Assembly: GCA_020912385.1 (NCBI GenBank)
Contig: CP087209.1
Span: forward strand, 3,286,001 to 3,350,000
Direction: 5' to 3'
DNA: 64,000 bases
DNA from: Neofusicoccum parvum
Taxonomy: Eukaryota; Ascomycota; Dothideomycetes; Botryosphaeriales; Botryosphaeriaceae
Of this stretch, positions 1 to 64,000 are shown piece by piece. The notes under the pieces were generated by a model. That model had not been told where the DNA came from. It made no database searches and worked only from the letters and a program-made list of their open reading frames with translations. Positions within the stretch are counted from its first letter, which is position 1. Every line of letters starts with the position of its first letter. The position numbers and the translations under genes were made by a program.

Positions 1-1500
1 GAGGCGGGGGTGAGAGCGGCGAGGGTGGCGAAGAGGGCCGAGGAGGAGAAGTTGAGGTTGATTGGGAGTGCGGCGTTGGCTGCGGCGGCTGAGCGCAAGA
101 TGGCGGATGAGAGGATCAAGGATGCGGTGAAGGAGGAGAGGAGGAGGCAGAGGGAGGAGGTTGCGAAGAGGAGGGCTGAGATGGCGGCTGCGAGGCAGGC
201 TGCCCGGCAGAACATCCCGCTGGGGACGCTGCTGAGGAACTCGCTCTACGTCCTGGCCGCTGACCGCAAGAACATCCTCATCCTCCTGCTCAGCACTTTG
301 GTGGCTTTCCTGTCAATGCAGTCCGTCGCACCCAACAGCCAGTCGGTGGAGCTGGAAGTCCTGTCTTTCGACACACCAGCCATCGACAACCTCGCCATCC
401 CTTCCGCTCCAATCGAGGTCGTGTACACCACCTCCACCACCATCGTCACCCGAACCGCCTTCCTCATGGAGACTTTCGCACCTGCCCTGCCCATCGTCGC
501 CGCGGACCAAAAGGACCGGATCTTCGAGCCGGTGGCGTCGAAAAGCCCTGTAGCGGCCGACCCCTCGCCATCCTCTGATTTTCTCCTCGAAGCGGACACC
601 CCCGTCCTAGTCGTCGAGGAAGAGGTAGCGATCGCCTCCGCACAGACCGAAGCTTCTGGAACATCCGAAGGCGAAGCGATCATGCTCGCATCGCCTGACG
701 CCGCCGATCACGCATCCACAGGAGTTGACAGCTCCCCGACTCAAGACAACGAACACACTGCTGAACCATCCCTCGGCCCGGAGACCATGGAACCAGAAGA
801 AGAGCAAGGAAGCAGCAGCAGCTCACCAGCCACCACCGATCAGGAAGCTGCGGAAGTGATGGAGGACGTGGCCGAGACCAGCAACCCGGCACCAAGCCCC
901 ATGGCCAGCGAGGAGAGGAGGGAGTCCACGGCCACGGATACGGCGTCCATGGATGTTCCGATCCATCTCGACACGGACGAACACATGACCCCCGTAAGCA
1001 CTGTCCGCACACCGTTTGAGGTCGCCCAATATCCGGTTTGCGCCGCCCAGGAAGCTGAGCAGGGACTTCGCGCGGATGAATCCATGCTGGACGTGGAGGA
1101 ACCGAGCGTTGCGCCGGAGCAGTGTTCCTCTCAGCCCGCCGCGGATTACTTCGGTCAGAGTTGGATTTGCCCTACGGCTGATGAGAGGGAAGACGTGTCT
1201 ATGGATACGGACGACGATGATGCTGCGGAGGCTTTCATGGAAGCGGTCGTGTTGGAGGAGCCAAAGGTCGAGGGTGTTGTCACCGAGGAGACGAAGGCCC
1301 AGATTATCGAAGACGAAGAGAGCGATGCTGAGAAGGAGGCGCAAGACATCACTGTCGAACAGGTCGATGGGACAGAGTCAGCTGAAATTGTTGTGCAGCT
1401 GCCGAAAGATGTTGAGAGTCCGGTGGACCAGCCAGCTGAAGAAACGAGGGTGGACGCAGAGGAGATTAATGTGGTGCTTGATGTGGCGTCTGATGTTTAA
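1..1500 (+). CDS. C-terminal part of an unrecognised acidic single-TM protein
   Basis: The reading frame is open from the first base of the window to a TAA at 1498-1500, so the start lies upstream. The visible part (about 499 codons) begins with a strongly charged Lys/Arg/Glu-rich helical stretch that looks like a coiled coil, up to about nt 215. One hydrophobic segment follows at about nt 270-320 (NILILLLSTLVAFLSM). The remaining 390 or so residues are low-complexity and very rich in Glu, Asp, Ser, Thr and Pro. No catalytic motif is visible. The layout suggests a membrane-anchored protein with a disordered acidic tail, but I do not recognise the family and infer no function. Long glutamate-rich tails can be artefactual frames; the sustained open frame and the TM segment argue against that here. 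Confidence 0.6.
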   Translation, partial: EAGVRAARVAKRAEEEKLRLIGSAALAAAAERKMADERIKDAVKEERRRQREEVAKRRAEMAAARQAARQNIPLGTLLRNSLYVLAADRKNILILLLSTLVAFLSMQSVAPNSQSVELEVLSFDTPAIDNLAIPSAPIEVVYTTSTTIVTRTAFLMETFAPALPIVAADQKDRIFEPVASKSPVAADPSPSSDFLLEADTPVLVVEEEVAIASAQTEASGTSEGEAIMLASPDAADHASTGVDSSPTQDNEHTAEPSLGPETMEPEEEQGSSSSSPATTDQEAAEVMEDVAETSNPAPSPMASEERRESTATDTASMDVPIHLDTDEHMTPVSTVRTPFEVAQYPVCAAQEAEQGLRADESMLDVEEPSVAPEQCSSQPAADYFGQSWICPTADEREDVSMDTDDDDAAEAFMEAVVLEEPKVEGVVTEETKAQIIEDEESDAEKEAQDITVEQVDGTESAEIVVQLPKDVESPVDQPAEETRVDAEEINVVLDVASDV

Positions 1501-1809
1501 ACGGTATGACGAATCTGGGAACTCAATGGGCGTCTTCTTTTCTATTTTCGAATAAGCGTTTGGCATAGCAACGAGCATTCTGGGAGTACTGGGTAGGATC
1601 AACAGCGTGGCGCCAAAAGGGAAATTGGGAATCGAAACTTTGGGAATCATAAGCAAAAAGTCAAATAAACATCTACTTTGGATCGTAGATCTCGTATTTC
1701 CGTTCCCTTTAATCGCATTTGGAGTTCACTCAAAACCTGGACGAGCCCTGCCAGACGCCCGCAAATGCAATCATAGTACAGCCATGCCATGACCGAAGCC
1801 AGGAGTGAT
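1501..1809. other. Convergent 3' intergenic region
   Basis: This is the space between two genes that converge on it. It is AT-richer than the flanks, as expected for 3' UTRs. I see no gene, repeat or RNA in it. Confidence 0.6.
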
Positions 1810-2866
1810 TCAAACATCCATCTCATCGGACGCGATGCCCTTCTTGGCACGGTCCTGGGCTCTTTGCCGAGTCTTCGCCTTGGCCTCGTCCACCCACTGG
1901 TCGTACTTGCCGTCGTCGACCTTTGCCTTGACGACGCCCTTCATCAGCTCGCCGACGAAGCCGACGAAGTTGTGGCGGCGCAGCGAGTTCTCCCACATCC
2001 AGGCGGAGCGCTTCTGCTGCTCGCGCTGCAGCCACTCGGCGTCGCCGATCTCGCGGGCGCGGATGCGCAGGTCGCGCACCATGGCCAGCAGGTTGAAGCG
2101 GATCTCCGTCTGCGGGTAGCGCTCGATGCGGCGCTGCAGCACCGGTATCACCTTGTCGGGGAACTCGTCGGCCGTGCAGGCCCCGTGCGAGATGGGCGCC
2201 TGCTGCAGCCCGTCCAGCTCGTACAGCTTGCCGTTGATGGGCGTGTACGCGATGAAGTGGTAGACGTCGTCGTCGCCCGTCGCGGCCCGCTGCGTCTCGT
2301 CGACGAAGGGTGAGGAGCGCGCGAACGAGTTGTGCGTCTCGCGGATCAGGTCTGAGTTTGAGAGCGCTTCGCCGCGCAGCTGGGAGGTGCGTCAGTGCGG
2401 AGCGGTGCGGCGCGTGGCCGGAGGCGGAGCACTCACGTCGGAGGGGAAGGCGGTGGTGAATTCCTTGAATTCACGCAGCTGCGGGCCAATGTCCACCTCG
2501 CCGTCCTTGTTCAACAGTACCGACAGCAGTGCTTGTGTGCCGCAGGCGTTCTGGATTGTTTGAGCGGCGAAAAAGATGTCCTCGGCGGCAGCATGGTCGA
2601 AGGTGCCGTCCTTGGGAGTGTCGGAAGGCTTCTCGTCGGTGGGGTACTTGAACAGGAAGATGACGCCGTAGACGGGGCTAAGCTGGCGCAGGAAGTCCGA
2701 GTCAAGGGCGATCAGCTCCTCAAACTGGACGTCCTTGGTGCCCAGGTTCTGGAGCAGGTAGGTGAAGACGCCCTGCAAGCGTGGCAGTCAGCGGGGGCGG
2801 CAGCGAGGCACAGGAAGGCGGCGCACAAACCGCGTCGGACTCGATGGTGTTCCAGCCTCCAGACAT
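1810..2866 (-). CDS. uch2: Ubiquitin C-terminal hydrolase, UCH37/UCHL5 type (proteasome-associated)
   Basis: Three exons read 2866-2831, 2772-2437 and 2379-1810, joined by GT-AG introns of 58 and 57 bp, giving 313 aa. The start MSGGWNTIESDA runs directly into GVFTYLLQNLG, the usual UCHL5 opening. The cysteine-protease triad is complete: oxyanion Gln83 and Cys89 in AAQTIQNAC, His165 in VYHFIAY, and Asp180 in LYELDG, within a residue of the human UCHL5 numbering known to me. The C-terminal part is helical and basic, as in the UCH37 tail that binds the proteasome (Rpn13) or INO80. The length matches the fission-yeast and human members (about 300-330 aa). The inferred job is trimming of ubiquitin chains at the 26S proteasome. 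The gene is divergent from the CCCH gene to its right. Confidence 0.93.
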
Positions 2867-3630
2867 GGCGGCGCGGGAGGGGCAAGGCGGGTTTGGGTGA
2901 AGGATGAGAGGTGGGTTTGGACGTGGGAGCTATGGCGGTGATTGCCTCATCGCCGCCGCACTGCCGCGGTTTTGCCACAAAACGGGCAGTGTGTATTCTC
3001 TGGCGCCCGGTTGCTCGGTGGCATATGCCTGCTCTCACGATGCAACGGCCATGTTAAAATCTCGATGGGCTCATTGGATGCGAAATAGTGCAGGCTGAAC
3101 GCACTGGACCGATGAGACCAATTTCCGGCCATGCTCTCCGACAGGTTTCACGGCGAGTGGCGGTCAGGGCAGAGAAAGAGCGCGACGACCGGACGTCAGT
3201 CGCAAACGCGAGGCTTATCGCCGCAAAAACGCGCCCCTTGCTTGGGCAGCAGCACGGCGCGCGCGGCCAATGTGGGCGGGCGGAGGTTGGCGGTGCGACG
3301 CGCTCACGCGCTTTGGCTCTGGGCATTCGCGTGCGCGCCAAGACCCTACGGCACTTAATTCTCCCCACGCCTGTGTGCCGCGAGCTCCGCATTCCTCGCC
3401 TGCAAACTTCGCCATCAAGCTTCGCGTGGGCGCTGCGCTGCTTCTTGCTGATGTCTTAGCCGCGGCCAATCGTCTGCCTTCTGACTCCGCCCACGCGCTG
3501 TTCTGCTCGCCACACGCATCTGTCGCGCCCTGCTGCCTCTGGTCAACAAAACCCATCTCGCAGCTAATGCACCACCGTTGACGCTTGTTCTTGCCAAAAG
3601 CCACTCAGTCTCGGCCAAGACCCGCCCAAC
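2867..3630. promoter_or_regulatory. Divergent promoter region, UCH37 gene / CCCH gene
   Basis: These 764 bp separate two start codons that face away from each other, so both promoters must lie here. I see no obvious TATA box next to either start. Nothing else is recognised. Confidence 0.5.
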
Positions 3631-6600
3631 ATGCTCGGAGACGCCCAATTGGATGCCAGCGAGGCGCAGATCCGCTCGTTCCGCATGATGAACGGCCAGT
3701 ACTACGAGACGCTGCAGGAGATCCTCCGCAAGTATGAGAACCTCGTCGATGACTACCGCATGCTCCGCAGCGACTATGAAGAGGAGAAAGAGAACCGTGA
3801 AAAGTACAAGAGACAGGCCCGCGGCCAGGAGAAAAACCCCTTCGTCCTTTTGCTCGTCGATGGCGACGGCTACCTCTTCAAGGACCATCTCGTCAGCAAC
3901 GGCCGCGAAGGCGGCGTCAGCGCTGCCAAGCTCTTGAGCACTGAGATCAGGAGTCGCCTGCGGAAGATGGGCCTAGACCACTATCGTATGGTCGTTCGCA
4001 TCTACTGCAATCTGGCCGTCGTTTCCCAGGCTCACTACAGGGCTGGCCTCTGCGGCAGCCACGTCCGGTCAATGGCTCCTATTGCCGCCGCCTTTAGCGG
4101 GGCCAAGGACTACTTCGACTTTGTCGATATTGGAGAGAACAGTGGCAGCGTCGTTGCCAAGGTTGAAGGTGCGTGATCTTGTACCACCATGCCAACTACG
4201 CGTGCCGCTGATTACATGACTAGAGAATTTCCGCCTGTTCGCCGACAGCGGCCAATGCAAACACATATTCTTCGCCGGCTGCCACGATACTCGCTACATC
4301 CCTCTGTTGAGCCCTTATCTCGGAAAAGCTGACAAGATCTCTCTTGTCAAGGCTGCCGCCCACCAGCCCGAATACCACTCACTCGGCCTCCCAATGGAGG
4401 ACTTTTCTTCCGTCTTCCGGGACTCTCCTCTCTCTGGGTGGAGCCCGGGTACTACCACTATCAAGGGCGCTGCCACCAAGCAGAATCCACCCCGTTCCGA
4501 GTCTGTGAACGACACAAATGGCATAAACGGCATGCCTAAGCAACACAACGAATTTTCCAGGCTCAAAGGCGCCGCTTCTACGCACCTCGAGGCCAGTGGT
4601 CCCAGCAGCATGAGTGGCGATTTTGATGAAAATGTTCCTCCGAGAATAGCTTGTCCCCACTTCATGAAAAAGGTAACACCGATTCTTCAGCATTATCTCG
4701 CACGTGCTGATGAAGGATAGGGTTGGTGCAAATTTGGCCATGGGTGCAAGTTCGATCATCCTTCAACGGGTAAGGAGGCGGCCGATGGGTCTCCGCTCAA
4801 GACTAAGGCCAAGGACACGTCTGGAAACTGGAGAAATGTCAATGCCTTTGCCGATGACTGGGGCAACAACGCTCAAAATACCCCAGAGCCTGCATATGCT
4901 GATGACTGGGGTGCAAGCTCGAAGAAACCCCAGCAAGATTTTGCCGAAGACTGGGGCAAGGCGCCAAAGGGCAAGAGGAACCCCGTGGTGCAGTCCAAAT
5001 TTGCTGATGATTCCTCGAGGCCTTCCACGTCGGGCTTCGCCGAAGACTGGGGCAAAGGCCCTCAGCAGAACTCCAGGACTGGCTCCATCTCCAACCACAG
5101 TGTCGCTTCGCGCATTCAGAGGCCGGGGTCCATCTCGGAGGTCAGCATGGGCTCGCGCCATCAGGAAGACACGAAGCCACATCCCGGTGAGGCCTTGAGC
5201 AGCAGGTGGGCATCGGATGCTCCGGAGCCGCCCAAGGTCAAAGAGCCTACGAAGAAGTTCAACAGTGCTTTCACTACTGCCGCGGATCTACCCCGCCCAT
5301 CGCCTGAGACTGAAGGTCTGATTCCCGTCAACAAGTACGGTGATCGTCTGGACTTTTATCTCTCTCGCCCCACTGCGGAGGAGTATGCCGCATACAATGC
5401 GATGACCAAGGAGCCTGGAAAGAAGCCCTGTAATGATTACCAACTGAAGGGCCATTGTTCATCCCTCGCTGCTGGCCTGGACTGTGAATATGACCACAAC
5501 CCGCTCAGCACTGAGCTCTTCCATGTTCTGAAAGTCATCGTTCAAGCCTATCCATGCCCGCAGAAAGGCGATTGCCGCAAATCAGACTGCCCCAATGGCC
5601 ATGTGTGCCAGCGCCCAGGCTGTCGTGGCCAGGTTCCTTGCAGATTCAAGAATGACTACCGTGCCCACAATCTCGACCCCAAGGTTCATGAATGGGTCCC
5701 CGCTATTGACGTTGAAGAACGTGAATCGGACGATTCAGCAAGCGTCACGATGGGCGAAGCAGTGCCTGAGCCTAAGCCCAAACCAGTCACCTCCGTGGAC
5801 CCGGATGTCAACACCGAGACGGTGGAGTGGCATCCTGAATCCGCAGCGTGGAACCCAGATGCTGTGGGTTGGAAACCAGCAGGACGGAAACCTGACGTAC
5901 AGGAGTGGAAGCCGGAAACAAGCAACAATTTCGATCTCAACAGCGGGACCTGGAAACCGGGTAATGCCAATTGGAACCCATCCGCCTCAGCGTGGAAGCC
6001 AAGCCACGTCGATCGTAGCGATATTGACAGTGACTCCGACAGTATCGCACATCAACCGGAAAAGGAGATTCTTGATCTTGGAGCAGACGACGCCATGACT
6101 GGAAGCATTTTCTCGTCCAAGGCACGTGATGGCAGGCTTGACAGTGTCGTGCAGACAGGTGACCTGGTTCCAAAGGGTGAGAGCAAGCCTCTGGTGGACA
6201 CGCCTCCGACAAAAACCAATGGAAACGCCTCTAAGGAGGAAGAGCCTGCGAAACAGCCGGAGACGAATCTTATGGACGACGACTGGGGCAATCCTCCAGA
6301 TGGTGCAGGGACCTTTGCTGAAACGGCCGAGCCAGTCAACTTTGACGATGACTGGGGAAGCGCACCTCCTGGTGTCGATAACCCGACCGAGGCAGCTGAG
6401 CCTGTCGACTTCGCAGACGACTGGGGTCCCAGCACCAAAACCCCCAAGGCGAAAACGGCAGCTCCACCCCGCCAGAACCGTGGTGGCAACTACCATGGCG
6501 GTCAAGCGCCCCAGAACGGGGTGATGTGGTGAGTATGCCAGTTTCAGTTCAGCTCTCACTCACAACACAGCTCATGATAACATGGTGTGACGCTACTAGG

Positions 6601-6675
6601 CCGTCAGAGATTCAGAAGCAACAGCAGCAGAGGAACGAGTATGATCACCTCCTGTGGGTGCGTACAGTCGACTAG
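3631..6675 (+). CDS. CCCH zinc-finger protein with DDWG and WxP repeat arrays
   Basis: Four exons (3631-4168, 4224-4672, 4721-6528, 6600-6675) give 956 aa. The last intron is inferred: GTGAGT at 6529 and TAG at 6597-6599 extend the end from VMW to VMWPSEIQKQ...RTVD, avoiding an abrupt stop at 6530. Residues 1-60 form a coiled coil. Residues about 70-300 are a globular domain (PFVLLLVDGDGYLFKDHL) usual in this fungal family. A canonical C-x8-C-x5-C-x3-H finger is split over exons 2/3 at residues 323-342, with its first Cys before the intron. Two further Cys/His clusters lie near nt 5425-5500 and 5555-5645. Seven copies of [DE]DWG and about eight W-x-P units (nt 5820-6010) make a disordered Trp-rich tail. 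RNA binding is likely; the partner of the DWG repeats is unknown. Confidence 0.88.
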
Positions 6676-7419
6676 AGGATTGCAAACGCATAAAGGAGAA
6701 GGCTGCAAGAATTTCCCTCCGCGCTGGGCCAGCCTGCAGAAAAAGAAAAAAGTAATGTCGTACAGAATGATATTTCAAAATCAAACCTTCGGACTGGCTC
6801 AAGACCGAAAGAGATGCAAACGCTATTTTACCAACTACATGACCCTCGAGAGTCACGAAAGCACTGTCTTTTGAAGGATTCCCGCTCGATCGAGCTTATC
6901 GACGGGTCCTTCGGACTGGCTCATGGCTCTCGAGAGGTCCAAAACCACCCTTTCGTCGACAGGAGTATATCCTACCTCGATCTACTCCGAGTTGACGGTA
7001 CACAAAACGATTTATTTCTCTGATTTTACATCCTCGAGGGCGAAGAGCGAGAGAGGGATGAGCAGTTGGGATTCGCTATCTGGCCTTACGTACTACTGTA
7101 CGGTCGTCTACACCTGTATACTGTACACCCTCTGCGTTTCTCCCTTGTTCTTGACGGATGAGCCGAGTTGTTTGTTACCTGTAAATCGTTTTCCAATCTG
7201 TCAGATGAACATGCAGAAAAAGCAAAACACAACGGAACCAAGATATCACTAGCGCGGCAAAGCGCATCAAAATCAAAGCTTCGGCATTAGACCAAGGGTA
7301 TATGACAACAGGACATATATTACATTCCAAGTCGTAGCCAAATGAAGCCTGATTTGATTATCAATGACTTTTCATTCAACCCTCGTGTTCACAGCACCAC
7401 CATTTCGATCAGCGTCTTC
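6676..7419. other. Convergent 3' region with a short direct repeat
   Basis: No gene is seen between two converging genes. The 16-mer CCTTCGGACTGGCTCA occurs exactly at 6786-6801 and again at 6908-6923. The rest looks like 3' UTR and spacer. Confidence 0.5.
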
Positions 7420-9273
7420 CTATTCGAGGTCCAGAACCAACAGGCTGACCTCCAGCGCCTCAGTCCCCACCTTCCACAACGTACTCCCGCTGAGCGTCCA
7501 CCCACCGCTCCCCCACGCCACGTCCTTGATCGCGCTCGCGGGCACCGGCAGCGCGACCGACACGTTCTCAGCCGTCTCGACGTACTCCAGGCTCACAACG
7601 CTGACCAGCATCATCCCCGCGCCCTCGACGACCCAACCCGCCGCATCGACGCGCTCGCGCCCCGCCACCCCGAGCGCCGTCGTCTTCGCGCCGAGCAGAC
7701 AGCCCGCCACGTCCCCGGCCGTCAGCGCCGCCGCCAGCGCGGCCGTGACGTCGGCGAGGTCGGGCTGGGTGGGCCAGTCCCAGGCGACGACGCCCTTGGC
7801 GCCGTGGTTGACGCTCAGCACGGCCATGACGGCCTCCTCGCCGGCCGTCGGGTAGCGGCTCCAGAACGTCTCGTTGCCGAAGGCCTGCGGCACGCCCCAG
7901 AAGCCCTTGGGCTCCTGGCCCAGCCAGCCCTGGTACTGCCGGAACAGGTCGAGCCGGGTGGAGATGTCCTCGAAGGCGCCGGCGCAGTCGTCGCAGCCGC
8001 AGCAGCCGTAGGTGGTGTTGCAGGGGGTGCCGTACGGCCCCGAGAAGGAGGTGTTGACGGCGATGGGGTAGACGTCGGAGAGGATGATGTCGGCGCCGGC
8101 GGAGTAGGAGGCGTAGTGGAAGTTGTAGCAGTTGAGGCAGAGCGAGACGGGGTGGTACGGGTCGAGCGATTTGATGAGCGCGTACGTGTCGGCCGTGGCG
8201 TTGAGCGTGTCCGACTGCCCGTCCGGCTCGTCGCCCGTGTACCAGAGCAGCAGGCTGGGGTGCGGCGCGATGCGCGCGACTTGCTCGGCCACCGAGCTGA
8301 GGTTCTTGTACGTCCACCGCATGTCGTACATGACCCAGAGCTGCAGCTCGTCGCACAGCGCGAGGAACGCGTCGAACTCGGTGAAGTTGAAGGCTTGGTT
8401 CGCGAGCCCGGCGTTGGGCACCACGTGGATGATGTTGTAGCCGCGCTCCGCGAACAGCCGCGTGTTGGCCTCGAGGTCCTTCTCGAGCCACCCGTCCCAT
8501 GACACGTAGAATGAGTACGGCACGATGCCCGTCCAGGCGCTGCTGTTGGAGCGGTAGTCCTGCCCCCAGATGCCGCCGTACAGCCGGTCCAACTTCGCCA
8601 CGCTGCCGCCGTCGCTGCGTGCCGGCAACCGGTACACCTGCGTCGTCGCCACGTAGGACTGGTTGCCGTCGCGCGAGGCGCCGGTTAGCGTGATGTTGTA
8701 CGGCGCTGTCTGCGGTGTCAGTCCCGCCAGCGAGAAGCCGTACTCGCTGCCCGTGGTGTTGACGGTCACGTTGGAAGACGAGACCAGCGCCTGCCCGCTG
8801 TCCGTCACCGAGATGTCGATGTAGACATGCGTGAAGGGTGAGGAGCTGTTGGTGTCCGTGTCGAAGACGGATGGGTAGTACGCATCGCCATTGGTGTGCG
8901 AGAGCGCGGCGTCCACCACGAAAGTGCCGAAGGTGTCGTCGGCCGTGTAGATGTTCATGCGCGGGTAGACCTGCAGGTTGAGGAGCGGCGACTCGGAGCG
9001 CGGCGGCTCGTCGAGCCAGCCGCCGGGCTCGAAGCTGGCATTGCTGCAGGCGGAGGTCGTCAATGGGGTTGCTGCGGTTGGGGGAGGGAGCTCCAGCTCG
9101 GATCGGAGAGCTTGAGCTCGGACGGCAACTCACGTCGCTCGGTAGGCCTTGCCGCACCAGATGTCGACGCCCGGTGGAGCATTGAACAGCGCGTCCGCGG
9201 CTCGAGCTGCCGGCGGGTGGACGAGGCCCAGCAGCAGGGCGAGGAGCCGGGGCGCACGAGGCACGGTTGGCAT
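7420..9273 (-). CDS. Secreted TIM-barrel glycosidase-like protein
   Basis: Exon 1 (9273-9134) encodes a signal peptide (MPTVPRAPRLLALLLGLVHP, cleavage near ARA-AD) and the sequence up to CGKAYRAT. A 90-bp intron (GTGAGT...CTGCAG) leads to exon 2 (9043-7420), for 587 aa in all. The N-terminal third is beta-rich with many N-glycosylation sites. The second half has strands and motifs of a TIM-barrel hydrolase: YGGIWGQDYR, GYNIIHVVPNAG, LWVMYDMRW, WYTGDEPDG (residues 314-322, with candidate acid/base Glu319) and VVAWDWPTQPD. A cysteine cluster CCGCDDC sits after the barrel core. No GPI-anchor tail is visible. I place it among fungal glycoside-hydrolase-like secreted proteins but cannot give a GH family or substrate. 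Confidence 0.8.
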
Positions 9274-10177
9274 GATTGACAGGGCAGTTTCAGCGGCGAA
9301 ACACCAGGCGAGACGAGGCGAAACGCGGGCAGCAGTCGCAGGACGCAGGAGGGTCTCTTTATTCACGCGAAATTAGGCGGCGGTCAGGTCACTGAGATAC
9401 CGCAGTCGCATCGGCAGGTTGCGTCGTCGCGGCGGCCGGCGAGGTCGGCAGAGGGCTGCAATATAAGAAGAGTGGGAGGCATCTCGGGCCAGCGAGTAAG
9501 TTTTAGGTGCATCGCGCGGAAGCAGCGTGGAGGCGGCGGGCATCTAGCAGGATGCGGGAAGGCAGATGTAACGGAGCGCCTTGCGGGTGGCACCCCATGA
9601 TAGATCGACGCGGGGCGTCTGACATAAGCAGGAGCGATGCCTGCTGCTCTGCCCGCTGCCTACCCGGCGACGCGCCCAGCCGTGCGATCAGCGGCTGACT
9701 CACGCCCGTGACACTGCAGCAGTGCCTGGAGATCACCCGCTGCGCCGCCCTGGGGTGCAGGTGGCTGCGCTCATGACCTGCCCGGCTTCCTTCCGCCCCC
9801 CAGCCTGCTCCGCCTCGCCCACTGCCGCCAGTCGCTCCACCCACCACGGCCAGCCTAAGGCCGCTTTCGCGCCAGGCGCCTGCCCGCTGCTCGATATGAC
9901 CGCATCACTTGCCGCCAAGGGAAGGGACCGCCAGGCCAAGCTCCCCGCTGCAGCAGCGGCGGAGCTGCGGCCAACCACTGGCGCATCGAGCTCACACACC
10001 CAATGTGCCCACGTCGTCATAGCTCAGCGCCGAGCTCCACCGGCCTGCCTCCTGCTCCAGCGCTGGAATACAAAACCCTTGGCCTCCCGTCTGACTCCCA
10101 TCTGACCAACGCGTGCCTGAGACCCTCCGCCACCTGACTGCCCGTGCCGCTGCCTGCTCGCCGCTCCCGTTAAAACC
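9274..10177. promoter_or_regulatory. Divergent promoter region, secreted glycosidase / App1-like gene
   Basis: About 900 bp separate two outward-facing start codons. CT-rich stretches near 9780-9840 and 10100-10170 resemble pyrimidine-rich fungal promoter sequence upstream of the App1-like start. No gene is recognised. Confidence 0.45.
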
Positions 10178-11428
10178 ATGGCCCTCGTCCAGTCAGCCCG
10201 CGATGCCTTCTGGCAGTCGCTAGGATATGTGCTTGACGAAACTGAGGGCGATCGCGAACTCCGAGGAGCCTGCAAGTTTCCCGACTTTGAAGCCACCATG
10301 CCGCACATCCCAAGTCGCATCCGCGACATCTCCATGATCGACAACTTCTCGTCCTACCTGGGCAGGCGCAATCCCCTGGCCCGCCCCATCGATCCCGAGA
10401 CGCACACCATCTGGCTGCAGGACAACACCGCCTACCGCCCCAAGGGCTCCAAGGACCACCGCGTTTGGGAGGCCGAGTTTGTGTGCGCCTACTTTGTGAA
10501 GAACAGCGGCAAGGACTGGGGCAGGGTGGTCGCCGACATTGCTGAGAAGGCTGGCCTGGGCGAGGGCGACGAGGCTGAGGCCACCATCGCGAAGCGTCTG
10601 GAGCCGTGGATGGACGCCGTGCTGCCCGCCCACACCGTCAAGATCAACATCGGCGGCATGCACATCTCCACCCTGGGCCCTAGCGACAGGAACGGCGTTA
10701 GCAAGAATCTCATCCGCACTACTGGCCACCACGACGACGGCGAGACGGTTGCTTCGCACGCCCTGCGCATCGACACCCACCACATGACCACCACTTTTGC
10801 AGAGCCCAAGGGCTGGGCTATTATCTCGGACGTTGACGACACCATCAAGATCACCCAGACGCCGTCGCCATCTGGCATCCTCCGCACCACCTTTGTGGAC
10901 GAGCCGACGCCCGTACGAGGCATGCCAGAGCTGTACAGGTACATGTGCAAGGCTCTTGACAACCCTCCCTTCTGGTACCTTAGTGCCAGCCCCTACAACC
11001 TTTATCCCTTCCTGCGCGAGTTCCGCTCCAAATACTACCCGGCTGGCCCGTTGCTCCTCCGGAATGCCTCGTGGATGAACCTTGCCGGGTTCCTGATCGC
11101 CCTGACTGCTGGAACCCAGGTCTACAAGACAGGCCGCATGCGCGAGATTCACAGGATGTTTCCGGAGAGGAAATTCATCCTGATCGGAGACAGCACCCAG
11201 AGCGATCCTGAGGCGTACGGCGAGATTTACAGAGAGTTCCCCGCCTGGATTGGGGCCATCTTCATCAGAAAGGTCACGGGAATAGCCGAGATCGACAAGA
11301 CCAGCAAGAACACGCCCGAGCGGTTTGAGAAGGCTTTTGATGGCATCGACAAGTCCGTGTGGGCCGTGTTTGACAACCCGGGTGAGCTGTATCAGAAGGT
11401 GGATGCTTTAGTGAACAGTGGGAGGTGA
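10178..11428 (+). CDS. App1-like phosphatidate phosphatase (DUF2183 family)
   Basis: A single exon of 416 aa with a good start context (AAAACCATGG). The catalytic DxDxT signature of the HAD-type APP1 domain is intact as DVDDT at residues 218-222 (IISDVDDTIKIT). It is followed by YLSASPYNLYPFLREF and a later GDSTQSDPEAYGEI motif carrying the distal Asp pair of the HAD fold. In yeast, App1 is a Mg2+-dependent phosphatidate phosphatase in cortical actin patches that links PA/DAG balance to endocytosis. This protein has the catalytic domain but lacks the long proline-rich SH3-binding tail of yeast App1, so actin-patch targeting is not certain. It belongs to the shorter fungal paralogues. Its 3' end faces the FMO gene across 198 bp. 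Confidence 0.9.
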   Translation: MALVQSARDAFWQSLGYVLDETEGDRELRGACKFPDFEATMPHIPSRIRDISMIDNFSSYLGRRNPLARPIDPETHTIWLQDNTAYRPKGSKDHRVWEAEFVCAYFVKNSGKDWGRVVADIAEKAGLGEGDEAEATIAKRLEPWMDAVLPAHTVKINIGGMHISTLGPSDRNGVSKNLIRTTGHHDDGETVASHALRIDTHHMTTTFAEPKGWAIISDVDDTIKITQTPSPSGILRTTFVDEPTPVRGMPELYRYMCKALDNPPFWYLSASPYNLYPFLREFRSKYYPAGPLLLRNASWMNLAGFLIALTAGTQVYKTGRMREIHRMFPERKFILIGDSTQSDPEAYGEIYREFPAWIGAIFIRKVTGIAEIDKTSKNTPERFEKAFDGIDKSVWAVFDNPGELYQKVDALVNSGR

Positions 11429-11626
11429 TGGACCAGGTTCGACCGGCGTTTTGGGTCATCTGACTTCACTAGCCTGCTTGGCTTTACAGTTTTCTAGCGT
11501 TTTCTTTCAACATTTACCCTTCAACGCGCCCTACCTCCATTGATACCCTCAGTGCTCTTTCAGACTTTTCGACTTGCGCTAGTAATAAATTCAAACTCCA
11601 TTACGCTTTCCGCAAACCAAACCCCT

Positions 11627-13758
11627 TTACCACTTGCTCCAGACCCACGCCATAGTGCACAGCATGACTGTGACCCAAAGCAACAGCGTTATCCCGACCA
11701 TAACCAGTGCTCTCTTTCTCTCAAGCACCTCATCCTCATTCAGCACGTGTCCCTTCTTCCACTTTTCGGACCACTCATCCACCAGGCCAACGTAGTCGTG
11801 AGGTCCGTAGGAAGAGAAAAGCTCCATGAAGAAGTTGCTCTTCCTCCACCGGCGGAGCCCGAGCTCAGACAGCATGAGGTCGAACATGGGCAGTGAATCG
11901 AAGAAGAAGTCAGGCATGACGGCGCCAAAGCCGTGAGGATAGCGCCACAGTCCGTACCGGGCGTGGAGGATGGCCTCATACTTGACGCGGGCGCTGATTT
12001 CCTCGCGGGCCTGATTTTCTTTCGTGGTGTGCAACTCGGACTCCAGCTGGCCCTTCTCAATCGCCGGAGTCGAGCCATTCATCGTCGGCGGGACGCTGGG
12101 CGGCGAGAGAGAAAGACCAGGCTCCAGATGCGGCAGCCGATGCGAGAAGAAGGCCGACAGCCAGAGCGCCTGCATCTCGGCCACCATGGACGTCGACGCC
12201 GTGCGTAGCATGCCCGCGAACGCCAGCGTGCGGGTGTGGATGCGCTCCGGCGGCACCATGAACCGATACAACGCATACGCGTCGTCCATCGTCCTGCTCG
12301 CCGGATCCACCGCCTCGCACTTCTCGCCCCTCAGATGCGGCGGCCTCGCCGGCGGCGGCTGGTCCCTCAGCCTCGGAATCTCCCTCAAAATCTGCTCATC
12401 CGCCCGCTTCACCATCGCCTCATCCACCCCCACCCTCTCCCCGCCCGCACACGGCAACCCCAACTCGCCCGCGATATCCACACCCCCACGCACAAACCTG
12501 ACGCTCGGCCTATGCTCCCACCCCGTCGAGCACACCACCGCATCCACGCCCCCCACGCTCGTCCCATCCCCCAACCTCACCTCCTCCCCTTCCATCCCCA
12601 CCACCTCCGCCACCCTCACCTCGATCCGCCCCTCCCGCACCAACCCAAACACATCCCTCCCCCCATAATTCAGCAACCCCCGCCCCGTCCCCACCCAGAA
12701 AACATCACACCACGGCCTCAACCGCTCCGTCCCCTCGCACGCCTCATACCCCACCGCCGCCTCCACCCCCGCCTGCACCACCCTCTTCTGGAAAAACTCG
12801 ACCGCCCCCCGCCCCACCCCCGTCCCGTGCAGCGCCGCCCGCACCCCGCCCAGCCCGTCCGCGGCCCCCCACGCGCACGGGTGCAGCAGCGTCACCGCCC
12901 GCGTCGTGATCAGCGACTCGGCGAGGATCCGGAAAGGCGTGATGCGTGGCGGCGCCAGCCAGCACGGCCCGTGGCCGCGCGGGGAGATCAGCCAGACGAC
13001 GCGGGCGCCGGCGAGGGCGTGGTGGTGGGCGGCGTCGGCGGCGGATTTGTTGGCGGAGAGGATGAGGACGGTTTTCGGAGCGGCGGGGCGGAGGCAGTGG
13101 GCGCCGAAGTCGCGGACGTGGAGGATGGGCGAGGTGAAGGCGGATTGGCCGGGGAGGCGGGGGAGCTTGGGCGTGGAGGTTAGGCCGGTGGCGAGGACGA
13201 GGCGGGAGGCGTGGATGCGGTGGTGCGGGGCGGAGGGGTGGGCTGGGGCGGAGGGTTGCGCTGCTGGAGGAGATGCTGTTGTTGCGGCTGTCTCGACTTG
13301 CAGCATCCAGCCCTCCGCCCCCAGGTCCTCGGCTTCCACCACCTTCCGTCCGCACCGCACGCGTCGGGTTAGATCGAATGCCGCGGCGTAGTCTTCCAGG
13401 TACCGCCGCACGGCGTCGCCTGGGATGTGCTCGCCCGGCTTGACTTCGGGGTACCGCGGGTTGCCGCACATGGGGAAGTCGCTGAACTCGAAGTGGCCGG
13501 CCTGGCTGTTGGTCTTGAGGGAGGGGTAGAGGCGGGAGGTGGCCCAGACGCCGCCGATGGTGGGTTGGGCGTCGAGGATGAGGAGGGTGGTGGAGGGGTT
13601 GAGAGCCAGGTGCGTGCGGGCGAGGGAGAGGCCGTGGAAGCCTGTGGAGGGAGGAGATGGTTAGAGGCGAGGATCTCTGGGCTGTGTGGTGGGAAGAGAG
13701 GCCTACCGGCTCCGATGATTACCATGTCGAATTTCTCGACGGCGTCCGGTTCAGGCAT
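11627..13758 (-). CDS. FAD-dependent monooxygenase with C-terminal membrane anchor
   Basis: Exon 1 (13758-13707) encodes MPEPDAVEKFDMVIIGAG. A 65-bp intron splits the first dinucleotide-binding loop, and exon 2 (13641-11627) resumes FHGLSLA, so the FAD-binding GAGFHG motif forms only after splicing. The total is 688 aa. An in-frame ATG at 13794 is an alternative start. The second nucleotide-binding strand reads VLILSANKSAAD at about residues 209-220, the Gly-poor variant seen in fungal FMO-like proteins. The final 25 residues contain one transmembrane helix (VMVGITLLLWVTVMLCTMAW), suggesting a tail-anchored enzyme, probably at the ER. The likely reaction is NADPH/O2-dependent oxygenation of an unknown substrate. 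No biosynthetic cluster surrounds it. Confidence 0.82.
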
Positions 13759-14863
13759 GTTGGAATCTTTTGTCGTGTGGAGATCTATGTGCATGAAGGG
13801 CTGCTTAAGCAAGACGTAACCGGATGTGGTGATCCGTGGACAGGCGCGATTGAAGAAAGTAATAGACGGCCGCCCGACTGCTCGTTTTCTGTTTGTGGAG
13901 CAAAAGAGATAAGAGGATAAAAATTGCGTGAGGCTGAAATAAGTGGTCACGCAAGACAGTGAACTGTTCAGCAGCGGGAGGTCATTGAAGGAAAAAAATC
14001 GGGCAGGTCTAATTGTGGGAGAGAAGGCTGTTCCAAATCAACTCTTTGCGGGCGGGCGAGAGGCAGATAAAAAGGACAGTCTCTAGCGCTGGTCATCTCC
14101 CGTGTCAGCCACAAATAAAGCGTCCAGCTGGACGGTCGAAGCCACGAGCGTTCGAGACAGTCTCAAGCAGCAGGGCCGGGGCGCATGGGCGAAACCGAAA
14201 GCAGAAAGCGTTTATCTGGCAGGCCAATCAGGCGAGCGCCGTGCTGGCTTGGCTGGCGTTGATAGGCTTTTGGGTTAGTGTTTTGTGGGGAGAGCCCGGG
14301 CGGTGGCGGGATGGGAGAGCGGCACAGCAAAATCTGCTCTCTCAATGTGAGCAGAACAGGGCGCGACGCGGCAGCTTGCCAGGCGGTGTTGGGGGATGCG
14401 ACGGGAGCGGCATCTGTTGGACTGCGGGAAGAAAACAAGGCGATTGAAGGAGTGAGGAAGTCAGTGGTAGAGCGCAGATGGGTTTCAGGAGGGATGGCTG
14501 ATAGGGCGACCCTCATGCAGCCCGCAAGAGCATTTCGCGCCCCGGGAAGCTCCCGGTTGGCTGCCGCCCGTGTTGGGCGCCCGGGAAAGTAAGGACGCTC
14601 CGCCTCGCCCAAGCGAACTTTGTTCCCGCGAGAGGCGTGGGCTGGATGCGGTGCGCGCTGTTCGTGTGTTCTGCTGGGCGGAAGCATGAGATGAAGCGGT
14701 GGGTGGTGGCGTGGCAGACGCGGTCGAGCCGCACGCGTGAAGGATCTCGACCTGCGTCCTCCTCGTGGGCCCGGCAGCCGTGGCGGAACGCTCCGCGCCA
14801 CCGCCCAGAACACTCGCCGCGTCCTGCAGCCATTCCTCGCCCACCGACCCGGTCGCTCTCGCC
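13759..14863. promoter_or_regulatory. Divergent promoter region, FMO / 524-aa protein
   Basis: About 1.1 kb lie between outward-facing starts. The several overlapping open frames here have no domain signal and atypical composition. I see no RNA gene or repeat. Confidence 0.45.
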
Positions 14864-16438
14864 ATGCACGCTGTCGATTGGTCCGCTGTCCGCCGTGCAG
14901 CCGTCGGCTTTCTGCTCCTTGCCAGCGTCAAGCTGGTCGCCCTGGTGTCCGACTATGCCGTCGCCCGCTACGTCGAACTCGCCGCTGTCCTGCGCGACGC
15001 CGCCGATCAGCAGGCGGCGCCGGTGTGGGCACCGTACGAGGACCTGCTCGAGCCAAACACGCCGCAGTCCCGTCTCGACTGGCACCGCTGCGCTCTTCTC
15101 CACAACCGCATCGTCGAGCTGGCCTGGCTGGGCCACCACAACTCCAGCGCCAGCGGCAGCGGCAGAGACCCGGCATCCCGAGACAGGAGGACGTGGTGGG
15201 ACAGGCACAGGGCCGAGGTCGAGCCAGTCGAGGCGCGCCTGACCCCCGAGCTGGTCGCGTTCCTGCAGCACGCCGAGATGCCCGAGGACGGCCTGTCGTT
15301 CACCTACGAGCTGCAAGGCCTCGCGCCGCCGTGGAAGATGTTCGACTTCCTCGACAACTTCGACGAGGGCGAATACATGCTGGTCCTGTACGAGGTGTCG
15401 TGGTCCGTCGAGTCCGAGGGCTTGGGCTTGCTGTTCGACAAGCATGCCGCCGTCGTGCACTACTCGCCGTGGGAGGACCTCATCAGCGACAGGCTGAACT
15501 GGTTCCCGCTGGAGCTGGCGTTGGGGACGTACCTGGGACAGATCGAAGCCGGGAAGTACCTGGCCCTGCCGCAGCAGCAGCTCGACGAGCTCGACGACTA
15601 CCGCCCAGAGCACTCGCCGTGGGCCATGATGCCGTGGGAGATGCACGGCGGCATCGAGCTCGCCGTCGCCAAGCTCGACCTCCTGATCCAGGCCATCTGG
15701 GACAGGATGCCTGCGGAAGCCCAGACGACCACACGTCAGCTCCGGAGGCACGAGAGTCGCATGATCTCCGAGCCAGCCCTGGTGGCGGCCCCCCAAAATA
15801 GCTTCCTGTACCAGTTCCTGACTCGAGCTCCCGCCTGCCCGTTCGACTTCATCGCCCCGGGCATCAAGTGCCCGACCGACGACACCATCGCGTCGATATT
15901 AAGTGAGCCGCCGGTTCCGCCTTCTTACGCGGCGCGTGGAGAGGACCTGTCGGCGCTGCCCGTGCTGCTGTTCGCGTCGGACGAGCGTGTTGCCGACGAC
16001 GTCGACGGTGGGGATTTTTACGGCTGGTACAACGCGACGCTGACCGGAGTGCGCGGAGGACTGTACCTGGACGGCCGGTCACATCACGGCGGCTACCAGG
16101 ACGGGGTCCAGCTCGTCACGCCCTTCTCGATCCGCGAGAACGGCTGGGCACGGACGGGCGACGGCCAGGAGATCTTGGACTTTGCTTGGGAGCTGTATGA
16201 AACGCGAGCTGACCACCGGCCCGACGCATACATCTCGCTGTTCCAGCTTGGCAGCAACGCTTTCGTGAATCCCCACCACACGAACCTGCACACCGTGCTC
16301 GCCCATTGGCTGGGCCTGGTGGAGAGCGGCCTGTGGCCGGTGGGCGCCGACGGCGTGGCAGGCGGCATGGAGGTGTTCAAGATGGCCGACTCGGAGGAGC
16401 AGTGGTGGAGATATTCCGTGCCTGCAGCCTCCCACTAG
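14864..16438 (+). CDS. Unrecognised 524-aa membrane-anchored protein
   Basis: The frame is open from further upstream, but the ATG at 14864 (CTCGCCATGC) gives the most natural N-terminus: a short basic segment followed by a signal-anchor helix, VGFLLLASVKLVALVSDYAV (about residues 13-32). The rest is soluble, acidic and Trp-rich, e.g. APPWKMFDFLDNFDEGEY, VHYSPWEDLISDRLNWFP, YGWYNATL. The gene is intronless. I do not recognise the family or see a catalytic signature. The composition and third-position GC bias match the flanking real genes, which supports coding. A type II membrane protein facing the lumen or outside is the simplest inference; the single NATL sequon and Cys pairs are compatible with that. 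Confidence 0.68.
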   Translation: MHAVDWSAVRRAAVGFLLLASVKLVALVSDYAVARYVELAAVLRDAADQQAAPVWAPYEDLLEPNTPQSRLDWHRCALLHNRIVELAWLGHHNSSASGSGRDPASRDRRTWWDRHRAEVEPVEARLTPELVAFLQHAEMPEDGLSFTYELQGLAPPWKMFDFLDNFDEGEYMLVLYEVSWSVESEGLGLLFDKHAAVVHYSPWEDLISDRLNWFPLELALGTYLGQIEAGKYLALPQQQLDELDDYRPEHSPWAMMPWEMHGGIELAVAKLDLLIQAIWDRMPAEAQTTTRQLRRHESRMISEPALVAAPQNSFLYQFLTRAPACPFDFIAPGIKCPTDDTIASILSEPPVPPSYAARGEDLSALPVLLFASDERVADDVDGGDFYGWYNATLTGVRGGLYLDGRSHHGGYQDGVQLVTPFSIRENGWARTGDGQEILDFAWELYETRADHRPDAYISLFQLGSNAFVNPHHTNLHTVLAHWLGLVESGLWPVGADGVAGGMEVFKMADSEEQWWRYSVPAASH

Positions 16439-16450
16439 TCAAGGGACGCT

Positions 16451-16625
16451 CCTCGCACCCGCCAAGCCGTTTTGCCGGGCATGCCGCCTCCTGCCGGCCA
16501 ATATGTTTGCCGTGGATGCAGCCTCATCCCCGCCAAGATGTTTTGCCTGGATGCAGCCTCACACCCGCCAAGACGTTTTGCCGTGGACCAGCCTCACACC
16601 AGCCAAGATGTTTTGCCGCGCGTCA
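16451..16625. repeat. Five-unit 35-bp tandem repeat
   Basis: Five imperfect copies of a 34-36 bp unit start just 13 bp after the stop of the upstream gene: 16451-16484, 16485-16520, 16521-16555, 16556-16590 and 16591-16625. The core is GCCAAGATGTTTTGCC followed by a TGGATGCAGCCTC-like stretch. The last three copies are exactly 35 bp and most alike. It lies in the presumed 3' UTR. Confidence 0.85.
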
Positions 16626-17236
16626 ACGCGATGTTTCTCGGACGCAAAAGTTTGCGGCGGAGGCTCTCCTGTTTTGTTTTCTGGGGCCGCGATCGGAGCC
16701 TTGGTCCTGTCTGAGAGCGGACAGATGAAACGCATCTCCACTCACGTCACCAGCCAGCATCCCCCAAAGGCCGCGTGGTCCCTGTCCGGCCGATGCATCC
16801 ATCCTGCGGACCTGCGACTCCCGAACCCGGCCGCTGCGCGGAGCTGCATTTCGCCGTGGCCGACACGAAGCCCACGGATCACTGCCAGCGGGGGCGGTTG
16901 ATGTGCACAGGCGGCCCGCGACCAGACGTGCCGGGTGTGCATGGCGTATACGACCGCAATGAAAGTCCACCAAACAAACTTGCCCAAGCTCATCCCCTAT
17001 ATGAAACCGCCCTAGGCGAAAGCTTGGCCTGGCCTCGACTTGCGGGGTGCATGCGACTTAAGCGTTTCAGACAGCGGCCATGGCGCTGCTCGGCCTTGCC
17101 CGTTCCGGCTCCTCCGCCGCGCTTTAATGAACAAACATGTTGTACGGCGGCACAGCTGTTTGCAACCCCCGAGTCGTTTGACCGGCAGATCACTGCCAGG
17201 TCCCCGGCTCAATGCCACCACCGCGAGCATACCGCG
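16626..17236. other. Intergenic region upstream of the pectin methylesterase gene
   Basis: About 600 bp with no supportable gene. It is presumably the distal promoter of the pectin methylesterase gene. Confidence 0.5.
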
Positions 17237-17244
17237 TATATAAA
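17237..17244 (+). promoter_or_regulatory. TATA box of the pectin methylesterase gene
   Basis: TATATAAA lies 135 bp upstream of the pectin methylesterase ATG. This distance fits a transcription start near 17270 and a 5' UTR of about 100 nt, and a strong TATA box suits an inducible secreted enzyme. Confidence 0.65.
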
Positions 17245-17378
17245 CTTCAGCCGCCGCTGATGATCATTTGCATCCTCAGGAAGCATTCCCGGCCAGGCGC
17301 CTCATAACATTCACTTCTGCTCTCTTCGTTCTTCTCGACAGCCACTCTTTTTCCATCCAGAACAAAACACCAGTCAAC

Positions 17379-18353
17379 ATGCCCAGCCTCGTCACCTTCC
17401 TGTCCCTCGCCGGCTCGGCCCTTGCGCTGACCTCGCCCCCCTCGGGCGCCCTCACCGTCGGCTCCAGCGGCACGTACTCGACCATCCAGGACGCCGTCGA
17501 CGCGCTCTCCACCAGCTCGTCGTCCGCGCAGACCATCTTCATCTACCAGGGAACGTACAAGGAGCAGGTCGTGATCCCGCAGCTCTCGGGCAAGCTCACC
17601 ATTTACGGCTACTCGGAGGACGAGACATCGTACAGCGGCAACACCGTCACCATCTCGGCCGGCAAGTCGCAGGCTGACGGGCTCGACAACGACGGCACCG
17701 CGACGCTGGCGGTGCACACGGGCGACATCGCCATCTACAACATCGACGTGGCCAACACGTACGGCAAAGGCTCGCAGGCCGTCGCGCTGTCGGCCTACGC
17801 CAGCGGCAACCACGGCTACTACGGCCTCAAGCTCACGGGCTTCCAGGACACGCTGCTCGCGCAGGAGGGCAACCAGGTCTACGCCAACTGCTACATCGAG
17901 GGCGCGACCGACTTCATCTTCGGCCAGGAGGCGGCGGCGTGGTTCGAGGGCTGCGACCTGCGCGTGGCGTCGGCGTCGCTGGGCTACCTGACGGCCAACG
18001 GCCGCGACAGCAGCTCCAACCCGTCGTACTACGTCATCAACAACTCGACGGTCGCGGCCGCCGACGGCGCCTCCGTGTCCAGCGGCGCCATCTACCTGGG
18101 CCGCCCGTGGCGCAACTACGCCCGCGTCGTCTTCCAGGAGACGGAGCTGTCCGACATCATCAACGCCGCCGGCTGGGCCGAGTGGAGCTCCAGCGACACC
18201 CGCACCGACGAGGTCACCTTCGAGGAGTACGGCAACACCGGCGACGGCGCCGCAACCAGCGACCGCGCCAGCTTCTCAAAGCAGATCAGCAGCCCCGTCA
18301 GCATGTCCGACGTCATCGGCAGCACCGACTGGGTCGACAGCAACTTCTTCTAG
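17379..18353 (+). CDS. Secreted pectin methylesterase (CE8)
   Basis: An intronless gene of 324 aa. The ATG at 17379 (GTCAACATGCCC) starts a signal peptide MPSLVTFLSLAGSALA. The upstream in-frame extension is ignored because it would bury the signal peptide. The catalytic residues of the right-handed beta-helix pectinesterases are present: GFQDTL at 154-159 (Asp157), DFIFG at 178-182 (Asp178) and LGRPW at 240-244 (Arg242). The length matches fungal CE8 enzymes (about 320-330 aa). The enzyme removes methyl esters from homogalacturonan in plant cell walls, exposing it to polygalacturonases and pectate lyases. Its presence suggests a plant-associated or plant-litter lifestyle. Confidence 0.95.
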   Translation: MPSLVTFLSLAGSALALTSPPSGALTVGSSGTYSTIQDAVDALSTSSSSAQTIFIYQGTYKEQVVIPQLSGKLTIYGYSEDETSYSGNTVTISAGKSQADGLDNDGTATLAVHTGDIAIYNIDVANTYGKGSQAVALSAYASGNHGYYGLKLTGFQDTLLAQEGNQVYANCYIEGATDFIFGQEAAAWFEGCDLRVASASLGYLTANGRDSSSNPSYYVINNSTVAAADGASVSSGAIYLGRPWRNYARVVFQETELSDIINAAGWAEWSSSDTRTDEVTFEEYGNTGDGAATSDRASFSKQISSPVSMSDVIGSTDWVDSNFF

Positions 18354-19097
18354 ATGGAAATCACCCGAGCATGATGAGTGTGCATAGCGGACATCTTTTT
18401 TTTTTTTTGGGCTGTGTGTGTCTTACTACTACTATTACTACCCCCTTCTGGCTGTGAATAGTTTTTTTACTTTTTGAACAAAAAAAATCAAATCTGTCAA
18501 TACGTATTCGTGGAAAAATTCAAATAAGCTTTTTTGTGTGGTGCTCTCGGTCTTCCCGCTTTCCGGCAATCAGAAAAGCATTCCTCGTCTCGGCTAGCGT
18601 GGGGGGGAGGGAGGGGAGGGGGATGGGGCGCTTGTGCCAAAGGTGACGCTGATCCCGATCCGCACGTCCAGTCAAGCTTTCGATAGATAGGAGGGACGAA
18701 GAATACCCGCTGGGCGGCTCGCCAAAAATGCTTGCTGCGCGTAAATAAGCTTTGAGCCACCCGGGAGACTCGGAAGGGCAGAAAAGCTTCGGCACTTGGG
18801 GCGGACACGAGGGAAGGGAAAAGCACGGTGTGGTTGGGAGTCCTTGTGGGCGGGTGGGTGGATTATCTCACGCGCCCTAAATCTCCGGAGACCCGCTGCG
18901 CGCACGCGAGAGGCGAGGGCGAGGGCGAGGGCGAGGGCGAGGGAGAAGAAGGTTTGCCGCAAATGGGACGTGCTGGGGTATATCATTGCTTCCGGTCTAT
19001 CTGGACTCGTTTATGTCGTATCCACGCGCAGCCCCCGGAATTCGAGGGATCGCCCCCCGGTTCTTCGAAGATCAACCACCAACCAAGGCCTTTTCTT
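18354..19097. other. Convergent 3' region, low-complexity
   Basis: Runs of T/A follow the pectin methylesterase stop, then a G-rich stretch near 18600-18625. An open frame on the minus strand here has an Ala-Leu run that only reflects the hexanucleotide repeat at 18912. No gene is called. Confidence 0.5.
18912..18941. repeat. Hexanucleotide microsatellite (GGCGAG)5
   Basis: Five perfect copies of GGCGAG lie about 155 bp beyond the 3' end of the rdh54 gene. It is a length-variable marker candidate. Confidence 0.9.
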
Positions 19098-21962
19098 TCA
19101 CGAGGTCGTCTTTGAGAAGACGAACCCCACCCTCGAACCATCCTCCTTGATCACGTCCAGCAGAGGCTGGTCGTCGATCAGTGCCTCGAAAGCAATCTCC
19201 TCTTCCTCCCGCTCACCTGCGTCGGCGTCCGAGCCGGTGGCACCTTCGGCGACGGCCGGCTTCTCGGACATAAGGGAGGTGTCGACGTGCGCGTACTGCA
19301 TCAGCGCGACCATCGTGGCCCTCCCGTGCCTGGGCACCCTGGCCACCCTGAACCGCCTCTCCTGCTCCTCCACGTCGACCTGGCTCGCCCTGAGCAGCGT
19401 CGGTAGCGCCGGGAGCTCCTCCTCGTCGTCGTCGTCGTCCTCGGTCGTCGCGGCCCCCAGCACGCCACCCTCCTCCTCCTCCGCGGGCACGATGCCGCCG
19501 CCGTTGCCGCGGCCGCCGCAGGGGCAGCAGATGAGCTCGTGGGTCTGGCAGCCGGCGGCGTCCTCGTGCAGCCGGAAGAGGTCGCGCAGCTCCTCTTTGG
19601 TGAAGCTGCCCGTCGACGACTTGCTGTCGATGACGCTGTCGGCGAGGCCTTGCTTGGTCACCTGCCGCTGGAAGATCTTCTCGTCCAGCGCGCCCATGGT
19701 GAGGAGCCGGTAGATGTGGCACGGTCTCCTCTGCCCATCCCGGTGGATCCGTGCCATGGCCTGCAGGTCGTGCGCCGGGTTCCAGTCGATGTCGTACAGG
19801 ACGAGGCGGGATGCCCCGATCAGGTTGACGCCGACGCCGCCGGCCTTGGCGGAGAGGAGGAAGGCGAAGCAATTGTTGGCGTCTGAGTTGTTGAACTTGT
19901 TGATCATCTCCTGGCGCTTGTTGGCTGGAGTTGAGCCGTCGATTCGAAGGAAAGAATACGAGAGGGCGCTCAGCAGGCCTCCGAGGATGTCAAGGGTTGA
20001 GGTGTAGTGCGAGACAATGACGACTTTTTCGTCGGTTGTGGTGCGAATGCGGTGAAGTAGGGTGTCGAGAACTTGGAATTTTGCACTAGCTCCTGGACTG
20101 TTAAGTAGCTTGGCTGGAACCCCTTCAAGGATCGAGGTGATAATAGGGTTGGGGTTCTCCTTGTCTCTGGCAGCACAAAGCAGTTTTGGGCTGTTGCAAA
20201 CTTGCTTAAGGACGTTTATGAGCTGAAGCGCATTCTCATTGCTACCGAGAGCGGCACCAAACGCGGGAGAGGCCAGCACGCTGCGGTAGACCTTTGCTTG
20301 GGTGGCAGTTGGGCGACAGAGAAGAACATGCTCGGTCTTCGGAGGGAGGTACTTGGAGAGAATCTCGGCAGTTCTCCTGAGCATGAACTGCTTCTGGAGC
20401 TTTTCCAGTTCCTCTTGTCGTGCATTTCCCTTCTCCTTCTCCTTCATTGTCGCGTCCGGCTGCTGGCCTCTAACAATTGGACCCTCAAACTCTCGCTTGA
20501 AAGCATTCAGCTTCCCCAGAACTCCTGGGTTGACCAGGTCAGCCACAGCGTGGAATTCGAGAAGGTTGTTGGAAAAGGGAGTGCCGGAGAGCAACACCAC
20601 ACGGTCGGTGCCGAGATTTCGAATGGCTTGGGCGGACTTGCTCTTGGCTGTCTTCAGCTTATGGCCTTCGTCAAGGACAATGAGATCGACGGTGCAGGTC
20701 TTCTTGATGTCTTCATGAGATTTGAGCAGCTTCTCGTAACCGATGATCATGACATTGTAGCACTTGCCCCTGGTGAAGTCGGTAAGGCGTTTCCTCGAGT
20801 CGTCGGCCACGAACACTCCGACGCGCTCGTTTCCAAGCCACTTGCGAAACTCTTTGCGCCAGTTGCCAACGACAGTGGCAGGGCAAACAATGATTGCTTT
20901 CTTCACGACTGGATTCTCCTCGTGGATGGGGTTCTGCTTGAGCAAGGTCCAGACCAGAGCAATGGTTTGGAGCGTCTTGCCGAGTCCCATCTCGTCAGCC
21001 AAAATAGCACCCCGGCCATTATAGGCTCCCAGGCCCATGATGCAATCGTAGAGGAACGTAACGCCTTCGCGCTGGTGGTCGCGGAGATGCCTGGAGAGGA
21101 TCGGGTCCACCACAACGTCAACGATCTTCTTCCCTCTGGGTACGTCCATCGGTAACGGCCGCTTCATGACAAGCGCACCGACTGCATTCGGATCGTGCCG
21201 CGGCTGTGGGACGGTAGAATCGGACGGTTTGCGTAGAGTGGTTGTTGACAGAAGCGGGTTCTTGAACTTGCTGGTCATAGGACGGCTCTGTGTCGAAGGA
21301 GTGCTGGCGAGCTTTGCTTCGGCCTTGACCTGGGTTGACACTTGCTGTGCCTGGGAGACCTTGATGGTATGCAATGGCTTCTGCTTGACCGGCTGAAGAA
21401 TTGGGCGCTGCTCTGTAATAGGCGTGGCAGTGCCCAGGAAGGACCGTCCGGCGAGGTAGTCTTGCCTGGTGATTTGGGCGTCAATCTCAAGCTCCTTGCC
21501 GGCGACAGACAACGTGGAGCCCGGCTCCAGCGGCTTTGACCACATGGTCTTGCCCATGGCCCGGCCGGAAGCATCTTGCAGCTGGGCGTAGCCGTTGCAG
21601 ACGCAAAGCACACCGTCGCCGTCCCATGTCTTGTGCTTTTTGGCGGTGGGTTTGCGCCACAACACCGTGTAGTATCCCTCAGCACCTCCTCCGCTTGACT
21701 TGGGTGTGCTGTCGGGCTGCGCTGGATTTACGACGTGCAGGAGCGGCTTGCGCGTGGCGGCAACAGGAGCGACCGCTGGCTTCGGCGGACCTTCATCGTT
21801 GTCGTGGGAGATGCGGCGCTTCTTCGTCGGCGGTGCAGAAGGCTCGGCGCTAGGGGCGGGCGGAGGTGGGTTGGCAGAGGGTTTGCGAGTGAGGAGCGGC
21901 GATTTGAAGGGCCTGTTGAGCATCGTCGCGGCAGCAGCGGGCGAGTTGTTTGTTGTTGACAT
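19098..21962 (-). CDS. rdh54: Rdh54/Tid1 (RAD54B-type) recombination ATPase
   Basis: A single exon of 954 aa. Residues 1-90 are disordered with a basic nuclear-localisation-like PPTKKRR. Residues about 96-180 form the conserved N-terminal domain (VLWRKPTAKKHKTWDGDGVL) that separates RAD54B/Rdh54 from Rad54. The Snf2 motor follows: Walker A GLGKT at 326-330 inside ADEMGLGKTLQTIAL, motif II DEGH at 431-434, a LLSGTPFSNNL motif, and the helicase C half ending in ARIHRDGQRRPCHIYRL. The C-terminal Cys cluster (HELICCPCGGRG) and acidic tail are typical. The protein translocates on dsDNA and remodels Rad51/Dmc1 filaments in mitotic and meiotic recombination. It shares a 194-bp promoter with the RWD gene. 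Confidence 0.94.
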   Translation of the reverse strand: MSTTNNSPAAAATMLNRPFKSPLLTRKPSANPPPPAPSAEPSAPPTKKRRISHDNDEGPPKPAVAPVAATRKPLLHVVNPAQPDSTPKSSGGGAEGYYTVLWRKPTAKKHKTWDGDGVLCVCNGYAQLQDASGRAMGKTMWSKPLEPGSTLSVAGKELEIDAQITRQDYLAGRSFLGTATPITEQRPILQPVKQKPLHTIKVSQAQQVSTQVKAEAKLASTPSTQSRPMTSKFKNPLLSTTTLRKPSDSTVPQPRHDPNAVGALVMKRPLPMDVPRGKKIVDVVVDPILSRHLRDHQREGVTFLYDCIMGLGAYNGRGAILADEMGLGKTLQTIALVWTLLKQNPIHEENPVVKKAIIVCPATVVGNWRKEFRKWLGNERVGVFVADDSRKRLTDFTRGKCYNVMIIGYEKLLKSHEDIKKTCTVDLIVLDEGHKLKTAKSKSAQAIRNLGTDRVVLLSGTPFSNNLLEFHAVADLVNPGVLGKLNAFKREFEGPIVRGQQPDATMKEKEKGNARQEELEKLQKQFMLRRTAEILSKYLPPKTEHVLLCRPTATQAKVYRSVLASPAFGAALGSNENALQLINVLKQVCNSPKLLCAARDKENPNPIITSILEGVPAKLLNSPGASAKFQVLDTLLHRIRTTTDEKVVIVSHYTSTLDILGGLLSALSYSFLRIDGSTPANKRQEMINKFNNSDANNCFAFLLSAKAGGVGVNLIGASRLVLYDIDWNPAHDLQAMARIHRDGQRRPCHIYRLLTMGALDEKIFQRQVTKQGLADSVIDSKSSTGSFTKEELRDLFRLHEDAAGCQTHELICCPCGGRGNGGGIVPAEEEEGGVLGAATTEDDDDDEEELPALPTLLRASQVDVEEQERRFRVARVPRHGRATMVALMQYAHVDTSLMSEKPAVAEGATGSDADAGEREEEEIAFEALIDDQPLLDVIKEDGSRVGFVFSKTTS

Positions 21963-22156
21963 GGGAAGACGCGGTCAGGTGGCGGCGCGTTGACGCGGCG
22001 TCTGCCTGGCGCGTCTCGCTTCCCGCTCGCGTCCTTTCTTGCGTCATCGCCTTCCGTCTTCCCGTCTCCACAGCCGCCTCACTCCCGAGATTCCAAACTA
22101 CCACGGCCACGACCCTTCGCTTTGAGCTTGGCCACATGCGACGCGGGTGATTCGAG
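21963..22156. promoter_or_regulatory. Short bidirectional promoter, rdh54 / RWD gene
   Basis: Only 194 bp separate the two outward-facing start codons, so the genes very likely share regulatory sequence. No TATA box is evident. Confidence 0.6.
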
Positions 22157-23021
22157 ATGGCCGATGAAGCAGACGCAATGGCTGCCGGGCATGCCGCCGA
22201 AAATCGCGAGCGGCAGGAAAATGAGGTCGCCCTGCTCGAGAGCATGTACCCTGATGAGCTGGAGATCATCAAGCAGCCAAAGGGCCTCGATGAGGAATTC
22301 GAACTTGAAATCCGGCTTGACCCCGCTCATTCACTTTCCTTCGTTCTCTCGCCGCGCACCTACCCGGCGTCCTCTGCACCGCAGGTCTTCCTCTCCTTTG
22401 GGTCCGATGTTCCGAATGACACCCGGAAATGCCTTCGAGCGCGATTGCGGGAAATTGTAGAGCAGCAGGAGCCTGGCATTGAGTGTGTCGACCTCATCAT
22501 TGGCGACTTCAGGCAGACTCTGGACGACATGAGTGCGGCCGCCGATGACAGCTCTTCGCACAATGTAGACCAAAAGCCAAATCCCCATGCCGCAGAAACA
22601 GAGGGCTTGCGGGTTGTCCTTTGGATGCATCACCTGCTGGCTACCAGCAAGCGCCGTGCAATTGTCCAGCTGTCCAAAGAGCTTGGCTTGGGCGGCTTTT
22701 CGAAGCCTGGCTATCCCGGAAGCGTTTACGTCGAGGGTGAGGCTACCGCTGTGAGGGCTTTTGTTGACGAGTTAAAGGTGGGGACTTCCGACCTACTTTC
22801 AAATCCACCAGGGCTGACCTCTCGTTGTTTGCATTCAGTCAATGCGTTGGCAAGCTATTCAGGAGCGCGCGACCGAGAACGCCCGGATGTCATCACTCAC
22901 TCTTGCGCCAGGAATCCAAGAGGTCCAGGGCCTTGGAGATATCGCCGAACGCCTCAAGTCAAGTGGGAATCAGGGAGAAAGACTGGCAGCCTTCTTCCTG
23001 GGGAGTATGAAGATCATCTGA
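22157..23021 (+). CDS. RWD-domain protein (RWDD2/DUF1115 type)
   Basis: Exon 1 (22157-22777) and exon 2 (22839-23021) are joined by a 61-bp GTGGGG...TTCAG intron, giving 267 aa. Reading through the intron would give a longer but clearly out-of-frame tail. The N-terminal RWD fold is recognisable from ENEVALLESMYPDELEI and the YPASSAPQVFLSF segment, which holds the YP motif usual in RWD domains. The C-terminal part (HHLLATSKRRAIVQLSKEL, then VDELK-SMRWQAIQER across the splice) matches the DUF1115 region of RWDD2-like proteins, with MRWQ the conserved core. The RWD family mediates protein-protein contacts, but the partner of this subfamily is not established. Confidence 0.85.
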
Positions 23022-24844
23022 AGGCCTCGACCCTTCCCTTGAAGCATCGTAAAAGAAAAGCATAACCAAAGACAGTTGATAAATCCTTCTCTAATCTATA
23101 TGTTTCTCTCCAAGTGTTTTCGCACCATAAACATGACCTAACTCACATAAAGTATGCAATGCTACCTCAACTCTACTCTCCATCTACATCTTCAGCTGCA
23201 CTGCCCTTGCATCCCAATGCAACCCTATCAATCTCTCCAAGACTCACATCCGTAGAGTAAGACCCCGATTGTGGCTTCCGGCCTGCTATATTAGCTAGTA
23301 TTGCTGCTTTGCAGATCATCCTCATCATGCAGGGTGCAAAGATGAATGGTCTGAAAGGGCCAGCGGAGGCTGCGGGTGGTAGCTGGCCTTCGTGCAGGTG
23401 ATTGGCAGTGTTCAAACCGAGAATTACACCAGCGGCAGGTTCAGTATGGCCATAGCATGGGCGCGCCATGAGTTGGAATGACTGTCGTCGTTGAAGACGT
23501 TAGTAGAAAGATGTATACCTGTGGATAACGATGGAGAGGATAGTCTGGACGTTCTGCTTTGTTTGTTTAGGAGATGAAGAGTTCTATCGGCAGAAGACCT
23601 TGCCATCGAACTTTCGCAAAAGGCTTCGTCCCGTGTAGGTTCTAATATGAGAATATCTCAAGATCGAATTGTTCTGCTGACTCATAAAAGGATAACAGGT
23701 GTGGATTGACATGGAACACAAAATGAATGCGGGTCCGATGCATGAATTTTGGTATCAGTTAAAGTTTCCTTGTTCCGTCATGTCCTATAAAAACTCCACC
23801 TTCCCCGTACAGCGCAAACCTCTGCAAGCATTTGAATCAGTTTGTCGAGCTTCAAAGTCGTGACGAGCAGAAAACCCCGAGAAATTCTTCAGTGCTTGCT
23901 CTCATCTATTGTTATTCTGTCGATACCCGCGCTACCAAATCCAACCAGACAGCTACGGAAACAATGAGGAGGGACGTTGCGGATAGCGAAAACAGACAGA
24001 TACAGGACTTTTAGCGTAAGCACTTGGAGCTCGCCGTACGCGTGACGCGTATTAACAAGGCCTTGTGCGTTAACCTTGAAATGGTTGAGGAAATCGTCTT
24101 CATCTACTTCCCAATCCTTCCATTCAATTTGTTAGGGAACCAAGAATTGATTTCTCGCGGCGAGAAAATCTTTCTTGCAGCGCAGAATCCAGGTGTAGAA
24201 CAGCAGCAGACCGGCGGGCCGTGGCTCCCTACTAAAGTTCTTTCTCGGATAAATGTCGCTCCCAAAAGTCGAAGTCGAGAAGGAACAAGGGAGCCGTTTG
24301 ACATATAGATAGGACCCGTTTAGTATGAAGTACTCCTCTGGGTCTTCGGTAGTGACAATTTTGCGTTGCAAGGAGCTTTGTTGCTGACAACGCGACTGGG
24401 CTAGCTTACGGTCGCCTGCCAACCCAAGGTACCGGTGGATTCGGTAGAGCTTTAGCGTCCCAAGTTCGTGAGAATGGAATGCACCAATATCTTGACGTGG
24501 TAGGATTGTTTTGCCATCGCGGAAGACGGCTGCAGGAAGTTTTATGTCTGCTGCTCGGTCGCTGCTCACGTTGTCGGAGGCTGCAGGCTGCAGGCTGCAG
24601 GCGGAGACCGTGCGCACGCATCCTAGCCTCTTGCGCGATCGTGAGGATGCGGAGTATTTCGTGGGCGCGACTACAAAAATAATTGAAGAGGTTTGGGCCG
24701 TTGGCGTTTGCCTCAACTATCTAGAAGAGAGAAAAAAGAGAGATTGTACTTGTATCTGGATTCCAACATCGTTTCGCACGCAATGCCTTCCCCTCCCCTA
24801 ATTATTTGCGCTGATCAGCTTGAACTTCCACCCTGAGTCTCAAC
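23022..24844. other. 1.8-kb AT-rich intergenic region
   Basis: Base composition drops in GC from here on. I see no coding frame with domain signal, no tRNA-like fold and no transposon ends. Small open frames on both strands are inconsistent with gene composition. Confidence 0.5.
24579..24599. repeat. Heptanucleotide tandem (GGCTGCA)3
   Basis: Three exact copies of GGCTGCA are followed by a partial fourth. It is a short microsatellite in an otherwise empty stretch. Confidence 0.75.
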
Positions 24845-26252
24845 TCATGGGTTGGCTTCCCGGTCAGCCTTTTGCCTGGCCTCTTCACTCACAATTTCTC
24901 TAAAGTGCCAAAGCTGGCTTACGAGCCACCCCAGAAAGATGAGACCGATTAAGAGTGGATGTATTACAGTGACGAGGATCACGAGATAGCTGCTGTACCG
25001 GAATGCTTCGGTTGTCCATTTGGGATTTTCGGAGGCCCCCAGACTGACCTGCATGGCAGTGAGTATCAGACCTGTGTAGATGATGTACGCGGTGACGAGT
25101 TTCATGTGTTGTTGGAAGGCACTTTCTCTCCCGGATCTTGTGGCCCAGAAGTTCCACCCGTAGCCGCTAAAGAACGTGATCCAGTTGATTCTTCGAAGTC
25201 GCAGGTCTCCGTAACCGTATCTTTCGTGACAGTGATTCAGTACCTCGTCATCCATGCTCATCGTTTTCGATTTCTCGTCTTTCAGCATAGCCGCGTACGT
25301 CAGGCAATTCGTTTCGGACTGCTCATCGTCATTGTTTGTCGAGTTCCCGGAGCCATTGCCGCTTTTCCAACCCCAGCTGAGGGAGCTCTTTCTTGGGTTA
25401 CGGTGATTGCTTCGTCCGTGTTTGCGATAGCTTTCGTCACCTCTGAACTTTTCGCAAAGCTTGCGCCACTGTTCCCACCCACTTTTCTTTTCCGTGAAGT
25501 CTTCCGGAAGAAGCTTCTTCTCGACAGCAATGTAGTAGTCCAATTCGGAATAGATAAGTCTTATATATAAGTAGAAGAGATCTCTGCTCTTCTTGAAATC
25601 TCCGTGGTAGCCCGGATTAGAGAAAACAAACTCATATGCAATGATAGTAGACGGAAGAGGCTTGATGAAGTGTGTTGGTGGATCTTCTATCCCCATTAGA
25701 TGCAAGCCGGGGTCGTCCACTCGAGAGATTTCTCGACGGAAAAGCGTGATTGTTGATAAAGTATGGTAATTGCCCATAAATCCAGCCCAAATGAGCCGAG
25801 AGAAGATCTTTTCCTCCATTAGGAGATGGAAAAGTGGGGTTTCAAGATCTTTTTCCAGAATTGTCAACTCGCTCAAGTCCGCTGCCTTCTTGAAGTATTA
25901 GCTACATTCAGGTCGGTAGAGGTAGTCCTCATTTTGCAGGCTGGCTTACCATGCTGTCCGCTACAACAGGAGATGGCGCTTCTCCTGGATCCACAGACTG
26001 GCTCTCGCCTGTCGAATGCTGTTCGGCTCTGGGCTGGACTGAAAAGGCTGACAAGCCTGAGCCTGAGCTTTCGTGTCTTTGTTCAGGTTCCTGTGTAGAT
26101 GAAGATGGTCTCGGGATTGGTCTTGGAGAAACTAGCCTCTCCATCGCAGTTTGGTGCCCTGCGTGTTGAACAGCAGAAGAATTCGAGTCGGAGGTCAAAG
26201 GTGAGGCTTGACTCCTCGTCATTGATGGCTGCTTGTTTCCAGGTCTGGCCAT
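24845..26252 (-). CDS. DUF6601-like membrane protein
   Basis: Exon 1 (26252-25950) starts MARPGNKQPSMT and encodes a Ser/Pro/Gln-rich disordered head. A GTAAGC donor at 25949 and an AAG acceptor near 25886, after a CTAAT branch point, lead into exon 2 ending at 24845, for about 447 aa. The exact acceptor is uncertain because two AAG triplets are adjacent. The body carries YGYGDLRLRRINWI and LILTAMQVSLGA, and two closely spaced hydrophobic helices near the C-terminus. The same signatures (YGELRLGRLN, LTAMQVGLG) occur in the protein at 48070-49278, so the two are paralogues. The family is known to me as fungal membrane proteins of unknown function (DUF6601); no activity is inferred. Confidence 0.7.
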
Positions 26253-28016
26253 GGAGGAATATGAGGCCGAACCTATGTTCGCCTACATATGTTGTGCGTC
26301 TATCTCGTGCCAATGTCAAGTAAGAAGGGGACACGTTGGGGGGTAAAAGAGTGCGCGGAGAAAAGTATAATATCGCAGCGACCATCACACGAATTTAAGT
26401 AACATAGCCATAAACCGTCCTTTGGCCTTCCTCAGCTCTGTAAAATTTTGTGTAACTCTGCCACGCATACCGCTGTTGATCAGTCCCGATCCTGCCCGCC
26501 CCGCTTTCCCGATAGAACAAATATCCCACTGTCAGCTACGCCTCGGAGCAGCCTCGTTTCATTTTTTCAGCTCACTCTATTGATTCGTGTGACTCTCTTG
26601 CATCTGAATTGTCTTAGACTCTGAAGCTACTTAATGCTCACCGTCTAGTGCATAAAAAACTGCAATATGTTTTGCGACAAATGGTGTTGAGGGCAAATGC
26701 GCGGCTGTGTCAAAGTTTGGGGACCATTATCAGCCTCAAATTTAGCACGTTGGTCAGGCTTGTTTCTATCGTGGTGTTGCCTAGACCTGTCTGAGACCGG
26801 CAATCATGCGTAAGAGTAGTGACGTGTCATAAGCGCGTTTCACATGCAGAGCACTTCTAGCACTACCTTGTCCTGCATGCCATTCGCTTTTCTTTTGTCG
26901 CAATGAGTGCGAATCAGATTAGGGCATCGTTACTTCGGCACTTGGCTTTGCTTCGGTGTGTCACGGGTGATCCCAAAGGATTAAAGTGTGCGATAACGTA
27001 CCTGCCACACACAATGACAACTTAGACCGCAGCCTGACTAGCTTCACAATCCGGAAGTCGGACCAAAACGACCTCGCTACTGCCAGAACTTTGCCACGCG
27101 ACCGCCCCGTAAATCGGCCCTTGCTGGGTGCGTGCCTCATAAAGACTGCGAGGGCAGATATCCTTCCAGCACTGTTCCCCGCATGTGCGCAATATTGACG
27201 TGGATCTGGGAATGTTGTTCGATAGCCGTGGTAGCTCGACTTCCACAGCTGTTGGAACCCCCACGCCCTTGAGACCCACCACGTCAACTCTCTACCGTAA
27301 ATCAACGAGAGATTACCTCGCAAAAGATGTGTAGAATAGCAAGAGAGTAGTATTCCGAGTTCAGGGAATCCCATACGGTTTCTCTAAGCCTGAAGCAGTC
27401 AAACAATTACTTGAAGCTGTTCTAGGTATCAGCAGTCTGAAATCTAGGCTGGAGATGTATTCGAACGCAGAGAATACACTAAACACTATGGACAAGTCTC
27501 GTGTCGCGACAGCTGCATTCGACACAATTCCAAAAAAAAAAAAAAAAAAAGCTCAAGCGGCAGGACCAACCTATTGGGCTTCGCATCGATGCGGATTCTC
27601 ATGGGTTCGCCGTCCTGCACTCCCCAAATCATTCATCGTGTCACCGCTGGAGGCTACACATTGGCGGCTGCAAAGGGACTTTGGCCCTTGGCATCAACGC
27701 AAATTTGCTTTAGAAAATGGCGTCACGGATATCTACAAATATGCATACTTTTTCCTGAGACTTGCGTTGCGCTGATGTTATATCGAAGTGATGCCCTCGT
27801 TCAGAAAACGAACGCCGCCACTTGCAAACTAAGCATGGAAATGACCACCATTTCTCGCCGTTATGATTCAGTCTAGCATTTTTGTGCTGGAGTTGCAACT
27901 ACGTGGCTCTGCTAGCCTTGAAGGTTCTTGACACATTTGCGGTACTTATTTTCGTGCGAGCCCTCAGCCCCTTCGGCCGCTGAGTGGCAATCCCACGCAG
28001 CCTATAGTTTGCGATA
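26253..28016. other. 1.75-kb gene-free AT-rich region
   Basis: No supportable gene, RNA or terminal repeat was found. The only distinct element is a 19-nt A tract at 27532-27550. Confidence 0.5.
27532..27550. repeat. Poly-A tract (19 nt)
   Basis: Nineteen consecutive A residues in an otherwise unstructured region. This could be the tail of a decayed retroposon or simple slippage. I see no flanking target-site duplication. Confidence 0.8.
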
Positions 28017-30027
28017 CTATCTTAAGGGTTTAAGCTTTACCATCAATGGCCCCTTCTCCCATAAAGTGAAGCACTTTTGGTCGGTCCATGAGAAACTTGC
28101 TGCGCAGAGCTCCAGGTCGAAGTGCCACAAAACTTTGGCCATGATTAGACGCATCTCATGGTACGCGAGGCTATAGTCTAGTTAGCAGCTGAGTTGAGAC
28201 GAAGGTTCGAACAGATTTGGCGCTTATCCGTACTTCTTGCTAATGCAGTTCCGTGGGCTAAGAGAAAATGGGTTCAGCGCATCTTTCTTATCATCATCGT
28301 AGCCCGAACTAGGAAGCTAGCGCTCCGGCACAAAGGAGTCAGGATCCTTGAAGTTTTGTGGCGAACGGTACGTCGACCATTGGTGGACCGAAACTCTCGT
28401 CTGTGGATGCGGCAGTCAGCAAAAATGACGACGTGCGTCGAGGACCAGCCCATGCAGCTTACCTTCGCAGGCAACCACTCGCCAAGAATGGTATTGCCAC
28501 CCTCGGGGATCTCACGTGGCAAGCCGATGGGAACGGGAGGGTAGACACGGAGGCCCTTAAAACAGGCCGCCATGTACTTGAGACGGGGCAGATTATCCAA
28601 GTTCAGCTGGTCCTCGGACTCCAATCCGCGGACCTCGTCAACCAGCTTCTTCAGCTTGTCTGGATTCGTGAGCAAGTAGAACGTCAAGCCGCTAAGGAGG
28701 GTCGCCGTGGTTTCTGAACCAGCTATCATGAAGAGCCCGGAGTTGGCATACATCTGCCTTAGGGTGAGCCGCTCCTCTCGCTGCAGCACGAGGTTCCAGA
28801 TATCGGGTTTGTCACTGTCTTTCGCCAGTCTCTTGTCCACACGATCTGCCGAGTGCCGGAAGTTAATTTGAGCCTTTTCTGCCAGGGACTTGGGCATAAG
28901 TGCTCGCGTGAGGTGGCCCAAAGTTGGGTACTCCAAGAGGAATTGAGACACCCCCGCGGCCTTGATGCTGGAGAAAACCACTTTGAGCCAAGGCGAGTAC
29001 TCGGAGTTCTTGAGCAGACCCAGCGATTCTCCGAAGCACAAGTCTCCCATGATGTCGAAAGTCGTTGTCAACCACATTAGCCCGCAATCACGTGTTTTAC
29101 TATTAGCCCAACGCTATTACACTAGCCTCCATACTACCCTTTTTTTTACCTTCTTACTACAACCGAGGTTATTATAATGGCTCCCGTATTCTTCCGAATG
29201 CGTAGTATATAGTCAGCTTAGATAGCTTTAATTTACAAGAGAGCGGCGTCTTCTTTTCTCGCACCGTTCGACAGTCGTGCAGTTGTACATTCTGACCATA
29301 TCGAGTTGGGCGACACCGTTGCTCGATGCCTCATGGCGGATGTTGCTAATCAGCTGGTCGATGTACGCGCTGATAAGGTTCCCTTGCGCTTTCAAGGCCT
29401 TGTCCGAGAAAGCTGGTGAGAAAACCCTGCGCAGCTTGCTATGAGCGGAGTCGTCGAGTAATGAGATAAGCGAGCGTTCTCCGCTCGCATCAGGACCGTA
29501 GAACATGACGTCTTTGGAGTTCGCCTTTTTGGGCCCCACTCTAGGGCCGTAGATATCCTTCCATGCTTGAGGGTCGGTGTAGCTTAGCCTGTTGGGACCA
29601 ATGCGCACCACATCGCCGTATTCGCGGTGGATCTTCTGGACCCAGGTGACGATATCGCCTTGGGAAGCGACAATCCAGTACACCAAACCGTTTATGGCGG
29701 CATATTTTGGACCTGGATCTAGGCCACCATGATTGTCAGATGCTGCTCTCGGAGGTTCGAAAAATGTTGCATTTTAGTCACGTTGGTATCACGTGTATTT
29801 ACATTCCACTGCGAGACGGTTAAGAAGGGGGCTTCCCCCACCTCCCTTCCCTCTTCGCGAGAATCCACTCATTTGACTGCCATCCTCAATTTTTTCAATA
29901 AAAAACCAAACGTACATTTGCGCAGTGGATGGAAAAAGAGGTTGTAGATGGCAGTGGCAACAATATGAATTAGAAACTGTGTCACCATAAATGAGCGCTT
30001 TCTCAAACAGGACATGCTGGAAGACAT
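28017..30027 (-). pseudogene. Cytochrome P450 pseudogene, interrupted by a solo LTR and RIP-like changes
   Basis: The gene can be followed as a CYP of the fungal isotrichodermin-hydroxylase-like type through exons 30027-29916 (membrane helix and NLFFHPLRK), 29718 onward (YPGPK, DIVTWVQKIHREYG), 28400-28234 and 28170-28017. Introns keep consensus ends, for example GTACGT at 29915 and GTAAGC at 28462. The frame is broken by a 208-bp insertion at 29066-29273, between NCTT and FDIMGDLCFGES. An in-frame TAG at 28319-28317 stands where the family has Trp (PER-W). The K-helix ExxR Glu is Lys (codon 28558-28556). The heme-binding loop reads FSLSPRNCIS instead of FxxGxRxCxG, with both Gly changed to Ser. 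All four changes are TpG to TpA. The I-helix (AGSETTAT) is intact. The product cannot be a working P450. Confidence 0.9.
29066..29273. mobile_element. Solo LTR (208 bp) inserted in the P450 gene
   Basis: The element starts TGTCAACC and ends CCGTTCGACA, that is TG...CA with short inverted ends TGTC/GACA. It is flanked by a perfect 5-bp target-site duplication GTCGT at 29061-29065 and 29274-29278. Removing the element and one GTCGT copy restores the P450 reading frame across the site. Length, termini and a 5-bp duplication fit a solo LTR left by recombination of a Gypsy- or Copia-type retrotransposon. It is AT-rich, with a TATA-like stretch near 29175 and a T8 run near 29140. A small TRIM element is an alternative. 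Confidence 0.88.
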
Positions 30028-30851
30028 ACGAAGGATGAAAGAGCCCAAAGGATATGTGTGGCTTCGAAGCGGTTGATGTGGAACACTTCCATAGTTGTGT
30101 GGAACCCGAAAGATAGGTACATAGAGTATTCTCCAGGTGTAACGGTTGGCGGTTGATGTTGAGCAGAAGGCACGTGAGGAGGCGAAGACAGTGACGTCAC
30201 GCGCTTCCGCGACTTCATAGCGCGCGTTTGTACGTAGATTCTCGCACTTCGTGCGACCTCTCTGTAGCAGCATCGAGTCTCATTACACCAGGGCTGCTCT
30301 CAAACTTAATCTCAGCCGCATTATAAAGGAGTGAGGGCTCAGCACAGACTCCGAAGAACCGTGCTACTGAACAGCTTACACCTGTCGGTAGTTCGGTATC
30401 TGGATCCGATCCGAGAAGTCAAACACTTCTGCTCGGCAGTGGGGAATACCAGCTTCCGGAGTCGCAAGAATAAGTGGTTTTACTATTTACGGGGAGTGTG
30501 CGATGCAATTTCATAACCTGAAGAGATATGGCTTGCGTAAAGAGTTGTACACATGTGGGTTCGGCCTAAACGGATGCTCCGGGCGTCCGTCCCCGGTGGG
30601 AGCCTTATGATCATCCAGAAGATATCATGGAGACCCCGGTTCTTAGGGCTTTATGCAAGAATATGAAGCTTCCGACTTCCGGTAATGGACTTTTTTGCAC
30701 AGTAATATACTAAGGATTGTGATTGCCGACTAGTACCCATTACATAATCGCCCAGTGCCCCGCCAATTTTGCATGGAATCTCCTCTCTCAATGCCCCTCA
30801 CTTTTTCTCACGCCCATTAACCCTAGTTTCATCCTAAGTTCTGCCACTATT
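30028..30851. other. Intergenic region
   Basis: About 820 bp of AT-rich sequence upstream of the P450 pseudogene and downstream of the RTA1 gene. No gene is recognised. Confidence 0.5.
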
Positions 30852-31836
30852 CTATCTCTCCCGCATTCTCTCCCGCTCTTGCATGAGAATGTTATCGCTA
30901 TCCGTCTCAATATCCTGTGTATTGCCCTTCAAATTCGACGGAATCAGAGTACTTGGATGTTTCCAATTGAAGGCAATCATAGCCAAAAACATCAGCGCGG
31001 CATCGAAGATGAACAAGTACATCTCGTGTGACAGAAGCTCGCCATTGCGACCCTGGAGATATTCGATGAGGCGAAAAATAGAGCGAATCATTATAAGCAA
31101 GCTTGTAAAGTAGAGGATGCGGAGATAGGCTGCCCAGGAGATGGGTGTTATGTGGGATGCCTCGGTGGGATGCTTGTGCAGGCGCCAGTTGTAGTGGATG
31201 GAGACGAGGATGAAGAGGCCGAAGAAGAGGACCTGGATGATAAGACCGATCTTGACGAAGAGCTCACCCCTATTAGTGACACTCTTAGTATTAGCGCTTG
31301 CGAGCATCCCGCCGCCTGCGTAATTATTATGTCAGCCATGTACGTTGCGAGGACCCAAGGAACAGTCATACCGGCACCTTGAATAAGAAAAGAAAGGACA
31401 TCTCCCGCCACAAATATCTTCGTAAGCCACGTCACTCGGACGAGAGAAAGCTCTTGTCCTCTAGTGAGGATGATAATGCGGCCTAAGACCATGTAGATGG
31501 AGGCTGCGAAAAGGGCGGGAGCCAGAAGAAGAAATAGCGTTTGTATGATGTATAAACCGTGGGAGCTATGCGGGTACTGCGTGTGCGATATAACGCGGCT
31601 GAGATATCCGACAGCTTCAACTGCATTGATGTTAGAGTGGGATAGTAGAGGCCGGGGAGTTGTGTAAAACTCTTACAGACACCGCCAATAACGAAAGGAA
31701 TAAAGTACCAGGTACGGCGCCTCGTCATCTGCCAGATGTGAAATACAGTGGTTGCGGCAAAAAGAGCTGTAAATATGGCACCGGCCACCAAGCTGGGATT
31801 GTAATGCTTGTAATACCGGTCTACCTCGTCGGACAT
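30852..31836 (-). CDS. RTA1-domain seven-TM lipid-translocating exporter-like protein
   Basis: Three exons (31836-31677, 31620-31372, 31315-30852) with 56-bp introns (GTAAGA...TGCAG and GTATGA...ACGCAG) give 290 aa. Family landmarks appear in order once spliced: YNPSLVAGAIFTALF in TM1, YLSRVISHTQYPHSSHGLYIIQTLFLLLAPALFAASIYM-type TM2-3 sequence, TKIFVAGDVLSFLIQGAGGG, and the C-terminal IRSIFRLIEYLQGRNGELLSHE signature. RTA1-like proteins are plasma-membrane proteins linked to resistance to toxic lipids and azoles (RTA1, RSB1). The substrate of this one is unknown. The charged tail ends in QERERMRER. All reading frames are intact, unlike the neighbouring P450. Confidence 0.9.
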
Positions 31837-32780
31837 TCTGCAAAGCTCAGTCAGGAGTGCTGGTCAAGAGGAAGAGCAGTCGGCCGCTGGATGGATCTCG
31901 GAAAGAAGCGCATGATATTATGGGCTTTGTGAGCTGAAATATATATATGCAATGTTCTCGGTTGTAGCAAGAACCGAGATGATTCATATTCTATGCATAA
32001 ATTAAAAGTTACCTGTGAAGGGCACGGAAATGCCAGCGCCTCTTCCGGCACAGCCCGGAGCGTAGCCTGGTTCAAAGCCCAGTCATAACGCCGACGATTC
32101 ATGGAAATCTTGCGCCTCAAGCAATGCTTCTGTTATATGGATCGCAAAGGTTTCGGCTGGATAATCTCAGAGGTGGCTGGAACGAAACCAGAGGAATATC
32201 TTGGAGTTTTCAAAGGCTATAAAGGAGCTCTTAGGCCTTCATGCCATCTTGCATCGCGGCTGATGTATTCAGCGACCGCTATATCCGTAAAGCTGTAAAG
32301 AAAAATAATGTTGATGCGACTTGGGCGTTGATTCCCATGCACAAGGTCTTCCTTGCTAAGTAGATGTGCACTATTTGCGCCTCCTCGGCTTAACCAGATA
32401 CGCCGCACCCCATTCCCCACTAACAACTGGCTCGGACTTCGACTAAAACAGGTAAATAGACTAGCCATGCCAGGGTCTTCTCTACCAACTACTGAATGGC
32501 CCGGACTTTGTTGAAGATAGGTAAATGAACTCGTCGAAAGAGCAACCTGTACGGATGCTTCTATTCCGTTGACCGGATAAACATTCTTGAATCCCCCGAA
32601 CGGATCGAGATAGTGACCGCGGCAGCCATGTGCCATTCTTAGGCTTTGTAATGCTTTTGTTGCAGCGTAGCGTCCGTCCCGTCTCAAAAGCCCGCAATCC
32701 ACCCTCATTTTCCAATTTGACATTACGAGAGCAAGGTACGAGAATATGCTCGCACCGGGAATTGCGCATCAAAAAGATAC
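31837..32780. other. Intergenic region downstream of the left HET gene
   Basis: A 168-codon minus-strand frame at 32217-32723 has no recognisable motif and I do not call it. A degenerate direct repeat is visible: a GGC[TC]CGGACTT...AGGTAAAT core near 32430-32460 and again near 32494-32525. Confidence 0.45.
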
Positions 32781-34986
32781 TTATATGACAGTAACAGTCG
32801 TAATTTTCCCAGGCCATCCGAAAGGATCCTCAGCTATCTTGACCGGAGGGAATTTTCCCTGAGCCTCCTCCACGTCAGAACGAACAGCGAGGATACCCAC
32901 GCGACGGAACAGTTTGTGTTTGAACCTCCCTTGTGCAGAAGAAACTTCCTCCACCAGCATGAAAACAGTACTGTAGTAATTGGAAGTTGTCTGAGCACCA
33001 CAAAGCCTGACTGCGCAACATGGGGCCGTTGTGTCTCGATCCATGCTACCCTCCAAATCTCTTCGTGCTCGAGATCTTTCCCCCATTTTCCCCAAGAGTG
33101 ATGACTTCAGAAACTCATCAAACAAACGATCATCTGTTACTAACGCACTTGGGTTAGTTGGTGAAGAATCTCCTACGATAGGTCGATGAAGAACTTGTGA
33201 GGAAACCGGGACTAAAAGGCCAGTAATATCGAGCCTGCCCAGTAAATTTCCTGCTCCCTTGCTGCTAGAGCTGAGATTGATTCGACTGACTGTGCAGTAT
33301 TCCTTGAAACTACCAGAAAAGCTCTCCAGTGGACGAAGCAAGTCCCAGGTGACTGGGGCATCCCATGCAGCCCAGGTCCATGATGGAGCACGGTATCTGT
33401 GGAGGACCGTCGGATGATCAGCTTTGCTAGCCCAGAGCAAGTCCTTAACTATATTCTCCTTCCACAGTCCTGCTACATAGGTCGCGCTGCAAGTATCCGG
33501 AGTTTGAAAGAGGGGTAAACCTTTTTCGAACTTCTGGGCCACTCCTGCGAGAGCCACCATCTTGTCTCCTTGGAACGTCAGTTTCCGCGCAGTATAGTGT
33601 TGAACAACATGGCGCCACGCTGACTGTTGGTCTGAAACTTGTGATCCATAACCTTCTGTATTCAAGTTGAGCAGACTTCGTCCATCGGCCTCAATAAGCT
33701 CTTCCGGTCGATCTTCGACGTAGACTCCCGCAGGGCATATCCACTCGATAAGACCGCGACCCATGTACAATATCGCAAACGCTAGCGCATGCTCTTGCAA
33801 GGTCCAGCCTCTTCCTCCCAATGGCTCTTTAGTGTCGTATTGACGCCACATATCGTTCTGGATGTACGCGTGGTCATTGCCCTCAAAGGTCGCCACACGA
33901 GCAGCTCGGCGGAAGCGTATTCCAGTTTGACTCCCTGGGGTGCTGTATGCTGACAATACGAGAACAGCTTGCTCGTACACCTCGCACATACGCAGTGCTT
34001 CTCTGGTCCAATCATCCTCATCGTCCTGGATGATGCAGAGAGCGTCGATCCACAGCCAGCGGAAACCAAGCTTTCTTGTGACCATGATCGCGTCTTTGAA
34101 AGTCTCTGGTAATGTGGTCTCTGTGATTCCCTGATTTAGGAATTTGTCCTTGGTCTCATGCAGCAATCGTGTCTTGATCAAGCCGCCCCAGCAATGACTG
34201 AGTGCCACATACTGTGCGCTTTTTCCATATGAGAGAACTAATCTTGGCGGGTGACTGTGCACATCAATCACGCGTGTCGGCAAGGCGGACTTCCCTCGAT
34301 GACAGTTTCCATGGCCGTTGATGCGATTGGTGCAATTGTCAATCCATGTTCGTATCTGAGCAAACGGTGCTCCGAACGGAAGCTGTGGAAAAATGTAATC
34401 TCCGGTGGTTGGCGAAAGTCCTGGGCCCGGGGCGCGAAATATGTTGAGAGATGCGGACTCCAGCAGATAATCTTGGGCCTTCCAGTCTTGGATTTGACCT
34501 GGATGGGAAAATAATACGAAGTCCCGTGAAGGGACATTTTCTCGCACAGTAACTTCGACGTATATCCACATGTGCTCCCACGGATCCGTCGGTCCGTTTT
34601 GGATCAAGCTCAAACAGTGCGGCGTGTGCCTATTCCACATAGACTCAAGGAGCACGTCACAAAGAGGACAGCTTGAGCTGGAAGAAGATTGTTGTGTTCG
34701 CTGCAAGAAGTATTGCCTCGGTTGATGTTGAAAGCCGTACTTGACCAAAGCACTCCGTGATTTGCGGGGGCTCTGCACGCGCTGCCATTTGTGGTGAAAA
34801 TTGTGGTTGAGAATATCTCGAACAAGGTTGTGGCAACAGTCGCAAAGATGTTGGTTGACATGGAAATTGATCTCTACGCCATCTCTTCCCGGTACCTAGA
34901 GCTTAGATGATTAGTGGAAGAGGTAGACGGACATGAGGCTGCTAAACAAGGTATGGACTGACAAGGATGCATACCGAATTGTCCAT
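32781..34986 (-). CDS. HET-domain (heterokaryon incompatibility) protein, Cys-rich N-terminus
   Basis: A 12-nt first exon (34986-34975, MDNS) is followed by a 79-bp intron (GTATGC...TCTAG) and a long exon 34895-32781, for 708 aa. No in-frame ATG precedes the conserved sequence in the long exon, which supports the micro-exon. Residues about 18-85 carry a Cys cluster (LCDCC, then CPLC) like the zinc-binding heads of many HET proteins. HET-block motifs follow: YVALSHCWGG at 233-242, FRWLWIDALCIIQDD at about 282-296, and GGRGWTLQEHALA. HET proteins trigger cell death on non-self recognition in filamentous ascomycetes. The gene sits tail-to-head with the kinase fusion gene and is transcribed in the same direction. 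Confidence 0.9.
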
Positions 34987-35715
34987 TGTGCATGCCACAA
35001 TACTAGGCCAATGTGTAAACTTGGAACGTTCTGGGAATTTCCCTGATGAGTACTTGAAGGTTCGTGGGAAGGATTTTTGTTACCCCACCATTAGCCGCAT
35101 ATTTGATCTGTCATGCGTGGGGGCCGGTTACAATGTTGTTTACATAAGCTAAACCTGTTTCACGCTGATTCGATGGCTTGAAATGATAGCTAAGAGCTTC
35201 ATCGAAGACCGCACTTTGGGACACCCCCTCATAGCACACCTTTCAAGAGTATATGCGAGTCTCAGTGTCTATAAAAAGACTAAAAGGTAGGGAGATGAAG
35301 TATTGATCTGGATTGGCTTGACAGTTTTTTGCACTATATTTTCCTGCCCGAATAAATGCTTCAATCACTTTCCTAATTCTACCAAGCCTCTGATAGCTAG
35401 AATTGTAGTTCCTGACCTCCGAGGGTATGATAGGAGGGTGTTTCCCGAACTTTGGCGTCCAGCAAAATGGCAAGTACAAATTGAGAAATGCGATGAAGAA
35501 GAAAGAGAACAATGAAATTTTAAAACAGTCACGGGTCATTAGGACATGCTATGTGCTAGCAGCTAAATTTACTCTGTCCGTTACAAGGCAGCTGCTGCGA
35601 AAGGTATATGGTGAAGTCTATCTTGGAACCCTGCCAGTCATTCAGCCAGATAGGAAAATGCTGCTATTTGGTGTCCATCGCTAGCACGTCACTTCTGGAC
35701 AGTAACGCGGATACC
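34987..35715. other. Spacer between the kinase fusion gene and the left HET gene
   Basis: About 730 bp of AT-rich sequence without a supportable gene. It must hold the promoter of the left HET gene. Confidence 0.5.
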
Positions 35716-38700
35716 TCAAGCGGATGTCGTAGATATCTCCTGCAGCTCTTTTATAACAGTATTGTAGAAGGCTGACTGCAGTTCCGCGGCAACAACAGGC
35801 GTTCGCTCATCAGGGTCTTTACTGAATCCAAGAGCCTCTGGTCCAGTCAGGCAAGACCGAACTATTTCGACGTACCGAGATCCGAGACTGAGATGTATTG
35901 TTCTTAGTGGCTCCTGTTCGTCGAGCAATCTCTGTCTGACTCTCATTACCGTGCTCGATTTTAAGCTGCGCTTATCAATCCCAAGGATACGGTTGATAGG
36001 CCTCCAGTTGGCAATCTCAATGAGGATGATTCCAAGACTGTAGAGATCGTGAAACTTTTTGAAAGGCTGATCACGGTCTCTGAGCACCAGTGGATGACGG
36101 TAAAGGTCCAAAAACGAGTTTTCCGGGGGCTTCACGGTCATATCGTCATTCTGAGCGGGGCGAGAATACGCAAATCCGGATAGGAATGGACTTGAAAAGT
36201 CGATACGTCCAGAGTGATGGCGGAAAAAAATGGTGCTGTCGCTGTTCAAGCCCTTGTGCAGCCAATTGGCCGCATGTAGATACAGAACACAGCGGGAGAC
36301 GGCAAGGGCTAATGACAGTCTCTCGGGCTTTTGTGGTATCTGAGTATCACTGTATAGCTCAAATAGAGACACCGGTTGTACCGAGCCATGTTTCCCTGCT
36401 GGAGCCTCGAAGACGCGCCCGAATCGGCAATGGTCCTCGCCGGTTTCAGGATCGATGTCACTGAAATAGCCGAGGCAGCGGGGCACTCGAAACTCTCTGG
36501 GTTTGTGCGGATCCCACAGCAGCGCTGCAAGCTCGCTAATCCTGCTGACGACAAGCGGATCTGGTTTGCCATCGAACCTTGTTGGCTCGTAATCACTCCA
36601 TTCAATCCAAACAGGTATTGAAACTCCCTTCGGGGTCCGGAAGAATGTCTGAGTACGTTCTGAAAAGCCAGAGAGATCGGAATCCTGATTCCAGCTTTCG
36701 TTGTGCATGAGCTGAGCCCGGTGGAGTTCGACATCGGTAATAGACGCGTCCTTAGGTTCGCCTCGGGAGATTCTCGTGTTAATAGCTTTGAATCGCGCAA
36801 ACCTAGCCAGTGCTTTGCGGTTCCATACACCAGGGCTGCCTTTCGAGGCATCTCCTGTCGTTTCTGGCAAGGTCCAGTGGCCCGCGTCATCGAGCTGAGA
36901 AGGCAGCAAAGCCGGCTTTACGGCCTCAACCAGAGCTGAGAGTTCTTGAAACGTGTCACAGAGTTGTAATAACTCCAAATTAGTCTCCTCATCTCGGTCC
37001 CGTAGAATTCCGCGCGGTGGTTGTGATACAAATTTCCTGAGATCTTTGTTTTTTTGTGACAGCTCTGTCAACAGCTTCTGCAAATCGTGCCAACGAACGG
37101 TCTTTGCTAGACGCTCAATGTCTATTTGTGGATGGGTTATTGTAGACTGGGCAGTGAGGACCTCTTTCAAGAACCTGTCGGCGCTGGTAGGAAAATAAGG
37201 CTGTCTCTGATCAAATTTCGTAGCCGATGTGCCTTCGGATTGTAATTCGAGTGATGCGGTTTCTAAGGCGCCAGTTGCTACGCTAGAGGACACTTGGAAG
37301 AATGGTTCAATGAGTGTTTTGGTCTGAACCAAGATATTGACTATGGTCCGGTGGTTCTCCGCAAGGTCGCTTCCCGGTATGGCTCTTTTCGTGTGGAGCT
37401 GGAGAACTTGTCCCCAGTTGAGTAGCCTGAGCATCTCAAAGCTGAGTTTTATTTCCTGAACCCGTCCTGGGAATTCTTCATTTCGCAACTTAAATGCCAG
37501 TGACAAAGTGTGAAGTCCTAGTCATGCATCAATACCAAGCATATATCCAGTCTTGGGCCTGGACTCACTGCGCATGACATCCGCAAAGGTCTCGAACGTG
37601 TATTGCATGGTGATCGGGTTGATCGGTTTCCAGCTGACTTCTGTGGCAGGACTTTCCATTATTAGGGCTGGTAATGTCAGCTTGCTATCTTCCGTGTAGA
37701 AGGCAGCACGGGGCTTACATTCGCTCTCGCCGAGAAAGTCGTCGGTTGTGGCTCCACTATCGTTGCATATGTCAACAGTGATCATCTGCTTCAATCGCAG
37801 CTCTGCCAAGCAGAAGTCACAGAAGAAATGCGTCCGAAGACCATCCTGGCCCTTTGTATCATGCGCGATCGTATTCAGAAGCTGGGACGCGTACGGACGC
37901 TTTTCTGGCTGCTCTTCAAGCATGATCCCGCACCACAGCAGCACTTTGGCTACCTGTTCATTATCCGTTGTTGATAACAGGTGCAACCACCGTCTTATTT
38001 CTGGAAGGCTCTCGTGGAAGATGTAGTCCTCATTGAGACTTTCGTATAGTTCTCTTAATGGCCGACCTGCTAGAACAGTGACCGCTTCGACGAAAACACA
38101 GCCGAGGGAGAAGACGTCAGACCGCGTGGCTCGCTCTCTCAATTTTGCAACCTCAGGTGCACAATACCGAAGTGTGCCTTGGAGTCGAGGGCCTCTGGTC
38201 ATGCTTTCCTTCGTCTGACTGAAATCGTTGGCAATCCCAAAGTCTGTGAAGAGGAAATTTGGCGCAGTTCCACTGCAGTCCAAAAGAATGTTCTCTGATT
38301 TGATGTCTTTATGCCGTACTAAACAGATATGAGAGTGTAGTCACAGAAAACTATGGATGGAGCTTAAACTCACTGTTGTGACCATGCATAAAGGCCAAAG
38401 CGGATGTGAGGCATCCGAATGCCCGGGTAATGAAGTTGGCCGTGTCTTCGTTCTCGATTATCTCTGGGTTGGCCAAGAAACTGTGAAAGTCGCATTCGGC
38501 AACGGGTGACATGAGAAGGCCTAGGCTCTTGCTGCTTTGATAGGCTCCCACGTACTGGACGACATGCTGATGACCGCTCAGCCGCTTGAGACTTGCGATT
38601 TCCTTCTCAAAGCTCTCGCGAAACTTTTTCTCGTCTTTACTGCTCAGTGAGGTGGCCGTGAACAGTTTCCTTGCCACTACCATTCCACTGACAACATTCC

Positions 38701-41144
38701 GAGTGCAGTCCACCTTGGCCCAGCCACCGGATCCAAGGTCACGGATCTTCTTGAAGGGGAGTATCTCCTTATCTGCAAAGCGAGTTATGTCGTCAGGATC
38801 TAGGTCTCTGATAAGGGATCGATATTGTAAGCGCTCAAACTTGGTTGCGATGTCCTTATCCTGGAAAAGCTCATAAAGCTGTCGATGGGAAAAAGGAAGT
38901 CCTTCATCGGTCTGTTTGCTTATTATGAAATGTTGTAGTAGATCTCCTCTTTTGATATGCTTCAGAATGAGGCACACCTTTGGTAACGAGACTAACAATC
39001 TCATCATATCTGTGGAAACTGATGATGCAAACTGATCACAATATCGCGAAAGTTGTGAGTGGATTTGTTGGACGGCACCGGTGTCTATGAAGTTGATGGA
39101 CCGGAGCCCGATGTCAACGTCAACCTGTGGCATATCCGACTCTTCTGGGAATTTTGACCATGGTAGGTTTTCCAAGAATTTTCCAATATCGATTGACTGG
39201 TTTGGGGGATCTTCTTCCTCCGAGTAATACGAGTCCCACTCGAGATGAAGACCAGTGGCTGATGACACCGACGAGCGTTGATCTTGGGTCACGCGGATCG
39301 AATCCCTTTCGTCACTTTCGGGGATATCGTGAAGTGGAGGAGCGAGCTTTTGGGATTGGCGATTGGTAAGTTGGCCGTCGGAACTCTCATATGCCTGCGG
39401 CGGACATATTCCATTGAGTTCTTCCTGTGGCCGTCTCCAGTTCATGTTCGTATATTCTAATACGCAACAGTTCTTGATATACAGCTGAGAAGGGTGTGAG
39501 GCGTGGATTTCCGCCATAAGACCTCGGGCAGAGATTCGGTTGTTTGGGTTGTCTCTCACCAATAACCTGGTCCAATAAATCGGGGGAAAAGCTGCTGGAT
39601 CAGAAATAGTCTCTTCTACCTTTGCGATCCAAGACAGAGTTGCTTCGATATTTTCATGATACGAGGGATGCTTCGTTCCATGCCTTCGTGAGAAACTCCG
39701 GATGTCAGAAATGCTTCGCCCATTCAACACAGTTGTCATTTCGAGGAAGACACAACCAAGCGACCACATGTCGCTTGCTGTTCCACGGTACTTCGGTGTA
39801 AGAGAGCTGCGTTAGCCAAAGCCCCTGAAATATGTGCAAGCAATAGCCTCACCTCGTCATTGGCAACCTCTGGTGCAGCATATTGAGGCGTGAAGTCCGG
39901 AATGGAGAGTAATGAGTTTGTAGAGCGCTGTTGCGTTGGACCGGCGATACCAAAGTCCGCGAGATACACCGTCGAAGACTTAATCAGAACATTTGCTGGC
40001 TTGATGTCTTTGTGGCGGACTCCAGCTTTATGCAAGTACGCCAAAGCTGACGAGAGGCATCCGAAGAAGGTCCGCAGTAAACTTCGTTGCTCTTGCGACA
40101 TTCCTTGGATGTCGAGGAAAGACGCCAGATTCATGTCGGCAACGGGGGAGATTAGAATGCCCATGGTGCGGCTGTCTACATATGATGCTACGTAGCTGAT
40201 CAGGTGCGCGTGCGAGATTCGTCTGAGTACTTGCATTTCGTTTTCGAGGCGTTGCCTTTGCCCTTTTGACCGTGCACCAAGTCCCAGATTGATGCGCTTT
40301 CGAGCATAGTGCTGTGTATTAGATTGGTCAATGACATGGTCAACTTGGCCAGAACCATCTGGACCAAGCTTTCCGACCTCTTTGAAGTAACGCTCAACTG
40401 GACGAGATCCACCTTGAGCGGCGTCTGGAGCTACCGACAGCTCGGCAAACGGAGTGGTGACTCTCCACTGCTTCTCCAGAAATTTCGGAATGTGCTGCTT
40501 GTCGTTCAAGATATTTTCGATCTCATCAAGCGTAAAAGGGAGGTCCTGGTCTGACATCCCCTGAGCGATGAATTCGTCCAGTACTCCGGGGCATCCCAGC
40601 TCTGAAAGCAAAGTGTAGAGGCGGGGATTTTCACTCCACGAGTATTTCTCTTGTGATTTTAACTGGCCAGAAATATGGAACAGTTCCCATTCCAACTGTT
40701 TAGAACTGTATTTCTGGTCGAATATTGCTGATACTGTCCACAAGGCACGCGAGGTTCGTGATGCGACCGTCGCTATCGTTTCTGGCTTGGTGGCGCGGGC
40801 ATAAGTGAAAGGGCCCACAAGCTTTGACCCAAAGGAAAATGGATTCCTCTGTGCTCCTCGAATGGAAGTGACGCTGGCTTTCTTGTTAAACGTGACGGAC
40901 CCATAAGGCTGGGATGACCTTGACGTTATCTGTCCCTCCGGTGACTCTCGTCTCGTCCAATCGCCATCTCCCAAAGACTCGAATTCCAGAACATGCTGCT
41001 TTGGTTGGCCATTTTTGCCATACAAAGCTTCTTGAAACTCTCGAAGCGTCTGAGCCGATTCGTTCTACTCTGAAGCGTAAGCTTGATTGGCATCGGGGAG
41101 ATGTCTACTCTTACCGTTGGCGCACCAACCAAAGTATCTGCCAT
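35716..41144 (-). CDS. Double HKD-type kinase fused to a HeLo-like region and pseudokinase (1736 aa)
   Basis: Five exons: 41144-41115, 41064-39853, 39790-38374, 38318-37569, 37517-35716. Kinase 1 (residues about 230-500) has Lys266, HKDIKPAN near 361, DFG near 380 and APE near 407; the intron after APEVANDE uses an unusual CCGAAG acceptor. Kinase 2 (about 760-1040) has the loop LGSGGWAKV at 766-774, Lys789, HKDIKSEN at 889-896, DFGIA near 912 and APE near 940. One uninterrupted exon spans the kinase 1-kinase 2 linker, so that fusion is secure. The last intron (GTGAGT at 37568, CTAG at 37521-37518) joins kinase 2 to a HeLo-like helical region (TFETFADVMRRLHTL, then LLNWGQ) and a pseudokinase (HKGLNSDS, LSGFAYS). 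Exon 5 has no in-frame ATG upstream and a TGA stop precedes it, so it needs that splice. Both kinases look active. Confidence 0.82.
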
Positions 41145-41430
41145 CGCGGGGTGAATGCAAGATGGTCTGTGCAAAGCTTAGTGGTGTGCGACAGTGGAGG
41201 AGACGATATAAGAGCAGCCCGCAGTTTGCGCTGAATCGAAGGTGTCCATATCGTAGCACGCAAGGCTGGAAGGATTCTCAGCTGACAACCTGTAGTGGGG
41301 GCTGTGCAGGTGCATGGCCTCTAACCGCATCCGAATCTCTCATCGCGGGGTAATTCAGCTTTCCACAGCCTCATGGCTCTCCAACGTCAATCGTTGTGAC
41401 ACTTTCACACACAACACTGTGGCGGTCGCC
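41145..41430. promoter_or_regulatory. Shared bidirectional promoter of the kinase and pseudokinase genes
   Basis: The start codons of two divergent, domain-related genes are separated by only 286 bp. Co-regulation is therefore likely. I see no clear TATA box. An in-frame upstream ATG at 41174 for the kinase gene would shorten the shared region slightly. Confidence 0.65.
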
Positions 41431-43068
41431 ATGGCAGACGTTGCATTTGGCGCTATTACCGCACTAAAAGAAGTCTACCTTGTCTCCAAATTCATTGCCA
41501 AAACAGCGCGATCGGCTGCGAGGCATCGAACCGAGCGATCTGCCATTATTTCAGAACTCGAGTATGAGCACCTCTACATTCGCAGCTTTGGTCTCCTATT
41601 TTTTCAGCGGAACGGTGTACTCGTATCGAACAGTGACCTCAACCGGGAGTGGGTGGAGAAGATTGCCTGGGTTCTCAACGAGCTCCGACTGGCCTTTGGA
41701 GACTACACACGCCTTGCGGCAGAGCAAGATGCTGAGTATCAGCAGTCCAGTCCTTTCCTAAACGGACCGGATATCCATGGTCAGATCGATTTCGAGGCAG
41801 ACTCGGCCCTCTCACAGGATGATCACGACTCCTCAGGAACTGTCACTCCGGCGGATGGCAAGAAACCGAGAAAGTTCAGCGACCTGGACTGGAGATGGGC
41901 ACTTCGCGACAAGAGGAAACTTCAGCAAGTGCTGACTGGGTCTCAGAAGTGGACAGGCAAGCTGAAAGAGCTTGTGCAATTATCCATGGCGGTGAACCCA
42001 AGATTTAGCCCTCTGTCAGCTTCACCCTTATCCGACTCTTCGATAAACATGAATGAGGATGCGCTTCAACTCCTTGGCTTATCAACACACATGAGATTGC
42101 GTCAGATAAATCTGGATCCCAGGACGACCACGCAACCCGTGGAGCTGGACTCCAAAACTGCCCTGGAGCTCCCCACGCAGCTGACCACCTTATCTTTGGC
42201 ACAACTGATAGAAAATGACAACATCTGCGATGTGCTTGTTGAGGTCAAGGAAGTGGCTGAGCAAGTCCAAGTAGAAGAGGAAGACCGTGTGCGGCAACTC
42301 GCCCAACTGCTCAGACTCTCTGGAACGTCTGATCTGTCAACGCTTCCATTTCGAGGCTATTCAAACCATGGATCGGAGAACAAATACATATTCGTGTACG
42401 ACTTCCCCGAAGGCGTTCAAAAGACTGCACCAACCACTTTACTTGAGACGATTAGCCGGCCACGTGAAGTTTTGCCTGGCCTTTCCCTGCCGCTGCGGTT
42501 CAAGATCGCTCAAAGCATTGCAAACTCACTTGCTGCTCTACACGCGGATAAGTGGGTACACAAAAGCTTCCGCAGTGAATCCATTGTATTTTTTAAGGAT
42601 TCCGACTCGAAAGTCGACTACAGCTGTCCTTATCTCGTCAATTTCGAGTACTCCCGCGCAGCAAGCGCTGCCACTGCCTGGACGTCAGACGAAGATGTAA
42701 TGAAAAATCTATACCGACATCCCGACCGCCAGCGGCCGCCACAGAGATCGTTCAATCAGATCCATGACTTGTACGCGCTTGGGATTGTTCTCCTGGAGAT
42801 CGGAACATGGTCCTCGATTTCTGCGACTAGGCATAGATTACAGGAGAGATTGGGCCAAAACACGTTCCTCAGCCCGGAAACCTTGGCAGAATGCTACACT
42901 GAGATTGCAAGCAGGGATTTGCCGCATAGCATGGGTCCCTCGTATGCTGAGGCGGTAGCAACGTGTCTGCGTGGACAATTCAGTGTCCCTGTTACCGACC
43001 CTGATTTTGCCCTTCGGGTATATGACTTGGTTCTCCGCAAATTGGATATTAGCAGTTTGCTTCAATAG
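41431..43068 (+). CDS. Helical-bundle plus pseudokinase protein (HeLo/MLKL-like layout)
   Basis: A single exon of 545 aa. The ATG at 41431 starts MADVAFGAITALKEVYLVSKFIA, the kind of amphipathic first helix that opens HeLo-type membrane-targeting bundles. The 39 codons open upstream are ignored. Residues 1-200 are helical. A middle linker is followed by a kinase-like fold at about 320-520 in which the catalytic motifs are lost: HKSFRSES replaces HRDxKxxN and VNFEYSR replaces DFG, while the F-helix signature HDLYALGIVLLEIG is kept. The same degenerate motifs (HKGLNSDS, SGFAYSR, HDLYSLGIILIEIA) end the divergent kinase fusion protein, so the two are paralogous. In fungi HeLo-type proteins are membrane-active cell-death effectors; here that is inference. 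Confidence 0.78.
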   Translation: MADVAFGAITALKEVYLVSKFIAKTARSAARHRTERSAIISELEYEHLYIRSFGLLFFQRNGVLVSNSDLNREWVEKIAWVLNELRLAFGDYTRLAAEQDAEYQQSSPFLNGPDIHGQIDFEADSALSQDDHDSSGTVTPADGKKPRKFSDLDWRWALRDKRKLQQVLTGSQKWTGKLKELVQLSMAVNPRFSPLSASPLSDSSINMNEDALQLLGLSTHMRLRQINLDPRTTTQPVELDSKTALELPTQLTTLSLAQLIENDNICDVLVEVKEVAEQVQVEEEDRVRQLAQLLRLSGTSDLSTLPFRGYSNHGSENKYIFVYDFPEGVQKTAPTTLLETISRPREVLPGLSLPLRFKIAQSIANSLAALHADKWVHKSFRSESIVFFKDSDSKVDYSCPYLVNFEYSRAASAATAWTSDEDVMKNLYRHPDRQRPPQRSFNQIHDLYALGIVLLEIGTWSSISATRHRLQERLGQNTFLSPETLAECYTEIASRDLPHSMGPSYAEAVATCLRGQFSVPVTDPDFALRVYDLVLRKLDISSLLQ

Positions 43069-43341
43069 TATTTTATCGAACCTGCAAGGAGGGAGGTTTA
43101 ACTTTATAATGAGACAGAATAAAGGGAACTTGCGCTTCTCCATCTCTCCCACGCTAAGAATCTACTGATTCGTCAGCAGATTCACAAAGTGACAAGTTCA
43201 TAGTTCGTGCTATGGATCTTTCACGAGCACGTGATACCGGGCCCCACTTGTCAATTTTTAAAAGAACGCGTGCGGGGTAGCCTCTGAAATTTCGTGCGGG
43301 CTAGCTCTTTAACCAAGCACTAACTATACCCACAGCACGCA

Positions 43342-45363
43342 ATGACAGCCTGGCGGGATAGCCTAAATCTTGGCAGCTCCTACACTCAGCTAAAAGATGG
43401 TGAAATCCGGCTCCTCAAATTTGAACAGCCTGGAAACAGTTCTGCTGCCCCCTCTATCCATCACAAGGCCCTCAAAGAAGCCCCTCCGTACTGCGCATTA
43501 TCATACAGATGGCAGAACGACAACGACAAGCGCGAGCCTGCACAGTTCAAAGGACACTGGCTCGATATAAGCGGCGGCCCACTGTCAGCAGTAGAAGCGT
43601 ATTTATCAGGACTTGTGGGGAGGAATCCCCATCAATGGTTTTGGATTGACCAGTTCTGCATTGATCAGTCGAACGTCGAGGAGAAAAATCAGCAGGTCTC
43701 AATCATGGGAGACATCTTCCGCAAGGCGTCTGAGACAATCATCTTTTTGGGCTCTCCTCGGGGTCCAACCGCCCATTTCCGAGGCGCGTTTGAGTTCCTG
43801 GAAGATGTTGCTCGACTGGACCCTCCATGGGAAAATACCAACGGAGGTGCACAGGGAGAAAGCAATCAAATGAGTTCATCGTTTGGAAGCACGGAAACAA
43901 AACTCCGGGAGCTTCTTGGCGGGGTCGTCGAACATCAATCTTTGGGGACGGTATCTGCTCTTGTCGCTGTTCTTTCTGCTCCATGGTTTAGCCGTGCATG
44001 GGTGGTACAGGAAGCTGTTCTATGTGACGCTTCCGTAGCACTATGCGGCCCGCTATCACTCGACTGGGCAAGATTCTGCATTGCAATCAAACGGCTCGAC
44101 AAGTTTGGATATCTTCGTAACATATCCAGAGACTTCCACACACCTCAGAATCCGTGGCAAAGAAGAGTCCAGACACTGAGACTGTTCTACAATCTCAAAT
44201 TGACCTTGAAGTCCAACAGCGCCTCAGGAAATGAACGCAAGCTAGCCAAACGCTGTCACTCAGAGAAGGGCATGAAAGCCTTGATCAAGTTATGCCGACC
44301 TCAAGAAGCAACAAACGAGAGCGACAAAGTTTTCGCGTTGGCGGGTCTCTGCGAGCCAGAAGACAAACCGGTCGTTGATTACGAACAGCCACCGGAGGCT
44401 GTCTACCGCAGCCTGGCACTTAGGATGCTGCAGGAGGACCACAAGCATTTCGGGGTCTGGGATTCCTCTTGTCCTTGGAACGCCCTCGGGGTTCTCGCTC
44501 TCGTCAACGCCGATTACGAAACAATTCCTTCACCGTCTTGGGTACCCGACTGGACCACGCCTCTGACATACAACGATTTATGGTTTGATTATGGAGTAGA
44601 TACCGGTTTCTGCGCATCCGGAGGACAACAGTACCGTCCAACTTCATCCGAGATGTCACCGGAGACACTTCTTCTGCGGGGGAAAGTGTGCTCCAAAGTC
44701 GTTTCAATTGGCAGAGACAGCATTCAAACCAGAGAAAATCGTGCCACTGCCATTCAAGCCACTGAGGACCTGACTGCAAGTTGGTGGAAAGTTTCGACAA
44801 GTAAGGATGAGTCGACAGCGAGTGAGAGGTTGAATCAATGGCTCCTGCAAGAAGGTGGATACCTCAGGTCCAACATGCCCGAGGATGGGCAGCGCGAAGA
44901 ACGTATAGCCAGAACACTGTGCGCCGGTATCAGGTTCGAGACGACCTCTGAATTCGTGAGACCCAGTCGCTGGCAGGATGTCAAGGGATTTGCTCCAATC
45001 TGGGAGGCATTCCAGACATATTCTCAAGGACTCTCTCAGGGAGGCTCAAGATCACAGATCACGGAGGGTGATCTGGAACCAGATGGACTTGAAAAATGCT
45101 TCAAAGCCTTCAGAATAGCTGCCGGTCTCGCATGCCGTGGTCGAAGACTTTTCATCACGGATGATCGGCATATTGGCCTTGGTCCGGGGAGAATGGAGGA
45201 GGGAGATATTGTCAGTGTCATCTACGGGGCCCATTGGCCGTTTTTATTGAGGCCTGTTGGCAAGCAGTTCCAGATTGTTGGGTACTGCTATGTGGACGGC
45301 ATCATGGGTGGTGAGATGACTGGCTGTGCGGACACCTCTGTTCAAGACTTTTGTATTGTTTGA
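43342..45363 (+). CDS. HET-domain protein
   Basis: An intronless gene of 673 aa. The HET core is near the N-terminus: YCALSYRWQN at 50-59, QWFWIDQFCIDQSN at about 98-111, and the third block APWFSRAWVVQEAVL at about 214-228. A conserved middle motif, NESDKVFALAGL, is the ExRDxxYALLGL-like element found after many HET domains. The C-terminal 300 residues end with a beta-rich module (GDIVSVIYGAHWPFLLRP...VGYCYVDGIM) common in this subfamily. No N-terminal zinc cluster is present, unlike the HET protein at 32781-34986, so the two are not close paralogues. It lies 273 bp downstream of the pseudokinase gene on the same strand. Confidence 0.92.
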   Translation: MTAWRDSLNLGSSYTQLKDGEIRLLKFEQPGNSSAAPSIHHKALKEAPPYCALSYRWQNDNDKREPAQFKGHWLDISGGPLSAVEAYLSGLVGRNPHQWFWIDQFCIDQSNVEEKNQQVSIMGDIFRKASETIIFLGSPRGPTAHFRGAFEFLEDVARLDPPWENTNGGAQGESNQMSSSFGSTETKLRELLGGVVEHQSLGTVSALVAVLSAPWFSRAWVVQEAVLCDASVALCGPLSLDWARFCIAIKRLDKFGYLRNISRDFHTPQNPWQRRVQTLRLFYNLKLTLKSNSASGNERKLAKRCHSEKGMKALIKLCRPQEATNESDKVFALAGLCEPEDKPVVDYEQPPEAVYRSLALRMLQEDHKHFGVWDSSCPWNALGVLALVNADYETIPSPSWVPDWTTPLTYNDLWFDYGVDTGFCASGGQQYRPTSSEMSPETLLLRGKVCSKVVSIGRDSIQTRENRATAIQATEDLTASWWKVSTSKDESTASERLNQWLLQEGGYLRSNMPEDGQREERIARTLCAGIRFETTSEFVRPSRWQDVKGFAPIWEAFQTYSQGLSQGGSRSQITEGDLEPDGLEKCFKAFRIAAGLACRGRRLFITDDRHIGLGPGRMEEGDIVSVIYGAHWPFLLRPVGKQFQIVGYCYVDGIMGGEMTGCADTSVQDFCIV

Positions 45364-47222
45364 ACCGAAGGTCTCTACTCAATGGCTTCGCAATTAAAGA
45401 AAAGCCAAACTCACCCGGCCCCAAATATCCAGTGGTCACGCTCATGCAGGTCGCTTAACTTAGCGCTCTCTGCGGATGTGACGCTGTCTCCTAGGTAGCG
45501 GTCGTGCTGGCAGACCCTAAGAACTTTATCGCCCGGTGGCTCAGTGTCAGCTCCTAGTATCTAGCCAGGAACGGAAAGCATCGTGTATTCGAGTTAGTCA
45601 ATAGAATAAAACTTGTTCGGGATCAAACTTGCCGACAATTGGAAATCCGACAAGGCGTTTGGGAATTGTATTTCCCCGTTGGCCATCAACAATAGGATTT
45701 TCGAGAAGCCTCATAATCATCACGAGTGTAGTGACGGTAAAGAGTGAATCGAGCATCCAGGGATGTCGTGCTAGAATAAATAAGTCGATGGAATCAAGTA
45801 GAAGCGAAGACACAGCCATTTTGGCTGCCGATTCTAGAAGAGAAGAACCGATGTAGTTTGACATGGTTGCAACGTAGGAGAATGATTGATACGCATAGCT
45901 GACTTAGGTAAGCATCAGGAAAGAAGCTTTCCACATGTTCAATAGTATTCTGAAGTATGTATACAGCAGTCGTGATGGCCAACCAGACTGGTAATAGTCT
46001 TATTAGCTGTAGCATCATTCTGAAGTCGAATTGTCTGATAATATCATGTTAGGTAGACCTCGCTTTGTATTCAAAGACTCGTGAGGATAAACTAGCCACG
46101 GTTATCAAATGGATCATCTCTCAAATAGCTAAGACTTTTACATAAAGACTGTGACCTCGTGACGAGACTACGCCAGCTTTGTTTGAACTACGGGGCAGTC
46201 ACGGCGGCATCAGCGGCTAGGCGGCTAATATGCTTCGGTTAGATTTGCGGCGTAGAAAATATTGGTGCGGGCTCACAAGGCTGACGTGGGGCTAAGTGTG
46301 GCTGAGCAAGAGCGAGACACAAGACTGCCTTGGTACCTAGAGATCAAGGCTAACGGGAGCCTGATGGTGGAGAGTTAGTAGGCGAGTAGGAAGCCACAGT
46401 AGCCATTAATGAAATAGTAGTTGTCAAGCCTGCTTAGTTTGTTGGCAGTAGCGATTCAGTGAGACTTGGAGGTGCTGGCTGGACTAAACTGAATTGTCGC
46501 AACGTCTTACATGCTTGCAGGGATTGGTATCTAACATCTAGCGCCAAGATTTTTGGTGGTAATGATAGGAGCGAAGTCGGCGATAGATTGCTTCGCTGCA
46601 ATTGAAGCAAAGAAAACAGGTGGGTGGATGCTTTACTGGTCAAACGCAACGGTGCCCTTTGGAGCAAACCTGGGCAGCCCTTTTGCCTGCGTATGTTCAA
46701 AAAGACTCATTCCCGCTCTCTCTGTATTTCCCCGCAGTCTTTCAAACTCTGTGTCTCTTCTTGTTAGTACGGGCTGGAGACCGCCTTACCTGGATTGTTA
46801 TCTTGTTGCCTAACCTACTGTTCACCGCTACATTTTGGGACCGTTCGATTCTCCGAGCAATTGTCAACCACCCGGATTACCCTGTACATCGCATCCTGTG
46901 TGAGTGCTAGTATAAAATTCACTTCATGCTATTATCTTCACAATAGCCTCCGTTTTCAGAGCGTGGGACGAGGTTTCGACGAGAAACGGTCGATGCCGGG
47001 TAGGGTGCAAGCGGTCTGCCTGGCGAGACAGCCGAGCCAACGCCGCAACACCGCACTAGTTTGGCTCCATCGAGCCTGGATTTCGCCGTCCTCCAGCCCC
47101 GCTCCCATCTGCTGCGGTGGGCTATGGCTAACTCTGGCATGCGATAAAAAGGGAGCCCTCGCCTGCGCATGTGAGCCCGGAAGTATCTGCACCAGGCCGA
47201 GCGCCATATCCGACCTCGAACC
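45364..47222. other. 1.86-kb region without a supportable gene
   Basis: Two minus-strand frames (46018-45794, MMLQLIRLLPVWLAITTAV; 45864-45598, hydrophobic, ending GFPIVGKFDPEQVLFY) could be remnants of a small membrane protein or a P450 N-terminus, but no splice joins them convincingly. Nothing else is recognised. Confidence 0.4.
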
Positions 47223-47927
47223 ATGCACCGCCAGCGGCCCGCGACTCGCATGGAACGACTGCGCGCCAGCCTGCGCGCCGCCGCCGGCGCCGTGCGGCGC
47301 GTCGCGCGCTACCTCGCCGGCCTGGAATGGACGGAAAGGAGGCAGCACGTCTGCCTCTTCTGCAACCCGGCAAACTTCAGGAAGATCGCACACCAGGTAA
47401 GTCGGGCGCGGGCGAGCGTCGCACCCGGCCTCCGCTGATCCGCTGTCGGGCAGGACGAGCACACGATTGCGTTTGAGAATGCTCGGCTCGGGGGCAAGCT
47501 CCACTGGCTGCTCATCCCGAGAATCCATATTCGGGACGTCGAGGCCCTGACTGGTGAGCATGTTCGGCTGCGTAAGGACCCCTTCCTCTTTCGTGTCCGG
47601 GCGGGATTGCCTAACGGGGATTTAGTTGAACGTCTGGACCATGTGAAACGCAAGCTTCTCGACAAGCACTGCCCTGGCATTTCCCCATCCTCGGTTCATT
47701 CAGGCTACCACCGAGGACGCAGGTTGATGGTCGGGTCCATCTTTTGGCCAGACATCGTTTCGGTCCACCACCTGCATCTGCACGTCATAGTGGAGCCGCG
47801 GCCGGTTCTGAGGATTTTCAAATACCCTCTGTGGCTACCGTTGATGTGGAAGTCAGATGAGGCGGTTTTACGAGAGGTACGACGGAAGGAGGAGATGGAA
47901 TCCATTGAACTGAGGAAGAAGAGATAA
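47223..47927 (+). CDS. HIT-domain nucleotide-binding protein (aprataxin/Hnt-like)
   Basis: Exons 47223-47396, 47454-47553 and 47626-47927, joined by GTAAGT...GGCAG and GTGAGC...TTTAG introns, give 191 aa. The HIT triad HLHLH is at residues 140-144 (SVHHLHLHVIVEP). The upstream CLFC at 44-47 and PRIHIRDVEAL are typical of HIT proteins in which a short Cys pair precedes the fold. The family hydrolyses or transfers nucleotidyl groups, with the middle His as nucleophile. The fungal members with this layout resemble aprataxin-type (adenylate-removing) proteins, but the zinc finger of true aprataxin is absent, so the substrate is uncertain. The stop codon lies inside a duplicated segment (47886-48089). 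An internal start at 47250 is possible. Confidence 0.85.
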
Positions 47928-48089
47928 CGCGGTGGATACTGGTTGTATATATATATACGTCTAAATAGAGTCCGGCTTCTACGCATACTTTGGCTTTATA
48001 AGGAAGAGATAGAAACATTGAATTGATGAAGAAGAGATAACGCCTTGGACATTCATTGCATATATACGTCTAAACAGAGTCCGGCTTCT
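47886..48089. repeat. Direct duplication spanning two convergent gene ends
   Basis: Copy A (47886-47980) and copy B (48000-48089) align over about 90 bp, including the shared block GAAGAAGAGATAACGC and the block AGAGTCCGGCTTCT. Copy A contains the true end of the HIT gene (stop 47925-47927) and a decayed version of the DUF6601 gene end. Copy B contains the true end of the DUF6601 gene (stop 48072-48070) and a decayed version of the HIT gene end. A (TA)n stretch near 47945-47957 is longer in copy A. Confidence 0.88.
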
Positions 48090-49278
48090 GCACGTCCTTC
48101 TTTATGCCCATAGTTCCGAACCGTTTCTTCTCATAAATCTTGGTGACAAGCACGTTCCAGAGAACCAAAATCACAAACACGGCAAGCACCAAGGCGATGG
48201 CAATGAGAGGCGCAACTATAGAAAAAACGGTGAACCCATACGACGCATCCTGGAAGAGCTGGCTCTCCTGCAGCCTGGTGGTGCCCAAGCCGACCTGCAT
48301 GGCGGTCAGCACGATGACGATGTAGCCCAGCACGGAGGCGAGGCGGGTGAAGTTGTCCTCGAAGAAGTCGGCGGACTGCGAGTAGCGGAACCAGTAGCCG
48401 CGGAAGTTGAGCTGGCGCAGCCGGTAGATCTTGTTCAGCCGGCCTAGGCGCAGCTCGCCGTAGTGGAAGCGCTCGTTGATGTTGCCGTAGACGGTCGGCG
48501 GCGCGTGCGCGAGCAGCTGCTCCGTCAGCTCCTTCCACCCCCACCACGTCACCTCGCTCGGCACCAGGCCCTTGTCGTGCGCGATCTTGAAGTCGCTCTC
48601 GTGAGAGATCAGCGCCGTCCAGCTGAACAGGAAGCCGGCCGCGCAGGGGGCCAGCTCGGCCGTGGAAGCGCCCGTCTGCGGCCATGGTTTCGACCACTGC
48701 CTGACCAGAGCTTTGCTGTCACCCGGCGTCAGGTACATCCGCCAGAAGTCCGGAGAAAGCAGGAAGCGTGGTATTGGCTTCAGAAACATGAAGCCCTTGG
48801 CCCACACGAGGTGCAGATTCATGTCCTCGGTGAGGACGAGCTCCCGGCGGTGAACCAGTTGGGCGGTGAGGGAGCGAGGAGGCATGGGCCTCCCCACCAC
48901 CCACATCGAGTCATGGATGGCGTTCAGTCGAGGCACGCACAGCTCTTTGGTCAGAAAGGCGCGGCATCCGGGCCTCGGGGTCTCGATGTCGTCGTCGGCG
49001 TTGCGCCACGTGGCTGGCAGCAGGCGGAGGATGTGTCGCGGCGTTGTTGGCTGACCGTCGGCCTGTCCACCTCCTCGATGCGGCTCTTGTGCTGGTCTTA
49101 ATCCAGAGGGTGTCGACTGAGCCGGCAGCTCGGCAGCCTTTGGATTCTGCAGCACGTCAACCGTGAATGGGGGGAAGAAGGGTGATCTTCCGGTTCGTCT
49201 CTCAGCAGTGGTTCTCCAGGTAAGTGCAGCGTGCGCGGGATATACGAACAGCGGTTGTGGCTTCTCGGCTTGGGGCAT
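48070..49278 (-). CDS. DUF6601 family membrane protein
   Basis: A single exon of 402 aa with an ATG at 49278. After a Pro-rich head, residues about 110-400 carry the block I associate with fungal DUF6601: ELCVPRLNAIHDSMWVVG, RPMPPRSLTAQLVHRREL, MNLHLVW, FLKPIPRFLLSPDFW, FHYGELRLGRLNKIYRL and IVLTAMQVGLG. Two C-terminal transmembrane helices (IVIVLTAMQVGLG; VAPLIAIALVLAVFVILVLW) and a basic tail follow. The function of the family is not established. A paralogue lies at 24845-26252. The 3' end sits inside a local duplication shared with the HIT gene. Confidence 0.85.
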   Translation of the reverse strand: MPQAEKPQPLFVYPAHAALTWRTTAERRTGRSPFFPPFTVDVLQNPKAAELPAQSTPSGLRPAQEPHRGGGQADGQPTTPRHILRLLPATWRNADDDIETPRPGCRAFLTKELCVPRLNAIHDSMWVVGRPMPPRSLTAQLVHRRELVLTEDMNLHLVWAKGFMFLKPIPRFLLSPDFWRMYLTPGDSKALVRQWSKPWPQTGASTAELAPCAAGFLFSWTALISHESDFKIAHDKGLVPSEVTWWGWKELTEQLLAHAPPTVYGNINERFHYGELRLGRLNKIYRLRQLNFRGYWFRYSQSADFFEDNFTRLASVLGYIVIVLTAMQVGLGTTRLQESQLFQDASYGFTVFSIVAPLIAIALVLAVFVILVLWNVLVTKIYEKKRFGTMGIKKDVQKPDSV

Positions 49279-49811
49279 CGCGCGATTGGAGACGTACGTG
49301 CTTTTCGGCGCCTTCGGTGGTGTTCTGGGTGATTCCGTCGGGTTGGCGCCTCAGATCAAGAGCAGCCTCGTGCTTTTTGTTGGAACTTGGAGTGGGGCTC
49401 TGCAGGCGGCAAGGCCGAGTCGAGTACATGCACATGTGCGAGGCGCATCATCTTAGCGCGCGGTGGGGTCAGTCTCGGCAGCGGCTCCTGCCGCGTATCC
49501 ACCAACGAGCTGTCCACTCTGCCAGCCTTCTGGGACCCCCTTTCGATGAATTTTCCAAAGTGGATGTTCTGGAAGCACGGGTCGAAGGAGACACAAAGCC
49601 AGGGTGGAGTCTTCATCAAACGAAGCGCACCTCCGGGTAGTGTCTCTGTGGTGGTCACTGCATCTTCAAAGGTAAATCTAGGACGTTTCTATATTAACTA
49701 ATACTTCGTGTCTACGCTCTTCCCATAAATCATTACTATACGTCGGGGATATTTAATTACGTAAGGAAACACATGGCGAAAAAAGAAAAAAGAGACCCGC
49801 TCGCTCAGTGA
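49279..49811. other. Spacer between DUF6601 and polyketide synthase genes
   Basis: Both flanking genes are on the minus strand, so this holds the DUF6601 promoter and the 3' UTR of the polyketide synthase. No gene is recognised. Confidence 0.5.
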
Positions 49812-52800
49812 TCAATTCTCCGTCAGCTTGGCGTAGAACCACTCGACCAGATGCACGACGGTGGGATGGTTCCAGGTCAGGGTGGGCGGGACCTTGACGT
49901 TCATGGCGCCCTGCAGCTTCTGCCTCAGGGCGACGGTCATGACGCTGTCGACGCCCAGGTCGGACACGGCGGCGCGGGGGTCCACCTCGTCGACGTCCCC
50001 GATCATCAGCACGGCGGCGATGCACTCGCGGATGCGGACGTTCAGCCAGGCCTTCAGCTCCGGGCCGGCGGCCGGCCTCGACTCAGCTTCTTTCTTGGCC
50101 GGCTCGGCGCCGGCGGCGGTGCCCACGGCGGCCACGCGGCGCGGGGCGATCTGCTCGATCAGCGGGATGGGCACGGGCTCGCCGACGTCGAACGGCAGGG
50201 CGCGGGTGACGACGCCGTGGTCGACGTCGAAGCGGGCGAGGTGCTCCCAGGCGCGGAAGCCCTCGTCGCGGGTGATGTCGGTGATGCCCTTGCTGCGCAG
50301 CTCGACGGTCAGGAAGTCGGTGGATGTGGCCATGCCCAGCCCGCGCCACGCCGTCCACTGGAAGGCCACGGCGTTGTCGCCCTGCGCGCGCCGGTGCGTC
50401 GCCAGCGCGTCCAGGAACGCGTTCGAGCTGCCGTACGGCGACTGCCCGGACGTGCCGACCAGCTGCCCGATCGACGAGAAGAGCACGAAGAAGTCCAGCG
50501 TCGCCGGCGGGAACGCCTTGTGCAGCGCCAGCGACCCGGACACCTTGGGCCGGAGCACCCGCTCGAACGAGTCGGCCGTCGTGTCCATGATGAGGTTGTC
50601 CTCGAGCACGCCGGCCGCGTGCACCACGCCCAGCACCGGCGGGAGCGAGAGCCGGTCCAGCTCGGCCAGCAGCTGGGCGTGCGCGTCGTCGGCGCTGATG
50701 TCGAGCGCGATGGAGTGGATCGAGGCCCCGGCCTTCTCGAGCTGCTGGATCTTCTGCACCGCCGCGCCCATCTTGCCGGACGCGGCGTTCCACTTGCTGC
50801 GCGGAGGCAGCGCGCTGCGCGAGAGGACGACGATGCGGCGCGCGCCCTTCTCGACCAGGAAGTCCAGCACCTCGATGCCGAGATCGCCGAGGCCGCCGGT
50901 GACGATGTACGTTCCCTCGGGCTTCGGCAGCAGCGTCTTGGTGGAGTCGGCCGCGTGGCGCTGGTCCCTCGACAGAGGCCGGAGGCGGCCCACTCTCGGG
51001 ATGCCGTCCTCGATGCGGACGATGTCCTGCTCCTGGACGTACTTGACGGCCATCAGGGGGAAATGGGGCCCCTCGTTGTCAATCAGCGCTCCCCAGATGT
51101 CGGGGTGCTCCTGGGCTGCGATGCGACCGAGACCATACAGCGCGCCCTGGGCCAGGGCGGTGTTTGTCTCGCCCTTGTGGACCCGGTCCGTGACGACGAA
51201 CAGCTTGGCCGCGGCCGACGAGCTGACCAGGACCTTGATGATGCTGACCGTCTCCCAGACGAACTTGTGGGTGGCGGTCGGCACCTCCTGCAGCGACTCC
51301 ACCTGGCCGGGCACGTAAACCACCGCGGAGCCCTTCTTCTTGAGCACGGAGAGCACCTCCGGGCTGCCCAGCTCCGCGGCCGAGCGCACCTGCTGGACGT
51401 GCTGGACCTGGCCCTTCAGCTGGCCGGCATACCGCTCCAGGGCGGCCGAGTCCTCGGACACGAGAACCGCGTGGCTCAGGGGGAATGGCTTCTCCGACAG
51501 CTGAGGCGGGATCCAGGCGATCTGGTGCACGAGGCTCTCCACGCTGCCGCTGATGCCCGAGGCGCCCTCGACCTCGGAGAAGCGCATGGACTGGAACTTG
51601 GCCAGCATGTCGCCCTGCTCGTTGAGCACGCTGACGTGCGAGGCCGGGCTCTTGTCGTCGGCGGCCTCCTCGATGTACAGGTAGGCGATCTTGGGCGGCG
51701 GCTCGCTCGACACCAGGACGACCTTGTCGATCTGCGACACGATGCGCATCTTGGGGTCGTTGAAGAAGATGGTCGAGCCGACGGAGGTGGCGGCGTCCAG
51801 CAGCGGGCCCCACGAGCGCGGGTCCCAGTGCATGGCGTCGGCCTGCGGGTCCATGTCGACGCGCACCATCATCTCCTTCTCGTTGCCGTAGTGCTCGACC
51901 ACGCCCCACGGGAACGCGATGCCCGACACGCCGATCTTCTGCAGGTAGTCCCACGCGAAGCTGTTGGGCAGCACCGTGCCGATGCGCTTCTGGATGCCCG
52001 CGACGTCGAACGCCTGGCGGTACGGCTCCGTCGCCTCCGCGCTCCACCGCGCCGAGCTGTGCGGGATCCACGCGTGCTCCAGCTCCGCGGCGGCGCGGCC
52101 CTTCTGCTCCAGCCGCGACGCCACCTTGATGTCCTCGCCCTGCACGATGATCTGGACTTCCCGGCGGTCGCTGCTCATCGACACCGGCACGCGCAGCATG
52201 ATGTCGGACAGCACGGTGGCGCCGGTGGCGTGGTGGAAGGTGTTGACGTAGACGGCGGCGGGGATGATCTCGGTGCCGTCCAGCGGGTGCGTGCCGGGGA
52301 ACGGCTTCGTCTTGTCGTCGAGCTTGGTGGTGTACAGCACCGTGTCGGTGCCGGCCAGCGGGGTGCGCTGGCCCAGCAGCGTGTGCTTCTCGACGTCGTG
52401 CTGCGTGCCCTCGCCGATGGGGCCCGTCTCGACCTCCTTCCAGTACGGCTTGTGCGCCCACGGCGTGCCCGGCACCGCCGCCGACCAGCTGCGCCCGAAC
52501 TGCGCCTTAAAGTCGACCGGCGAGCCCTTGGTCCACAGCTGCGCGATGGCGTGCTGCAGGCTCTTCTCGGCCGACGCGTGGCGCTTCATCGTGCCGATGG
52601 TGGCCGACTCGTCCAGGTCGCGCTCGGCGAGCGTCTCGCTGATCGAGTGGGTGACGATCGGGTGCGTCGACACTTCGAGGAACACGCGGAACCCGTCCTC
52701 GACGGCGGCGTTGACCGCCGACGACAGCCACACGGGGCTGATCATGTTGTTGACCCAGTAGTCGATGTTGCGCAGGCTGTCGGCGCGCGGGTACGAGTTC

Positions 52801-55208
52801 GAGGTCGAGTACAGCGGCACGACCGGGGGCCGCGGGTTGAGCGACTTGGACAGCGCCTCGGCCAGCGGGTCCGCGAGCTTCTCCAGCATGGGGCAGTGGA
52901 AGGCGATGTCGGTCTTGACCTGGAACGTCTTGATGTTGCGCGCCTTCAGGCTCTCGACGTACTCGCCCAGGGGGCCGGTCTCGCCGCTGACCACGCACGA
53001 CGACGGCGACGAGTCGATGGCCGGCACAATGTCCCGCCTGCCGCTGAGCTCGGCGGCCACCGTGGAGAACGGCAGGTTGACAAGCGCCATGCCGCCCAGC
53101 CCCTTGACCTGCGCGTACAGCCTGGCGCGCCGTGTCACCACCAGCGCACCCTCCTCCGGGGTCAAGCATCCGGCCACGACCGAGGCCGCAATCTCGCCCA
53201 CCGAATGGCCAATCACCGCCTGCGGCTCCACGCCCTTCGCCTTCAGAACCTGGCTGAGGCCCACCTGGACGACGTAGGTCAGCACCTGGATGGTGTCCGA
53301 GTCCTCGAAGTCGCCCGTCTCCAGCGCCTTGACGGCCGAGTACCCCACCTCCTTCTGCACAATGGGGTCCAGCGGGGCGATGGCCTGCCGGAACACCGGG
53401 TTCAGCAGCAGCTCCTTGCCCATGCCCGCCCACTGGGCGCCGTGCCCCGAGAACACCCATGCCGCGTCCTTCCTCACGCCGTTGCCGAACACGCGGCTGT
53501 CGGCCACGGCGTCGCCCGCGGCCCCGCGGGCAAAGCCCCTGAGCGCGTCCACGGCCTCCTCGTGGCTGGCGACGACGAACGACGCGCGGTAGTCGTGGGG
53601 CGCGCGGCGCAGGGCCAGCGTGGCGGCCACGGCCTTGAGGTCCTCGTCCCTGCCGGCGCCGACGAGCCAGTCCGCCAGCGCGCCGGCCTGCGTGGCCAGC
53701 CGCTTCTCCTGCGGCGCCGACAGCACCAGCGTCACCGGGCCGGCTGCGGCCTCCGTCTCGGGCGGCGCGCTGCCCCCGGCCGGGAACTCCTCGATGACGG
53801 CGTGCGACACGGTGCCGCCGTAGCCGTACGAGCACACTGCGGCGCGGCGGAGCCCCTCGGGCTGCGCCCACTTGGTGCGCTCGCGCACGACCTGGAGCCC
53901 GGAGTTGGCCCAGTCGATGCGCGTGTTGAGCTTGTTCAGGCGGGTCTGCGGCGCCAGCTCGCCCTTGTGGACGGCCAGCACGGCCTTGACCAGGCTGATG
54001 GCGCCGGCGGCGGCCTCCAGGTGGCCGACGTTGGGCTTGATGGAGCCGATGCTGGCGGGCGCGTCGGCCGGGCGGCCCTTGCCGTACACGGCGGCGATGG
54101 CGGAGACTTCGGTCGGGTCGCCCAGCGACGTCGACGTGGCGTGCGCCTCGATGTAGTTGACGCTCAGGGGGTCGACGCCCGACCGCTCCAGCGCCTGCCG
54201 CGCCACCAGCTCCTGCGCCTTGGCGTTGGGCGCCATGATGCCGTTGGTCTTGCCGTCCTGCGCGATGGCGCTGCCCTTCAGGACCGCCAGCACGTTGTCG
54301 TTGTCGGCGACGGCGTCGGCCAGCCGCTTGAGCACCAGCACCGCGCCGCCCTCGCCGCGCGCGTAGCCGTGCGCGTCCTCGTCGAACGACAGGCACACGC
54401 CGTCCGGCGACAGCGCGCCCGCCTTGCCCAGCATGCAGAACAGCGCGGGCGAGCACAGCACGTTGACGCCGCCGACGATGGCCACCTGCGACTCGCCGTT
54501 CGCGATGGCCTGGCGGCCCATGTGCACGGCCACCAGCGACGACGCGCACGCGGCGTCCACGGCCGAGCTGGGGCCCATGAGGTCGAGGTGGTAGGAGATG
54601 CGGTTGGGGATGCCGTGCGCGGTCGTGCCGATGCCCATCCACGCCTCGATGTTGGGGATGTCCTCGAGCAGCAGCCGCGAGTAGTCGTCCGAGTCGACGC
54701 CCATGTACACGGCCGTGTCGGAGCCGGCCAGCGTCTTGGGGTCGACGCCCGCGCTCTCCAGCGCCTCCCACGCCAGCTCGAGCCCCAGCCGCTGGTGCGG
54801 GTCCATCTGCTCGGCCTCCTTGGGCGAGATGCCGAAGAAGGCGGCGTCGAAGTGCTCCAGGTCGTGGATGAAGTAGCCCCGGTTGATGGCCTTGTCGATC
54901 TCCTTGGCGTTGCGCACGTCTCTGCGGTACCACGGCTCCCATCTCTTCTTCGGCACCTCGCCGGACGCGTCCTTCTTGTCCAGCAGGAACTGCCACAGCT
55001 TCTCGGGCGTGGTGTTGTCGCCCGCCGTGCGGCACGACATGCCGATGATGGCCACGTCCTCGTACGGGGCCTGGCCGGCGTCAGCGGTGCCGATGGCGGG
55101 CCAATGGCGGCCCAATGGGGCACTTACGGGTCTCGCGGCTGGGCTGAGCATCTCGTAGGAGCTGGAGGTGCTGTGGGCAGGCGCGGCGGAGCTGGGGGTG
55201 TCGGCCAT
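49812..55208 (-). CDS. Partially reducing type I polyketide synthase, 6-MSAS type (KS-AT-DH/TH-KR-ACP)
   Basis: A single exon of 1798 aa, close to the usual 1750-1800 aa of 6-methylsalicylic acid synthases. KS (about 48-475) has catalytic Cys221 in VDAACASSLVA, and IEAHATSTSLGD and NVGHLEAAAG carry the two His. AT (about 590-900) has GHGAQWAGMG and the GHSVGEIAAS serine elbow. The DH/thiohydrolase region (about 950-1240) shows HPLDGTEIIPAAVYVNTF, a form specific to 6-MSAS-like enzymes. KR (about 1440-1640) has the Rossmann loop TGGLGDLG. ACP carries the phosphopantetheine Ser1755 in DLGVDSVMT. No methyltransferase, ER or thioesterase domain is present. The product is probably a small aromatic or isocoumarin such as 6-MSA or mellein; which one cannot be read from sequence. 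It is divergent from the propeller gene. Confidence 0.93.
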   Translation of the reverse strand: MADTPSSAAPAHSTSSSYEMLSPAARPVSAPLGRHWPAIGTADAGQAPYEDVAIIGMSCRTAGDNTTPEKLWQFLLDKKDASGEVPKKRWEPWYRRDVRNAKEIDKAINRGYFIHDLEHFDAAFFGISPKEAEQMDPHQRLGLELAWEALESAGVDPKTLAGSDTAVYMGVDSDDYSRLLLEDIPNIEAWMGIGTTAHGIPNRISYHLDLMGPSSAVDAACASSLVAVHMGRQAIANGESQVAIVGGVNVLCSPALFCMLGKAGALSPDGVCLSFDEDAHGYARGEGGAVLVLKRLADAVADNDNVLAVLKGSAIAQDGKTNGIMAPNAKAQELVARQALERSGVDPLSVNYIEAHATSTSLGDPTEVSAIAAVYGKGRPADAPASIGSIKPNVGHLEAAAGAISLVKAVLAVHKGELAPQTRLNKLNTRIDWANSGLQVVRERTKWAQPEGLRRAAVCSYGYGGTVSHAVIEEFPAGGSAPPETEAAAGPVTLVLSAPQEKRLATQAGALADWLVGAGRDEDLKAVAATLALRRAPHDYRASFVVASHEEAVDALRGFARGAAGDAVADSRVFGNGVRKDAAWVFSGHGAQWAGMGKELLLNPVFRQAIAPLDPIVQKEVGYSAVKALETGDFEDSDTIQVLTYVVQVGLSQVLKAKGVEPQAVIGHSVGEIAASVVAGCLTPEEGALVVTRRARLYAQVKGLGGMALVNLPFSTVAAELSGRRDIVPAIDSSPSSCVVSGETGPLGEYVESLKARNIKTFQVKTDIAFHCPMLEKLADPLAEALSKSLNPRPPVVPLYSTSNSYPRADSLRNIDYWVNNMISPVWLSSAVNAAVEDGFRVFLEVSTHPIVTHSISETLAERDLDESATIGTMKRHASAEKSLQHAIAQLWTKGSPVDFKAQFGRSWSAAVPGTPWAHKPYWKEVETGPIGEGTQHDVEKHTLLGQRTPLAGTDTVLYTTKLDDKTKPFPGTHPLDGTEIIPAAVYVNTFHHATGATVLSDIMLRVPVSMSSDRREVQIIVQGEDIKVASRLEQKGRAAAELEHAWIPHSSARWSAEATEPYRQAFDVAGIQKRIGTVLPNSFAWDYLQKIGVSGIAFPWGVVEHYGNEKEMMVRVDMDPQADAMHWDPRSWGPLLDAATSVGSTIFFNDPKMRIVSQIDKVVLVSSEPPPKIAYLYIEEAADDKSPASHVSVLNEQGDMLAKFQSMRFSEVEGASGISGSVESLVHQIAWIPPQLSEKPFPLSHAVLVSEDSAALERYAGQLKGQVQHVQQVRSAAELGSPEVLSVLKKKGSAVVYVPGQVESLQEVPTATHKFVWETVSIIKVLVSSSAAAKLFVVTDRVHKGETNTALAQGALYGLGRIAAQEHPDIWGALIDNEGPHFPLMAVKYVQEQDIVRIEDGIPRVGRLRPLSRDQRHAADSTKTLLPKPEGTYIVTGGLGDLGIEVLDFLVEKGARRIVVLSRSALPPRSKWNAASGKMGAAVQKIQQLEKAGASIHSIALDISADDAHAQLLAELDRLSLPPVLGVVHAAGVLEDNLIMDTTADSFERVLRPKVSGSLALHKAFPPATLDFFVLFSSIGQLVGTSGQSPYGSSNAFLDALATHRRAQGDNAVAFQWTAWRGLGMATSTDFLTVELRSKGITDITRDEGFRAWEHLARFDVDHGVVTRALPFDVGEPVPIPLIEQIAPRRVAAVGTAAGAEPAKKEAESRPAAGPELKAWLNVRIRECIAAVLMIGDVDEVDPRAAVSDLGVDSVMTVALRQKLQGAMNVKVPPTLTWNHPTVVHLVEWFYAKLTEN

Positions 55209-56093
55209 GGCGGCAAACGGGTATCTCAGGTGGTGGGGTGGTGTTGTCGCCGCTCCGGTGGCGCGCTGCTCCAGGGTCTCAACGGCGCGGCTGGTGGTGG
55301 TGATGTCTGGTCTCTTATCTCAGCCGAGCGAGCCTTCCCCCGCCGTCCGTGAGCAGCGGAAATGAGGCCACCGGGAGCTCTGTGATAAGACGTGGGGGAT
55401 GGCCATTGGCCCTGGTTCGGCCCTGAGCGCTGCCGGTGGGGCTTTCTTCACGCTACGGGGAATTTCACGGGCCCTTCCGTCCCTTGGGAGCGCAGCAGGG
55501 CGGCGCGGACGCCTGCCACCGCCCGTCACCGTCTTTCTCGTATCGCCGGGCTGGTGGCGCGGGCCAGGAGGCGCGGCTGGCGGCGCGGCGGGACTGGCAC
55601 CGCGCTTATCGAGCGGCGCGGGCGAGGTGACGATGCCAGTGCGGCGGCACAGCGCTGCGAGTCGGGCTCCCAGCTGCTTGCCCGGATCGGCAGATGCATT
55701 GTTCATCAGGCTTGGCCGGCGCCGCAGGGCCGCATGCACGCCCGGCCCCTGACTCGGCGGCGCGCAGGAGTGGGCACGCGAGGCCGCCGCCCCGGCCCAG
55801 GAACAGCGTCCGCGGTGCCGCGGCGGCGCCACGAGTCGGGCGGCCAATATTGACGACAATCGTCACTTGCTGGCCGGCGGACCGTGCCGGAACTCTGTTT
55901 GCACGTGGGCGGCACAGTCGCGCGCCGCCCGCTAGCTAGTCATCGCGAAAAGGCCTGCCCCGAGTCGGCCCTACTGGCGCGGTGCTGGTGCTGGGCGAGC
56001 TGCCCGCGGAGCAGCCCTCCGCCGCAGCCTGGCAGCCCCTATCCCGCCCGCCGCTCCCACTCCCTCCCCAATCCCTCATCCTCGCCCGCAACC
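55209..56093. promoter_or_regulatory. Divergent promoter region, polyketide synthase / propeller protein
   Basis: About 885 bp of very GC-rich sequence between outward-facing starts. A shared promoter suggests joint control of the two genes. No clear TATA box or regulator site is recognised. Confidence 0.5.
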
Positions 56094-57107
56094 ATGGCCG
56101 CTGACGACATCCACGTTGTGCCTGTGACGCAGCTGCCGCCGAACTCGTGGTTCGAGGGCTTCGCCATCCGCCCCAACGGCCACATCCTCGCGACCCGGCT
56201 GGACGAGCCCGAGCTGTACACCTTCGACCCCCAGGACCCCGGCGCGCAGCCGCAGCTGGTCCACACCTTCCCCGACGCCAATGGCCTGGTCAACCTGTGC
56301 CCCATCGACGGCGCGCCCGACGAGTACGCCGTGATTGCCGCCACCGTCGAGCTGCAGGCGGTGCAGTTCGACTCGGCCGTCATCTGGCGCGTCACGCTCA
56401 AGGACGGCGAGCCGCCGCGCATCAAGGAGATCGCCCGCGTGCCGGACTCGGGCTTCTGCATCGGCGTGACGGCCGCGTGCCCGCGCACGCTGCTCATCGC
56501 CGACTCGTACAAGAACTGCATCTGGCGGCTGGACGTGCCGACCGGCGCCAGCGCGGTGCTGGTGGCCGACGACACCATGAAGGCCGCCACCGACGAGGAC
56601 TACTTCGGCATCAACCGGCTGCGCATCGCCCACGGCTTCCTGTGGTACACCAACACCAGCGCCGGCCTGCTGTGCCGCGTGCCCATCGCGCTGGACCCCG
56701 CCGACGGCGTCAAGACCACCGGCCCCGTCGAGATCATCACCGCCAACCTGCCGCACTGCGACGGCCTGGCCATCACCGACGACGGCAACGCCATCTTCAC
56801 CTGCAACTACATGGCCGGCCTCGTGTGGCGCGTCGACATGGACGCCGACGGCAAGGGCGTCGCCACCATCCTCACCCGCGGCCTCAGCAGCCCCACCAGC
56901 GTCGAGCTGGCCCGCGCCCCCGACGACCCCGCCCGCGTCAACCTGTACGTGACGTGCTGCGGCGGCGAGGCCGGCGTCGGCTGGGTCAACGAGGACGACC
57001 GGCTGTCGGAGATGGACCGCCTGAACCTGGACATCGCCGCCGTGACCGTGACCGAGGAGGTCGTCGAGGTCGTCGTGGTGGAGGAGACGTCGACGAGCAG
57101 CAGCTGA
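56094..57107 (+). CDS. Six-bladed beta-propeller (SMP-30/TolB-like) protein next to the polyketide synthase
   Basis: The ATG at 56094 (GCAACCATGG) gives an intronless 337-aa protein. The longer open frame upstream is non-coding in character. The sequence is a string of propeller strands with the repeated pattern seen in SMP-30/gluconolactonase-like folds: WFEGFAIRPNGHILATRL, GFCIGVTAACPRTLLIADSYKNCIWRLD, YFGINRLRIAHGFLWYTNTS, LPHCDGLAITDDGNAIFTCN. No signal peptide is present, so it is probably cytosolic. Proteins of this family accompany fungal secondary-metabolite genes and may act as hydrolases, lactonases or stereo-directing auxiliaries. The tail is low-complexity (Val/Glu then Ser). Its role with the polyketide synthase is inferred from position only. 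Confidence 0.82.
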   Translation: MAADDIHVVPVTQLPPNSWFEGFAIRPNGHILATRLDEPELYTFDPQDPGAQPQLVHTFPDANGLVNLCPIDGAPDEYAVIAATVELQAVQFDSAVIWRVTLKDGEPPRIKEIARVPDSGFCIGVTAACPRTLLIADSYKNCIWRLDVPTGASAVLVADDTMKAATDEDYFGINRLRIAHGFLWYTNTSAGLLCRVPIALDPADGVKTTGPVEIITANLPHCDGLAITDDGNAIFTCNYMAGLVWRVDMDADGKGVATILTRGLSSPTSVELARAPDDPARVNLYVTCCGGEAGVGWVNEDDRLSEMDRLNLDIAAVTVTEEVVEVVVVEETSTSSS

Positions 57108-60100
57108 TCCATCCTGTACACAACTGAAAACAAACACTTCAAGGCGTAGGCGTTCCGCGGCGACAGACGGGTGGGATTTGCGCAAAGAGCGGCATCAAAA
57201 CGTATACCTCTGTCTTAGAGCCACTGTTTGGTGGCCAGTAATTCCATGCTCTGCTTTCTCTCTGTGTCCCTCTGCGTGCTCTCTCTCGTAATCGGCGAAC
57301 TGGCGGTGGCCGTGAATTGTGACTTGCTCGCCAAGGGGCCAGCAACGGCCCGCCGAGTGCTCGTTGTGCGGACCGCCGTCATGCGTGTTACGAGCGTCGT
57401 GCGGCGCAGCAGGTGACAGTGGATCCCATCACGCCGAGAATTTTTTTTTCTCTCTCCCGTGCCGTTTCGCGTGGTGCCGACGGGCGTTCGCGGGGCCGGT
57501 CAGAGCAAGAGATCGCCCGGCTGGACCGCCTCGACGTCGGGAGCCAGGGCGGCGCCTCGGGCCAGGCCTTCCGCGCGCGCGCGATCTCCGCTGGGCCATA
57601 TGCTGGTGTTGATAAGCTCGTCCTGACCGCTGGTAGCGATGCACGGGGTCGGGTCGGGCGTGGCTGCAGGGGCCGACGGCACGGCTCGCCACTAATGCGG
57701 GAGCGCTCACTTCCCGGACAGGCAGCCCCCGGCCAATCCCAACCCCCGTCTGCCGCCCGCCTCGCATCAGACAGCCCGCCGTGTGTGTGTGTCTGCGGAT
57801 CGGCCGAACGCGGTCCACCCGTGTTTCTTCAGGCACGGCGTTCAGGCGCGCGCGTACGGGGGCCGCGCAGGGGGGTCCCGGCCTGGCATCGCCGCGGGTG
57901 TGCGCCGAACCGGGAACACGGTGGATCCTCCTGTCCGAACGGGCATCTTATCTCCGATCTGTGCCTCCTTCCTGCGGGGAAACCCTCACGCCGGTTGGTC
58001 GCGCCACCCCTGCTGCTGCTGCTGCTGCGGGACCTCAGTCCAGGCGGCAGGGGCGGCCAAGTCCGCAGCGAAGGGTCTCCGCCGTCGACCAGGGCTCCAC
58101 CGCGGTCTCGACGGCCAGGCCATCGTACGTTGCAGCGTCAGCTCGCGAGGATCACCGTCCTGGTTGCTGCGTACACACGCCATGCGGCGCTGCTTATTGA
58201 GACATGTTCCAAGAATCAGCCATATTGCGCCCATGATCATATCAGCATGGACTCACGCATGGAGTATCGGAGCGGCTGCAGCCGCCTCGCCTGGATCCCG
58301 TCCCGCAGCGAACCCAGCTCGGAGTCCATTCCGCGGCTCGTCATCCACCGGCCTCGAGTCCACCTGCGCGTGGGCAAACGGTTTCCCCCCTCAGGCTGGC
58401 CGGCGACCAGAGGTTCCAGAAGGCGGTGAAAAACCGCGCCGCTTCGGACGCAGGGTCTCTCGGGGATCTTCTTTGCATAACGGCCCTCAGACCCGCTGAG
58501 CTGCTCGTGGGGTCTGCTCCTTTGGCCCGAGGCCTGGCCAAGCGCTCCGCATGCCGCGCACGCGCAGCCTGCATCGCCGCTGCCGAAGTGATTGATAGCG
58601 ACCTGCAAGCCGAGCCGCGACGCCGGTGGCAGGATACAGGCATCCATACGCAGTACGTCCACCGTCCGTGCGTGTCCCGGTTCTATACGAGAGTCAGTAC
58701 GTTGGTCTTTCGTATTGCGAGCAACCGCCGTACCCGCTCTTTACATACGCATCGTCGATACTGCTGCACGCAATGAATGATGCCGTTCTTTGAGCTCTGA
58801 TCGTCCAGAACGCATACGACTTGACCCCACAGCTGAACGAGTCAACGGTGACGCGGGTACTATCGTGGCCCGGATACTCTTTTCGCGGTCACTTTTCGCT
58901 GGAAGAAGTCCCAAGGCGAAGTCGACGTTGCCAAGATCTCGGGGTTTCTCCGTCCAGTGGAGTGTTTATATTACGGGATGAGACATGGCAGTGGGGCTTC
59001 TTGTCCCGAACAAGAGCCGAGAGGGCTGCAATGCCGTAAGCACCTATCCATCGATGAGACATGATCGAGCACTACTAGGCATTGTCATGGATATATAAGA
59101 GTGCTGAAATGAACGGATTTATTTTGATTAAGAAAGGGGAGTCGGGCGGTGTTGCAATATACCTGTCTCGTTCAAATGTCAAATCCACGTGGCATAACGT
59201 GACAGCAGTCGCCGTTGCGAGAGCTAAATTTGCTGATCTTTGCTACGTCTCTTCGAAAGAAGATGTACTAGAAAATTCCCTGGATGAGCTTGGACTCTTT
59301 ATACTCGTGGGCGCGTCGGAAAGCAGACTTCAATCCAAATCATGCGACACTTCAAATATCATCTTTTCTTGACTTGCCTGGGAAACACTTGAACAAATAA
59401 TTGGTGCCCGCCTTGCTGCATGATTTAAATTTTACGTCAAGGACAGACTCTGTTTGAAAGGACTCGACCTATCCGTATACCCGGAGCCAGTTCTCCGCCC
59501 GGATAGAACACTATTAATCCTGCCAATTGGCGTGGGGTTAAAACATAACGTAACACAGGCCAGTCAACTTCGCATCTATCCACGTGCTAGTTTGTATGTC
59601 GGGATAGAGCAGTTGAATTATGTGATGAGTAGTATTTCACTGCTCACACACGTCCAGCATTACGTGGACTGCTACTCCATAGATGCGTTAGATCCAGCAA
59701 GGATACCAATCCTGAGGAGATCTCAGCCAACGAAGCTTCCTTGGCTTGTTCCCTTGCAGGGTACTCCTTGGCTGTCATCAATTACCGCATGCGGCATAGC
59801 CTGACGTCTGTGGCGCACCCGAAAAACGGCCGGGCCCGTACGAAGACAAAGCCATCGCCCACCTCGCCCCGGTTTTGCTCGCTCGATAAGCTCCGTCGCT
59901 TCCGGTAAGCGCTTCGCAGAACTCGTGCTAAAAACCGCAGCCTCGACCGACTCGATTGCTGCAAAAGACTGCGTTCTTGATATTTCGGACGGTGGCATTA
60001 TTTTTTCGATTCACAGTTGGATTCAAGCATTCGTAGTTCTGTGCAGTCTGTGTTCATGATGTGGTTGCCAAGCATCCTCTGCGCGCCGCAGTATTTATTC

Positions 60101-60288
60101 GCATTTCACTGATTGCTTTCTGCGTTCTCACTTTCCAACAGCATGGTCTCTACGAGCAGCTCTAGCTTTCAGATCAATCAAATTTGGGAGCATCTCTCCG
60201 TGTTTTGCCCTCTTCCACAAATTCTTTTGTGCTGCAAGCCTACAACTTGATCCGCATCTGAAGCTGGTCTGAATATCAAAATATCAAC
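57108..60288. other. 3.2-kb region without a supportable gene
   Basis: The left half (to about 58700) is GC-rich with long open frames on several strands but no domain motif, no consistent splice signals and Arg/Ser/Pro-biased translations, so I treat these frames as chance. The right half is AT-rich. No tRNA, transposon end or CRISPR-like array was seen. Confidence 0.5.
58011..58028. repeat. Trinucleotide microsatellite (TGC)6
   Basis: Six perfect TGC copies in the gene-free stretch. Confidence 0.9.
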
Positions 60289-61411
60289 ATGTCAGACCAA
60301 TACCGCACCGAAATCCAGCAGGTATGATCGCCTCAGGATTGAATATATTTTCAGTCCTCGCTTGGTGCAGATGGCTTCTTGAATGTTCTCTCACACATCC
60401 GTAGATGATGTTCGTAGCCGGCGAGAGCGGCGACATCTCGACAGAGACCACGTCTACAGTAGAGAGGGTCGTCCAGCAGCAGGTCACCGAGCTGGTAGGT
60501 CGACACTCTGCACGCGAGCACAGCAACTCACGCGCCCGGGGCAGCTGTCCCGCGCCAATGCGCTCGCCCTCCGCCGCGGAAGCCGCGTCGTCTCGTCGGA
60601 CGACCTCATCTTCCTGATCCGCGACGACCGCGAAAAGGTCTCGCGCCTGCTGACGTTCCTGTCCTGGAAGGAGCTGCGCAAGAACGCGAAGGACAGGGAC
60701 GAGAAGGGCGGCGCCGACATGGCCGACGTCGGAGACGCCGACATCGACACCCTGCCGCCCGAGACGTCGGCCGTCGACTCCTCGCGCAAGGCGAAGGGGG
60801 CGAGGATCGTCTTGCCTTGGGACGTCGAAGGCTTCTACGGGGAGAGGGTTCCGGAGCTGGAGGACGAGGAGGACCAGGATAAGGAGGCGAACGATGCCCA
60901 GCTGCGCCGCCTGCGGCTGGCGGATGAACGCACGAAGGACATGACACGGGAGGAGTACGCCTTCTGGGCGGAGTGCAGGCAGGCCACGTTGACGCGGAGG
61001 AAACGGAACAGGTTTCGGGAGTGGTCTGGGCTTGGTGTTGTTACTGATGGCAAGGTCGGTGAGGATGTGATGGATATCTTGGGGTTTCTGACATTCCAAA
61101 TGGTGCAGACGCTGACGGAAGAGGCGCTGAGAGTCAAGGGCGCGGAGCAAGTCTATTCAGCAGACGTTAGGGGCGAACTGCCCAACGAAGCAAACGAAAT
61201 GGGGCTCTTCAGCACGCGGAAAGGCCCATCAGCTCCAGTTGGCCCACGGCACGTACAAGAAGCTTTTCGGAGACTGCAACGGCCATCGGCCAGAAGTAGA
61301 TCGTTTGTGCTCCAAGGGTCGAGACGGCAACGACCGCTCAAGCTGGTGAGTTTGAACGTAGAGGAGGCTTTCACTACCGGAGTAGAAAGCTGACACCATT
61401 CACAGTTCTAG
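60289..61411 (+). CDS. spt3: SAGA complex subunit Spt3
   Basis: Exons 60289-60321, 60405-60494, 60545-61345 and a 6-nt last exon 61406-61411 give 309 aa. The start MSDQYRTEIQQ is joined across a 5' intron to MMFVAGESGDISTET and then to LSRANALALRRGSRVVSSDDLIFLIRDDREKVSRL, the first TAF13-like histone fold of Spt3. The second, TAF11-like, fold lies in the C-terminal half (VGEDVMDILGFLTFQMVQTLTEEAL). The last intron (GTGAGT at 61346, TTCACAG at 61405) yields the end RPLKLF; without it the frame would run another 16 codons of unrelated sequence. Spt3 is the SAGA subunit that recruits TBP to TATA promoters in the nucleus. Confidence 0.93.
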
Positions 61412-61973
61412 CCCGTGATTTCAACCGCTAGGCGACGGGTTGGAGAGGTTGTGAGGCATCTGGGATGGTGCAAGACCAAAGAGCCTCCGGGTAGTTGCGG
61501 CGTGCGGGGGTTTTGATTGGCTGTACGCATCAGGGTCCCGATCAAGAGTGGGACAAACAGTCATTATTTAATAACCGGGCTTCCTTGCTCATCCATGCGA
61601 CCTGTCACACCTGCAGCGAGCGCGAGTAATGTCCAATAGTACCGTCAACGGTGGATCGTCTCTTGATCAACGGTACGCATTACAACCATGGGCAGATAAG
61701 GCGCGGACTGGACAAGATGGTGAGAGAGAAGATCCTAGCGGGGCCCTGACATTGATCTTCAGCCATGCAATATATTGAATGATGGACGTCAGATTCTCGA
61801 AGCGGCAAAGTCTGGGCTCAGGTGACTTGACTTCGCAGTTCGGCCGAGCCTGGTGGCTTGTCCCAATGCAGCCGAAGCCTCGGCACGGCCCAGACTTCCC
61901 GACCCGTCGGCCGAATTGTGCAAGTTCTATGCTTAGTTTTGTTGTATGATACACCCAATCGTTCGAGAGGGAT
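61412..61973. other. Convergent 3' region
   Basis: About 560 bp between the ends of spt3 and the transcription-factor gene. No gene, RNA or repeat is recognised. Confidence 0.5.
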
Positions 61974-62131
61974 TCATAAGATCATGCCGTCCTGCTTCCT
62001 TCGCTTGATAGCACGTGCAGCCTCTATAGCACCGCATCCACTGAGCAAGCGCACTGCTCCAGCGGCATTCCCTTTCCACTGTCTTCGGGACACTTCAGAA
62101 CATGTTCTATCAGATGTCAGTAAACGGTCTT

Positions 62132-62167
<36 letters not shown>

Positions 62168-64000
62168 CGAGAGTGACATACGAAGCCACTAAAGCCAGTC
62201 CGCACGAGCTCTTGCGCAATTCTTTCCGCCCATGAGTCAGAATCTGACGGATGCACCCAGCCCACTCTAGGGATTACCATGGGTTCATTTGACGCATCGC
62301 TTGTGGGAAAGAGTTGGGACGCAATAGCCTCGAAGTCATCCGCCTCCTGCACTGGAGGCTGGACGACATCCCCGGTGCTGTCCCTATCTATTGACTCCAC
62401 TTGATCGATGTACTTTTCGATCACCGCCCAAGCCCGCGATTCGGACCTTTCGTGGAGAGAAAGGCACCGGCGGAGAGCCTTGACGGCGCGGGACCGCAGG
62501 TCGCTATCGGCCGCAGATAAGAAGCGCGGTCCGCGGAGCTCCGAAAGTATGACCATGATGGTCTGGAATGCGGAATGGCCCTCGACAAACCACCGGAGTC
62601 CTTCCAGGTCGGGATCAGAGCCGATTGCGCCGAGGCCTTCCAGCAGGGTTATGGACTCCTGCAGGATGCTTGGTGATCTGGGTCAGCGTGAACCATCAAA
62701 AGACCCGGGCCGAATCTGCTTACGTCCTCCGTGCATCGTCAGACATGACCTTCTCGGCAAAATCCTTGGGTATGCCACACCAGAACGAGAGCCAGCACTT
62801 CCATTCCATGCTTTTCGAAACCATTCTCGTGAGCTTTTCGATGGGCGAAATGGCGGCGATGGTCGCAGAGAAATTCTTTTCATTTTGTGCGCGCACGTAG
62901 TCAAGAAGCATGGTTGTCTCGCGGAAGATCCGATTGAAGTCGGCAATCCTCTGATCCATGGCCTGCGGCGAAGTCATCCTGATCTTGCGGTTCAACACCT
63001 CCACTTTCTGCATGATCTGCCGAGTGACTTTGAACATTCGAAAACGGCAGAGCTCACACGTCATGTCGGTGAATCGGAGGTTTTCTGCATCGTCCACCAG
63101 CTCTCGTGGAGGACGCGTCTCAACCAGGTCCACATCATTCACATTCCGAGGGAACGCTGTCGAGAAGGAATCATCCGTGAGAGAAGCTCTGTAGCCCTTG
63201 ACTTCGGCAGCTCGACACTCGAGATAGAATATCTGGTGCCAGATGCGCCGCCGAAGCTCCACAGATACTTCATTGGGCACGGGGCTGAACAGAGTTGGTT
63301 CGCTGTGCAGCCCCTGTGATTTGGCCACGCGGATTGCCACACCAAGGAGGGGCCACGTCCGCCCCATGCTCTCGTCCCGCATTTGGCAGCTCTGATGATT
63401 CTTAGTCTGGTGAGTAGGTATGGTGGGCTGCAACACTTACTAGAAACAGAACAAATGCCTGGAGGACCTCAATGCTCGAGGAATCGCAGAAGCCGGCCGC
63501 AACAAGAGAGAGCTCGAGACCCTTCCGATACGTGGCCAGCAAATGCGTCTTTTCCTCTCCATACCGTGACAACACGGCTCCAGAGGGCAGGCTGGTGACA
63601 GCCGAAAAGAATATTGAGAAAGCAAGGGCCCGGAAATTGATGAGTCCGGTTGCCTCAAGCTCACGTTCCGTGCTTCGACAATTAGCTAAAGGAAGTAGAC
63701 GGAGCCATTTCGGTTACCTGTTCATGGGACCTTGCTTCTCCATCAACACTTCAGATACGTAGCCTCCTACGAAGGACGCGAATCGCCGGTCGAGCGTGGG
63801 CTTGTGGACCAAGGAGATGATTGGATCCACATTCTCGTAGAAAACTTGAAGAAGGCCGCAGCACATATCAACGTCGGATGGCAAGAGCTGAGGTATATCG
63901 CATGTGCCAAAGGATTGCTCATTTGGGAAAGATGAGACTTTGTCTGTGCTTATCATGTCCCGGATGTCTCGAATCTGTACTTGGTGTCAACATCACGAAG
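61974..64000 (-). CDS. Fungal-specific transcription factor (fungal_trans domain), 5' partial
   Basis: The gene enters from the right edge. An exon is open from about 63974 (a TACAG acceptor at 63980-63976) and follows with exons ending 63718, then 63672-63441, 63406-62724, 62668-62182 and 62078-61974. Introns use GTAACC/CGAAG, GTAAGT/CCAG, GTAAGC/AAG and GTATGT/ACAG. Conserved middle-homology motifs appear after splicing: VFYENVDPIISLVHKPTL, RDESMGRTWPLLGVAIRVAK, LRRRIWHQIFYLECRAAE. The C-terminus after the last splice reads WKGNAAGAVRLLSGCGAIEAAR...GMIL. Without that splice the frame would run into a proline run from the poly-C tract and stop at 62110. The DNA-binding Zn2Cys6 cluster must lie beyond the window. 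The target genes are unknown. Confidence 0.87.
62134..62167. repeat. 34-nt G homopolymer in the last intron of the transcription-factor gene
   Basis: Thirty-four consecutive G on this strand (C in the sense of the gene) lie between the GTATGT donor at 62181 and a TACTGAC branch-like site before the acceptor at 62079. A tract of this length is rare and prone to slippage and assembly error. Confidence 0.92.

Follow-up and report, generated by a model that had tools for sequence, protein, structure and literature searches.

The window, a 64,000-nucleotide stretch of a contig (CP087209.1) of the plant-associated fungus Neofusicoccum parvum, carries between positions 32781 and 45363 four adjacent genes, all of them genuine, in the order HET1, kinase fusion, HeLo-related pseudokinase, HET2. 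The first-pass annotation had proposed this order and its domains, and both were confirmed by Pfam scans and gene models, as was the head-to-head arrangement of the two central genes around a common region of 286 bp. The features are as follows:

32781..34895, minus strand: HET-domain protein 1 (HET1), a 704-aa open frame whose start may lie upstream; PF06985, 103.3 bits
35716..41144, minus strand: tandem-kinase/HeLo-pseudokinase fusion gene, predicted 1,736 aa, hand-built on GT/AG sites
41144-41115, 41064-39853, 39790-38374, 38318-37569 and 37517-35716, minus strand: predicted exons of the fusion gene (stop included)
39853..41064, minus strand: main exon of kinase unit 1, with helical pre-domain and kinase to APE; the C-lobe resumes at 39790
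38374..39790, minus strand: C-lobe of kinase 1, linker, pre-domain and start of kinase 2
37609..38318, minus strand: remainder of kinase 2 (HKDIKSEN, DFG, APE) and linker to the HeLo module
35716..37608, minus strand: HeLo-pseudokinase module, Met1124 (presumably the original start) through stop, including intron 37568-37518
41145..41430, no strand: intergenic region common to the divergent pair, 286 bp between the two start codons
41431..43068, plus strand: intronless gene of the 545-aa pseudokinase protein, a HeLo-related helical N-terminus followed by DUF7580
43342..45363, plus strand: HET-domain protein 2 (HET2), 673 aa; PF06985, 76.5 bits

Both HET proteins exceed the PF06985 cut-off of 22.5 bits, and the HET2 gene begins 273 bp past the stop codon of the plus-strand pseudokinase gene.

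The minus-strand fusion protein

The predicted 1,736-aa minus-strand chain consists of two successive units, each a helical region with an active-looking kinase, followed by a complete HeLo-DUF7580 module. It had been described from the sequence as a double kinase/pseudokinase fusion; the two motif-intact kinases and the pseudokinase hold, while the HeLo module of the protein itself had been overlooked. In Pfam scans, PF00069 matched kinase 1 with 99.4 bits (ORF 39736-41064), ORF 38351-39811 with 58.7 bits and kinase 2 with 69 bits (ORF 37522-38340). The motifs are intact in both units (ARK 264, HKDIKPAN 361, DFG 380 and APE in kinase 1; ARK 787, HKDIKSEN 889, DFG 912 and APE in kinase 2). With the beta-3 Lys, the HRD Asp, the catalytic Asn and the DFG Asp all in place, the two units are predicted to be active Ser/Thr kinases. 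They share 30% identity over 374 columns (E 1.8e-46).

Among 17 kinase-relative loci scanned in the same genome, one has a HET domain in the same frame (L040) and two have ankyrin repeats (L041, L047). In addition, the relative P0004 contains both a kinase of the same type and a HET domain. A kinase joined to HET or ankyrin repeats is a combination associated with non-self recognition genes.

The fusion model is a splice prediction, and the models of the deposited relatives are presumably automatic. The fusing splice is also used in the deposited Neofusicoccum ribis protein P0001, whose model starts late and omits the C-lobe of kinase 1; we count such models as support, not proof. Retention of intron 37568-37518 would terminate the fusion protein at the stop codon 37524-37522. 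A main model of two separate minus-strand genes, namely a kinase gene ending at this stop and a HeLo-pseudokinase gene starting from Met1124, was rejected because the second start falls inside the last kinase exon, because N. ribis uses the fusing splice and because the Diplodia intermedia protein is fused. A separate second product may nevertheless arise by intron retention or from an internal start.

The fused module keeps the presumed start Met and the intron of a stand-alone HeLo-pseudokinase gene. This intron has the same position and phase (phase 1) as that of the stand-alone HeLo-DUF7580 gene on contig C6 of the same genome. Therefore, judging from the gene structures, the fusion seems to have arisen by the joining of a whole HeLo-pseudokinase gene to a tandem kinase.

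HeLo-related regions and DUF7580 pseudokinases

The plus-strand protein is made of a HeLo-related helical N-terminus and a pseudokinase, a layout similar to that of MLKL. Its structure model displays four long helices (2-28, 30-59, 68-88 and 154-187), which may form a four-helix bundle. It also has the C-terminal pseudokinase expected of an MLKL-like executioner. The first-pass description of a HeLo-pseudokinase partner is thus right for the HeLo-related N-terminus, the pseudokinase and the layout, but the protein does not match PF14479 (HeLo) itself: a Pfam scan with a maximum E of 1 did not find this domain in it. PF14479 was found at E ≤ 0.01 in 23 of the 42 plus-family members, the window protein not being among them. 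When four relatives were scanned singly against the curated cut-off of 23.2 bits, P0139 (26.4) and P0141 (25.6) were above it, P0126 (19.1) was below and P0122 had no match. The plus protein, which is not itself a Pfam PF14479 member, therefore appears to be linked to HeLo through intermediates. The minus protein matches PF14479 at the level of the cut-off, with 23.3 bits for the window ORF and 26.5 bits in the own-genome search; its fusion relatives score 22.8 (N. ribis, below the cut-off) and 25.3 (D. intermedia, above it).

We also used hhalign to compare these regions with six HeLo domains of the same genome, which gave 96.4% for the plus N-termini and 84.5% for the minus HeLo, as against 0.1% for a control with the pseudokinase half. 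With a mixed set, composed of these six and five database sequences, the plus N-termini reached 92.8% and 94.9% and the minus HeLo 90.5%. The own-genome set was preferred because the five database sequences had been drawn from the search with the plus protein. Compared directly, the N-terminal regions of the pair gave 4.3%.

The fused HeLo of the minus protein has an internal, weakly hydrophobic helix 1 (maximum mean of 0.29, vs. 0.59 and 0.63 in two HeLo domains of the genome), and the HeLo half of the structure model has low confidence. The plus protein has a free N-terminal helix of moderate hydrophobicity (0.48). This difference bears on the idea that the fusion protein is by itself a complete system, with sensor helices, kinases and executioner, the plus gene encoding an inhibitor or decoy made in matching amounts thanks to the common promoter region. 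A whole HeLo-pseudokinase module that retains an intron and what was presumably its start Met, together with two divergent starts 286 bp apart, would be consistent with such a system. However, the available part of PMC10197012 presents an N-terminal helix as the means by which HeLo killers act, and it is the plus protein that carries a free one. We consider this explanation improbable.

DUF7580 is a pseudokinase, that is a kinase fold with the catalytic Asp missing. Fold searches found a kinase fold in both DUF7580 domains of the pair, which display HKG/GFA and HKS/NFE where kinases have HKD/DFG. The HRD Asp is missing in all 42 aligned plus-family members, and the beta-3 Lys position holds K in 41 of them, the remaining one having a gap. 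Close paralogy between the two pseudokinases of the pair, as proposed in the first pass, was rejected: the minus DUF7580 is nearest to the C6 gene. The literature search found no paper on DUF7580 by name.

The plus-family profile matches 192 solved sequences, the best 60 of which include KSR, IRAK4 and MLKL; among these 60, KSR pseudokinases rank best, and both KSR and IRAK4 come before MLKL (chains 4btf, 4m68 and 6vbz). RAF-type kinases are near the top of the fold searches. These searches are filled by kinase-domain chains and are uninformative on the helical half, for which missing hits to the MLKL bundle or HET-S are no evidence. The ranking would suit a signalling module in which the fusion and the HeLo-pseudokinase act as a scaffold, as KSR does for RAF and MEK, in a stress or developmental pathway, the helices serving to dimerise or to dock to the membrane. 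The broad distribution of the plus family and the weak hydrophobicity of helix 1 in the fused HeLo also point in this direction. Against it, homology to HeLo indicates membrane-acting death domains, according to the available part of PMC12881547, and some of the kinase relatives are joined to HET or ankyrin repeats. A signalling scaffold is, in our opinion, rather unlikely.

Conservation of the pair and its HET neighbours

The kinase/HeLo-pseudokinase fusion was also found in N. ribis (P0001) and D. intermedia (P0002). As for the occurrence of the pair in other genomes, a check proposed with the first-pass annotation, the N. ribis proteins bear neighbouring locus tags (SLS56_000323/000324) and are 94% and 97% identical to those of the pair. 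In Diplodia, the two proteins are known from different species, the fusion in D. intermedia and the partner in D. seriata. A database search gave 48 matches to the plus family, including Pyrenochaeta, Kalmusia, Imshaugia, Neopestalotiopsis and Fusarium among the named ones, while DUF7580 and kinases occur together in only 2 among 120 proteins listed, both from Botryosphaeriaceae. Thus, many plus-family proteins may do without such a fusion partner.

A head-to-head arrangement on contig C15, between a DUF7580-like gene (L073) and a kinase-ankyrin gene (L047), was set aside as a second divergent pair. The DUF7580 match of L073 is under the cut-off (18.6 of 27 bits), and its N-terminus showed no HeLo relation (0.1%). 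By chance, 0.11 head-to-head DUF7580-kinase pairs within 5 kb are expected.

The genome contains at least 150 HET matches, 19 DUF7580 matches (two at the locus) and 75 kinase-like matches (four at the locus). The window has a GC content of 47-54% between 22 and 48 kb, vs. 55-71% outside, and some 90 kb separate the pair from the contig end (C4). Moreover, 18% of the listed HETs have another HET within 12 kb. Abundant accessory genes with fast turnover (HET, kinase, DUF7580) could therefore have come together near a contig end without any common pathway. The fusion present in two genera and the neighbouring tags of the two highly similar N. ribis genes argue against such a coincidence for the pair, and we regard it as quite improbable.

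The flanking HET genes had been presented as parallel or linked effectors, and this part of the first-pass reading is weak. We counted the places with a listed HET within 10 kb, using 150 HET matches listed among 267 candidates (HET2 not being one of them), 25 DUF7580 places (the 19 plus 6 from a further search) and 23 kinase places drawn from the 75. A HET was found near 4 of the 25 DUF7580 places and 5 of the 23 kinase places, two in each case belonging to the locus studied, and near 1 of the 7 HeLo places, which is this locus, vs. 6.6% of random positions. Among 81 database matches to HET2, the best is 47% identical and none is named Neofusicoccum, which is at most suggestive of the allelic polymorphism expected of incompatibility genes. 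Genome-wide proximity being unremarkable, HETs numerous and HET2 without close relatives, the inclusion of HET genes in the system is not convincing. We consider the linkage of HET1 to the pair incidental or unproven and that of HET2 incidental or unstable; each gene probably stands alone as one of a very large family, within a stretch richer in AT. A looser kinase-HET link is favoured by L040 (one frame) and P0004 (both domains). No paper on heterokaryon incompatibility via HET domains in Neofusicoccum was found.

A candidate two-gene death module and known systems

We propose, with close to an even chance of being right, that the pair is a regulated cell-death module of the incompatibility or immune type, in which the kinase fusion would control its MLKL-like partner. 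The plus protein would be the executioner, its HeLo-related helical domain preceding a pseudokinase as in MLKL, and the minus protein the controller, combining duplicated helical-kinase units and a second HeLo-pseudokinase module in one chain. Once activated, the controller kinases would phosphorylate the partner pseudokinase in trans and perhaps their own in cis. The HeLo-pseudokinase of the controller might act as a docking or nucleating arm gathering partner molecules, whose helical domain would then be released to the membrane, leading to cell death.

On the side of a death module, we note the domain content, the motifs, the kinase fold, the HeLo relation, the fusion in two other species, the homologous intron and the HET domain or ankyrin repeats attached to some related kinases; on the other side are the weak internal helix 1 of the fused HeLo, the 4.3% of the direct hhalign comparison, the cut-off-level PF14479 match and the ranking of KSR and IRAK4 above MLKL.

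A more specific reading is doubtful but worth stating: a kinase-driven, NLR-free fungal necroptosis, in which a chain combining tandem active kinases with an MLKL-like HeLo-pseudokinase, in effect RIPK3 plus MLKL, would seed and phosphorylate a distinct MLKL-like executioner expressed from a putative common promoter region. In the source extracts available, amyloid templating by NLRs switches on the best-described fungal HeLo killers, and other such killers form part of NLRs themselves. If true, this reading would mean that fungi control HeLo/MLKL-type killers by kinases as well as by the known amyloid route. The pair offers a concrete two-gene test for phosphorylation control, the animal mode, in fungi. 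A 2025 review calls, in its available part, for work on how closely fungal necroptosis-like death resembles necroptosis (PMC12881547). No title or abstract opening among the papers listed by HeLo/kinase searches describes a kinase fusion with a divergent HeLo-pseudokinase.

Like animal MLKL and plant MLKL-like proteins, the plus protein has a helical N-terminus then a pseudokinase, with the HRD Asp lost and the beta-3 Lys position kept in its family. It differs from them as a fungal DUF7580 protein with a HeLo-related N-terminus; moreover, the adjacent gene encodes its possible activator, which is itself joined to a HeLo-pseudokinase. The RIPK3-MLKL analogy of the first-pass annotation survives in that motif-intact, active-looking kinases lie beside an MLKL-like helical/pseudokinase protein, their putative substrate. 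The simple two-protein picture needs revision, since the kinase protein has two tandem kinase units and its own HeLo-pseudokinase module in the same chain.

To our knowledge, no divergent HeLo-pseudokinase partner accompanies plant tandem kinases or kinase fusions. In the extracts available, Yr15, a tandem kinase-pseudokinase immune protein, likewise joins both domain types, and Pm13, a kinase fusion protein, has a kinase linked with an MLKL-type bundle (PMC10951266). These are plant proteins, and the order and number of their domains differ.

In fungi, some HELL domains sit in kinase/pseudokinase proteins, thus with a HeLo-type domain and a kinase or pseudokinase in one protein, and such death pathways often form clusters of two or three genes; the part of this review available to us describes neither tandem active kinases on a HeLo-pseudokinase nor a divergent partner (PMC12881547). 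The HET-S/NWD2 and HELLP/PNT1 clusters, as presented in the available parts of PMC12881547 and PMC10197012, likewise associate a HeLo/HELL effector with a controller. Here, the controller would be a kinase protein, and Pfam scans of the pair, P0001, P0002 and P0122 detected no NACHT, NB-ARC or STAND domain. Finally, the incompatibility locus het-V of Podospora, as presented in the accessible part of PMC9262711, resembles the pair in having two genes, one for a modifying enzyme (methyltransferase) and one for an MLKL/HeLo-TUDOR protein, with methyl marks and a TUDOR reader there, and kinases and pseudokinases here.

Gene order and the predicted minus-strand fusion

The window (C4:3286001-3350000) belongs to a 44-Mb genome of 18 contigs, and the end of its contig lies about 90 kb from the gene pair described below. 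The following features were considered:

17244-18353, plus strand: pectinesterase match
24845-25897, minus strand: DUF6601 gene
28274-29113, minus strand: cytochrome P450 match
30852-31331, minus strand: RTA1-like match
32781-34895, minus strand: HET gene (HET1)
35716-41144, minus strand: kinase-rich gene (the fusion)
41431-43068, plus strand: DUF7580 gene (the plus gene)
43342-45363, plus strand: HET gene (HET2)
48070-49350, minus strand: DUF6601 gene

The order of the four genes from HET1 to HET2 proposed in the first-pass annotation was confirmed from stop-to-stop frames, sequence and Pfam matches, and the sequence bore out the head-to-head arrangement of the central pair, with 286 bp between the divergent start codons. 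The stretch from 22 to 48 kb has a GC content of 47-54%, versus 55-71% outside it. The two distant DUF6601 genes (29% identity, 119 columns) are situated near either edge of this AT-richer stretch.

Joining the exons of the minus gene at GT/AG sites gave a predicted chain of 1,736 aa. It contains two units (30% identity, 374 columns), each made of a helical-looking pre-domain and a kinase, and motif inspection found ARK, HKD...N, DFG and APE retained in both kinases. The C-terminal part of the chain (residues 1124-1736) consists of HeLo and DUF7580 domains. Intron 37568-37518 (minus strand), at the fusion joint, has a length of 51 bp, which is divisible by three, and an in-frame stop lies close to its 3' end. 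If this last splice is omitted, the frame terminates at 37524-37522. With the intron retained, the predicted product is a kinase-only chain of 1,151 aa, and a switch between two products is possible.

Conservation of the pair and of its HET neighbours

The pair is conserved beyond the source genome. Its closest named relatives are the Neofusicoccum ribis proteins P0001 and P0121, which points to Neofusicoccum (Botryosphaeriaceae) as the probable source genus, with identities of 94% and 97% for the pair; the deposited protein P0001 (1,407 aa; 94% by BLAST) shares 1,364 of 1,407 aligned residues with the fusion and has exactly the same fusing junction. A Diplodia intermedia protein (P0002, 42% identity) is fused at the same place and displays Pfam matches to kinase, HeLo (25.3 bits) and DUF7580. 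Among the 120 listed of 133 matches, DUF7580 (PF24476) is printed in the domain lists of P0001 and P0002 only, some lists being incomplete and the search covering 7,992 scored candidates of about 955 to 3,038 aa, a range outside which shorter or split relatives would fall.

Of the 43 differences between the fusion and its N. ribis relative, 16 are concentrated in the HeLo part, at residues 1201-1300 (binomial 1.7e-8, for a stretch chosen post hoc). The clustering may stem from a relaxation of constraint, in a loop that is loosely folded (pLDDT is low at model residues 77-136 of the HeLo half), or from diversifying selection.

The first-pass annotation also proposed the flanking HET proteins as parallel or linked effectors. 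These genes are real, but the best of the 81 HET2 matches reaches only 47% identity, versus 94% and 97% for the pair, and none carries a Neofusicoccum name, which suggests that HET2 is absent, unannotated or diverged in N. ribis. The HET frame is probably not part of the pair's system. In a control with 150 HET places and contig extents approximated by the last match, 6.6% of random positions had a HET within 10 kb and 0.26% had one on both sides, while 18% of the listed HETs had another within 12 kb.

Probable origin of the fused module and proposed division of roles

We searched the source genome for paralogs of the fused HeLo-pseudokinase module. The nearest is a stand-alone HeLo-DUF7580 gene on contig C6 (46% over query residues 229-597; 34% over 679 columns against the whole module). 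This gene (L030:1401-3459, about 1888.4-1890.4 kb) encodes 663 aa, with a strong HeLo match of 100.6 bits. Its protein starts with MDAVSLTFQVFSACMK and the fused module with MQYTFETFADVMR. The phase-1 intron of the fused gene has a counterpart in the first intron of the C6 gene, which is also in phase 1 and interrupts a codon at the corresponding alignment position. The simplest reading is that a tandem kinase gene acquired a complete HeLo-pseudokinase gene, including start codon and intron; the C6 gene serves as a model of the module's ancestor.

Pfam gave no HeLo match in the plus protein of the window. In its family, 23 of 42 members have one at E <= 0.01, and two of four relatives scanned singly were above the cut-off. 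When profiles were aligned with that of six HeLo domains from the same genome, the plus N-termini scored 96.4%, the minus HeLo 84.5% and the pseudokinase half 0.1%; direct comparison of the plus and minus N-terminal regions gave only 4.3%. The N-terminal helix of the plus protein is free and moderately hydrophobic (0.48), whereas that of the fused HeLo is internal and weaker in hydrophobicity (0.29). We therefore infer that the plus protein would be the executioner, with control or docking falling to the fusion.

Related kinases and known systems

The kinase search returned 75 matches in the genome, four being the minus gene itself. Our domain scan covered 20 open frames at 17 loci (L036-L052), leaving aside L053-L064, which include the window's own L061, and matches without a locus. 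A winged-helix domain precedes the kinase at three loci (L046, L049, L051), ankyrin repeats accompany it at two (L041, L047), and a HET domain is in frame with it at one. The latter, L040:1-3615 (C2:927425-931039), is a single open frame with a kinase of the fusion type (144.5 bits) and a HET domain (96.3 bits), a natural kinase-HET fusion. In addition, near a contig end (C15:24125-31093), the DUF7580-like gene L073 lies head to head with the kinase-ankyrin gene L047 across about 1.9 kb, an arrangement that could be due to chance.

The pair is real and of more interest than an ordinary gene cluster, and it would probably act in cell death. In the open PMC literature, searched mostly as listings, no description was found of a HeLo-pseudokinase gene divergent from one for tandem kinases fused to a second HeLo-pseudokinase. 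Fungal HeLo/HELL domains are related to the MLKL bundle, some HELL domains occur in kinase/pseudokinase proteins, the systems are often organised as clusters of two or three genes, and the best-known examples are activated by NLRs via amyloids (PMC12881547, PMC10197012); het-V is a two-gene locus, encoding an enzyme and a HeLo/MLKL protein (PMC9262711). The general kind to which the pair belongs is thus already known.
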